Position numbers and translations under genes: made by a program. From Scatophagus argus (taxonomy: Eukaryota; Chordata; Actinopteri; Scatophagidae): a stretch of 64,000 bases of DNA. The notes under the pieces are model-generated. The model was not told the origin of the DNA and did no database searches. It saw nothing but the letters and a program-made list of their open reading frames with translations. The DNA is taken from assembly GCF_020382885.2 (NCBI RefSeq), contig NC_058503.1, forward strand, positions 2,593,110 to 2,657,109, given 5' to 3'. This document shows, in pieces, positions 1-64,000 of the stretch (position 1 is its first letter; every line of letters starts with the position of its first letter).

Positions 1-138
1 GTTTGCAGTCAATATCGATATGTCTTGTGAATATTTCATGGCCCTCTGTGTTTGTACGGTAACCTATGTTTAAGAATCCCATCGTTAAAAAGTGTATTTG
101 ATAAGACTAATCGTCAATACATATCATTATGTGTCCAG

Positions 139-1481
139 CAAAGGAGTGTGGTGGGGTTCTGACGGATCAACAGAGGATCATTCAGTCTCCTGGCTTCCCT
201 GAGGAGTATCAGGACGAACAGATCTGCTACTGGCACATCCGTGTGCGCCTGGGCCAGAGGATCCACCTCCACTTCCTGGAGTTTGATGTGGAGGATGACA
301 CATCATGTCTGGCAGATTACCTGGAGGTGTATGACAGCTATGATGATGTCTCAGGCTTTGCTGGAAGGTGAGGAACACTGAGGGAAAGAAGTGTCCAAAC
401 TCGTAGCTCCCAGAGCTTCGTGGAATTGAAACAGACATGAAATCCATAAGGCTGATGTAAAAGTTAACTGATTCAACAAAATGGTATTAACATGCACAGT
501 GAGACACATACAGCGTGATGTGATATATAACACTGTACAATATTCAATAGATTCCACCACAAATTGCTTGTTTTGTACTGACATTTGAGAAAAAAAATGA
601 CTTATAAAAAGTAATATTACTAATATTTAATTATTTCAACACTATAGTCTTTGCAAGTCAGGCCAAGCCAATTTTATTTATATAGCCTAATGTCACACAT
701 CATAAAGCCTCGGTAGGCTTCACAGTCTGTGCACTGCTGACACATCTAGTACAGATATACTGTATGTAGACTGAAAAGCATAAATGAGTGGCGATCTGTA
801 AGGGGGGCCCCCAAGGTTCATTTGTGTTGATGAAGGAGGAGAAGAAGGTTGTTAGTGAGGACAGAAGGAGGAGAGGGAGAAACACACACAGCTGGCAGCT
901 TGAAGGACACGGAAACAGGAAACAGAAGAAGTTAGAGAAATGCAGTGTTTATCAGATGTTTACAGTTTGTATTCTTGTCGGCAGAGCAAACATGAGCTAA
1001 TAAGTCAGCGAGTCATTGAGACAATAGACAAAATACAATGACTGTCTGCAGATCAGACAGTACCAACGTTACTCTGTTAGACAGCCAAGACGTAACAGAA
1101 GAGACGGAGATTTGTTTTCCTGCCCTCTGGCACACGTTTGAACTGAAGAGAATAAGTCGTGAAAGCTTAATGTGAAGCGTCTGTTTGTTTACAGATTCTG
1201 TGGTGATTATTTACCTGACGACATCATCAGTACAGGTGAGACGTCCTCATTATGTAACATGGGAAACCTGCGGTGTCTCTGTGCCATCGCTGCACACTGA
1301 TGCAGCTCTGGATTAGCAAACATCTGGGTTACATTTGTCCTTAATGCTTTATGTTCCAGGAAACGTGATGACGCTGAAGTTCCTCTCCGATGCTTCAGTT
1401 GTAGCTGGGGGCTTCCAGTTACAGTACACTGCCTTTAATGCGTCCGTGTCTCCACAGAATTACACCTACTATTTTCACTGA
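139..1481 (+). CDS. tnfaip6: TNFAIP6 (TSG-6), 3' part: CUB domain, last three coding exons
   Basis: Coding exons are 139-367, 1195-1235 and 1360-1481 (stop TGA), joined by AG/GT splice sites with matching phase. The product follows the C-terminal half of vertebrate TSG-6, a secreted hyaluronan-binding protein that moves heavy chains from inter-alpha-inhibitor onto hyaluronan. Visible motifs are the opening KECGG, the CUB core QICYWHIR, LADYLEVYDSYDD, FCGDYLPDDIISTG and NVMTLKFLSDAS, with the CUB cysteines and acidic residues near the calcium site present. The N-terminal signal peptide and Link domain must lie upstream of base 1, so the gene is cut by the window edge. The tail after the CUB domain is short and carries two possible N-glycosylation sites (NAS, NYT). 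Its place directly before rif1 matches the human order TNFAIP6-RIF1. Confidence 0.95.
660..760 (-). repeat. 3' tail fragment of a fish non-LTR retroposon
   Basis: The stretch begins with a CAATTTTATTTATATAGCC-type motif and a degraded GGCTTCACAGTCTGTGCA motif, as seen at the ends of common teleost non-LTR elements. The same type of end recurs at 32.1 kb, where it is attached to a reverse-transcriptase remnant, and at 54.9 kb. It sits in a tnfaip6 intron. The family call is from memory and boundaries are approximate. Confidence 0.5.
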
Positions 1482-1577
1482 CCAGGGCTCTAATACACTG
1501 TTGTAATCCTGTTTCTGTATTTATAATGTTATTAGTTAGCTCCTACGCTGTAATTAACAAGTCGTTGTAGCTGATGA

Positions 1578-1594
1578 AATAAAAAATGAATAAA
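1578..1594 (+). terminator. tnfaip6 polyadenylation signals
   Basis: Two AATAAA hexamers (1578-1583 and 1589-1594) lie about 100 bases after the tnfaip6 stop codon and give a short 3' UTR. A T-rich stretch follows. Confidence 0.7.
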
Positions 1595-1599
1595 CAAGT

Positions 1600-3400
1600 T
1601 TGTTAAACATTGTTGGCATTTGATTGTTCTTGTGTTTGAGAAAATAATTACATTCACATGTCCTAAGGATTATTTTAGGGACAATAAATCTTTATTTTGG
1701 TTAGTCCAATTATATTTTCATAGACATTCACATTGCAAAGTCTACCATAGTATTGACTGTTATTTTGTAAAAAGGTATTTGGGTTGATATTGTTACTTCT
1801 GTCTTTGTTGTCTCATTTCTGTGTCTTCCAAGTCAGATTCTTTTGTATTTTCCAGTAGGCTTAGTAGGAAAATCTGTCCAGTCATTTGCTTCATTCAGTT
1901 CCTATGCAGGCACAAAAGTTTCTTTCACTAATTGTCTACTTTAATTGTAAGTTCTCTTGTTTAGATTAGATATAGGTCTATTGTCCTAAACAATTTCCTT
2001 CACAGCTACATAAAGATACACACTCCCAGCAGCATGGAGATACAGACAACACATGAGATTTTCATGGCTTCATTCACACAGCGAGGCAGGTCGTTCAGGA
2101 GGGTCAGAACTCCTGCTGAAGTGAACTCATCTTCAGTTTAAAGACCAGATGGAAGTAATGTGAAGTGGGTGTGACCTCTGCCACCTGCTACTGTGAGTGT
2201 GAGGAGTGTGATGGTTCTGTGGCTCATGTCCCGTGCTGGAACTCACCTCAGGACATTTAGGTACTTGAATTTTACACGTTTTATGCAACTATGCATACTT
2301 CTTCAAAATTCAGCTTTGCATTTTTTCTCCCTTCCTGTTCAGTGAAAATGACTACTTTTTACTTTTCATATTTAAAGTATATTTTCCTGATAATACTTGC
2401 AGAGTATTAAGTAGGGTTTGAATGCAGTATTTTCACAGTGTTGTATTGGTTAACGTGAAAGAGGGATGGAGAACAGTATGGCAAGCTAGGTTCAAGTAGG
2501 TTATACGAGTTTGTTTTGTTGTCCTCGTTAAGGATTTAGTTTGTTTAAGGCACAAAAGCAAACACACAGAAAAATATGACGGTTTTGGGTTTATAAAGGA
2601 AAATGGGGGACATGGGGACAGGTGTCGGCAGGGAACAGCCAGGTGAGAGACACACATACAGAAAGACAAACAGGGGAGGTGGAGATGTGAGAGACATGGG
2701 AGAGAACAGGGAAAGGCAAGGAAAAGCTGCAGTCACAGCTGGAGTCGTGACAGTGCCATGACTCAGCACAATCAAACTGCTTTCCATGAGCAGATGACAT
2801 CAGTCATGCGCTGATCATGAACGTCACTGCTGCTCTATTTTGATCACTAACTAACATAGTTCAGATGAAGATACAGTCCATTTATCAAAGAAAAACTGAT
2901 TACAAGTAGGGCAACAGGGGTCAGTTGATAAAACAACGGTTTCTCAAATGTGAGGGTTTGATTTACATCATTATAGAGCAGATATCAATGGGATTTGGAT
3001 TGTTGAATGGAAAAAAACAAGACATGTGAAGGCATCCCATTGGACTTTAGAAAACTGGCATGGACATTTTGCACAAAAAAATGTAATGAATAATAACAAA
3101 ATAATGTTTAGTCACAGGTCTAATCTCAAACTGAAGTGCCAATGCATTATTCATTTCCTCAGTTTCATGTCTTTTATTGAATTAACTTCTGTTAATTACT
3201 TAGCGCTCATACTCTACTACGTGCTTTATTTTTATTCTATTTCGTCTAATTCTTTTTTAGTCCTCTTTTTTTGTGTGTTGTGTTTAATATTCTTTCTTAC
3301 TGCCTTTGTTGTCTTATCTAAAGCACTTTGAATTGCCTTGTTGTTATTATGTGTGGTATTATGTTAAAGGTGTTTAACACTGTGGGTCCAGGGTCGGAGT
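1600..3400. other. Intergenic region between tnfaip6 and rif1
   Basis: About 1.8 kb of AT-rich sequence without an ORF or domain I can recognise. Small ORFs on both strands have no homology that I know. There is a purine-rich stretch around 2640-2740. I see no RNA gene. Confidence 0.6.
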
Positions 3401-3423
3401 ACTGTTTACTTATAAGGTAAAGT

Positions 3424-3491
3424 GGGCGGGCCTGAGGGTGACGTCTTAGGGTCAAAGGTAATTTTGTACGTCGGCGTGGTGGTTTGGCGCC
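3424..3491 (+). promoter_or_regulatory. rif1: Probable rif1 core promoter (GC box, CRE-like and E2F-like sites)
   Basis: A short GC-rich island in AT-rich surroundings holds GGGCGGGC (3424-3431), TGACGTC (3439-3445) and TTTGGCGCC (3483-3491). These match GC-box, CRE-like and E2F-like consensus sites. An E2F-type site would suit a replication-timing gene expressed in S phase. A probable untranslated first exon with a good donor follows. No TATA box is obvious. The promoter role is inferred. Confidence 0.5.
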
Positions 3492-3499
3492 AGCGATTT

Positions 3500-3674
3500 C
3501 GCGGGGTAACAGCACAAGGAAAAGCGCAACAGGACAAGGAAGCTAGAATATCGAACAGGAAAACAGCAGTGCAGCGTTACAAACATCACGAATGAAGCGG
3601 ACGGCCGCTGTTTGCGGGCTTTAATGGTGTGTCTGTGTCATCTCTGCTGCTTGCATTTCGTCCTGAACTCCGAG
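3500..3674 (+). other. rif1: Probable rif1 noncoding first exon
   Basis: GC-richer sequence ends in CCGAG followed by the donor GTGAGC at 3675. A second candidate untranslated exon, 4250-4298, lies between a TTTACAG acceptor and a GTATGT donor. A third stretch from about 4787 runs into the start codon. The transcription start is not resolved and an RNA read would settle it. Confidence 0.4.
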
Positions 3675-4807
3675 GTGAGCAGTATGCAGTGGATACTGTG
3701 TATGTGTTGGGTCAGACCAGCAGGTGTAAATATGTCTTCGTTAGGGTCGTTTATTTGCTTGTCGTTGAGTCTAAGTGACCCCCCTGGCAGGTAGAACCCG
3801 GGAATGAGGCAGTGTCACCGCGGTGTTTGCAGCCATGTAGTCCTTTTGTGTGAGCATGACACTTTGCTAGCCACAGACTCAGTCTGCTAGCGCTGCTAAC
3901 TTGTGAAAGCTAGTTAACGTTAGCGGGCTTGCTTGTTGTTTCTCCGCATGTTCAGCAAGATGCATCAGTTACTTATTCACTGTGTGGTTACATATCTGGA
4001 ATTATGTCGAGTATGTTCAATAAGTTTTCAAGTGTTATTTACGGCAGACTTGTTGTGGTTGCTCCGAGTGTCCGAGAGGAGGCTGCTAAACGGGACTGCT
4101 GGCCTCTGGTAGCACTCATCAAAACACAGCGATCACATCAGTGTCTTCTTAAGAGACTTTGTTTGAAGTGGCAGCTAACAGCTCCTGCCGTGCATGCAAA
4201 CACATTTTAAATAATCATAACTTTGTCTTTCTTTGTCTCATGTTTACAGCTCTGGATACAGTGGAGGGTGAACGCAGCTTTACATAAATCTTTCTGAGGT
4301 ATGTCCCAGCTTATTCATTATATCAGCTCTCTGAGGTCGCCATGCTAAATGTCTTTATTAATTGAGGAAAGCCTATCCTGCTAAAATGCCAAAATCATGT
4401 TGAATTGCCAAATCTAGGCCCCACACATCAGTGTTTACACTAGGACTGCACCGGTCCAGAGCCACACTGTGCCTGTGGACCAGTGCCACAGTACCAGTGG
4501 TGAGTTTCTTTTGAATGACCCCGGAATGCACTTGAGGTGTGCTTTTCATAGAACGTCTTACTGAACTCGTGTAAGTCACGTTCGACCACTGCTCGTCCAC
4601 GCTGATGGCAACCAACACAGCTGCTCAGATGAGCCGGTCCGTGCCCCCCCCCCCCAAATCCTGATTGTTCATTAGGAGACTAAAGACAAAATCCATGGCT
4701 AATCAGTGCAACCTGAATTTTCCAACATGGATCCTGTGGTCCCTTTCCACAACTCCAACCCTGCTCTGTGTGTGTCTTGTTTGAAGGCCTTGAGGAGGTG
4801 AGTAATA

Positions 4808-7800
4808 ATGATGGCGACGGCAGGGCCTCCAAGCAGCTCCAGCTTCCTTCCCCTGCTAGAGTCTCTGGAGGACAGTGCTGCTGGACAGTCTGAGCAGACA
4901 GATGCCTACCTCACCATTGCCAAGTATGTAATGCATCCTCTGGATGTGCCAGATAGTGTTGTCTTGACTAGAGTATGAGTAAGAAAATTGTTTTTCTTTT
5001 TCCTTTCCAGTCGACTCAGTGGAGAGGAAGGCCGACAGTTCCTCCCTGCAGTTGAAAAGCACTTTTCTCGGTTGGGTAAAGTCACTTTGGTGAGTCTTGT
5101 CCATCTGTAATACATGTAAAGCTGGAGGACCCTCTAACACTCCCATGTTTCAATTAGATAAATGGATAACTTTATTAATCCTCAGAGGGAAATCAGGTTG
5201 TCATAGCATCTCACATTTGTGTGTTAGATAATGAAATGAAAAGGATAAGGTACTTACAATTAAGATAAAGTACTAAAATAAGTTTAAAAGGCCGATAGGA
5301 AACTAGTCTGGTTCAATGCTCATGGATCTGGCATGAGCGGAGGCATTGTAGAGTCTGATGGCACTGGACAGGAATGATTTCCTGTGTCGTTCCTTTAAGC
5401 AGCAGGGTTGAATGAGCCTGTTGCTGAAGCTGCTCTTACGCTTGTCCAGGGTTTTCTGGAGGGGACGAGAGGCGTTACCAGCAGTTTTGCCAGCATTCTG
5501 TCCCTGACCCCCCTCCTCTGTGGTTACAAGCTCAGAGCCAATCACAAATTTGGACTTTTTTGATGAGTTTGTTCTGTCTCTTGGCATCCTGTTCTTTGAT
5601 GCCTGCACCCCAACACACCACAGCAAAGAAGATGGTGCTCACAACAGAGTGATAGAGCATCCGTAGCATCCTGTTGCATACGTTGAAGTACCTGAGCCTC
5701 CTCAGGATGTAGAGCCGACTCGTGCCCTCCTTGTAGACAGCGTCTGCGTTTGTGGACCACTCTAGTTTACTGTCCATTTGAACGACTACCTCTTTATCTA
5801 TTATGCCTAATTCTGTTCTTGTCTTGTTTCCAGGCTCATATAACCAGTCCCAATGCAGAACTGAGCCAAGCTGCCTTGCAAGCTTTAGGGTTTTGTCTGT
5901 ATCATTCTCGCCTTGTCTCTGGAGTGCCTGGTACTTTAATTTTACTTATTTTATACAGCATAGTCATCATTTCAGGTTGCAAGGATTAAACTCTGTGGGA
6001 ATGTTACTGGTACTGACAGTGACTCTCTTTTGTTTGTTATCCAGAAACCTTTGCAGCAGAAATACTATCAGCACTTTGCTCCCTGGTGGTGAAGGCCACA
6101 GATAAGAACACCTGCACCAGAGCGTTATGGGTTATCTCCAAACAGAGCTTTCCTCCAGATGTGGTAGCCAAAAAAGTGAGCATCAGCAGAGTTTAAATAC
6201 AGGGCAATACAAATGAAAAAGGAGTGCGTGGGTGTCACAATGCTGATGTATTGATCCATGTGCCTTCACTCACTCAGGTGCCATCTATACTGGGCACACT
6301 GGAGAGTGTGTGGAACAGAGAGGACATCCAGTCTGTGGTAATGGAACATGAGGCCTTGAATGTGGTCATCAGGTAAAAGAACAGGACATGCTAATGTTTT
6401 ATTGGATAGGAATATTTGTTTTGCCATCCCATGTGTCATTTGTTTATTGAGAGCTTTACTTTTAGAGATTGAGAGCTGTAATTGTTTTTCAGCGATGTTG
6501 ATGGATCATTCTGCCTCTTCTGTGCACATGCATTTAGGGTTTTTTTTTTCCCACTCACATTTACACTTACACACCAGGTGTAAGTTAGCCTAACCCTTGA
6601 CACAATAAGGCTGATTCCTGGACAGGCTTCATCATCATCAGTGAAGTCTTTACTCACATTACAGCAGTACAATAAAATCATTGACTGCACAGAGCAGCTT
6701 CATATAATACAGAGAGAGAAGCAAGTTACTGTGTTGCATGAACCTGGCAGCGGTCACATTTATCTTGTCTTCAAGTGGTGACTTACTAAAAACAACAGAG
6801 ACAACGAGCAAGGGGAAAAAAAGAATTTGTTTCTTCATAGAATCTCAAAATAAAGGAATAAATGGTAAAGTAAAATAGACTTTTTGCCAGGTAGGGATTC
6901 ATTTCTGTACAATTATTGGTTGAGTTTTTGTTCAGTGTCTGTTTTGAGATGACTAGATATTGTCAGTGAGTTTGGTAATGATTGCAAGTTCCAGGTCTGA
7001 AGTTTTGGTTGACTAAATATAGTATTGAGCCAACACAACCGATAGCTTTGTCCTCTTGTTAAAGGTTCACACTGTCATTTAAAAAACCTTCTTTGGTAAC
7101 AGCCTGAAGCAGCATCCAGTCTTTTACAAGCTACAAAGCTGAGTTTATTTCTTTATGATATAAAGATCATACAATATTATATAGACTAGTGGGATAGCAC
7201 TAAACTCCAGCCCGACTTGTTTCATCCACTACCTTTTATAACTACTGTACATGTGTAATTTGGTGTGATCCTACTCTGGTTTTCTCAGGATGCTGGAGCA
7301 AGTGCCGACTCAGATGGGTGATGGAGCAGTGCGGTGGGCAAAGCTTGTCATCCCACTGGTGGTCCACTCTGCATCCAAGGTACGTCTACGGGCCGCAGCA
7401 GCCATGGAATTGGGCATGCCGCTTCTCTTGGAAAAACAGATGGAGGTGGCTGCCATCATTGAACCCATGATGTCCTCAGTGAGTATCTGTGCTTCTCTAA
7501 TTCAGTCTTGATATTTGCATTTCAGATTTTGTGCGGTTAAATATTTAAATTTGATGATATTGATAATGACGTGAATATTCCAGATGCATGACTCATGTGC
7601 AGGGCAAGAATTATCAGTAAGTCACTGATGTGAATTTGTTTGTCTTCACAGAAACTGATCCCAGAGCTCCAGAAGCTTTTCATGTCCAAGAATGAAACCA
7701 ACGTCCTGAAGCTTTGGCCCTTGTTTGTGAAACTGCTTGGGAAGGTAAAGTGTGTATAATGATCCGTCTCAGAAATATTAATAGAGTGAATGTAGAGAAA

Positions 7801-10800
7801 AGGCCCCATGGGACGCATGGACATTAATGAATGCATCCCATGGTACGTATTTTATTTTACTATTTGTTTATGTAGGGCTTTTAAGATGTAAATATTAAGC
7901 TGTTAAATGCATATAACCTGAGCCCACTAATCAATTAATTGATTAATTGCTGCAATTCTGAGAGCAAATTCTTACCCTTAATGATGGAGCACAGCGGTTT
8001 GCTTGAGAAAACCAAATCTTAGTTTTAGACTGACTGCAAGTCTGAAAGTTCTCAGATGTCTGTACATGCAAAGACATTATTTTCAGCTGGTCACATGAAA
8101 CAGATGAAAATATATCTCCTTCACAGTTGCTGCACAGGGGAGGTCCCTTCATCAACTCTCTGCTGCATCTTGAGGAACTTGGTTTCCGCAGCTCCTCTCC
8201 TACCATCAAGAAGATTGCCTTTATTGCCTGGAAGAGCCTCATAGATAATTTTGCCCTAAATCCAGGTGAGCCCCCACCCCCCAACTTATCCTCTTTTTGA
8301 GCCCTTGGGGTGTTTTCACAACTGCAGATCAATTTATTTCAGACCAGCTGAACAGTTTTAGCACTCATCATCATCCTACATCATCAGTGATTGGTTTGCT
8401 TTCACACTACTGACAAATTGTTCCAGAGTCTGCTTGATAGCAGACAGAGACCCAGCTATTCAAACCTGATGCAAAGCAAACAACTGAGCTCAAAAATTTC
8501 TTTGACAGCTTTCATACTACCCAATCAAACCATACTAACTTAGCAAAAGGACATGATTTTTTTAACTGAAATAAACAGGTTAGGTGTGACAGCACCTTTA
8601 GATTTAGACACACTCAGAGTTGATGCCTGTGTTCTAATTTCATACATGTCTCTCCTAAAGACATCCTGTGCAGTGCCAAACGTATGAAGCTCCTGATGCA
8701 GCCCCTCATGTCCATCAATGTCAGGACAGAAGCCCTGCTGCTCACCAAGGTGGAGGTCTGGTGGTACCTGGTGGTCCAACTCGGGCCCAACCTGTCATCC
8801 AACTTTGATCAGGTTAGACATGTCCTTCTTTCTCCCTCAACTACTGTAACACTTGATTGGCACTCTGAAGCCCTCTGTACTTCAAGGAGATTCTGCTTCC
8901 ATAGAGACGAGTGTCCTCTTTGTTTATATTACATTGATCTTAAGCCCTTCAATGGTCTCTCTCCTAAGACCTCTGTGAATCCAGCAGATGGCCTATTGAG
9001 GATATATGAGGTGTATATGTTGGTTATAATGTACTGTGGGCTGAGTGAACAGTATTTGTCTCTCTCCAGGTTTCTGTTCCTTTGCTGCAGTGCACCATTG
9101 GTTCTGACTCCTCCTCCGTCCCAGGCACCCCTTCAAGAACTACCAGTCAAAATGGTGCTGCTACACCTTCCACTCCCAAGACCGGTGTGTTTAAACCCCC
9201 ACTGCCCTCCACCTAGGCCTATCAAACTCTTACAGTAATTTATGCACTAGTCCAGCTAACATGAAGTCTGAATTTGCATCAGGGTGGGCAGACACACTGA
9301 TAGAAAGGGTTTCTTTTTTTTTTATTTATTTATTTTTTTTTAAACCTATTTCAGGCACTCCAGCCTTCAGCAACCCAGCCAATACGTCTCGGATGAGCCT
9401 GAACTCCAGTGTCCAGGTGCCCACCACCTTCTCCTCCATCCAGCTGCTGGGCCTGGAGATGTTGCTTCACTACTTTCTAGGACCAGAGATTATTGCTTTA
9501 GCAGCAAAGAACAAACTCATCTTGAGTCTTGGTGAGAGTCACAGCCACACATTATCTGCTTGTACATGATGAAGCATCCACATTATAGATTCTGTAGCTT
9601 GTTTGCAGCAACATCCAAGTGAGTGTTGTGCGGACTTGTAATGAATCTTTCCATCCGTCATGAGATACATTAGGAGTCTGGACAGACTTGGATGTAACCT
9701 AAACATTACTCTTCCAGAGCCCTTGAACCACCCACTCCTTTCTGGAGCTTCGTCTTTCTCTAAACATGCCGCTGTCCTCACCTCCAACATCAGAGACGGG
9801 TTCATCAACATTGGCAAAGATGCTCCAGGTAAACGTCAACTTTATGGAATGGAGCTGCTTAAAATTCATCACTGACTCTTTTCAGCTATGAAAGTGTGTA
9901 TATCAGAATCAGAATCAGAATTCTTTATTTGTCACATGTGGATGTGCATCCACAGTGAAATGAAATATTTTCTCTGCAGTCACTGTTCAGAGTGCTGTCA
10001 AGACAAAACTTCCAGATAAACTGAAGGAGGTTGTGCTTGCATAAATGCTGAGTTCACAAGTATGTAAACGTGTTGGGAGCAAGTGCATCATTTTAAGTGA
10101 CTTATAGAAATACTCAAAAGTACCCTGGTTGTTGTTGTTTTTCTGCAGTTTGTTTCTTAGCAGGTATTCAGAGCATAAACAGTGTAGGGGGATGTGTTAG
10201 TGGGATATGCTGTATAAGGTTAGTGTGAGACAGCGAAATACAGTCCAGGAAGTCCTGTTTGAGTAACACATTAATATGCTGAAAGCCTCAGATGTCAAAA
10301 CACTGCACAGCGGTTTGTAATACTCCCAGGCTGAAGTTTGAGTCTGGACAGTTATCACTGCAGCAATTGTTGCATCTTAAGTCATGATGATTGTGAGGTC
10401 AGCAGTGTGATAAACAAGATGCTCTTGCATGTATTTGGCCAAGACTGCACCATATCAGATGACGCCACATTGCATTTAAGTTCACTTTAATTTTGTGTTT
10501 TGTTTTTTTTTTTTCCCCTTTTTCTCCTCCCATTGATTTGGGATAAGGGGTTAGAGGAACTAAGTTGGGGTCTGATGGACCAGGGACAGTAAAATTTTAT
10601 GCATGGAAAGCAGTGGTGATCTGACAGTCTTGACAGAAGCTGAAATGTCTGCCCGAGTGTGTTAGTTCCCAGTTACTGAAGTGTGCATTCTGATTTCCTC
10701 GCTTAGCAGGTCAAACCCAAGTGAACCTTCTCTTGAGTAAATGTAACCGTCTTCTTCTCTTTTTCTCCTGCAGAATCTCTTTTGGCTGTCATATGGACAA

Positions 10801-13800
10801 GCCTTGTCCGGTTTGTTAACTCAACTATAGAGTCTGGTGAGTCCTCTTCACTGACACTAAGTCTGAACTGTTTACGTCTGATTATGGAGAGCACTCCCAA
10901 GCAAATGTCTGTGAATATTCCACTCATTTGTTCCAACTTTCTGTCGAGTCTTATCTATTCTGCTCTCCAGGTCAGTTGTTGAAACACATTTATTGACAAG
11001 GTGATGTCATAATTCATTGACCAGTTAGATGCTAAAGATATTTGCAGGGTACTTGTATGTTAATTACCAAAATAAGACATGTTGCAGTGCAGAAGTGACA
11101 AAACAACACGTCTACTTTCAAATGCCAGCTGTAAATTGAAGGGACAAATGAGATTCTACATAATGAATGTCATTCTCGCTGATTTATATTATTGTCTTTA
11201 ATAGATAGCCATTTGAACTGTCATTGTGGCTGCTGCTCAGCAGGGTGGGCTCTGAAGTGTTGGTTCTCGCCTTGCAGCTCCACATAGAGCACTCTGATTG
11301 GGTCTGGGCTCTATCATTGGGGGTGGAGGACTGGTGAGACCTCATCCTCACCTCCTGCCCAACTCACTCCCACTGTCATCAGTTTAAGTCTGAGTGTTCA
11401 GAGCCTTGCGGTCTGGACTGCTGTGAAGAGAAAAAACGCTGAGGGGTCTGTCCCCAATGATGACTCTCTTAAATCAGACACATTTCCTGCTCTCAAACAA
11501 AGCTTCAAGAAAATAAGTCATTCTTCAAGAATGTGTTTGTGGTTGGCATTGTTTTTGAGATGAATGTCATCCCTGACTGTCAGCAGGCAGTAAGAAGGAT
11601 CGTCACGGCTGTGAAGTTCTGACTGTGATGCTTCAGGCTCTGCAGAGCATCGTCACCTCAGAAGCTGTGCCTGCAGACAAAGTCCTGGTAAGACACATCA
11701 TCAACCCTTCATGACATGTCATGTCCTTTTTTGTTTGTGTTGATACATGATGTCTGGGTCTGGGGTGTTTTTTTTTTGTTATTTTTTAACCATGTGAACA
11801 CTGTATGTGGTCAGACATCAGATACATGTTACTACACATTGCCAGGGAGATAGTATTTAGTCTTACAGTCTTTAGGGCATCACTTAAGTTTTGTAAAACA
11901 ATTATGTTGTTTAGCATCTTTTTAACTAAAACTATTTTCCTTATAGAAATAGATATTTAGTTAGTTTCATGTGTTTTTAGCTTTCAGTGACACTTATTTC
12001 AGCCTCTTTGACTGACAATAAAACCGTGATTTGAATGCTGTGTTGCAGTTTTTACGAGTTGTTGGGGTTAAAATGGCTAACATCCAAATATCCGCTAAAT
12101 GTTTTACCTCAGATGCTGTTTGAGGCCACAGTGAAAGGTATTCCTCAGAGAGTTCTTGGCTCTGCCTCCTATCAAGTGGGCAAGATGGATGTGCTGAATG
12201 TGAGTGCTTGCTGGCACACTGTTTCACATATACTCGCAATCAGTCGTGATGGAAATGCTCATAAAGAGGATTGGTTAAACTTTTTTGTCTCTTTCCTCAG
12301 GGAACACCGGCTCTGTACCTTATTCTTCTGCTCTACAACAGCAGTATGCTCTCAGCTTACATTGAGGACGAGAGGTAGTTTCCATATTTTTTATAATATT
12401 TAAGTTTTAACTTTCAATAAGTGTCTGTTTGATCTCTGCTCACATTTGTATTTAAGTGATTAAAGTGTTTTCAGTAACGGTTTGGCATCCTCTGGCAAGA
12501 CAAATAAAAAGTGCAGGATCAGTTTGAATTAATCCAATTTGTAAGCTTTTTCTGGTTTTTTTTTTTTTTTTTTTTTTTTTTTCTTGACCCAGCACTGAGA
12601 AAATTACCAAGTTAATCCTTTTTTTACAAAAAAATTGTATTCATAAAAGTAGGATGTACTGTGTATATTTACTTTGTCTAATAAAAAGAGTCTTTCTTAT
12701 TGTCTTTTACCTGCAGGTTTTATCAGTGCCTTGAAACGTTGGTGAGCTGCGGTTTGTCAGGCCCCACGTCCTCTCTGGCGTTCGGGGAGGCGGTGCTGGC
12801 GGCCATCGGGCGCAGTGCTGCATCTCTGCAGAACAAGGAGCAGCTGTGGAGGATGTGGAGCGTGGTGGTCAGCCCGCTTACTGACACCATCACACAGGTA
12901 GGAAGCATGTTGGGTATGACTTTAGAATTGAATAATCCAAAAATGTAGCAGGAAAACACCATAAAGCATCACAGACACTTCTGATTAAATTTAGTCAGAA
13001 ATTTTAAAAACTACCCGTGTAGAAATAAATGGGATATTGTTATGATTTTGTCATCTAATTATTCAAAATTCTGTAATCAAAGAAGAAGAATGTAATGGCA
13101 GATGTGGCCAGCTTATTTCAACAGGGGAAAATAGGAACAAAAATCAACGCTTTTTTTTTTTTTAAACAACACTCATGAGCAGTTGTTGGTTTCTGAGTTT
13201 ACAGAACGAAGTCTCTGTCTCGGCCAAACTCTGACTTAGAGAGCATTTAGAAATGAGTCGCCTTTACCAACCAGTGTGAAAGATAACCCTGTGATATTTA
13301 CTCACAAAATGAAAAATCTGCCTGTGTTTATCACTTAATTTTGGACCCCAGTTGTCAACCCAGACAGAAAGCACAGTGAGTGGAGTGGCTGTTAAACAAC
13401 ATCTTATAGTTTTAACTTAATTCTGGTGACTGCTTTTCATTTATTTTTAAAATAATTGATCTCTTCTCTAATGAGAAGTGATTCTAATGAAGAACTTCTG
13501 CTTAACTTAAGGCAGAAATGACATTAAGAATCATAGAAGTGATCACAGGTACTTACAATGAAGGAGTTAATGAGGCTCCAACAGAGCACCAGATGAATTT
13601 CATCTCACATGAGCTACATTTTCAATCTCTACTTTTTTTTTTTTTTCCCCAGTCTAATGAAGTTAACCAAGGTGACGCTCTGGAGCACAACTTCAGTGCT
13701 ACGCATTCTGCCTTGTTGTTCCCCATTACACACCTACTACATGGTGCACCACTACAGCAGGTTGGTTTTATTAGTTATTATAAGATTTTATTTTATTTGT

Positions 13801-16800
13801 ATGACCATCATACTTTTAACCGCTGTTTGCCCATAAAGCCGCCCCACTTGTCCGTAACACTGTCTCCACTTTGACCGAAGGCTCTGACTGACTGATCCCT
13901 GTGTTGTTCAGGCAACCCAGAAGTCAATGCTGTCCATGTGGTCCAAGCTGTACAAAGTGTTTGCTCGCTGCTCTGCCCTTGTGGTCACGGCTGAGGAGAA
14001 CATCTGCTGCGAGGAGCTCTGTGCAAAGATGATGGCTGCAGTAGACAGGGAGGCACTGATGGTGAGGAGAGCATTGAGAAATGAATTGAGATTTTTCATC
14101 AGAAAACGATGTAGAAGAAAATAAAATATAGTTGCAAGGAGAAATAAACCAATTCAATATACGTCTGACGGTCTCATCCTCATTAAGGACTGAGGTTTTC
14201 AAAGTAATTAATGATGGTCACTTCTGTGTCATCATCAGAAAAAATGTTCCCACAATTGAAACTGCACCTGCAGGTTAAAGGAACGTTTCACCACAAAATC
14301 AAAAATACAGGCTAGATAACTTAGCTAGCTAACGTTAGGATGTCGCTAACACCCTACCCTGTCACGAGCATGTGCTCCCCCTTCATCAGTAGATTCACCT
14401 TTCCTTCTCTGCAGTGATGCGCTGTAATTCAGCATAAAGAAAATAGTTCTAATAGCACTATGAGTAAGAGAAAAAAAATATGTTTTCGGTTTTGGGTTGA
14501 GCTGTCCCTTTAAGGTCCTGTTTTTGTTTGAATTAAACAAAAGACCAAATGAACAGCCTGGTGAAAGTATTTGCTTATATTTGTTTGGAAAACAAGCCTG
14601 GACATATTGATGCTGTCTGGTCCTCCAGGTTCCTTCAACATTAAACGCTGTTGCCAGTATCCTCCAAGTCATGGTCGAGTGTGTGGACTTCTCACCGTAC
14701 ACTCCTCAGTTTCAGCAAAAGCTGAAGTGTAAGAGAACTTGCATTACTCTTATTTCAGTTTTAAGATTAAGAAAGTTAGAAAGAGAATTCACATTTTCTA
14801 CTTTCGTTTCTTTCAGCTCCTCGCACTCCAGTGAACTGGATGAAAAAGAGAAATAAGGTTCTGGGGAATCTGTCCACCTTCCAGTCCCTGATGGTACAGT
14901 GTCTAGAGGTTTATTTGAAGGACTCTGAGGCTTCCTCTGAAGCCACAGGATTGGCCTTGGTTTCCATCCTGTCTGTCCTCTTCACTAACCTCACTCTTGC
15001 CAACACTGTCACGGAAGCTCTGACTTCTCTTATTCAACTGCTTATTCTTTTCTACAAACAAACAGCCAACGAACCGCCAAAATTCTCCTCGCAGCTTGTG
15101 GGAAAGGTGGGTTCTTTGTCAGATGGGTGTGCAGTTTTAAGTGTTTTTACTTTTAACAACTTACAAAGTAATGATTTGCTTTTTCCCTTCCACTCTGTGC
15201 AGTTGGAGAAGCTTCTCAGCGAGGTTTTTGCCTGCCTGCAGACCTGCACTGCTATGGCATACGACGATGAACTCCTGGCGCTGCTCTCTCCTCTGCTTTG
15301 TGTGCTGTTCCCTCACAAACACAAGCAGCTCCGCACCTCAGCCACCCAGTTCTGGAATTCCACCTTCGCCAACTCAGTCAGCCTCACTTACCCTGATGAG
15401 ATCAGGTGAAAATCTTCAAGTTTAATGTTACGTTCACATTTTGGGCCAGAGGAAAAAGGCCAAACGTACGTTCATTTTGATAGTGTTGACTACACCTTAA
15501 GCATTTTGATTACAATTGAATCAGGTGAAACGAGAGAATAAGCTTTTGTTGTCTGTTTTTCTGCACGTTGAGCTTTATGTCTTTTCGTGATGTTAACGTA
15601 TTACTATAATTGGAATGCAACAAGCCAAAAGTGTTTATACAGTCAGTTAAGTCCAATCATTATCACTTTTACCAGTGTTGCCATTTTCTTCACACAGACC
15701 AATATTGAGCCAAGTGAAGCAAAAGACCCCAATCATTCTTCCTGGCTTTGAGGTTGTCAGTGTTCCTGATGAGCTCAGTGGACAGTATTCAGTGAGTTGC
15801 AATGAGCTCTTGTGACTGTAGCTATATTTATTGCCCTCTCTGTTTTTGTTAATATTTGTGGCTGATCTTGTTTGTTTTTTCAGAGTGAAAGCTCCGAGTT
15901 GGAGACGAAGCTCAGTGGGATGCCTTTATCATCTGTGGGGAAGAGGGACTCATTGCTGGGAAAGGCTACTGACCTGAAGGACAAGAGCTCCACTAAAACC
16001 TCCAAGCCGGTTTCTGTAAGTTTAGACCATTCCATTAGAGATGTGTCATGTTGTTCGTACTATTAACAGCATCAGACACAATGGTGATATTTGAAAATTT
16101 ACACCACAGTACTGCTAATGACAGTATCAAATGTGATTGAAAGACTGAATTGCCCACACAGTGCCTGAAGATGGTAGGAGGAGGGACAACAGGGCTCTGT
16201 CTGCTTAGTTAAAATGTTTTCTATGATGCAAGTGTGTAGAAGAAGTTTTTGACAAGTGCGAATTAGTAGTGCTAATTCAATGAAAAGTGGGAACAAAGTG
16301 GTCGGTGGCCTAGTGGCCTCTCATGTTCAGACATCATTTCCTCTCATCTGTCTACTGCTTCTTAAAAAGAAAAATGAAACTTGAAGTGTATACCTGAAGT
16401 CACAGCTAATGGGATTTCACTCATCAGTGACAGATTTTAAATGACATAAGAGAGAGATATTAAGAGAAGACATGCAAGGACCAGGTAACAGCTACACTAT
16501 ATAGACAAAAGTACTGGGACACACATTATTGAATTCAGATGTGGTATGGGGCTGTCAGGGGTTGGAGTGGGTCCCTTACTTCCAGTGAAGAGAAACCTTA
16601 ATACTTTCAACTTTGTGGCAACAGTCTGGGTAAGGTCCTTTTCTATTCCAGCATGGCATTTACCCCAGTGCACAAAGCAAGGCCCATAATGACGTGGCTG
16701 GATGAGAAAAGAGGAATCTTGTGGAAAGGCTTCCCAGAAGAGTGAAAGTGTGTGTGAAGTGTTTATAGCTGTAAAGTTGTCTGTATTTAGAATGCAATGT

Positions 16801-19800
16801 CATAAAGTCCCTGTTGGTGTAATGGTCAGGTGGCCCAGTACGTTTGTCTATATAGTGTACTATATGTTCTGTGTGGACTCATTTGAGGGTTTTTGCTTTT
16901 TAATTGCTCATTATCCCGCCATTGTGCAACTGGTTTCCATTGCGTTTGATTCTTCAGACAAAGCTGGACTTTGGCTCTCCCAAGCCTCCTCGCAGAGAGG
17001 CTTTGGAGGAAGAGGCCTCCATTGACTTTGTCTTCATTCCTCCTGAGACAAAGGAGCGAGTTCTGACGGAGCACCAGAAGGAGGTGAAGAGGACTAAAAG
17101 GTCAGAGTTGCCCTCTTCTCTGTTTGCACAATACATTTTGTATATGTCAGTGTTGTGTAGAACTAATGTTTTCTTTGGCACAGGGTTGACATCCCTGCCA
17201 TGTACAACAACCTTGATGCTTCTCTGGATACAACGGTTTTCACACAGTACACACAGACCCAAGAAGACTCTTTGTAAGTTCTGAGCGTCTGCTATCAGAA
17301 TCCAGATAAAACTCTGCTCTCTCATTTAAATAAAAATCATTCTTATGATAAAACCTTTTTATTCACAGGGACAAGCTGCCAGCTGAACAAGTTGACAAGG
17401 TTACTGAAGAGACTCCTGACAAGGTAACAAAACACATCCTCATAAGGAGCACACATGCACAAAAAAACTGCAGTTGTAGCTGTATGTTCTGATTAACAGT
17501 GTATGTGTTGCAAGTGGGTGACCAAAGAGACAGTGCTACAGTATTTGCTGCAGTGACATTACTGCAGTTGGTAATGTTTAAAATTATTGAAGGTAGCCAC
17601 TCACTCAACATAATTTAAAAGACAATATAGCCTATAGGAACATGTACTCTGTATCTTATGTTTTTCTTAGCTTTGAGGGATTTGGGTCAGCCCTAGTTAA
17701 AACAGAAATAAATGTCATTATTTTATTTTTTAGATTCATCAATTGACTACCGTATTTTCACGACGAAAAGGCGCACCGTACGAAAAGGCGCAGTCTCAGT
17801 TATGTGTGCAATTATTGTATTTAACACACAGATAAGGCGCACCTGAAGATAGGGCGCGGGTTTTATATACACGTTTTATATACCGTACACGTCCGCCCCT
17901 GTGTGTATTCATATACTACGTACGCCCGCCTGACAACACACACGTGCATATTTAAAAATAGATCGGGAGCAAAACTGAGTTTGGTTGTGCTTTATTTAAG
18001 TATTAATTACAACACTAAAACAAGCACATTACCGGTAACAGTCACTCAAACCCATTGAAGTCCTCATCCTCTGTGTCGGAATTGAACAGCTGCGCTAAAT
18101 CACACATGGCAGGTTCACGTTCCTCACTGTCAGAGTCAGAGTCCGTGCCGTGCGGCTCCCCAGAAATGATGCCGGCTTTAGCAAAAGCTCGAACAACAGT
18201 GCCAGCAGACACGTTAGCCCAAGCAGCTACAATCCAGTCACAAACTGTGGCGTAACTCGCCCGGCGCTGCCTTCCAGTCTTTGTGAAACTGTGGTCTCCT
18301 TCGGTCATCCACCGCTCCCACGCCGCTCGCAGCCTCACTTTGAACGGCCGGTTCACGCCGATGTCCAGCGGTTGGAGTTCCTTCGTCAGACCTCCCGGAA
18401 TCACAGCAAGCGTAGCGTTCATCTGCTTCACTTGCTTTTTGACGTCGGCGGTGAGATGGGCACGCATGGAATCACAAACCAGCAGCGATTGTGATGTGTG
18501 GAAAAAACCACCCGGTCTCCGTACGTACACCTGCCTCAGCCAATCCTTCATCATTTCCTCGTCCATCCAGCCCTTTTCGTTTGCCTTAATAATGACGCCT
18601 GCTGGAAACGTCTCTTTAGGCAAAGTCTTTCTCTTAAAAATCACCATCGGCGGCAGTTTCTGTCCGTTGGCATGGCAGCCGAGCACAACGGTAAACGAAG
18701 CCTTTTCGTACCCCGTTGTGCGTATCGCTACCGTGCTGGTTCCCTTCCTTTCCACCGTGTGACTCACCGGGATGTCGAACGTCAGCGGCACCTCGTCCAT
18801 GTTGGTGATGTGGCTCGGCTGGATGTTTTTGTCGGCGATGTGTCTGCTGCAGAAAGAGCGGAAGTTCGCCAGCTTCTCACAATAATCCGCCGGACGCTGC
18901 TGCGCTACCGTCGTCCTGCTCCGGATGGAGAAAAGGCACCGCTTCATGAACCGGAAGCACCAAGACGGACCTCCGTGGAAATGTTGAATTTTCATTTCCT
19001 CCGCTAACTTTACTGCTCTAAGCCGAATGGTGACCGTCGAAACGCTCCTCCCACCCGCTCTTTGCTCGACGATCCATTGCTCCAGTCTTTCCTCCAGCTC
19101 TGGCCACCTTGCCTTGTGTCCGCGGAAACTCAGCTGCGTTTTTTTCACCTGTCGCAGCTCGTTCTCCAGCTTCCTCCACTTGCGAACCATTGATTCGTTA
19201 ATTTTATATTCTCTGGCGGCGGCTCGATTCCCGTGTTCCTCGGCGTAGCTGATAGCCTTCAGCTTAAACTGAGCTTCGTAAGCGTGTCTCTTTGCCATTT
19301 TCAGGGTTGTTAAGACAGCAATGTTCTGCATAAAGCACATACCTGTTCTTTTATACACAAATCACGCACCCATGTTCTCTATCACGTCCGCAGCATCATG
19401 GTTCTCACCTACGTCCGCACACAGATAGGGCGCTCTGGACGATAGGGCGCGCTGCACATTTTGAAAAAAATCTAAGACGTTTATATGCGCCTTATAGTCG
19501 TGAAAATACGGTACATGATGTAATTTGAGAGGCCAGTGAACTTTGCATTTTATACATTTGTATTTAATGTCTTTCAGGTTCCTCCGGAAGATGTGGAAAA
19601 TGACAAAGATACTGAAGTTCTAACAAAAGAGACTCAAGACTATGCTAGCCCAGAAGCAGTAGAAAACATGAGAGAAAACCAAGAGCATGAAAAGGTGATC
19701 CCTGAGTTGGCAGATGTTTCTATGGAGGACGATGCCAGGAGTGACGACAGAACAGACGACTTGGACATACAGACTAAAGAAGGCGCAAGTCCCAACAACT

Positions 19801-22800
19801 CTGGCTCTTCAGATTTGATCTCAGGGACTCCTCAGAAACCAAACAGTCGTCGCCAGTCCTTTATCACTCTGGAAAAGTATGCTGAAGGAAAATCTGTCAG
19901 CCCAAACATTTCATCCACATTCACAGGTCCCCTCGTAAAGACCTCCAGTAGCCAAGAACACTCTAAAAACAACAAAACCTATTCTTCTCCGGCTTCCCAG
20001 ACTTCCGCTGGTCCAAGCTCTCAGGATTCCCAGTCCACTCAGACCAGAAAAATTAACTCCCAGCGTCCTGTGGAAAATACCCCTGAGTCTCCTCTAAGGC
20101 CAAAAGACTCTGGGACAAAATGTGAGCCAGTAAGGCTCACTGAGAGAATGTCCAGTGACACAACAGAGGACGAAGATTTTATCCCAGACACCCAGGGTAA
20201 AGTGGAGGGAAAAGAGAGTACAAAAGTGGCTTCCACATTAGAGGAAATGAAACCACAAACCCAGGAAGAGGAATCTGAACTGATGGATGATTCTCAATCC
20301 TCTGAGACCCAGACTTCTCCAGGTGAACCCAGACGTTCTGGACGACATAGAGTCAGACCTCAGCTGCCTGGAGAGAACCATGAAGAACGGGAAGAGAAAT
20401 ACAAGCAATTTAGACGGAGACGTTCTGGAGAGGAACCTCAGAGTGATTCTTCACAGTCAAACAGTACAGTACAAAGCATAAGAAAAACAAGAAGTAAGCA
20501 GGCTGCTGAGGAGGACAGTGGCAGGGACCGATTACGTACAAGGACTCAGAGGGACACGGTTGAGTCAAGCCAAAGCAACTCTCAGGGAAGAGTTCACAAG
20601 AAGATCAGACTGTACAGCAATTCAGAGGACTTGCTCAGTAAACCTGAACCTAAAAGGAGGAGCACCAGAGAGCGCGAGTCCAGCCAAACTGACTCGCAGT
20701 CAGAAACACAGTCTGATTACGGAAGCCAGTCGCAAGGTAGGTACAGAAAGCGGAGCAAATCTCTGGACACCAAGGAAGAGGGTGGAATGAAGAACAAGGT
20801 TTTGCATGATAAAGAATCCAGCCAGAATGCCACAATTGAGCCCTTAGAACAGACCGAAAAGGATGATAATAAACCAAAGAAAGATTCTCAAAGCATCACT
20901 CCTTCCCCTCAAACTAGTAGCAAATCCCAGGAGACTGAGCTTGTAGAACGACTGGAAAGGGACAAGCCAAAGGAAGAGTCTCAAATCGTCGCTTCCTCTC
21001 CTCAAACTGGTGGTGCCTCTGAAGAGTGTGCGCTTACCGAAAAGACCAAGAAGGTTAAAGATTCTAAGATGGTCACTTCTCCAACTAATGACAAATCCCA
21101 AGATAGAACAAGCCCAACAAGCAAGTTGGTGAATGAATCGGAGGTCAAAGACAAACTCAAGACAAAAGTAGACACAGATAACCTCACTCCAGAGGACTCT
21201 CAAGCGATCACACTCTCACCTTCTGATAGCCAGTCTCTGCGTAGATCCAGAAGAAGCAAGGCATCATCTGAGACAGCTGAGTCTGAAGATAAAGGTGAAA
21301 CTAAGTTTTCCTCAGGAAGACAGAGTAGGTCCAATTCCCAGGCAGCATTGTCAGCCGTCAGCCAAGCAGAGGCCACAGTTGGAGGTAGGACTAGAAGGAG
21401 CAAGGTACAAGGGGAGCTATCAAAGTCAAGTCCTTGTTCAACTCCAGAGAGTTCTCAGTCATTAGATGCTGCAGGATCAACAGAGTCCTCCCAAGGCAGG
21501 GGCAGATACTCAAGACGAAGATCTTCTCAAGTGTCATCAACCGGTACTGAGTTCTCGGAGTCTGAATCCTTGGAGGCTAGAGAAAATTCCCCTTTGCCCC
21601 AGAAGAGAGGGAGGAAACGTCGGACATCTCTACTAAGTCCTCTCACCCTTGAATCTAAAGATGGCAAAATTAATAACAATACAGTGAAGAATGATTCTAA
21701 CACTTTACAAAAGGCAGATGTACAAAGCATTGAAGCTAAAACTGCCACCAGTTTAGAGGATTCCCAGAAAACCCAAGATTTGCAGGGTTCTGAATCATTG
21801 CAGGTGACATGTAAAATTGAAGAGCAAAGCGACAAAGCATCGACTGAGGCAGAGGCTGATGTTGTTGTAGAGAAAACTGACCCAGAAAACACAAACATGA
21901 GCAAATCAGTCAGTGCATCACCTCTCATGGAGCAGGAAGGACAAAAGGACTCCAACGTTGATAATACCTCTTTACAAGAAAGTGACACTGGGGACTTGCA
22001 ATCTGCTGAAATGCTTGGGATCATTACTGAACAGACTCAGGAGAAGTCGCACTGTGACTCATCTTTGTCATCTGCTGTGGATAACCTGCTGCTGCCTGAT
22101 GAGGCACGAGAGAAACTGCAGACCTCACAGTCTTCAGAGGAGAAAGATGAAGTCCCTGAGCCTGCTAACGTTGTTCAAAAAAAACAAAATGATGATTCAG
22201 ATTCAAACTGCCAAGAACATCCAGTTGCTCCTAAGGAGGACACAGTTGAAGAGAGTCACAGTACATCTTTTGAACAAAACCAGATGGATTGTCAAAATAT
22301 CATAGATGATGATTTTTCAAAGGAGGAGGAAGTGTTTGCCGTCCAAGACAGCAAATCACCAAACCAGCACACAGAGGCTAGTGATGATGTCACACCTTTA
22401 CAAGAGGGAGATGAAGATGACAAAAACCACACTGCAAAGTGTCAAGAGGAAGAGGAAACTCAAACCACCAAAAGTGAAAACAATTTGGAGGCTTCTTTGC
22501 CTGATGTGTGCAATGCTTCAGGGTTACCAGAATCAACAAGCAAAGATGTTGTCCAGGGTTCTCCGGTGAAGCAGAAGGACCTGGAGGCTGTAATGGTGCC
22601 AGATGTCGGCCAAAGCCCCAGCAGCGGCAGAACCAGAGGAACCTGGTCTCCTTCAGCCTCCCCATCAACCAGTATTCTTAAGAAGGGCCAGAAGAGACCT
22701 CTAGAGGATGAGATGCCCTCACCTCTTGTCAAAGTAAGTGACAAGTGAAATGTACCTTTATTTGTTTGTAATGTCGATGTGGACGAAAGTCGTTTTATTT

Positions 22801-25800
22801 TCTCCTTTCAACTTTGCAGTCCAGGCGTGTGTCTTTTGCTGATCCCATCCAACAGCAGGAAACTGCAGATGACATTGATCGCCGCAGCCCTGCAATCAGA
22901 ACCAGCTCCCCTAGAAGATCCAAAATCACCAGTATCCCACAGCCTAAGGTATGAATGAAGCCATATTTACCATATTCCACATACTTTTTCTTCGAATTAT
23001 CTGCTTTGAGCTAACATGATGCCCATCTGCTACTTGCTCTAGTTTGTCACTACTCCAACAAAGGGCTTGCTGATCCTGAGTCCCAGAAATCTGCACAGTC
23101 CAGGGTACAAGAGCTCCAAGAAATGCCTGGTATGCAAACAAATGAGAAAACATCATCATTATTATCGGAATTGGCCCAAGAAATCAAACAAGCTGATGCA
23201 GTCAGCCCACACAAAGAATGGTTTTTTTTGTCACGCATCCAGCAGACACTGAGCAACATTATAATTCATTTGGAGACGTTTGATGAGTCCAACATTCACT
23301 TTCCTTGTAGCTCTGGTTTGGCTTCAGCCAGCATGTGTTGGAAATGTCTGACTCTTTAGCTGATGAAGATGTTTGACTTTCTTAATCAGCTCAATCACCA
23401 AAGTGCTGGGCAGGTGGCTTGATTGGTTATTGGCGGAGCTAGCGGTGTGGTTCTGGGGTTGGCAGTGTCTTGTCTGTCAGTTTACCACTTCAGTCCAGAC
23501 TCGGTCATTCAATATTTGATAGATGTTTCCTGGAGAATTTTTCCATTAACAGATCAGGCTTTCTGTATGTCCAAGACTTTGGTTTATGACCAAATACCTG
23601 CAAAACTAATGGCATTCCAACCAATTTACACACTAAACGAATGTTATAAATATTATACCTGCTAAACATCAACATGCAACCATTATCATACCTGAAAGCA
23701 CCACCGTGCTTTAGTACAGTCTGACAGAACTCGTAGTATGGCCCAATCCTAATGTGCTGCTTTGCAGTAATGCTGGATTTAAAATAATCCATGCAAAAAT
23801 AAAAACAAAAAAAACTGTGAATGGCACCTCAAAGTCAGACTCACAATGAAAGGTTAAAATAAAATAAGGGAAAAAAATTAGAATTGAAGCAGCAGAATCA
23901 GAGTTGGCCACTCAGACTTCCTGTGGATGAACTTGACTGGTCCACACAGAGTTCTGACCTCAAACACCTTTGAAGTGAACTGGAATGGAGACTGTGAACC
24001 AGGCTTTTTCGTCCAACATTCGGACCTGACCTCACAAATGCTCTGCTGCATGACTGGACAAAACTTCCCACAGAAACACAGCAAAATCTTGTGGAAAGCC
24101 TTCATAGAAGAGTGGAGGCTGTTATAGCTGCAGTGCTGTCTATGTATTTAGAATGCAATGTCATTAAAGTCCCTGTCAGTGTAATGGTCAGGTGGCCCAA
24201 TACTTTTGTCTGTATGGTATACACAAGTGTGCACCTTAGTGCACTTTCCCATTTAATGTGTTGTAAGGTCCAAATTATGAGTGGGTTGCTATAAACCTTC
24301 ATAGAGCTGCAGAAGTTGGATGATGTAGTCATCATTGAAAGCAACACCCTTCACTGTATACATTTTCATTTAATTCAATTTTAACATAAAAATATTGATC
24401 AAATGGTACCCAAACTAAAATGATTTAAAGCTGCACCAGAGGCTATTAGTCCTAATGGTAGCTGCAACCCTTTTCCCCAAGATTTCTGAAATGAGCCAAG
24501 AGCCACGAGCCGTCTCCAGAGACTGCATCTACCCTGCCCTGGTTGGCTGCTCTACACCTGTAGAAGCTGTGCTGCCTCAGATCTCCTCCAACATGTGGTG
24601 GGTACAGTACAGGGTCCATACAGAAGGACAGATGTTTTATATTTGGTCAAAGAGTTTTCCTTTTTGATTCTCTGTCACCAGCTGAATGGTCAGTTTCTCC
24701 TCATAGGTCTCGTGGTTTTGGGCAACTTGTTCGAGCCAGAAACATCAAAACGGTGGGCGATCTTAGTGCTCTAACCCCCAGTGAAATCAAGACTCTGCCA
24801 ATTCGCTCCCCAAAGATCTCCAATGTCAAGAAGGCACTGAAATGCTATGAACAACAGGTATGCCTGAGATCATGCATCACAAACCCAAACTTTTCAAAAA
24901 CGATGAAATTCCTTTCTTGACATCTGAACAATTCTCTTCTAGCGTAAAGGACGAGGTGGTGATGAGTTGAAAAGTTTTGACGAAACGGAGATGATAACCT
25001 CTGAACTGGAGGAGGCAAGTGCTCCTCAAAACCAGGATGAGGAGGATAAGACGTCAGGCGAGACACTAGGTGTGTACAAACCAATAAAATTTCTACACCG
25101 CCACTTGTATGCTGTGTCTCAAAATGTGGAATTTATTATTACAAAAGTTGTGGGCACATCTGGGCTTTTGTTTTAGACCGAATACATTTTTTGACATGAA
25201 AGGTAAAATACACTTACGAACCAATTGGCTTAGCATAAATAACCGAAACAGTTAGCCTTGCTCAGCCCACAGGTCCCAAAATTGGTCTGCCTACAAAGCT
25301 AATTAACACGTTTCATCTCCTTTGTGGCTTTCTCAGGAATCTGTATTAGAAATAGACCAAATAGACCAATAAATCAAACCTCAGTTGGCTAACTCAGACA
25401 GGTATCTGGCATTTTGAGCTGACTTTCACTGGCACTAATGCAGGTGAATGTCACTTCTGACATAATTCACCTCCTACCAGTCATGGTCTGAAATCTACAG
25501 CATAATCCAAAGTATTTTTCATTTTAATTATTTAAGAAAAATTCCATCTCAAATTCAGACGGTAAGATTAGTGTGAAATGTTCATTTAGCCTTTTTGTTC
25601 CACCTATAATTGTTAAATTGCTTTAATTTGTCAGTTGCATTTTTTTAAATAATTGGCATTATATCTAGATATGTTGGCATCTGCCATTTAAAAAATACTC
25701 ATATTTGTTGACTGCAAAACACAAACTGTAGTTGTATGGTGGGTTACGTGCAAGACTTTTTTTTTTTTTGGCTGGAATCCTGTAGCTTCCTGCAGTCATA

Positions 25801-26371
25801 GCTGGTTGCCTGGCAACTGGTCCTAGCCAAGTAGTCAGACACAGAAAGATGTTACACCTTGCTTTTTGTCCACATTAAATGCTTGTAGGCACATTTTGCG
25901 TCCTTGGACAGAGACAAGCCAGCTGTTTCCCCCTGATTTCAGTCTTTGTGCTAAGCTAAACTTTTTTTTTTGCTTCATATTTACTGCATGGCCTAAAAGT
26001 TGCACTGATCCTATATTCCACTCTTCATAAATGTGACAAACTTTTCCTTTAAGTATGTAAACATCATCTTTCCATTTGCAGCAACAGAGCTGGTGGACGA
26101 TCCTGTTCCTGCAGATGAGAGGCCGGAGCAAGATGCCTCTGGGAGTCAGGCAGCTGTCACGCTGCCTGCAGAGCAGGGATGTGTAGGGCAGCTGCACCCC
26201 GAGGGACTGCTGTCAGAGGTGGATGCCCTGACCTGCAGGATGACGCCAGTAGAACTGAGTTACTGCTCACCACAGCAGCTTGTTGAGATGCATGAGCAGT
26301 TAGGTGGCCTGATGAGGCGCGTGGTGGTCGAGCTGCAGGCACGCCTCTGTCAGACTGATGACAAACCCTGA
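4808..26371 (+). CDS. rif1: RIF1, telomere-associated / replication-timing regulatory factor 1, complete
   Basis: Thirty-four coding exons: 4808-4923, 5011-5089, 5834-5930, 6045-6175, 6278-6372, 7289-7478, 7652-7744, 8127-8265, 8661-8812, 9070-9184, 9355-9531, 9718-9828, 10774-10836, 11587-11687, 12113-12199, 12301-12374, 12717-12897, 13653-13760, 13912-14061, 14629-14728, 14817-15106, 15203-15405, 15698-15791, 15884-16015, 16958-17100, 17184-17273, 17369-17423, 19578-22733, 22820-22948, 23043-23129, 24482-24597, 24707-24857, 24943-25069, 26082-26371. All junctions keep phase and give 2,473 residues, about the human length. RIF1 recruits PP1 to limit origin firing and acts with 53BP1 in break repair. 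The first roughly 1,000 residues are the HEAT-like repeat region (e.g. RWAKLVIPLVVHSA, LFMSKNET). Then come a disordered segment, SILK and RVSF PP1-docking motifs, and the conserved C-terminal domain (RGFGQLVRARNIKT). Two in-frame ATGs open the ORF; the first is used here. Confidence 0.96.
5155..5780 (-). mobile_element. 5'-truncated L2/Rex1-type non-LTR retrotransposon, 3' end
   Basis: Read on the minus strand, this encodes the end of a jockey-like reverse-transcriptase ORF, with motifs such as LDSKLEWSTNADAVYK-like, SRLYILRRLRYF and RHRKSFLSSAIRLYN. A short 3' UTR ends near 5155 in a fish LINE tail of the AATAAAGTTATCCAT type. The reading frame is broken. It lies in the second rif1 intron, antisense to rif1. 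Clade is assigned from motif memory only. Confidence 0.8.
9903..9970 (-). repeat. Short retroposon tail with tandem CAGAAT repeats
   Basis: Three copies of TCAGAA(T) are followed by TTCTTTATTTGTCACATG and a GTGAAATGAAAT motif. This pattern is typical of a widespread fish retroposon 3' end. It lies in a rif1 intron of about 0.9 kb (9829-10773) in which I otherwise see only a polypyrimidine tract near 10500. Confidence 0.55.
16495..16857. mobile_element. Non-autonomous Tc1/mariner-like element with TA duplication
   Basis: Imperfect terminal inverted repeats of about 25 bases (CACTATATAGACAAAAGTAC at the left, its near reverse complement at the right end) are flanked by TA at 16493-16494 and 16858-16859. 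The interior keeps remnants of a Tc1 transposase 3' region and is otherwise deleted, giving a 363-bp element. It sits in the rif1 intron before the exon at 16958. A related copy lies at about 23.9-24.2 kb. Confidence 0.75.
17750..19511 (-). mobile_element. Near-intact pogo-superfamily DNA transposon in a rif1 intron
   Basis: The element is 1,762 bp with 26-bp terminal inverted repeats, CCGTATTTTCACGAC followed by 11 more bases. The two ends differ at only two positions. TA target duplications flank it at 17748-17749 and 19512-19513. Just inside both ends are several copies of an ATA(A)GGGCGC-like motif, probably transposase binding sites. It carries one uninterrupted transposase ORF on the minus strand. 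It interrupts the intron between rif1 exons 17369-17423 and 19578-22733, opposite to rif1 transcription. Matching ends and an open ORF suggest recent insertion. Confidence 0.9.
18042..19298 (-). CDS. Pogo/POGK-like DDE transposase (intact ORF)
   Basis: The preferred start (19296-19298) opens MAKRHAYEAQFKLKAI, an N-terminal helix-turn-helix, giving 418 residues. The open frame continues upstream to a Met at 19358. A CENP-B/pogo-type DNA-binding region (GHKARWPELEERLEQWI) follows. The DDE domain has aspartates in TNMDEVPLTFD, VCDSMRAHLT and ELQPLDIGVNR, the expected DDD arrangement. It also has RTTGYEKASFTVVLGC and LPPMVIFKRK, close to the domain in POGK. The tail is acidic and serine-rich (DSDSDSEERE, DTEDEDFNGFE). 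No stop or frameshift interrupts it. The family normally cuts and pastes DNA at TA sites. Activity is inferred from integrity only. Confidence 0.88.
   Translation of the reverse strand: MAKRHAYEAQFKLKAISYAEEHGNRAAAREYKINESMVRKWRKLENELRQVKKTQLSFRGHKARWPELEERLEQWIVEQRAGGRSVSTVTIRLRAVKLAEEMKIQHFHGGPSWCFRFMKRCLFSIRSRTTVAQQRPADYCEKLANFRSFCSRHIADKNIQPSHITNMDEVPLTFDIPVSHTVERKGTSTVAIRTTGYEKASFTVVLGCHANGQKLPPMVIFKRKTLPKETFPAGVIIKANEKGWMDEEMMKDWLRQVYVRRPGGFFHTSQSLLVCDSMRAHLTADVKKQVKQMNATLAVIPGGLTKELQPLDIGVNRPFKVRLRAAWERWMTEGDHSFTKTGRQRRASYATVCDWIVAAWANVSAGTVVRAFAKAGIISGEPHGTDSDSDSEEREPAMCDLAQLFNSDTEDEDFNGFE
19578..22733 (+). other. rif1: rif1 large exon: 1,052-residue disordered SQ/TQ-rich segment
   Basis: A single 3,156-bp exon encodes residues about 1123-2174. 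It is low in hydrophobic residues and rich in S, E, K, Q and D. By my count it holds about 27 SQ dipeptides, most in its first 600 residues, often as SSQ, DSQ or NSQ and mixed with basic RRSKR-type patches. SQ/TQ clusters are typical ATM/ATR targets. A conserved island, RRQSFITLEKY, matches the human counterpart RRQTFITLEKF. The exon is the expected location of RIF1 phospho-regulation. Confidence 0.85.
22671..22837 (+). other. rif1: PP1-docking motifs SILK and RVSF of RIF1
   Basis: SILK is encoded at 22671-22682 near the end of the large exon, and RVSF at 22826-22837 at the start of the next exon, about 23 residues apart in the protein. Human RIF1 has the same pair, which recruits PP1 to oppose DDK at replication origins. 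The intron between them is about 86 bases. Confidence 0.9.
23480..23720. repeat. Degenerate fish interspersed repeat in a rif1 intron
   Basis: The stretch holds GACCAAATACCTGCAAAACT and TATTATACCTGCTAAACATC, phrases I recall from a common percomorph interspersed repeat. Ends and class are not visible to me. Confidence 0.35.
23890..24219 (-). mobile_element. 5'-truncated Tc1/mariner remnant
   Basis: The right end is a degraded copy of the inverted repeat at 16857, followed by TA at 24220-24221. Internally it shares long stretches with the 16.5-kb element: AATCTTGTGGAAAG, TTTAGAATGCAATGTCAT and GTGTAATGGTCAGGTGGCCC. Read in one frame it gives a Tc1-transposase C-terminus with LTNALL- and [17 protein letters not shown] phrases. 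The left terminus is missing or unrecognisable. Confidence 0.65.
25070..26081 (+). other. rif1 last intron, no feature recognised
   Basis: About 1 kb, AT-rich, with a T tract near 25758. I see no ORF, RNA gene or mobile-element signature. Confidence 0.5.
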
Positions 26372-26990
26372 AGAGACCTCAGCTTAAAATGTAAACGCAT
26401 AAAAAGACTAACTTTCATGGAATCTGGAAGAAAGGATACTAAATTTCTGAGTTTTTGTGGATAGAAGCGTTAAATGAACAGATTTTACAACAGAAGATTT
26501 TATGGTTTTAACTGAAAATTCCTGGGCCTCATCTTAAATTCAGTTTTTCTGTTTTTTTTTTTTTTTTAATGTTAGCAGCAGCTTTTCTCATTTTTAGCTT
26601 GAGCTGTTGTGTAGTTTATGATTCTAAGAAACGCTCAAAGGGAAGCATGGTCACACGTTTTAAGCTGTGCCAAATGAAGAAAATGACTTTTAATTGCCGT
26701 AATCTTGACATGAGTGTTTTTCCCCCGACTGTCCTCTGTAGACTTTGCAGTAAAGGACTGGTGTAAGGCTACCATTGCATGCAGATGAAAAATCAGTTTT
26801 TCCATCTTTGTAAATATATTTTAAACTGTTTACAAATCAACTCATCTGTCCTTTTGTACATTTTGTAGGATTTCCTGGTTTGTAAACCTGTCATTTAAAG
26901 TCTTGTAGATGATAATAGACAGTCTGCACTTCTGTTTTTATTTGTGGTTTTAAATACTTCAATAAATGATGGAACTGATCACTTCTTATG
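26372..26990 (+). terminator. rif1: rif1 3' UTR and polyadenylation signal
   Basis: About 590 bases of AT-rich sequence follow the TGA stop. AATAAA at 26961-26966 is the likely polyadenylation signal. Small ORFs within it look spurious. Confidence 0.65.
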
Positions 26991-28430
26991 CACAGTTACA
27001 TTCCTCAGCTTTTGTTTGCTCCTACCTGATGTAAAGCAAGGCTTTGTGCACATAAGGTGAGCACCCATACCACTAGTCTTGGGGAAGAAACAACAACAAG
27101 TGTGGTTTTCATGTTTTGTTTTGTTTTGTTTGTTTTTGTTTTTTTTGGGGGGGGGGGGGTACATTTATGAATCATGTTTAATGGATATTGATACACCAAT
27201 ATAATGCATCAATTGGTTTTGTATTTTAAGGACAAGTGTTGATTGTTATGCTGTACAAGTGGCATGTTATAGAATTGGCCGTGGAGCTCAGCAATGCAGC
27301 TGTTTTAACTTGGTTTCTTAAATCCTCCTGAAAAGCTGCTGTAGACTGACTTGACAACAGGAGTGGACTCACAGGGGCAGGGATGAGAAAAATGAAAAGG
27401 CCGCCACTGTGCGTAAAGTGGTGAGGAATTTTTAGTCCGTTGAGTGATTTTGTTTTTTTTATTGTGCTACTCAGATGTCAAGCAGACATTATCTAGCATA
27501 TGCGGCAGGCTAGACAGCATCGCATCACATTTTATCCACTGCAAGAGCCACCTGGAGTACACTTTCAGCACATTGTCTTACATACTGAGCCACCAATTTA
27601 TCTTATTTTATCTGTCAGAAGCACAAATGTGTTTTAAAAACAAAACACTTGAAAATGTACATTTTTGTCTTGGATAAACATTTAATAGGCACTGACATAG
27701 ACTTCACATGTTACAAATGTGCAATTTTGGCCACTACAGCACTTCTTGTTCTTTTGAATATAAAAATGTATTTAAAAATATATCTGGAGGTATTATAAAA
27801 CTTCAGCAGTCTCAAGGCAGATCAAGTGAGTTTCTTCCAAAGTTAGTCTAGCAAGAAAAAAAAATTTCCTCTGGCTTCCTGGACTGTATGTACATTTGAT
27901 TTGGGTAAAACAAACGATGTGGTTTTCATAATCTGGGTCGGATATAAGAGAAATCTGGAAAAACAGCTCAGTGTTTTGTTCAGTCACGAATATAGTGCCA
28001 ATTTGAGAGTAGTTTGTTGTAACTGCTTGCCAAATTTAATATCCCCTCCACGTGTATTAATGCATACAAAAATGACATCTCAAAGTATTTTACTGCTTTT
28101 ATCATCTGAAGTGTGTATCTTTGAACAGTTTCCTAATTTAATGCAGAAAACACAAACTGGCACTTTCTACCTCACTGTGAGCGTTCTCTGAATCAGTTAC
28201 AGAAATAAATTAAGCTGTATGACTGCTGTGAGGACCTTGGCTAAAAGTCTAAAATGTTAGTGCAATTGCTGTAATAATAATATAAGACAATATGACGGAC
28301 TAACTGCTTTCACTGTTTCATTCTCAGGCCTGATAAGCAGGCTTCTCTTTGGCTCAGTGTGTTAAGTAATTATCTGATTATTTCTGCAGAGCGTTGCCAG
28401 AGGCTGCGTTGCATTTCCACAGTTTATTGA
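26990..28430. other. Intergenic region between rif1 and the ColQ-like gene
   Basis: About 1.4 kb with a T-rich then G13 homopolymer at about 27128-27160. No gene, RNA or mobile element is recognised. Confidence 0.5.
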
Positions 28431-28439
28431 GATAAGTCG

Positions 28440-28569
28440 GACTCAGCATGCAAGCTTAGCAGATTGTGCTGTGCTGGACGGTGACCAGGAAGAGAAGCAG
28501 CTCCGGCAGACATCTCCGCTGCAGGACGAGGGTTTCCACGCAGCGCTGTGAGGAGGAGACCACACTGAG
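28440..28569 (+). other. Probable noncoding first exon of the ColQ-like gene
   Basis: A GC-richer stretch ends CACTGAG followed by a good donor, GTAAGAC, at 28570. The first coding exon has its own acceptor at 29716, so an upstream exon is needed and this is the best candidate. The promoter is not identified. Confidence 0.4.
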
Positions 28570-29724
28570 GTAAGACACAGCACACACAGCTTACAGCACA
28601 TGTGAACACGTAGTCATCCTAACCTCATATCTGAAGTACGAGACAAACCTGCGCCGGAGTGAACAGTCGACCAGGTCAGTCCCATGGAGATCAATCCACT
28701 CTCTTCATTAAGGACAAACAAAACAGTTATGTTTACTACCTATCGGCATCTTTCCGAGTTGATTAGCAGTTTTCCAAATATTTTGATATTTTCTAGATAA
28801 TTCAGGACAGGTTGTAACACACATCGGTCCACGTATCTGTTCTCGAGGATGATTTTGTGGTTAACTGTCTTTGGCTGTCAACAGTTAGTGTAAATTCAGT
28901 GTGAATTAGTTTGAGTGTTTAATCCATTAATGACAACTAACAATAAACAACAAACATCTACAACAATTAACAGCAACTCTATTTATTATGCTGAGAGGTG
29001 GAAACACAAAATTTGTTGTGCTGTGATGCAATTTAATAAAATAAGTACAGGTTCTTATGATCCTATCTGACTGACGACAAAAAGGACATCATGTAAAACT
29101 TATCCAATTTCTTGCATTTGTGCTTAGCTGAACTAATACTTTAAGTGGAGTGATGTGTCTAATATTGCCTTGTAATGCATGTTTTCAGAAATTAAGAAAT
29201 GCACTATGTTGTAAGCAAGTGGAATTGTCAGATCATCTCAATTGTAGCAAGAAAAATTCAAATTTAAAGCTTGAATGGGAGACCTGTTTTGCAGTGCAGA
29301 TGTGTTCTCTGCCGGGAAGCTTACATTGCACTGAAAGAATTAAGAATTGAAGATGAAGGTTTCAGGGGCCAGTTCCAAAACTCTCTGTTGGGCAGAAAAA
29401 GTTGGCATTCATCAAGCATGCATATGCACAGCTGGACACAGCGTGAAATGATAAATCCCACCTGTCTGCATCCCCCTGCTGCTGCTTGTTTTTGTCAGGT
29501 GTGGTTAGAAATGTATGCACTTTCTCCAACACAACAAGAGATGGATCAATCTGATTCAGTGTGTAGAAGTGGGTCCCCGAGACAAGATGTCATAAAACAC
29601 AAGTGAACACATAGAAGAAATTAAAATTGTTGTTGTTACACAGAGATATTGATGTTGTGTTTAATATTGCATGGATGCATGCACCTTTTTCCATTAACAC
29701 TCAGCTGTTGTTGCAGGAAGAGAG

Positions 29725-32700
29725 ATGCTGACTCAGCTGGTTTTAGGTTGGACTGCCTTGTTCAGTGGCTTCCAGCCGGCTGCTCCCTCTGTCACAGCCA
29801 GTAAGTTCAAACATGAGACAAACAGATCTGAAGATCAAACTAGAACTGCCCATCTGAGCTGTAAGTTGCTCTGAAGATGTTGCTCGGTCGCCACTTGTCA
29901 GCTCACAATAACGGAGAGGTCATGTCAGTGGCTGACACTTAAGCCCTCAGGAGCTACTTAGATGTCTGTATACCTGCTCGCATTGCCTTTGCTAAACAAG
30001 TGGATGATGAGATTAATGAAGACAGTCTCACAATAGCAAGAACTTCCTTGTGCCCAACAATTTGTTTTACACATTGGGATGTGGATGTGTTTGGTGGTAT
30101 TGAAGTGATGATTCAAGTGTAGATGTAACCCGCTAAGACTGAGCTACCACAGGTTAAACTTACACTATATTGCCAAAAGTATTCACTCATCTACCTTTAC
30201 ACGCATATGAACTTAAGTGACATCCCATTCTTAATCCATAGGGTTTAATATGATGTTGGCTCACCCTCTGCAGCTATAACAGCTTCAACTCTTCTGGGAA
30301 GGCTTTCCACAAGGTTTAGGAGTGTGTTTATGGGAATTTTTGACCTTTCTTCCAGAAGCGCATTTGTGAGGTCAGACACTGATGTTGGACGAGAAGGCCT
30401 GGCTCGCAGCCTTCGCTATAATTCATCCCAAAGGTGTTCTATCGAGTTGAGCACAGGACTCTGTGCAGGCCAGTCAAGTTCTTCCACACCAAACTCGCTC
30501 ATCCATGTCTTTATGGACTTTGCTTTGTGCACTGGTGCGCAGTCATGTTGGAACAGGAAGGGGCCATCCCCAAACTGTTCCCACAAAGTTGGGGGCATGG
30601 AATTGTCCAAAATCTCTTGGTATGCTGTAGCAGAGTTCCTTTCACTGGAACTAAGGGGCCAAGCCCAGCTCCTGAAAAGCGATCCCACACCATAATCCCC
30701 ACTCCACCAAACTTCACACTTGGCACAATGCAGTCAGACAAGTACTGTTCTCCTGGCAACCGCCAAAGAAGCGTGATTTGTCACCGCAGAGAACGCGTCT
30801 CCAGTGCTCTAGAGTCCAGTGGTGGCGTGCTTTACACCACTGTATCCGACGCTTTGCATTGCGCTTGGTGATGTATGGCTTGAATGCAGCTGCTCAGCCA
30901 TGGAAACTAATTCCATGAAGCTCTCAAAGCATTGTTCTTGAGCTAGTCTGAAAGCCACATGAAGTTTACGTGGCCTACCGCTTTGTGGCTAAGTTGCTGT
31001 CGTTCCCAATCGCGTCCACTTTGTTACAATACCACTGACAGTTGACTGTGTAATATTTAGTAGCGAGGAAATTTCATGACTGGGCAGGTGGCATCACAGT
31101 ACCATGCTGGAATTCACTGAGCTCCTGAGAGTGGCCCATTCTTTCACAAATGTTTGTAAAAGCAGTCTGCATGCCTAGGTGTTTGATTTTATACACCTGT
31201 GACCATGGAAGTGATTGGAACACCTGAATTCAATTATTTGGATGGGTGAGTGAATACTTTTGGCAATATAGTGTACCTCAGCCCACATTACACAGTTATT
31301 ATGTATCATGATGTATCCTGTACCCTGTGCAGGGGTGAACGCTCATCTAATAATAACTTATGCCAAAAGTTAAAGCTCTGGGCAATGTTAACATATCAGC
31401 TCAGTTCAGTTCAGAGTTTCAGAAAATGTTTTACAAGTCTTTCTGTCTCTCTGTCTGTAGGATTTCTGTCTGGCAGAAACAGCAGGTGGACCGTTAAGAA
31501 ATGTGAAGTCTTCATCCCTCCTCCTCTTCCACCACCTTTGTTTCCTCCAGTCAAACGGAAAGCAGAGCTGATGGTGATGACACACACATAAACAAATTTC
31601 AGCCTTCACTTTTCTCTGCCACAATGTTTTTGTTATACTGGAAAATACATCTGGCCATCTGAACTCCTACACCCAGTGGCTTTAAATTTGGCAAGCATTA
31701 ACATAATAATTATAAAAAAAGTTCAAATATAAAACACATGCATGACTTACATCTGATTCATGCTGGTTTGCCTCAACTTTTCAGGTTGACATAACAGAAC
31801 ACATTACAGGAGCGAAGGGGGAAAAGGTATGAAGGACCTCAGTCATGAACAATGAACAGGACTATAAAACAAGAAATGTCTAATTTAATGAACCGCATTT
31901 GTATTTTAAAGTAGTGGAATTTAGTTTTCACTTTTCTATAATGTTGGTGTTTATGTTTAAAGGGCTGCAGAGGACCCAGAGGACCCAAGGTACAGTGTAA
32001 CAGAGTCACACTCATGCTAACACACTTATATACAGCAATCAGCCTTAATATGAAAACTAGCAGGTGAAGTGAATAACACTGACTATTCAATTCATTTCAA
32101 TTCCATTTATTTATATCGAGCTGGTTCACAACAAAAATTATCTCAATTCAATTCATTTCACTTTTATTTAAAGTGCCAGTTCATAACAGAGTTATCTCAA
32201 GACACTTTACAGATGTGTAAACAACACATTCAAAAAAAGAGAGAAACAGATCCCAGTGCAAAGCCCCACAATGAGTAAGTATTTGGCGACAGTGGTGAGG
32301 AAAAACTTCCTTTTAACAGGCAGAACCCTCGAGCAGAACCAGACTCAGTGTAGATGGCCTCCTGCTGTGACTGGCTGGGAGGGGGAGGGGGGAGAGGAGA
32401 GACAGGGAGATGGAGAGAGAAAGGAGAGGGGGAGAGGAGAGACAGGGAGCTGGAGAGAGAAAGGAGAGGGGGAGAGGAGAGGCAGAGAGATGGAGAGAAA
32501 AAAAGAAGGGAAGAGGAGAGACAGGGAGGATAGGGAGAACAGTGCAGAGCAGGAGCAGCAGGATCCAGGCAAGACCATGGAGAGGGTTCTGGATCCAGCA
32601 GCACTATCAGTGCAGCAGGCAGGGCCGTAGAGGGCTCAGGATCCAGCAGCAGTACCAGGCCTCAGCAGGGTGGGATAGGAGATATGGGATCCAGCAACAT

Positions 32701-35700
32701 GCTCCGATGTAAGATGCATCCCGCATCTTGGGAACATAAAGCTCTGGTGCAATACCAGGGAACTATCAGCTCTTTAAGATATGATGGTGCCTGGCTGTTC
32801 AGGGCTTTATATGTGAGGAGAACATTTTTAAACTCTGTCCTGGATTTTACAGGCAGCCAATGTAGAAAAGCCAGTGCAAGACAAATATGATCTCTAATGC
32901 TGGTTCTTGTGGCAGCGGTGTTCTGGATTAGCTGGAGAGTCTTTAGAGACTTATTGGGGCAACCTAATAAAAAGGAGTTACAATAACCCAGCCTGGAAGT
33001 AATAAATGCATGGACTAATTTTTCTGCATCTTTCTGACTCAGAATGTGCCTAATTTTTTTTACAAAATATAGCAGAGGTAAAAGAATGCAGTCTTTGAAA
33101 TATTTGTTATGTGTGAGTTAAAGGACATGTCCTGGTCAAAAACAGCTCCTAAACTCCTTATAGTGGAGTTTGAGGCCAAGGTTAAGCCATCTCGAGTTGC
33201 TCTATCATTGGATAATAAGTGTTCAGGGCCCAGAACAATAACTTCAGTTTTGTTCAAATTTAGAAGTAGAAAATTGCAAGTCATCCAGGTTTTTATGTCT
33301 TTAAAATACACCTGAAGTTTGGCTGGCTGATTTGTTTCATCTGGTTTCACTGACAAGTACTACTAATGGCTTGGTGCCAGATTCAACAGCATACCTCTAG
33401 AGGTTTGCTGGAGTCCAGGCCTCAACAGGTCACGGCTGCTTTGCAAAAACTTAATATTAGGCGAGTGGTAATAACGTTATGGCTGATCGGTGTATATAAT
33501 CACAAATACATTTAACCCAGTCTACATATGCAACTGTGTAAGCCTGGAGCCCTATTGTTGTTTTTATTCAGATGAAGATAAAAACTGTTATGTGTATTTC
33601 AGGGCCAGCCTGGTGTGATGGGTCCAGTTGGAGACCCTGGAGCACAAGGAGCCATTGGACAGCCAGGTCAAAAGGTCACAGAAAGACTGTCTGCTACCAA
33701 CACACCAGCTATCACACACAGACATACTGCGCATCTGCAACTGCAGCATAACTTATGTAACTTTAAAACACACTTGTGGGTGAACAAAATGGTTCATCCC
33801 TATGTAATCCATGGCTGTGAGGCTACAGAAATGAGTTCTACTGACTTTCTTTTGGCATAGGAGTTACTTGATAAATTGACAACTATTCCTTTAAAGTGGT
33901 AAATTTATTATCTGTTTGTGTCCACAAAGAGAATTAACTTCTGAGTAATAAATCTTCCACATTTAGAGTTCTCTTTCTCTACCATTGTGAACCATTGTGT
34001 GTTGTGAACATAAGATGTAGCAGAAATAGCTGTACAGTGCTTTACATGCTGATCTAATGCTTCCATAGGGGGAGAAGGGAGACAGAGGCTGGAGGGGCCT
34101 GTATGGAGACATAGGAACTCCTGGGACGATGAAGGTACATTGGAGCTGCAGTTATTCAGCTCTTGTTGGCTCATATATATGGAAAATATGTTATGTCATG
34201 TTATGTCATGTTTTCACATTGTATACTACCTGGCTTACACACATATCACATAAACTGGACTACAGAACAAGGTGAAATGTAAATGACAAAAGTTAATCAT
34301 GAACAATTGCTATATGGTCAAGTTAGTCAGCACCACACGTAGGCTGTTATTTACACCCATTGTGATGGAGAAAATCAAAGTTATATGAATATAGAACATG
34401 TAAAATCCAGTATCACAACATGCATATTTACCATCAATACTACTTTTATTCTGACCAAGCACATCGCTATTGCTCAGAGCTGCTGACATAGCTCCTCCTC
34501 CATCTACCTGCTCAATGTGACGCTGACCTGTCTTCAGTTGAGCTGAGCAGGTGGTGAAGGCATTCCTCCTCAACATCACACTGTCCTTAGGTGGTATCAG
34601 TTGCAGTTGTTTGTAGTAATTTTATGATTACAATCCATCCATCCATCCATCTTCTTCTGCTTTATCCGGAACCGAGTCGCGGGGGCAGCAACTTGAGCAG
34701 GGATGCCCAGACTTCCCTCTCCCCAGACCCTTCCTCCAGCTCTTCCGGATGGACCCCATGGCGTTCCCAGGCCAGCCGAGTGACATAGTCCCTCCAGCGT
34801 GTCCTGGGTCTTCCTCGGGGCCTCCTCCTGGTGGGGCATGTCCAGAACACCTCCCCAGGAAGGTGTAATCTGAAACAGATGCCCGAGCCATCTCGACTGA
34901 CTCCTCTCGATGTGGAGGAGCAGCAGCTCTACTCAGAGCTCCTAACGGGTGACAGAGCTCCTCACCCTAAGGGAGCACCCCGCCACCCTGCGGAGGAAGC
35001 TCATTTCAGCCGCTTGTATCCGTGATCTCGTTCTTTCGGTCATGACCCAAAGTTCATGACCATAGGTGAGGGTAGGAACTTAGATTGACTGGTAAATTGA
35101 GACGTTCACCTTTCGGCTCAGCTCCTTCTTTATCACGAGGGACCGCATTACTGCTGTCGCTGCACCAATCCGCCTGTCAATCTCACGCTCCCATCTTCCC
35201 TCACTCGTGAAAAAGACCCTGAGATATTTAAACTTCTCCACTTGAGGCAGGAACTCTCCTTCAACCTGGAGGGGGCAGACCACCTTTTTCCAGTCGAGAA
35301 CCATGGCCTCTGATTTGGAGGCACTGATTCTCATCCCAGACACTTTGCACTCGGCTGCTAACCTCCCCCACAGGACAATATTATCCGCAAAAAAACAGAG
35401 ATGAAATCCTGTGGTTCCCAAACCAGCTACCCTCCGGGCCCTGGCTACGCCTAGAAATACTGGCCAATAAAATTAATGAACAGGTGACAAAGGGTAGAAC
35501 TGCCGGAGGCCAACATGCACTGGGAACAGGTCTAACTTACTGCTGACAATGCGGACCAGACTCCTGCTCCAGGAGTACAGAGACCACACACCCCTTAGCA
35601 AAGGGCGGACGCTTTTCCAGAATTTCCTCGAGGCCAACAGATAGTCCTCCTCCATGGCCTCCCTGAACACCTCTCAGACCCAAGTTTTTGCTTCCACAAC

Positions 35701-38700
35701 CACTCGGGCTGCATCGATACCTGTCAGCTGCGTCGGGCGTCCCACAAGCCAACCAGGCTTCCATGTCCCCATAGCCAGAGTTTTTGTCCAGGGTTTGGGT
35801 AGCCGGGATCCCCGCCCACAGCTGTCGCCCAAACCACATTGCACTGGCCCCTTCTGAACCTTCCTTCGGGTGGTGGGCCTACTGGAGAGCGGGCCAACGT
35901 CGCTTATTCGGGCTGTACCCGGTCGGGTCCCGTGGGCACAGACCCGGCCACCAGACACTCGCCTGTGATCCCCAACCCCAGCATTTCTGATTACAAGTAC
36001 ATTAGAAATACATATTTCAGTTTCCTGGTCTGGAAATGATGGAAGTTAAAATTTGTGTGTATTTACAGGGCAGTAAGGGGCGTAAGGGATTCAGGGTAAG
36101 TGGCTATCATGCTGAATGTCCTTTTTTCTTTTTTATACAGTGGCATTTCCAAAGAGCAACACTACTGTTTGCCACTTATTTCATCTCTATTTATTGCTGT
36201 CTTCCCTGTAGGGTGATAAAGGTGTAAAAGGAAACAGAGGACCCAAAGGAAAAATGGTGAGGAAAAATGTTTCATTTCCTGTATCTGGAAATGTGACACA
36301 ATTATATGAATGAAGTGTTCATACCAATCTGTGTGTCTCATTAGGGCGAGCGTGGCATCACTGGAGCTTCAGGAGATAAGGTAGAGGACTGGCTGCCATA
36401 ATTTACATCAAGTCATCAAAATAAAAGACAGCTGACAACACTATGAATGTTAGTAAAGCTAGGAAGACATGGTATTCTGTGCTGCGCTGTTCCAGGGGGA
36501 CTCAGGTCAGTGGGGCACTGCAGGGCTGAGGGGTGAGCAAGGAGCCAGAGGAGAGCCTGGTGGCAGAGGACCCATGGTATGTATATACAGAGGATGCATA
36601 CACACAGAAATACATATTGTGTATGTGTAAAAGGCTAACATGAACCAGCTGTTTTTGGCAGAGAAATTTAAACACTGGTCAATACAGTCATCTTGTTAGC
36701 AAACTAAACTAAATTATTGTAAAGAAAGAGGGGAAGACTGAATAATTACCCCACCAGTCTATCATCTTTAACTCAGTGTTGCTGCAGTTTGATTATTATC
36801 TTAAGTGTGAATGATGTATGGCTACACTTTTGCTGGTTGAAATATTCAGATTTAGAAAGAGTGCTTAACTGGGTGTTAATGAGTTGCTTGTGTCTGCTTC
36901 CAAATGTTCACATTATCAGTGACAATTTCATAGACATTTGGACATTTTTTCTTGGTGTAACCCCACATTCTGAACTTGCAAATCCAAATACAGATATGAG
37001 TGTGATCTATTAGTTCCAGCTTAAATTCATATTCATTCAATAATTTGCCTTTGACACAGCTGGATGTAAGAGAGTGGTATGTCTGCCTTCTAACCAGCTA
37101 GTTGTTTGGTCAGTCAATTACTCATTAAATAAATAAATAAATCACTGTGTGCAGGGACTGAAAGGATCTCGTGGACCTGCAGGAAAGCTGGGTCGTCCTG
37201 GTTCAGCAGGTCTTCCTGGTCTGACTGGAGAGCCTGGACAACCTGGACAAGGTGCGTGACAACAGGAAGGTCACAGATCGCCCAGTAATTTTCTACAAGA
37301 CAAATAAAATTCCGAATACAGCTCTACTAGTGGAGTGGACCCAGCTGAGTCTCAAAAGTCTCAAACTTTGGAATATCTAGATCCCTTTTGACCACAGTCT
37401 GATTTAACTGGTGGTGGGAGATTCACACCTGGCCCAGTTCCATGCTCCACTTTGCATCCACTGAGGCCAACAAATTTGACTCACTGGTACAACAATATGG
37501 GACACTAATACATAGATATGCACATTACTAATCTTGTGTAATCAAGATACCAGAGAACACAAGGAACTGGACTCAGATGTAGATACTGCAGGAAGAGCTT
37601 GTGTAGTTCAACGATTTCATGAACAAAATACAAATGATAAGTAGCTTACAGCAGGTTGAGCCAGGCAAAGGTCAAAACCTCATGAGACAATCCAATAACA
37701 CAAATAAATCTGTTAAGGAACAAGTAAGTAACAAAATCCAGAGGGGTGTACTACAAACCAAGATTATTAGGTTAGTGTGTTGTTGTAGGTATGTTGAGCC
37801 CGAAGCCAGGGTTTTCAATGTCTTGAAGGAGTCTCTCTTTTAATCTGGCTAGATCACCATGGTAACTCACGTTTTACATCTACCCTGGTCCTAAATAGCT
37901 GCTTTGCATGAAAATGGCTGTTAACAGGGCATAACCCCGGAATGGAAACCTAACATGGACAAGGTGAAACCGATCAGGGCAATCACAAAGACAGGAAGTA
38001 AAACAACATGACACATGAGAAGAACATGAAGCTTCCGAAACTAAACTGACAGCCAAAACCACGACAGGTTGACCTTTGAAGAAAATCAAAAAGATCAAAT
38101 TGAAATCAAGACGAGAATTACTGTTAAAAAGAGAAACCGGACTGTAAATATGGCATGAATATGTTGTCATACTGATCGTGTGGTGCTGTTCAGCTATGTT
38201 GACCTTGTCTTGTAGTGTACATCCTACCTGGCCTGCAGGGAGACACAGGAAACCGAGGTCCTTCAGCCACATGCAACTGTTCACAGGTTCAAACCCCAAA
38301 ACGACAGCTGAACACAGTCAGGACGGTCAGTGTCTCACACACACATTGTTGACTGAAACATACTGTCATGTTCACTGACGATGCTGCATGCATGTTGTAT
38401 TATGATCAACACTTACATTCACTTTCCTGATGATTAAGCTTAATGTTAGCCATAGTTCGACTGTTTCAACCACAGTTTAATTCAATTTTATTTTAATTAA
38501 CAATATGTACAGGTGTAAAATGAAAAGAGGCATACATGCATAACACAGTAGAGAAAAAAAAAAAAACCTGCAGCTTTGATGCTCACTGGCAGCAGGTGGC
38601 TCAAATGTGAACAGCACAGTCAGTGATGAGGTGTGCAATGACAACAACTGGACAGCTTCTCCTTATGGTCTCCACTTCCATGAGGCCCATCAGACAGTTT

Positions 38701-39317
38701 CCCCTTAAGGATGAAAGCATTGTCAAATGATCTCTGTGTAAACAGGCATATATGGCTCGCTCTCCAGATCTTTATTGCAGATGGAGAGAAACAGATGAGG
38801 AGGCTGCGGGGGGAGAACGTGATGGTGCTGAGGACGGACAGAAAAGCTCTGTACATCTACACTGAATCTCAATGGATTAACGTACTGGTAAGTGCCGCTG
38901 GAGAGAAATAAAACACCAGGATGGAATCACCACAAAACATACATATTCATATACATATAGGCGTAATGGTGGTCCTATCAATTAGGACTGAGAGAAAAAA
39001 CATTTTGATCCAGAGATGACATTACTTCTCTTTTAATAAGACACAAAAATGAATTCAGAATTCAGACTGAATATATCAAGTTGGAAACAGATTGAAAGCC
39101 CATGATGTACTAGAGTTGAGTTATGTAATCTTGTTTTTAAGAGTTTACAATTGCCACTGAGTGCTGAAGTGAAATCAGAGCTTCTAGGTTCTGTTCCATA
39201 GGTAAAAAAAGATGTTGTGGTTGTCAGAATGAGACTGAGTTTACTACAATGTTCTTTTACTTATTCCTCTGTTTTCATGCTTCTTCCTGATTGGTCCAGG
39301 ACTACCCCAGGCACTGA
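29725..39317 (+). CDS. Secreted short collagen related to ColQ, with PRAD-like motif
   Basis: Coding exons: 29725-29800, 31461-31573, 31785-31826, 31963-31989, 33603-33674, 34069-34134, 36069-36095, 36212-36256, 36345-36380, 36496-36576, 37155-37251, 38216-38325, 38768-38887, 39300-39317. Phase is kept throughout, giving 309 residues. Order: signal peptide (1-25); basic segment with a lone Cys40, then [12 protein letters not shown] (44-55), matching the proline-rich attachment domain by which ColQ holds acetylcholinesterase tails; Gly-X-Y repeats from about residue 72 to 243, in exons of 27, 36, 45, 72 and 81 bases as in collagens; CNC at 247-249, like the ColQ CLC; then [13 protein letters not shown] and [12 protein letters not shown], aligning with the ColQ segment before its cysteine-rich domain. 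That last domain is absent. The middle has basic clusters ([18 protein letters not shown]) that could bind heparan sulfate. Likely extracellular and trimeric. I know no standard gene name; ColQ relationship is from motif comparison by eye. Confidence 0.85.
30163..31273 (-). mobile_element. Full-length but decayed Tc1-like transposon
   Basis: Inverted repeats of about 30 bases (CACTATATTGCCAAAAGTAT at the left, its reverse complement at the right) are flanked by TA at 30161-30162 and 31274-31275, giving 1,111 bp. The minus strand carries Tc1 transposase pieces, including [15 protein letters not shown] and [20 protein letters not shown]; the N in the usual [14 protein letters not shown] motif is kept but neighbours have changed. 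Frames are broken. It sits in the intron between the signal-peptide exon and the PRAD-like exon of the ColQ-like gene. Confidence 0.9.
32095..33362 (-). mobile_element. 5'-truncated L2/Rex1-type LINE with tail
   Basis: On the minus strand, 33362 down to about 32700 encodes reverse-transcriptase C-terminal sequence ([20 protein letters not shown], then degraded SRLGYCNS- and WLPVKSR-like phrases). A CT-rich tandem repeat and an AATAAAT-type tail end near 32095. It ties the TTTATTTATATAG-type tails elsewhere in the window to an actual reverse transcriptase. It lies in an intron of the ColQ-like gene, antisense. Confidence 0.8.
32391..32535 (+). repeat. Polypurine 40-bp minisatellite
   Basis: Units start at 32391, 32431, 32471 and 32511. 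Each begins GGAGAGGAGAGACAGGGAG (with small changes) and is almost pure A/G on the plus strand. There are about 3.5 copies inside the LINE 3' region. Long polypurine mirror-like tracts can form triplex DNA. Confidence 0.8.
34633..35985 (-). mobile_element. Rearranged non-LTR retrotransposon with GGAT tail
   Basis: Minus-strand fragments encode [38 protein letters not shown], and [20 protein letters not shown] near the 3' end. Upstream pieces include [20 protein letters not shown] and [10 protein letters not shown]. The element ends in (GGAT)n at 34633-34651. Parts of the reverse transcriptase are missing between the blocks, and frames are broken. It lies in an intron of the ColQ-like gene (34135-36068). 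Clade not resolved. Confidence 0.8.
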
Positions 39318-39335
39318 ACTCACCCCATTCAACAT

Positions 39336-39480
39336 AGGCTGAAGTGCCCTTGAGCAAGAACCTCAACCCCAGATGCTCCAGTGGAGGTGCTATATGGCCA
39401 GAAGTTCAGACTGTGGTTGTACTGGGGAGCTTCCAAGTGCAAAGGTCCAGTGTTCATTCCTGCCAAGCAAATGTACTCAT
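39336..39480 (+). repeat. SINE-like fragment in the ColQ-like 3' UTR
   Basis: AAGTGCCCTTGAGCAAGAAC followed by CTCAACCCC and CTCCAGTGGAGGTGCTATAT resembles the body of common fish tRNA-derived SINEs. No A/B box head is recognised. It lies just after the stop codon, so it would be part of the 3' UTR if AATAAA at 39678-39683 is the poly(A) signal. Confidence 0.45.
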
Positions 39481-39677
39481 GTTAAATAAGGGCTGGCCTG
39501 TTCCCTGTATAGCTCCTCATCCATCATGTTTCTCTTCGCTTAAACGACACTTATCTGTGCTTTTTTTTGTAATGTTTTCCTTTTATGTGGTTTTATTTCA
39601 TGAATTCAGAACACATTATATATTTCACCCTATGGATTCTGTTGCTGCTGCAGTGATTAAACTCTGACATAAAGGAA

Positions 39678-39683
39678 AATAAA
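39678..39683 (+). terminator. Polyadenylation signal of the ColQ-like gene
   Basis: AATAAA lies 361 bases after the TGA stop at 39315-39317. It is the first hexamer downstream. Confidence 0.5.
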
Positions 39684-42600
39684 ATCAGATTACTGTCTTG
39701 GTATCATGTCATATTGTCATACTGAAGTTACACTTCTTGGGTTTTCCAGTTCTCAGCTGACTAAATAGAATACTCTCATAGTTGCTGATTTCTGCATACA
39801 AATGCAGAACATAACTTTAGATTTTTAAGTTGCAGATTCTTCCCCTGAAGTTCCATGGAAATAACAAGTATTTAAAATGCCAGGTGACGCAGCATACTGA
39901 GTGAGAAAGTCTACATCAGCAGATATATTTAACTTATGTCACACACACAATGCCACTTAAAGTGCTTATTTTACCTAAAATCACATTCATTTTCTAAACC
40001 TAAGTAGTTTTGTCGCCTAAACCTCATCAAACTGTGACTGTTTGATATTAACCATGTGAGAAGTTAATAAGAAGCACTCTAGTATCAACTGCTTGGACTT
40101 TGCAATATGAACTGAACGCAGTTTGAAAGTGTGAAGTCATGTTAACTGTATGTAGATTGATGAGACTGATTTGTCCCCTACTGAGGCAGTGGAGTAGCAC
40201 AAAATCCTAGACCCTGTACAAAGGCTTTCCCTAAGGGCCCCACCCCAAATCCACTGCCGTATGTTCAAACATCTTTGTGGGCCCTTCTCACATGTATACT
40301 CAGTCCCCTGATTCTTCCCACAGGTAAAGAAACCATCCAGCATCTAGGCCTGCACCTGACTAACACCTGAACATTGTTCAATCACCCAGCAGAGCGGCCA
40401 AAACTCCAACATTCCCGAGTGGAAACAAAGGAGTGCCTATTATAAAAGCTAATATCAAAAAGGCAAAAACCTAAGCAAACCACCTAACTAGCCATTCAGT
40501 GAAGTACAGTGAAATGACTATGAAATAATAAACCCTAGACTGATGTCAAAATAAATCTTACAATAGCTGCTCATTACCTCAGGTGTTAGCTAACATTAGA
40601 TAGAAATATAAATTTTTTGAAATTTTAAATTGCTAATGAAATGCTGTTCTAAATGAAAACTGATCAAATAGCAATGTTAATAAATTATTAACTTTTGAAG
40701 ACAGAAAAGCTGAAGAGGAAATAACTGTGTCTGAGACTAGGCAGCGAGAAGCTCAGTGTGTATCCTCCCAGAAAGTCCCTGATCAGACAGTTGTAGGGTA
40801 GACAAGGTAATATAACCTGAGTAGAGAAGAGAGGTTGACCACATTAAAAAGATAAGAGAATAATGGGAATGTAAGATATAGTTAAAAATGATAAATAACC
40901 AACAAAGGCTTTGAGACAATAGTAATACTAGTGCAGATACTTTTCTCACTTCAGATCAGATGCTGTCTGGACATTATTCTGATTCTATTGTTCATGACTT
41001 TTTTGGGAATAAAACCTAATCTTTTGTTGAGCTGCAAGATAATAATTTTGCTGAAGACCTGATTTTTCTGGCTCAAGCAAAGATTTTTCATCCTCCACAG
41101 TGCACAACAAACTAGCTATTCGGCCAACAGTGAAAATCAAAGGGTGTGCTATTAGGTGAGGCAAAAGTTTAATAGAAACTATAATATAATGCAAAACATA
41201 TTGACTGGCCAATGTTAGCATCATCTGTGGGCACTTGGCACAGTCTCTGAAGGTAAAGAAAGTATATTAAACTAACCTGAGGCAATTAGCTTGTGCAGTG
41301 CATGCAAGCATAAACTTGTGGACACAGGCCACTGCAATGATGGGAATGAGGCAGGCGGACAAGATCTGAAACAATGAGGTGTACAAATTCATATGACAAC
41401 AATTCTTCCAGGTATGAATATGAATATATCGTAACATTTACTATTACAGGTAAGGATGTATGTTTGTTGTCTTACTTGAGCTCTTCTGGGGCTGGCGTCT
41501 TAATGTGGGGGAGGTCCTCCCCTGTACTTTAAACCATGCACTCCACCACACTTTCTCTGGTGTGGCACCTCTGATGTAGTTGGGAGCTGGTCCAGTTCGT
41601 TGGCTGACTGCAGGAAGGCAAAGACTTGGCAATATGTTTTAGCATTTTGTAATAAGAATAATAAAATATGACAACCTATTGTTGGGATGTTTTGGTTTTT
41701 TTAAAATATCTTGTTAAACTTGAAAATTCTACAAAAAAATTCAATAAACCTGACAATTTATGTTGGGTTTTTCTAAACTACCAAACTGAACCAAAATATC
41801 TGGTGGCATTTCACCTTTAATTTGGCATCATTAGAAATTTAGGTTACCATGACTCAGTAGTCTAACTCTTTTACACACCACACCTAATATTCCTGGACAG
41901 GATATAAGTATTCTCATGGCTACATCCACTCTGCATCATTTTTAACTGTGTGTATACTTCATATCTCACATGATCACGTAATATAAACCAGTAGGAAAAG
42001 CTCAGGTGTAAATAATAAAATTAATTCTCTGTATAGAACAGAGCATTGTTAACACTGTTACTAACACCCGCGCTTCCTTGTGTGAAAAAGGCCTATTCAG
42101 ATCTGCATTCCAGGCTGCAGCAATATCAGAGTGTTTTTCATGTATGACACTTAACTTACACAACATGGAATTGGTTTGAACATTTTATTTAACATGAGCG
42201 TCTGGGCAAGAAAACAGGCAATAATCCTTATTTTTTGGTGCCTCACACAAGTCTTTGCTGAGAATTATAAACACAATGAGTCTGTCTGACCTTTAACTTT
42301 TCTAGGATGCGACCTTCTGCTTCTTAGGATGCCTTTAAGTGAGAGTCCATTTGAACAACCCGTTGATATTGCATTCATGTCTTTGTCCATTGAAAGTAAC
42401 TTCACTTAAAAAAACCAAACAAAAAAAACCAACTTTTGTCTACTCTTTTCTTGTTCCTAAACATAGATTGAAATGCAAATAAAACAAAATCACATACCAT
42501 ATTTAAAAAAACAAAGCAACGTCCATCTTTGTTGTTAGCAATAGTTTTCCTGCAACTACAACTACTTGAAAGACGAGCATATCATAGACCGAACTTCCCT

Positions 42601-44892
42601 TGTTAAAAACCAGACCTCACAAATTTAATTTGAAGGTAGCAATACCTTCACATTCATTGAGTGGAGGATGGTGACTAATGTGACTTTTTTGGATTAGTAT
42701 GATGTACAGATTGCCGCATGTATCATAACACATCAAAAACATTGAAAGACAGTTTACAATAACTTAAACATGCCATCTGATGCCAATACATCCTCAGCCC
42801 ACAGCCTCTCAATAAAGCCATCTTTCATATGTGGAATCCACAAACTTTCAAGACCAAGACAGTTATATTCAACCTGTGTCAAACTTTAGAATCTGTACTT
42901 CAGTTTAACTCAATTGTCTCATTTACTGTACCTAAATTCAACAGCAGGTTTGACACCAGTAACAGCCATGTGCTCTCCTGGGTGTCCTGGAACAAGACAT
43001 TCAAAGACACTGCTTTGTTTTTAAATGTATATTGTTCTTTAGTGCCACTAATAATGTTGTCCTAGTGATTATATAGTTTCCTGTAATGGGCATTGGAAGT
43101 ACTTCTTCAATAATATCACAAAACAGATAGCTTCAATGTTAACTGTAAAATGGAAAAAAAAATAATCATGTAACAATTAATTACACATGAAAAAGAAATT
43201 AGAGTACTTCAAACAGAAATGACTGCATATTAATATGAAAACTGGGGCAGTTATAACAACTTTTTGGCATCTGTGCCGTTACACTGGTTTTGAAGTGTCA
43301 TGCAAATAACTTTAATCTAGTGAAACTTAAAAACAGGAAGCTGTCAGCTGCACATGAAAATATATATTTTTTTTAAAAAAACCCTATTATCATAAAATGT
43401 ACTTAGGAACCTTTTATCAGCTGATCTGAACACAGATAAAAATGACAGACCATGTTTCTGTATCTATATGACTGTGGAAGGATGCTTGGAGGGACAAGCA
43501 GACTAAATTACTACTTCACTGCCTGGGTTTACCTGGGTGGCTATCTATGTACCCGCCCCACTGACAGATACTGTTGTGACTATCTAACTTACAAATGGAC
43601 AACATTTTTCCAAACATGTTTCTAATAAGGTGTATCCATGAGGCAACTTTCTCTAAATGCCATTGCTTTTACAGTGCTTGTGCCTGCCTCCTGGCATCAG
43701 GTTCTCCAAGGTAAATGTCAGCAAGCTCAGAAAGTAGTGAAAAATATGGATCAAAATTTTCTAGAGCCCAGGTTGACCCAGGTTTTGGACTTTTGGTCAA
43801 ACAGTCCAAAACCCAAAGCTTTTCATTTACCATCACAGATGACTACTAAAAACTGTTAATATACATATCTGAGATACTGCAACCACTGAATGACAGTTTT
43901 TCTGAAAAATATTACTTTTTTAACTTTCAAAGTTTAAAATTTAGATTAAATTTGGCCATTAAAAAAATCTGAGGTTGTGTTCCTCAGTCATTCATTAATA
44001 TACCTATCACAGTGGAGGAGGCTGAACATTGTAATTACAACAACAAACCTATTGTTTACCACAGCAGAGACAGAGCAACACAGAATTGATCCCAAGTAAG
44101 ACATGAAGAATCATAAGTGAATACGGGAGGTCATGAGAGCTGCAGCTGTAATTGCCTGTTCCACTACGACCTGTCATGATTATTTTCAGAACCACTGTTC
44201 CATTGATGCAAAATTAAGGCTTAAAAGGGCTAAGTTCTCTTGTCTGACAGTTGTCCAAGCCTATTACTCTCACCCATGTTAGTTGCTCCTTGATGTCCCA
44301 CTTCAGCTCCTGCAAAACTTCCTCATTCTGACCAAATTTGGATCTTCTGAGTACAGCATTTGACATGGATTGCAGTGTGTGAATGGTAAACCTAAACTCC
44401 TGACTTCAAAATGTCAGACGTTTAATGGTTAACTCCATAGAAGTCACAGTCAAGGGTTTTTGTGGGGTATTACATTACCACACACACCTCTGAGCAGTCT
44501 GAACATGTTGTTTTTCAGGCACTTGTTCCCGTGGCCATCCTTTGGGTTTCTCTGATCATTTACAATGCTAAGTGGATGCACACCTTTAATAACTAACTAG
44601 CAACGTGATTGGCCTGTTGTTACAATGACTAACAAGGGACTGATTGATGATCACCTTCTAGACTGAGTTCATTGTAGCTAACTAGATGCTAGGTCCACTA
44701 GCAAACAATTATCTAACTAAATGACTGACTGCAAAACTGACTGATAAATTGACTATTATATACTATTGCCTGTTTATACAAGATGGTAATCAAGTCTGTC
44801 AGCAAAATCCATTCAAATTTGCTTGCTGTTGTCTACTGAAGAATGAGCTCAGATTAAGGAAGGTTCTGACTGAGTCTAGGATTGGCAGCCCT

Positions 44893-45696
44893 GGGGCCTC
44901 ATTACAGATACTTATTAAGTCCAAAATCCTATCATAACTCAATTTAGGATGACATTTAGGATTTAATGTATTAGAGAAAAATGTTTCGTAACAGAAGAGT
45001 CGCAGGGAGGAAGCTGAGAGTAGTGATAGGCGAGGTACACTGCTGTTTGCCAGTCAATCACAAGGATTTCTATCTCAGGAATTTAGCTGTTACAGAATAG
45101 CTAACTGAAGAATTTCTTAAGTTAGGAATCCTAAGTTAGAATGGCTAAGGTCTTCATTCACATTAAGCGCCAGGAATGGCAGTGCCACTGTTGTAAGGTC
45201 TGTATGGCAAGAACAATGAAGATGGGAACAATATGGACATTAAAATATTGTCTTTGAAAGGAATTGTTGAAGAGGCTAACACAGGCATTAGCCTTTAGCT
45301 TTAAATTTCCCTGATCATCTATTTATGGGTATACAGTATATCCTCCCCACCACCTACACAATTAGTTAATACTGCTGACTTATCACATCTTAAATTGAAT
45401 GCCCATCTTTAATTCTGCATTACAACAAGCAAGCTAACCAGAAGTACATTGACAAGTGAACTGAGACAGCTATTATCAAGGGTACAAACAGTCTCGTGTA
45501 CATTCTGAACAGAAATACAGACATCATAGGAAGCTGCCCATTGAAGAATTAAGTTTAGAGTTCTAGCTAGGATTTCTAAGTTAAGATAAGATTCAAGGTT
45601 AAGTTTAGGAGTTGATTCTCTCATAGAAAGTTTTTTCCTGTCTTTGAAACTTCACAAAGGACAAGCAGTTAGAAACATTTTCTGTAATGAGGCCCC
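44893..45696. mobile_element. MITE-like element with GGGGCCTCATTACAGA inverted ends
   Basis: GGGGCCTCATTACAGA at 44893-44908 is exactly mirrored by its reverse complement at 45681-45696. The 804-bp interior holds no long ORF and several degenerate TTAGGA/TCCTAA-type inverted motifs. A target-site duplication is not clear. The end sequence resembles non-autonomous hAT or Harbinger elements of fish, but the superfamily is uncertain. Confidence 0.6.
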
Positions 45697-46530
45697 TGAT
45701 AATGTCAACTGGTTGATAAAAAACAGAATTCTATTTGGATGGGTTAGTTGGACATGTGACATGAAAGCAGGACATTTGATTTTTACAAATGTGCAGGAAG
45801 ATGCAAAAACAACCTTGTGTATATGTAACCCATCCCTCTGGTGTAATCATTGTAATAAAATTGTGTGATGCAATTTGATTTCTAAAATGACAAGGATTTC
45901 AATTTGCCAGTAATCTGAGCATAGCTTTAAGGGCTGATTCTCTCACTGATTTATGAGAAGTATTTGTTCAATCGGTGTGCATTTCAATATTAAGTCTTAT
46001 GCCTTCAGAGTCCCTAAAAAATCAGTTATGAAGCTCTAAATTTAAAGAAATATTATTTGTGTAATGATCCAAATATAATCTCAGTAAAACTAACTGTATA
46101 CTAGTTTGGTAATCCAGATCAACACTTTGACACAATTTGACAATACGGACCCATGTTCAGTCAAACTCCTTCTCTTTTGACACAACATAAAATAATAATA
46201 TTATCTTTCCAGTATTAAATAATCTTATATAAAACACGCACACACAAAAGTTTGAAAGAAATGGCATTGCTCCCACCCCTCAGTCCATAAAATACATTTC
46301 TGTACACATCATCCCACTTCTGCATCTCTTGTTCCTTCCATTGATCTCTCCTTCCCCTCATCAATAACACTACTTCAATTGCCAGAGCTCCAAGCAGTAC
46401 CAGTTATTTGGCAGCATATTGTCTTTGTTGCTGTTGTCATTCAAGTCTTGTCTTTTGTATATTTCAATGCAAAGCTGCACAGACATTGTGAAAAAAGCTT
46501 AACATGTGATTTTTCTGGCTTGCTTGTGTG

Positions 46531-46537
<7 letters not shown>

Positions 46538-46573
<36 letters not shown>

Positions 46574-46592
46574 CCACACACACGCACACACA
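46538..46592 (+). repeat. (CA)n microsatellite
   Basis: Nearly pure CA run with a few interruptions, preceded by a TATATA block. It lies about 250 bases beyond the raph1 stop codon, so may be within the raph1 3' UTR. Confidence 0.9.
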
Positions 46593-46846
46593 TACATTAG
46601 TCATGTCATTGGATTAAACATCATGTATTGTAATGATAGTAATGATGAGGATGATAATAATAATAATAACGAGGATAATAGGAACAATCATAAAAGACGG
46701 CTTGCTACTTGCTCTGAATCCAAGGATGAGGAGACACGGACAAGTCAAGACAGTCAAGACAGATATTGATTACTTCTTCTCTGCAGAAATGATGAGACCT
46801 AAATAGTCATTTCAGTTCTTTAGGTTCCATCCAGGGTCCTTCCTCC

Positions 46847-49231
46847 CTACCACTCACTGGTCAGTTTGGTGCTTTGGTCCCGTTTTGGAGGAGCGGGAGG
46901 TGGGCCTCGCCGCAGTGTTGCATAGCCTGAGATGTTGGCATGTTTGGTGGAGTGTGAGTGTGTGTGGTGGCGAGACAAAGTGTGAGAGTGCCCTCGGACA
47001 CTCTGCTGCTGCTGCTGCAGGAGCTCAGGGGGAGGAGGTGGCAGGAGTGCCATGTCGTCCATGGTGCCCACAGGCTCCATCTTAGAGGAGGAGATGAGGT
47101 GGGAAGAGGTGAGTGAGCCATGGCGGGACACTGACTTCCTCTTAAGAGTGCGGTTGAGGTCTTCCAGGAACAGAGGCTTTAGTGCCAGGGAGCCTGGCCC
47201 TGCTGATTTTGGGGATGTGGGTGGGACAGGAGAGGAGGAGGCAGAATAAGAGGACAGGGAGGGAGGTGGGGTCTGAGACAGAGGAGGTGGGGAAAGGGGC
47301 TTTGAAGTTGTATTGTCATACTGGGCTGTGTTGCTGGGCCGCCGGTTCAGTGCTGGAGGAGGGACTGCCCCCTTTTTCACTGAGCCTTGTTTCCATGATG
47401 ATGAAGACAAGGAAGTTGCTGACTGTTGAGGTGGCTGCAATTGAGGCTGGGGGTTCACCACGGCGACCTTTGGGGGATGATGGAACTCTGATGGGTGGGG
47501 AGGAGGAGGGAAAAGCTCAGAGTCACTGGGCGGAGGAGGGAAATAGTCAGGTGATGAGTCAAGGTGAAGGGGCTGGGAAGGGGGAGGTGGGGGAGGAGGG
47601 GATGGGAACTCGGAGGACTGGTGGTGCTGTCCTGTTTGCAGCCCCTGGATTGCCAATGGCAGGCTTGCCAAGTTCAGCTTACCTGGCTTAGGGAGTGGAG
47701 CAGGGAGCCCAGAAGTATCTTTTGATGGAGACCCAGTCACTGATGAAGAGTTGGATGAGGTACCTGTTTGAGGAGCTTGGCCAAATTTGCTGACCAGGCT
47801 CTCCACCTTCTTAGGTCTCTCATCCTGGATCTCAGCTGATGAGCTGCCCCGTATGGAGGAAGCTCTCTGTGGGGTTGGTGGAGGCCCACGCTTGGTGGAT
47901 CCTGTGGACGAGGTGGAAGGTGACTTCTTTATGGGGGAGCCCGTCTTGGAGGAGGATGAAGAGGGAGGAGGAGGAAAATCTCCCAGGGAGCTGTCAGGAG
48001 GAGGTGGAGGGAACTCTGGGGACTGTGGGGCCACAATGCCTCCGGGCTGCCACTTTGGTTTGGCCTTGACTGCAGGAGGAGAGTGAGGAGCACCAAACTT
48101 AGATCCTTCCATGGAGTTGGACGCAGACAGAGAGGAAGGGGCAGAATTTCCTGGGAACTGATTGACAATCTGTTTGACCAAAGAGGAGGTAGCTGCAGCA
48201 ATGGAGACTGAAGAAGAGGGGGAAGAGGGAGAGAGGGCAAGGTTTTTGGAGGAAAGGCTGTGCTGCTTTGGCAGAGTGGGAGGTGGCTGATTTGGGGAAT
48301 GTCCTGTTGAGAAACTTTGCTGCTTTTTAACTGGCCCATGGCCACTATGGGGTTGTGTTGGTGACACAGGTGAGAGGGCAATTGGAAGAGAAGAAGGACC
48401 TGAGGGTTTGGGAGCAGTTTGAGGAGGAAAACCACTGGTAAAGGTTTTAGGAGGTGCCGGAGGGGGCGCACTGGGGGACAGAGGCCGAAGAACTTGCAGG
48501 GAGGTAGGAGGAGAAAGCTCAGCTGGAGGAGGAGGAGGAGGAGAATTATCCTCAGCCACTGGGGGGCTGAAGTCATACACCATGTTGGGAAACTTCTGTG
48601 CCAGGAACTGCTGGAGGCCACTGTTAGAGAGTTGAGGGCAAGAGTTGAGGATGGGCTCTGGAGGGGGTGGCAGAGGCAACCCATTGGCTTCCAGGCTCTC
48701 TGGTGGAGGGGGCGGGAGGTACGACTCCTGTACATCCTCCTCCATTGGGGGTGGTGGTGGGAGAGCAGAAGGGCTTGATGGACCAAATTTCAGTGCAGCC
48801 ATAGCTGAGCCAGGAGCCGGTTCTGTGGGTGGAGGAGGAGGTGGAGGAGACGGTGGTAATGGGGGGGATGTGCTATAAGAAGCTGGGAGTGTGTTGTAGT
48901 TAGGTTTGGTCAACTGGATGGGAGGGGCAGGTGGGGCCACTCCTACCGGTTGTGTCCTGGACTGGTTCTGGCTTTGCAGGCGAGCGAGCGTGCTGTACTT
49001 TATGTATGAGGAGGTAGGTGCTGTCTGATGGGCCACACTTGCAACAGGTGGAGGAGGTGGAGGTGGAGGAGGTGAGGGCGGCGATGGGGAGGAATCCTCA
49101 GATGGGATGAGGCCGTCAGTGTAGCTAGTCCGGGAGGGTGGGGTCTGAGGTTGAGAGAGAGGGACGGGCTGGGGAGAGATGGTAGGTATATGGACAGGGA
49201 TAGGCCTACTGATAGGGTCGATCTTCATCAT
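46847..49231 (-). other. raph1: raph1 last coding exon: 794-residue Ena/VASP-binding proline-rich tail
   Basis: The exon opens after a CTATCCAG acceptor with [20 protein letters not shown]. It holds four FPPPP-type motifs ([40 protein letters not shown]) and several LPPPP motifs, the ligands of EVH1 domains, plus many PxxP sites for SH3 domains. [40 protein letters not shown] and [16 protein letters not shown] match conserved blocks of vertebrate lamellipodin. The antisense strand is also open over long stretches because of the skewed base use. Confidence 0.92.
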
Positions 49232-52200
49232 CTGGATAGGGAAATGGACAGGGGAGAGAGAGGGAAGAGACAGGAACAAGAGCATAAGGGAGACAGAGAG
49301 AAAGGGGAGGAATCATGAGAGAAAGAAGGAGCATAGAGGCAGGGAAGTGGGAAGGGAAGAAGCAAAAGGAGATAAAGAGACATAGGAGAAAAGGGTAATG
49401 AGAGAAAGAATGAGAGACAAAATCACAACAAATAACAAAAAACTACCATTGTCATGTTTCTAAAACCAACCAACTTAAGACAAGATGCAAGAAATCAAAC
49501 CAAACGACAAGTGCAATCTGAGAAGACACAAGTACTAAAACTCCAAACACATCGCAAAATTGAATGAGGCCAAGTACATTCAGCCACTGAAAATTATTGG
49601 CAACTGCAAAGGAAGTGATAGAGGTACTATGGAGTGACTTAGGTAAGTATATCTATCTGTCCATTTTCTCAACTATTACTCAACTGATTTTGAACAGATT
49701 TTAAACCGTGAGAGAGCTGTTGTCCTTTCCCTTAGCTGACGTTTATAGGGATCTAGATGAATCTAAACCTGTGATGAATGGAACAAAATCCTGTGGCCTC
49801 AAAAACTCCACTGCTGTGTCCTTTAACAGACCATTATTATGTTTTGATGTTAATGTTTTGACACAGAGGTGAGGGCCAGTGTTGCAAGCATCTGCATTTT
49901 GCAACCTTGCAAGCTCTGGATTGTCTGGACATGTCATAAACTGCAACTATGATGCTAAGTGACACGATGGTATGGACAAAATAGCTTTCTGAATTGGCTT
50001 TCTGTATGCATACACAGTTACGGCTCTGCCACTCTGCTCCAGCTTCACTACAAGCCATAAGTTGTAAGGCAACCCACCAACACACACTCTTTCAGGAAGT
50101 GGGCATCTGAGGCAGATGAAGCCCTGAGGGACGGCTGTCAGTCTACTGACTGGGTAGTGCTGCAGGAGGCATGCAGTGAGGACTCAGAAGGGATCACAAG
50201 ATGCACCGCTGACTGCATCAACTTCTATACAGATGTTGTTTTTCGCACCAGAACTGTGCGCTGCTTTTCTAACAACAAGTAACAACTATATTTTATACTA
50301 TCTATCTATCTGCCATTTAGTGGTGTCAAACAAGCTGTGAACCGTTTTGGAAATTGTAAAACTAAGCACTGTTCAAAAGGTTGCAAACAAGGTGTCAAAC
50401 CACATTTAACAGGTTGTAATCTGGTTGCAAACTGAATCAAATAGGTTGTAAACCGGAACCAAAGGGTGACAAAAATGCCCATGTCTTAGATTTCTGTTTC
50501 TGTTATATTATTTACTGGTTAGGACATTCCATCACACCACAAGGTTAGAACAAATCAACAGTTCAGCTGCAGCCTCAAATAAATGTGTGTGTGTGTGTGT
50601 GTGTGCATATATATAAACGTTATATATATAGACTTTTAGCTCTTCTATGTATTGGTGAGGCCTTCAATACAAAAGACCAGGAAATTCTTTTAAATTGTTT
50701 GAGGGATTGAGGTAGTGTCTGAGGTCCTGCTTTTAACTGCTTTAGATCTCATCAATAGAATCTTCTCATCACTCTTGGTAACTCCTCATCCTGCCTGGTC
50801 GAAGGTTCTGTTCTATGTGCAGTCCTGTTTTGGTTTTATATGCTTCCCCAGGGTCACAGAATGCAAAATATAACGTTTGTTGTCACAGTAATGCGGATGG
50901 CATGCAGTTATATACATATATGTAATATATAAATCAAAATTACAAGTTGTATTTGACTCTCAATGTTGAAGAGAAGGTTAAGAGAGTCCTTTGAGCTGTT
51001 TTCCTAAAATCACTTCCAAAATAAAATGCTTTCTGACCTTCAGTGATAAGGAGGTCATACAAGATTTTACTTTTTCCCAAACTTGACCCATGCAATTCAC
51101 TGTCTTCCTGTCTCAGTCAGAAGTAAGCGTCACACCGACAACCAGCTCAGAATTCTTCTGCCAGGCTTAGGACACAAAAGAGACTGGCTCTCCTACATTT
51201 TTAAAATGATGTAAAAATTTTATTATTTAGTTTTAAAGCACACCATGGAACGGCAAGTTAGTATATAATAGATTGTTTAACTTCCTAGGAGCATGATGCT
51301 CATGCTGTTAATCTGAATTGGTCTTTTACTGCCAAGACCACCAAACTCTGATAAACACTTCCTGTGGAGCTTAAATCCTTAACACTTATATCCACATTTA
51401 AAAAGCATTTAATAAGCTTTTCTTTTTAGGACAGAATTTTTTCTGCCTGTACGTGCACATATGTTTATGTGCATATTCATGGTGAAGTATGTACAGATAA
51501 TGTACAGATAATGTGTATGTACCACGATACTGTCATTTATCGCTTGATAATAATACTTACTTGTTTTTATTATTACTTAATTTATTTTGCTTTTGTCGTC
51601 TTTTGAAGGAAAATAAATTAATAACAGAAAACAAAATTGGAAAAACAGTGAGATCAAACAAAGCAAATATATGCCAACAAAGAATGCTGTATGGACTTCT
51701 GTAAACCTAAAATTTGGATTTGACTTTTGGATTTGCATCAGTTGTGTTTTACAGGCTGCAGCCAAACTGTTACCATGCCTGTTACATCACTTCCTGTCTA
51801 ACCTCCACTCCCTCCTCCTCCTCCTGCACAGAGAGGAACTGGCATACGTCCCTTCACTTTTGACCACTGGCAGAGAAGCAGAGGGGAAATATGGGAAATG
51901 TAGTCTGCAAGTAAGCATGACAATAACAGGAAAGGATAGCACAGAGTGTGTTTGTTTGTTTGTTTGTTGGTGTTCACACCTCTCCTTGCGTTCCTCTCCT
52001 CCAGGCATCGGAGAAGATGGAGCTGACGACACTCTGGGACCTTGTGTGGCCTGATGATGTCATCTCTGAAACACCACTGTCAGACTGGCTGGAGTGGTTG
52101 GACTGGGACTCTGGAGTGTGACCACACAAGCAAAAGAGAGTTTCACTGAACTTTTACTACTGACAACGCTTACTCTTATTTTGATTTTTGGCTAAATCAT

Positions 52201-55200
52201 ATTTGTAAATGGATATCATTAATGTTTAAAAATGTTACGTTCATTTTTCTATTTCTGTGCAGAAGACAAACGGACCTGGAAGGCTGGAGGAGCTGGATCC
52301 TGATTTGATAGAGGAAGAAGAGAGGGAGGACCAATCATAGGCCGCCTCAGTCCTCCTCATTGCCTCCTGGAAATTGATGTACAGCTGCTTCCCATACTGT
52401 CAGACAGACAGACAGACAGACATTGGCAGATATGCAACTACATGAAAATGACAACGAACAAATAAAGTGATACTGCAGCATGAAGAATGTTGGTGTATAA
52501 AAGACACTGTTTCTACAGGATCATACATTAGCAAATGATGTGCACAGAAGCATTACATCTTTTACGACGAGACAAGTTACTACCTTGGCAATGCGAATAC
52601 TGTTGATCCATTGTTGGAGGGTTCTGACATCATCACAACAGAGGTACTTGATGTACTGAGACTTCTTCTGGATCTGAGGGTGCTAATTACACACACGCAC
52701 AAACACACACACTGTATCACTGTAAAGGATACTTTGTTTCCTTCTTTCCTACATATATATATACACATATATATATATATATATACACACATATATTTCT
52801 TTCTTTAAACTGAGTTATTGTGTTGTTGTTACACTGTTACGCCACTAGGTGGAATCACAAGACTAGCAGTTATTTATCCCAAGCTTCATCCCTTCTGTGT
52901 ATACATGTGTGTACGTGTATGTGTGTGTCCCTGAGTGTACCTTCAGCACCATGCAGAAATCTGTAGGGGCCTTGTACTTGCTCTTGTAGTCCTGGCCATG
53001 ATAGACATTAACGTGATCCAACTGGAGAAAACACACCAGGTCTCTGGATGCCTGCACAAACACACACAGACACTCAGTTTTACAGTTAAAAAAAAAGATT
53101 GTTAAACACAAGTACTGTTGCTTTCCATAATCCTATCTTTAGGTTTATTCACACACCTTAGCCTTTCCCTTAGGAACATAGTAGATGCCAGAAGCCCTCA
53201 GGAGAAAGTAGCGTTTCTTCCACGACTTCTTTCCATCCTCTTTTAGCCACAACACTCCCTCCATCTCGGGGACTGACACTGAGCTTCCACCAAAACACTC
53301 CTGATACAGACAAGAAGACAGGCAGACACACACACAAAAAGAAACAACAGATATTAGTTGGTGCTTGTTCAATTTCAGCCTACACTACATTGCAACAACA
53401 AATATAATGGATAAGCAGTGTGTTTGACTATTGGACTGAGAGAGACAAATGTGCAGATCTGACTTTGAAATCAATAAAGATTTCCCCACAATAGCCAATA
53501 TACTGCCATCTTTAGAAAGCTCTTTTAGTCCTAATCCATCTCTGGACAGCTTCCTGCCCATAGACCTCCCTGAGCTGACCTCCAGTATTAATAAATCTAA
53601 CCCAACTACATGTCTCTTAGACCCCATCGCAACTAAGCTCCTCAAGCTCCTTATTAGATCAACTCTTTAACAACAGGTTATGTACCACAGGCGTTTAAAA
53701 CTGCTGTTATCAGACCCTTAATTAAAAAACCTTCACTTCACCCAAACATCTTAGAAAACTATAGGCCGATATCCAACCTCCCATTTGTTTCTAAAATACT
53801 TTTATTTTATGCATTTTATTACACAGATTAGAACATGAGACTAGGATCACAGGGACAGCACTAGGCCTATCTATCACTATCTGATAATCATATTTATCAG
53901 ATAGAATTCACTTCGTTCATATTAATGATGTTTCCTCTTCATATATAAGGGTTAACCTCGGTGTTCCACAGGGTTCAGTGCTTGGGCCCATCATGTTCAC
54001 CTTACACATGCTCCCTTTAGGAAACATTGTTCAGAAACATGGCACAAACTTTCATTGTTATGCTGATGACACCCAGCTGTACAGAGCCATTAGCCAGGTT
54101 CCAGGCATGTCTTAAGGACATAAAGGACTGGATGACCTCCAATTTTTTATTATTAAACTCAGACAAAACTGAGGTCATTGTTTTTGGCCCCAAACATCTT
54201 ACAACTAGAATAGCTGATAATGTTCTCTCTCTGGACGACATTACTTTGGCCTCCAGTGCGGCAGTGAGGAACCTCGGCGTTACCTTTGATCAGTGTCATT
54301 TATCCATCATATTAAACAGATCTGTAAGACTGCTTTTTTTTCACCTCTGTAATATTGCTAAGATTAGGAGCATTCTCTCTCAGAGTGATGCTGAATGACT
54401 CATCCATGCTTTTGTTACTTCTAGGCTGGATTACTGCAACTCATTATTATCAGGATGTCCAAATTACTCTATTACTCTAAGGTCCATACCTGCAGGATCT
54501 AATAGTCCCATATATTCCCAATAGATCACTCAGATCACAGAGTGCAGGTTTACTCGCAGTTCCCAGAGTTCATAAAAGTAGAACGGGAGGACGAGCCTTT
54601 AGCTATCAGGCACCCCTGCTGTGGAACCAGTTGCCAATCTGGGTTCGACAGGCAGACACCACCTCCACTTTTAAGACCAGACTTAAAACTTTTCTGTTTA
54701 GTAAAGCATATAGTTAGCCCCAAATAAAGTGTGTAGGGCTGGTAGGCATAGTTACAGTCACTTCTTGACAGACAGCCACAGGTAGAATAAGGCTGACTAA
54801 CTCTTAGTCTTTAATCTCTATCATAGCTACGCTGCTATAGGCCTGTGCTACCGGGGGACACAAACATGATCCACCAAACAGTTCCCCCTCCTCCACAACA
54901 CCACCACCATCTGTACTCCCCCACCTCAAGTCAAGTCAAGTCAAGTCAACTTTATTTGTATAGCCCATTTTTACAAGCAGTTTGTCTCAAAGGGCTTAAC
55001 ATAACATCAGCAACATCCTCTGCCCTTCGACCCTCACATCGACTAAGGAAAAACTCCCAGAAAAACCTTTAACAGGAAAAAATGGAAGAAACCTCAGGGT
55101 GAGCAACAGAGGAGGGATCCCTCACCCAGGACGGGCAGACGTGCAATGGATGTTGTACAGGCAGGAAAGCAATTTGCAACATGAGAAATGACATTACTAA

Positions 55201-58200
55201 AAAGATAAGCAAAACAAAATCTCAACTGTTTAGTTTCACTTTTTGCTACCACCTCAATATGATTTTAACATTTCACAAGTTATAGGAAATTTATAGTATT
55301 GAAAATTATAATGAACTGCTGTAACATTCATGTATTCTTTTTTTTTTTTATGTGATGTTGAGAATCACTATCATATCAGTTCGATTTCGGCCCGTAGGGA
55401 GAACCACCCCGCCCATAGTCGGTACATAGAGGAATGACAGGCAGATGTCAACAATACACATTGGGTTGGTCATAGAGCCGGCTACAGTTCAACTTGAAGA
55501 TCTGGATGGAGAGATACCTGCAGAAAGATACAGAGAGAGAGAGAGAGAAAGGGAGGGAGAGACACAAGACTACGAGGAGCACTGGACACACAGTTAGTGA
55601 CATAAAATAACGAACTGCATGAACTGCATGCTCCTCTCCTCTTCTTCCTCTCCTCTCATCAGATCAACATATAATTCATTATTTTAGGTCACTAACTGTG
55701 TGTCCAGTTTTCTTCATAGTTTTGTGTCTCTCCCTCCCTTTCTTTCTCTCTCTGTATCTTTCTGCAGGTCTCTCTCCATCCAGACCTCCTTTTCTGCAAA
55801 ATCAACACTAGCAGCCATTGTCAAGAAGCTTCCTTGATGATGCCGCATTTGAATAGGGAGACATGTGCAAGAGCAGAAAACAAACTGACCTCCAGCAGAG
55901 CCTCTTTGTTTCTTTCCGCCATCTCACATGTTTCCTTCCTCCCCAACAAATAGTTCTGTAGCAGAGAGGGAGCAGGTATAAAACAGGGAATGTGAGAGAC
56001 AGAAAGGCACATGTTTAGAGTTTTAATTAGACAGGATGTCTTTGAATAAAACCTCCTATATGTCTGTGTGCTTGCATCTCACCTGTGGGTTTTTGAACAG
56101 AGCGTACTTCTCAATGCGTTCAGTGAACATCAGGCGGTTCTGGCTGTCTCTGGTCCAATTTAGCAGGTTCTCTACCAGGTTCTCGTGATCCTCAAAAATC
56201 CGCTCTGCCCACAGTAATTTTGATATTTCAGTTCATTTTGATGTTAAGTCAGGTAAAGCAGGATAATATTCACAACATTCCATGATTTCGAGGACCTATG
56301 CGGAGTTCATGTTTCTGATAGCTTTTACTTTCAATATCTGATGTGATAAAAAGTGCATTTGACATTATGATTGCTGAGACCTACTTGTGAATGAGTTGGT
56401 CATTGCAATGTCCAATTTTATACCATATATACTGTGTGTTCAGTCTCTAACTAGAACAGAATTTAAGGCTAATTCAATGTTACCACGGTGCTTTTTGTGA
56501 ATTCCAAATGCATATTCTAATTTGTTAGGGAATGGAAAAATTGGAAAATAAAGAGGAGTCTTACTGCAGGGACCTCCCCTGTTCATAGCCCTGCAGAGGC
56601 AACACTGCCCACTGGCAGTCCACTGCCCTCATTCCCTGTTTTTCAGTGTCTGACACCACAGCTGCCCCAAGTAGCTTTCAGATGTTTTCCTTTGAGGACT
56701 AAAACCATGTCAACTGTGAGCTACATTAATTTTTTACGCTACTTTGTTGACCTCACAAACAAGTGCCTAATTATTTGGGGCCAAATGTATTTAGTCAGTA
56801 CTTGTAGTATACCTGTAACTTTAATATAATGTGGTATAATGTGACATTCTGAAATACAGACACTTTAATGTACATTAGCATGCACTTTTACTGTACATGT
56901 TTACAACATACAATCCAAAGTAGCAGTAGTATCATTTTTAATAAACAGTTGCTAATAAACAACTATTTGTTTTTCTCAGCTTACGGCATAATTTGCCTAA
57001 TTACAACACTATGATAAGAAACACAGATACATCATGTTACAGAATCATTCAGCAGCATTAGATGTGCTTAAACCTGAAATCTGTTTCACATATGAACAAC
57101 AACACCACGCCACATTAAATGCTTTGTCATCTTTTCTATAGTTGAAAACAATACATTAATCAATTAAATAACAACATACCTTTTACTCAGTGGAAATATT
57201 CTCAGTTCTTATCGTTAGTCATACAACTTCTTTGATAAATTTACTCCCTTCATTTTAGTGTGTCATCATGCATCAAACTGGATATAATGTATTTCTTTGA
57301 ATAAAAGCCAGGTCTCTAATAATGGCCAGGATAGTGGTAGATATGGACAAATAAAGAAAGGGGAGAAAAACAGGGGAAAATACACTCCGAATGCCTGTTA
57401 TGTAATGTGTATGCCAAATGAACATTTTCATCATCAGTTAATTTTGTAAAATAAATAACATAAACATGCTAATTTCAGCATTTTATTGTTCTGTATTATT
57501 TATCTTGAACGCTAATATGGCATTTCAGTCACTGCAGGTGTTTGCGTTAATGTCTCAGCCAAACTATATTTTGCAGTTTTAAAAATTTGGCGCTGTACAC
57601 TGATGGCCGTATTGTAATCTCTGTTCTGTACTGGCTAACTAACATGCTTAATAACTAATTACAAGGAACAAAACATTTTAGTTCTTACACGGATTAATCT
57701 GTTCATTTGAACATTCATGGGAAACTAACACTGAAGAATAATAAAATTAATACTAATTCCTGTTAATATTTTAACAACAAACACTGCTGCAGCTACTACT
57801 ATGACTACTACTAATTATAGTGAAAATAACCTAATCTTCTTGTGTTGTTATTATGCATAATTATGATGTGGCACCGTAATTTCCTGTAGGGTACACAATG
57901 AGAGGTCAGAGGTCATTATCTGACAGGAAGCCAGTCTCTTGCCAAAGGGCACTCAGCAGGGTGCTGGTTGTGCTGGTGTCTGTCTGTGTGCATACACAGG
58001 GGTTGCTTTCAAAGGGTTTGTCTCTTTTGAAAGGCTAAAGACAGAGCTTGTTCCCTTGCTTAACACGTGAGCTAACTTAAATCTTCTAAAGGCCAAATCA
58101 TGGCCTTCAGCCCACATTTTAGGAATTTTTAGAAATTTGTGTAAATAAGGAAAGTTCTGGGTTTGGCTGGATGTGGCAGAATGAGATGCACTTTACCTTC

Positions 58201-58399
58201 TCTCTCTCTTTTATAATGATGCTGACTGGCTATGCAGCAGAAGCCCTGAAGATGTAGGTTAGATCACATGCATCATTGCTCTGGACCTACATAAAGAGTG
58301 CGTGTTTGTGTACGCGTTTGTCAAAGAGTGTTAAGTAGAGCTGAAGCTCATACTACAGTGTGTGCTGACAAACACACATCTCTCACCCAGGGGAACTGT

Positions 58400-58453
<54 letters not shown>

Positions 58454-60856
58454 CGACATCAGAATTGCAAGACAAAATTATCGTGGCCACAAGATTTAAG
58501 AATGCCAATATTATTGCGGTATTTATAGAAATGAACAAAATGCTATCAATTAATTTGTCATTATTCATTGTTTATTGTGTGTTTTGTCTCTTTTTTGCAA
58601 ATAAATTACACTCAAAATTCAGTAAGAGTGCAGGGAGGTGGAGAGATTCTGTGACCAGAACTGCACAAAAAGGACAGCGACACCTAATGAATAGTGAAAA
58701 GGCAACCACATGAACTGATAAACAAAAGATCCACAAGGCCTAACATCTGTGCTGAATTATTTACATGATCTTATCATACATGTATTATTAACGTGATATC
58801 AATATTTAATTGTTTTAATGTTATTGTTAATACCAGTATAATAACCCTAGTGTGGGTGTGAGTGTGTGTGTGTGTGTGGACGTGTATTCCTGTAGTCACG
58901 CGGACAAAAGTCTGTTTACACAGTCACATTGTGAGGATGCACGTTACTTACGGGGACAAAACACAAGTCCCCACAATGTAAATCATTAAATATTAGGATG
59001 ATGGCTTGCTTTAAGGTTAGGTTTAGATTAAGGTTAGGGTTAAGGTTGGACAAGTCCTGTTTATTGTTATGGTTAGGTGGTGGTTAAGCCTCCAAGAAAT
59101 GAATGTAAGTCTGTGTAATGTCCCCAAAGTGATGGAAACAAGACTGTGTGTATGTGTGTGTGTGCGTATACACATACTCACCCATCTGTAGCTCACTGAT
59201 AGTTTCCACCAGTGACCAGTCTGGACTGTAGCCACAGTGAGATTTCTCCAGTAAACTGTCCAGAACCTGAAAAACAGGAGACACTGAGCATAACAATACA
59301 CTAACAGCATCACTACTGCTAATGATGGCAGTACTGCTGCTAAAGGTGATATTACTAGTATTGTTAATGATGGTAGTACTGCTGCTGAAGATGCTATTAC
59401 TCCTACTACTGTTCATGATATTGGTACTGCTGATTAAGACACTATTGCCACAAACTAGTGTTAATGATGCCAGCAATGCTACTAACGGTGCTATTACTAG
59501 TACTGTTAATCACTGATGGCACTGCTACATGATAAGCTCATACTATTTCAAATATCAGGAGTACTTTAAACAGCATAGATACAACTATTACTACAGCTTA
59601 AGACACTACTACTAATAATACTGTCACTGACTTTACTACAGCAACTACTCCAATAGTTATGACAGATGTTAACACAAATGATGAATACTACTAACCTCAC
59701 AAATGCCGTTAACATTACTACTGATGATATCTGAATTACTACTTCTGACACAGCTACTATTCTACTGCAACAGTTATTGCTTTCCAAACTAACTGCTTCA
59801 GCCACACTATTATTACTGCCTCCCTACTATAAGTGTAATGTCAGTCAGTCATACCTGTCTGACTGTCTGTCTCTCGTCCACCATCATGGTTTTTGAGCTC
59901 TCATCTGACAAATGGACACGAATCACCAACTACGAAGAGAGAAAGATGGAGAAAGAGAGAGAAGATGATCACTTACTTTGTTCTTGACACTTTTGTTAGT
60001 CATCTTGGTTAATAATGTGCAGCATTATTCAACATGGATGTTGCTGCAGTAAGTGTGTCACTCAGAATTCCCCACTAAAACTAGCAATAGCATTACAAAG
60101 TAATGAAGAGAGAAGCAGCTGGTAAGTGTATTCAATACCATTCTGATTATTCATTAAGATTCATTCACTGTTTCATCGTGGAAGCCTTAATGCAGTGCAC
60201 CTGACAGACCGGGCAGTTTCCTGCTTGACAAATGCTAACACAAAGTTAATGGAAAATTAACATTTTGTAAAGCGAGGAAACCAGTCATTTCAGGATTATA
60301 TTCAATATTGTCAAATTTCTATAAACAGACTTTCATTCCATACAGTCAAACGTCTTATTAACCTAACATAGTATTGTTCACTATCAGTTAAATGACATTT
60401 TAACTTAGACAGTACACAAAGATCCACTGTCACTTTGTGTGCATGATCGCCATACAGATGATAAGCCGTAACGCACACAGACAGGTAGATGGAGCTCTGT
60501 CTGAGTGTAATAAATCCAGGTTGTTAATCCAGTCTGTCTCTCTCCCTCTCTCTGTGGGACTGGGACTTAACTTGAGATGGTCATTATGTTGAGTGCTGTG
60601 TGTGTGTGTGTTGACCCCAGCTGTTATTGACCAGAGCTTTCAATGTGGAGTAACACTGACCTGACCCAGAAAACTGAGTCCGCTGGACACGTGCCAGATA
60701 CAGACACGCACACAAACAGGCACATGCACAGACACACTAACAAATACAACACTATGTTCTATTGTGAACTAAACTCACCTTTTTAACCTGGGCCTCTTTG
60801 ATCTTCTCAAGGGCAACTCGGATATTGTCTGCCTTCAGCTTGGCAGCCTGCTCCTC
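46847..60856 (-). CDS. raph1: RAPH1 (lamellipodin): RA-PH-proline-rich part, 5' end outside or alternative
   Basis: Coding exons from 5' to 3' on the minus strand: 60856-60779, 59929-59855, 59266-59182, 56204-56083, 55955-55890, 53300-53157, 53051-52941, 52682-52584, 52396-52276, 52110-51980, 49231-46847. Together they encode 1,138 residues with phase kept. The order is the coiled segment [20 protein letters not shown], the Ras-association domain ([40 protein letters not shown]), the PH domain ([51 protein letters not shown]), a serine-rich linker and a very long proline-rich tail ending [18 protein letters not shown]. Lamellipodin binds phosphoinositides at the leading edge and delivers Ena/VASP to actin. 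The tail length excludes the shorter paralogue APBB1IP. The N-terminal exons of the long form should lie beyond 60856. A 21-base exon at 51803-51823 may be missing from this model. Confidence 0.93.
50581..50606 (+). repeat. (TG)n microsatellite
   Basis: Short TG run followed by TATATA-rich sequence, in the last raph1 intron. Confidence 0.8.
50660..51440 (+). mobile_element. Heavily decayed non-LTR retrotransposon remnant
   Basis: Translated phrases in several frames ([16 protein letters not shown], then a [14 protein letters not shown] block, [18 protein letters not shown]) match the order of reverse-transcriptase and C-terminal motifs in L2/Rex1-type LINEs (GSVLGPILF, FRSLLPVELR-type). All frames carry stops. 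It lies in the last raph1 intron. Confidence 0.5.
52751..52797 (+). repeat. (TA)n / TACACA microsatellite
   Basis: Alternating TA and CA steps, in the raph1 intron between the PH-domain exons at 52584-52682 and 52941-53051. A short (GACA)n run is also present at 52400-52421, beside a raph1 splice acceptor. Confidence 0.85.
53450..54720 (+). mobile_element. Degenerate L2/Rex1-type LINE with recognisable RT motifs
   Basis: Plus-strand remains of a reverse transcriptase: an upstream block ([20 protein letters not shown]), a [17 protein letters not shown] block near 53960, the catalytic YADD at 54059-54070, [20 protein letters not shown] at about 54115, and [19 protein letters not shown] near 54350. 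A large gap lies between the first blocks and frames shift several times. It is antisense to raph1, in the intron between 53300 and 55890. Confidence 0.8.
54925..55180 (-). repeat. LINE/SINE tail fragment, fish TTTATTTGTATAGCCC type
   Basis: Four AAGTC repeats lead into ACTTTATTTGTATAGCCC, AAGGGCTTAACA and AAAAACTCCCAGAAAAACC, followed by AGAAACCTCAGG. The same layout occurs at 32.1-32.34 kb. It directly follows the plus-strand LINE but is in the opposite orientation, so it is a separate insertion. Confidence 0.65.
55499..55788. repeat. Large imperfect palindrome (about 110-base arms)
   Basis: The arm 55499-55610 is repeated as its near reverse complement at 55678-55788, with a 67-base loop. 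Arms share GATCTGGATGGAGAGA, CTGCAGAAAGATACAGAGAG, AAGGGAGGGAGAGACACA and GGACACACAGTTAGTGAC in mirror orientation. It lies in a raph1 intron, 100 bases from exon 55890-55955. Confidence 0.85.
56205..58400. other. raph1 intron, mostly without recognised features
   Basis: About 2.2 kb of AT-rich sequence between raph1 exons 56083-56204 and 59182-59266. I see no coding or mobile-element signal before the TG repeat at 58403. Confidence 0.5.
58403..58452 (+). repeat. (TG)25 microsatellite
   Basis: An uninterrupted TG run of about 50 bases in a raph1 intron, probably length-variable. Confidence 0.95.
58855..59165. repeat. Fish interspersed repeat with TG borders and GGTTAGGGTTA core
   Basis: TG-rich edges flank GGGGACAAAACACAAGTCCC, a GGTTAGGTTTAGATTAAGG- and GGTTAGGGTTAAGG-type core, then AATGAATGTAAGTC and AATGTCCCCAAAG. 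I recall this arrangement from a very common teleost interspersed repeat. The core resembles telomeric repeats but is not a telomere. Confidence 0.65.
59321..59528 (+). repeat. 45-48-bp minisatellite in a raph1 intron
   Basis: Units start at 59321, 59366, 59414, 59463 and 59508 (the last partial), each opening AATGATGG or a variant and ending ACTGTT-like. Unit lengths are 45, 48, 49 and 45. ACT/GCT-rich sequence without clear units continues to about 59810. Confidence 0.75.
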
Positions 60857-61031
60857 CTGCATACACATAACATACACATGCATTGATGACAGCAACAGAA
60901 AGACATGATACACCAATCAGTCATTACAAAGCAACAGTACTGACAGACACATTAATGCAACACTCGCTCTCTCTCAGTAGATATTAAGGACACACATGCT
61001 CATTAAAATCCACTCTTGTCCTCTCACCTAC

Positions 61032-61055
61032 CTGATTCTTCCAACACGAATTCAT
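61032..61055 (-). other. raph1: Candidate alternative first coding exon of raph1
   Basis: On the minus strand, ATG (61053-61055) opens MNSCWKNQ and ends in CAG followed by the strong donor GTAGGTGAG. It joins in phase to the exon 60856-60779 (EEQAAKLK...). This would yield a shorter lamellipodin that begins just before the RA domain and lacks the N-terminal region. It may instead be chance. Transcript data are needed. Confidence 0.35.
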
Positions 61056-64000
61056 TGTTAATGGTCAGTTGATGTCTCTCAAACAAAACAGCCAACACTT
61101 CTGTGTCTGCTTTGCATCAAATAAAATAAAAAAAGTCAAGAAAGCCAAAGTGTTTGTACTGGCAGAGTTGGGATTAAGTATCAGTGCATTCCCAGTCTTG
61201 TCAACTGGGAGTGCACCATTTGTCCTCACACATTAATGCCGTTTCTTTAGGCTTCGTCCAGATGGATTTTTATTATGCTAGTAGTTTCCTGAAAAAGTGT
61301 AGTCCAAGGACCACAGCCCCAGGTTAGTCCTAACCAAACAGAGGTGCACTGTTCAAGGAGCCCAGTCTTTGAAGAATCATCAGACACGTCTGGTTGGCTT
61401 TGCAAAATCTGCTTCTCCTCCTCGTCATAATCGTAATCATTGTTTCTGTGACAGCAGGGGAATGAGACTGGATAATGCTCAGATGTTAAGTTGGTAGATA
61501 GCTATTGTCTCTCCGAGAGAGGATTATTCAAATTTGCCAAACACAGACACTCAAACTGGAGGCAGCCAAACTGCCAGCGATTTCTCTGCAAGTGCAGACG
61601 ACAAACTAGAGGACAGTTGGAGACGTGAGAAAGGGGAAAAAGTCCAGGCTGTTTTCCTTTGACGACTCAGTAATGAGGCGCTTCAATATGCAATCTCAGC
61701 TTCAATCTCTGCTGGTTTGATTCAGCAAAAAACACCAGGACTGGGAACCTTCGTCAAAACGATGGAGTCCAAATAATCAGCTGTGAGGAAAATAAACGAG
61801 GCAGTGGAGCGTGATGGACGGTGGATGGACGAGCACAAGTAGACAGTCTTAATTCCAGCAGAGCAGAGTGCAGGCACAAACATAACACCTGGAAGCAAAA
61901 ATAACAGTGGAAATAGAAACACACGAATACAGAAAAATAAGCAGAAATACTGACCACCTGACTGTCAGTTTATTCTCTGACTGAGCTGCATGTTGACTAG
62001 TTATCTATTGGTTTTGAGACTGACTGAGTCGTGCCTTGACTTAGATTTACTGACTAATTAAATAAGAAATGCACTGACTGACCAGATCTCCTGGTTAGTG
62101 AAGCAGCTGACTTGTTTAGTGACTACCACACTATCTTACTGAGCAGCTCAATCGCAGACTAGCTGGTAAATCAACGTGAAAGGTGCTACCTTGTCCTGTC
62201 ACATCCACCATGGCCGAGCGAGACCGAGGGAATGAGAGGGAAAGAGAGTGAAGCAGAGATGGATGGGGGGTGGGGGAGGGGCTCTGTTGCTGTGCCAACT
62301 TACATGCAGAGGCACTGATCTCTTTATCTCAAGCTCTCATGCTCCCTCCTCGCAGTCTTCCTGTTCCCCTCTCACTCCGTGCAGCACAGTCCTCTCATCT
62401 TTCCACTCCTCTTATCAGATTTGTTTTCCTCCTCATTTTTAGCCTCGTCATTTTGTCTTTGGTGTCTTGTGGTCTCTCTCTCAAGCACTCTGTCTCTCTT
62501 GGCGAGTGTTCAATTTTAGGGGATCATTCAAGTCACTTCACGAGTGTCTGAATGTCTGTGCATGCCCTAGCGGAGGTGCTCCACTTTAGCCAGTCAGCTT
62601 AGACACACACACACACACGATCCACATTGTGAACGAGTGAAAGGGCAGAATGATGGGACCGAGGAAGAGGAGATTAGTAGCCAATCTCCTTATCGGCATC
62701 CCCCAAACCCCCTGAATTACACACAAATGCGCACACGCACGCGCACACAAACACACACCAGACCCTGCAGCGGAGCAGCAGTGGAGAATCCTACAATATA
62801 AGCTCATAAACAGCTTCTTAATGACTAGCCTATGGTTTGTTGGTTGGGGTTAACACCTGTAGCTTAGGCTGACAGAGGCTTAATTTGTGCAAAAATTATT
62901 GTAATGTATAGATTTCACAGATACCATAACCATTTTTTCTAATTGAGGATTTACATTAAAAGCAGTGAGGCAAACTTACTAGAATGTATGTATGTATGTA
63001 AAAAAAAAAAAAAGAACAAAACAAAAAAAAACAACAACAAAAAAACAGTGTTGCTATTTAAATTTCTGAGCAGGTTATAAAAAGGCTGTACTTAAAATCA
63101 TTAAATGCTTAATAAATGTGATACAACATACCATTTCAATTTCTTTGCAGTTAAAACAGTCATTGTTGTTATAATGCTCTAATGTAAATTGGCAGAAACC
63201 CTTAGGTAAGGTAGGTTGGAGTGCCAAAGTCCCAAATATATTTAATCCCAAATTTACTAAAATGTTCTAATATTATATAAATGCAGCACTGTCATTTAGC
63301 ATTAGCAGAGGTACTTATGACGCAGAATTAAACTTGCATTAAACTTGCATAACACCTATTTGAGCTTAAATACAGCTAAAAATAACATGCAAAGATTTCA
63401 ATGCAGCAAAAACTACGTCAGGGAATTAAATTTTACAAAACATGTTACATAATACATCATTTGTTCAAGCCTTTTAACATTTGAACTATGAGATAAAAGT
63501 CAACATTTTAATGACGGCTAAAATTATTTCATAAAATATTAATCTCAGTATGCAACAACATGAATTAGATAACACAGGTAGCCATGTAACCTTAAACACC
63601 AGTCATATAATGTGATTTTATGTCCTGTGAATTAGCATTACAGTTTAAATGCTAGCTGACACTGTTCCATGTTGTCAGTTAGCTTCAACGTGCGCTTTAG
63701 CTTGCATTAAGAAGTCCTTATCAACAGAAGGTTACATGCCTGAAGCAGCTGGCTAAGGAGTGTCAGTCATCATCATCATCATCATCACAGTCATAACTAT
63801 GTAACTGTGCAAGTGACTGACTGTAACTGTGTTACTTTCCTATGTCCTGTGACAGCTTGTGATGGAAGTCTGGCCATGCATATATGAGCATTATAATTTG
63901 TTGTTCTGAATCCCAGGAGTGACTTTGCCATTTACCATTTGTGATGTTTTTAATTTAATTTTATGCAGAAAATAAGATCCATTCTTAACATAAGTCAGGG
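61056..64000. other. raph1 upstream sequence or intron
   Basis: No exon of the raph1 N-terminal region could be recognised. 61290-61960 is moderately GC-rich and could be a 5' UTR or promoter for the candidate first exon. Simple repeats are ACAC (62600-62620, 62730-62758), TATG (62984-63000), poly(A) (63000-63050) and CAT (63766-63787). Confidence 0.4.

Follow-up and report, generated by a model that had tools for sequence, protein, structure and literature searches.

The 64,000-nucleotide stretch of Scatophagus argus DNA analysed here (hereafter the window) contains a gene for a short collagenous protein of the COLQL group, a paralogue group of COLQ. This protein lacks the cysteine-rich domain (CRD), and we hold both its identity as COLQL and the absence of this domain with great confidence. 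Our general reading, to which we give a probability of about 0.6, is that COLQL is a COLQ paralogue whose teleost branch has no CRD but has kept the N-terminal proline run and the trimerisation domain, and that it acts as a cholinesterase tail away from the neuromuscular junction.

Structure of the gene

The coding sequence was rebuilt from the DNA as 14 exons on the forward strand (29725-39317), in a single reading frame and with GT-AG borders for all 13 introns. The open reading frame of 930 nucleotides encodes 309 amino acids plus the stop codon and ends with QWINVLDYPRH at position 39317. Its parts follow one another as a signal-like start, C40 with a proline run, collagen, CxC, a trimerisation-like segment, DYPRH and the stop. 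The reconstruction thus confirmed the ColQ-like part order and the 309-residue, 14-exon model proposed in the initial annotation.

Exon 1 (29725-29800), delimited by the open reading frame and a GT donor, carries the start codon and a signal-peptide-like segment with the hydrophobic core LVLGWTALF, recognised by hydropathy only. Exon 2 (31461-31573), which is supported by GT-AG borders, frame and conservation among relatives, contains the PRAD-like motif (C40-P55, 16 residues; 31502-31549). Exon 3 (31785-31826) encodes VDITEHITG and the start of the collagen, which continues through the reconstructed exons 4 (31963-31989), 5 (33603-33674), 6 (34069-34134, with a 13-residue stretch conserved in relatives), 7 (36069-36095), 8 (36212-36256), 9 (36345-36380), 10 (36496-36576) and 11 (37155-37251). 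Reconstruction and alignment place the end of the collagen, the CxC (CNC, residues 247-249; 38272-38280) and a linker in exon 12 (38216-38325). Exon 13 (38768-38887) encodes the trimerisation-like segment of 40 residues, identified by reconstruction, tblastn and alignment. Exon 14 (39300-39317) adds only DYPRH and the stop, at the place where the CRD follows in non-teleost relatives. About 340-360 bases past the stop, a string match gave two possible poly(A) signals (39656-39683), ATTAAA at 39656 and AATAAA at 39678.

The collagen comprises 56 triplets, divided into three runs (20, 32 and 4), and is basic (29 K+R vs. 13 D+E). It matches the Pfam Collagen profile at 1.4e-26, and no other Pfam family was detected in the whole protein at E values up to 1. 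The downstream neighbour of the gene is RAPH1, on the opposite strand. A tRNA scan of the window found none.

We also compared the gene with public proteins of the same species. One of them, P0027 (annotated as ‘collagen alpha-1(XXIII) chain-like’), is identical to our model over the first 141 residues, up to exon 7, and then continues as a translation of intron 7; a retained intron truncates this public model. Scatophagus argus also has an ordinary COLQ (P0052), with CC + PPPPPLFPPPP, KRGK and the CRD; over 324 alignment columns, it shares 35% identity with the window protein. Both COLQL and COLQ proteins are likewise present in Fundulus heteroclitus and Channa striata.

A paralogue group distinct from COLQ

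Using the C-terminal 67 residues as a query, we retrieved 22 relatives with 66-88% identity. All but one (P0005, unnamed) bear the name of a fish, and we take these fishes to be percomorphs. Judging by names and by the classification that we assume, COLQL relatives occur in more than 20 percomorph genera. Collagen-masked searches extended the group to paddlefish, reedfish, gar, sturgeon, Polypterus, Arapaima, eel and lungfish, and next reached true COLQ from fishes, squamates and one marsupial. No COLQL from sharks, coelacanth or tetrapods was among the matches of this word-based search, which may miss such proteins, and the matches from carp, loach, catfish and characin were all COLQ, again within the limited sensitivity of these searches. 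Many relatives are annotated ‘acetylcholinesterase collagenic tail peptide-like’, and some members are named collagen alpha-1(X), (XXIII) or alpha-2(IX)-like in databases.

Trees were built from 36 rows (15 COLQ and 21 COLQL) chosen from 89 retrieved or window-derived proteins; they are unrooted, and no root was inferred. The split between COLQ and COLQL was supported at 100/100 in the full-length tree, 100/98 with the trimerisation domain alone and 100/100 without the CRD. In all three trees, the window protein falls on the COLQL side, outside the COLQ clade. A position among unrelated collagens, which would have spoken against the ColQ kinship initially claimed, was therefore not observed. 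All 15 teleost COLQL group together in the full-length tree (100/99) and in the tree without the CRD (99/98), but the tree of the trimerisation domain alone, with 69 columns, did not recover them as a single group. A long branch precedes the percomorph crown. The lungfish COLQL has a long branch too and its position varies: the full-length tree (96/91) and the tree without the CRD (85/64) put it nearest to COLQ, and the tree of the trimerisation domain alone puts it among teleost COLQL (47/56).

Since the COLQ side includes both teleosts and tetrapods, the split predates the parting of ray-finned and lobe-finned fishes. A teleost-only origin, in which teleost COLQL would group with teleost COLQ, was rejected by the AU test (p-AU 9.5e-7). 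As judged from these sequences, COLQL is a separate and older paralogue group and not a variant ColQ. The regions of COLQ (3p25) and RAPH1 (2q33) may share further gene pairs (SATB1/2, PLCL1/2, RFTN1/2 and ANKRD28/44), which would imply that COLQL originated in the early vertebrate genome doublings; our literature search found nothing on a 2q33/3p24 paralogon.

Absence of the cysteine-rich domain

The CRD is absent from the open reading frame, and seven CRD queries run by tblastn against the whole 64 kb gave a best E value of 0.038 (upstream, on the other strand), although this method would be less likely to detect a CRD divided among several small exons. As a control, trimerisation-domain queries matched exon 13 with E values from 2e-4 to 1e-9, the segments of five COLQ doing so at 5e-6 to 2e-4. 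No CRD-like stretch was found in the 24.7 kb of the window downstream of the gene, which extend into RAPH1. In 12 chosen pairs (4 COLQL x 3 COLQ), identity between COLQL and COLQ is 55-69% for the CRD and 32-48% for the trimerisation domain. Since the CRD is the better kept of the two, the search ought to have revealed an exon encoding it. These results bear out the initial statement that DYPRH directly follows the trimerisation segment and that the CRD is missing; on the genome side, no additional 3' exon for it lies past 39317 within the window.

We then considered the relatives. The CRD is present in all six retrieved non-teleost COLQL, and in none of the 30 percomorph-type proteins extending as far as the end of the trimerisation domain, 15 of which look like intron read-through and are uninformative. 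In eel and Arapaima, the models end immediately after the trimerisation domain, and these ends may be read-through too. Of the 30 percomorph-type ends, 7 finish in a short tail of the form [DE]..RH, similar to the DYPRH of the window protein, as would be expected of a real last exon. A general loss of the CRD in teleosts thus appears well supported by the gene models of other species, and a single loss in the teleost branch would be the simplest reading.

The trimerisation domain

The C-terminal domain can be aligned with that of COLQ along its full length, and the residues C, C, N, R, D, L and W are invariant in 14 chosen rows. For its fold, we relied solely on a model predicted for the Pampus orthologue P0001, whose segment is homologous to that encoded by exon 13. 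This model has a beta-alpha-beta-beta-beta order (E205-209, H212-217, E223-227, E232-237, E240-243). Its top Foldseek matches, with middling scores, are 3n3f, 9bnb, 3hsh and 3hon; among the best ten PDB entries, eight are named as collagen XV/XVIII trimerisation domains and two are complexes with designed trimeric antagonists from the same series. The Pfam profile PF20010 gave a weak match to 2 of 14 C-terminal segments (best E 0.074) and was outranked by SGL (4 of 14 segments, best E 0.0085), which we took as chance. We also searched the PDB by sequence, using as queries the PRAD-like segment, the C-terminal segment and a profile of 14 rows, and obtained no meaningful match. From the modelled fold, the domain is predicted to resemble the trimerisation domains of collagens XV/XVIII, and trimerisation of the window protein seems quite probable.

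The proline-rich motif and matrix binding

Between the signal peptide and the collagen, a PRAD is present in the window protein as a sequence pattern (residues 40-55). Over the PRAD-like motif (residues 40-56), an average of 77% of the aligned relatives have the residue of the window protein, compared with 43% in the preceding linker, 60% at the non-glycine sites of the collagen and 89% in the trimerisation domain. The pattern of a cysteine, a proline run and FP was found in 34 of 48 COLQL, and two more have FL instead of FP; the remaining 12 models start late or have a different N-terminus. No adjacent cysteine pair precedes the proline run, only C40. The initial contrast between this single cysteine and the pair of ColQ was correct but is not distinctive, as the five squamate COLQ in which the motif was found (out of six) also have one cysteine.

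ColQ contacts LRP4/MuSK through its distal C-terminus, and its two collagen heparin sites are also described as required for anchorage (PMC10671321). We scanned the collagen of the 36 tree rows for BBXB heparin-type motifs and found none in the window protein. Across the larger set, KRGK is present in all 41 COLQ proteins and in only 2 of 48 COLQL (Arapaima and eel); its absence is thus a trait of most COLQL rather than a percomorph-specific change. Among the 13 percomorph COLQL rows, only Labrus has a BBXB motif (RKGK). The lungfish COLQL has KRDR, and the other five non-teleost COLQL are without BBXB (the Polypterus sequence being partial). The second ColQ-type motif, RKGR, occurs in 3 of 15 COLQ rows, with no fish among them. 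The proposal of a ‘matrix-bound’ anchor is weakened by the lack of KRGK and of any other BBXB in the collagen. As this collagen is still basic, loose binding to the matrix would be possible.

Proposed role and alternative explanations

The most likely role for the window protein is to organise cholinesterase T-subunits as a secreted trimer that has no MuSK/LRP4 targeting, and here the binding of the enzyme is what we infer. The proline runs of ColQ, PRiMA or lamellipodin are described as gathering four WAT-tailed cholinesterase subunits (PMC6152381, PMC5943944). COLQL split from COLQ before ray-finned and lobe-finned fishes parted, and its teleost branch would have lost the distal cysteine-rich LRP4/MuSK docking domain while retaining the proline-rich N-terminus and the trimerisation domain. 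The protein would be secreted as a triple-stranded collagen; the polyproline of each strand would gather four T-type (WAT-tailed) AChE or BChE subunits, and the three-stranded tail could carry up to three tetramers. The resulting collagen-tailed enzyme would either be soluble or be held loosely, without being targeted to the neuromuscular junction. That COLQL binds cholinesterase T-subunits seems to us somewhat better than an even bet.

The main rival also holds COLQL to be a trimeric secreted collagen, with a proline-rich end that binds a ligand other than cholinesterase, the cholinesterase role having been lost alongside the synaptic anchor. The long branch ahead of the percomorph crown leaves room for such a change, the window protein has neither of the known anchoring features of ColQ, and a single cysteine stands beside its proline run. 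However, conservation is higher in the PRAD-like motif than in the preceding linker and at the X/Y sites of the collagen, the ColQ order of Cys, proline run, F and P persists in most COLQL with an N-terminus in their models, and proline runs alone are described as assembling BChE tetramers, in agreement with work on AChE (PMC6152381). We regard a new ligand as rather unlikely, at about one chance in four.

The other explanations concern the origin of the gene and the completeness of its model. A degenerating, teleost-specific duplicate of COLQ would agree with the missing CRD and with the finding of COLQ alone in carp, loach, catfish and characin, in searches of limited sensitivity; it is already contradicted by the AU test, by the relatives in lungfish, gar, sturgeon and reedfish, and by the intact open reading frame and splice sites with a trimerisation domain 89% conserved across percomorphs, and is very improbable. 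Equally improbable is a truncated model, with a cysteine-rich 3' exon farther off or missing from the assembly: half of the 30 relatives' models apparently run on into the intron that follows exon 13, as perhaps do those of eel and Arapaima, but the lack of a CRD-like stretch downstream within the window, the recurrent [DE]..RH tail and the ease with which a CRD should be detected all argue against it. The database names of collagens X, XXIII and IX would fit a short, unrelated collagen whose proline run arose by chance. This too is already contradicted, by the invariant residues that the C-terminal domain shares with COLQ and by the tree, which joins the window protein to CRD-bearing COLQ relatives, and its probability is negligible.

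Novelty and implications

The resemblance to ColQ is already in databases, through the automatic annotation ‘collagenic tail peptide-like’. In the open-access literature, no paper treating the COLQL group was recognised by title or abstract start among the matches listed, none contained ‘collagenic tail peptide-like’, and none joined ColQ, ‘trimerization domain’ and ‘collagen XVIII’. Three proteins with a proline-rich organiser of cholinesterase tetramers are named in PMC6152381: ColQ, PRiMA and lamellipodin. We tentatively suggest, as a possibility with the odds somewhat against it, that bony fishes have a second collagen-tail gene beside COLQ, the teleost form of which would provide collagen-tailed cholinesterases no longer tied to the synapse (without the domain that docks to LRP4/MuSK and, in percomorphs, without KRGK). 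These might be used off the neuromuscular junction, e.g. in blood, skin mucus or the general matrix, or COLQL might compete with COLQ for T-subunits. If so, COLQL, which ranges from lungfish to percomorphs and has no docking domain in the teleosts, would offer a natural experiment in which the two jobs of ColQ are split: the gathering of the enzyme on one side, and its placement with LRP4/MuSK signalling on the other. Work on the loss of ColQ in fish should allow for a possible second tail, and names like ‘collagen alpha-1(XXIII) chain-like’ conceal a relative of cholinesterase tails.

Comparison with known systems

The window protein shares with COLQ the cysteine and proline run, the collagen, the CxC and the trimerisation domain, in the same order. 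It differs in having no CRD, no KRGK and one cysteine instead of an adjacent pair, in belonging to a separate paralogue group, and in its shorter collagen (175 residues vs. 194-204 in 11 fish COLQ rows). The non-teleost COLQL (gar, sturgeon, paddlefish, reedfish, Polypterus and lungfish), most of which are named ‘acetylcholinesterase collagenic tail peptide-like’, lie on the same side of the split and have the same part order but, unlike the window protein, retain the CRD. The trimerisation domains of collagens XV/XVIII (multiplexins) have only about 10% sequence identity with that of the window protein, and in multiplexins an endostatin domain follows, whereas none does here.

PRiMA also has a proline-rich segment, which organises AChE tetramers (PMC5943944), but it is membrane-anchored, whereas the window protein has a collagen domain. 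No transmembrane anchor was found after the proline-rich segment of the window protein, its best hydrophobic 19-mer past residue 40 averaging 0.18. Lamellipodin (RAPH1), whose gene adjoins COLQL downstream in the window, is an intracellular adaptor. Like the window protein it has polyproline, and its polyproline peptides organise the WAT tetramers of plasma BChE (PMC6152381); these are fragments of an adaptor, whereas COLQL would be a secreted collagen.

Genes and mobile elements around the collagen gene

Downstream of the collagen gene (29725-39317, forward strand) and on the opposite strand lies RAPH1 (lamellipodin), at 46850-49312 and 52866-53384. Comparison with PDB sequences matched 52866-53132 of the reverse strand to 4gn1 (E = 1.6e-17), and the domain search placed a PH match within 53148-53384 of the same strand. 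The proline-rich reverse-strand frame at 46850-49312 is presumably part of the same gene as 52866-53384. According to a published study, human plasma BChE tetramers are organised by polyproline peptides of lamellipodin (PMC6152381). The collagen gene and RAPH1 are two adjoining polyproline genes with a cholinesterase link, which is striking; their adjacency is probably a coincidence.

Upstream, the domain search identified a CUB domain (111-368, forward strand), a stretch strongly matched by TNFAIP6/TSG-6 (2wno; E = 2e-38). When scores are summed over four CUB stretches, cubilin (3kq4) outscores 2wno for the CUB region. A long forward-strand ORF at 19524-22745, for which the Pfam search gave no match, is putatively RIF1-like.

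An open transposase frame of 439 residues (18045-19361, reverse strand), in which the domain search found DDE_1, Tc5-type and Brinker DNA-binding domains, apparently sits inside the upstream gene. Intron 1 of the collagen gene carries another element (30161-31275), whose 29-nt terminal inverted repeats (TACACTATATTGCCAAAAGTATTCACTCA) are perfect and spaced by 1057 nt; it resembles a Tc1-type transposon remnant.

Cysteines and prolines at the PRAD-like motif

The number of cysteines beside the motif varies within COLQL: ECCKIC precedes the proline run in the gar protein (P0074) and three cysteines precede it in the eel protein (P0076). Among six squamate COLQ proteins, five (P0066, P0070, P0081, P0083 and P0085) have a single cysteine followed by 8-11 prolines before LF, and the motif was not found in the sixth (P0084). 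These five differ from fish and marsupial COLQ, which mostly present CC and 4-5 prolines.
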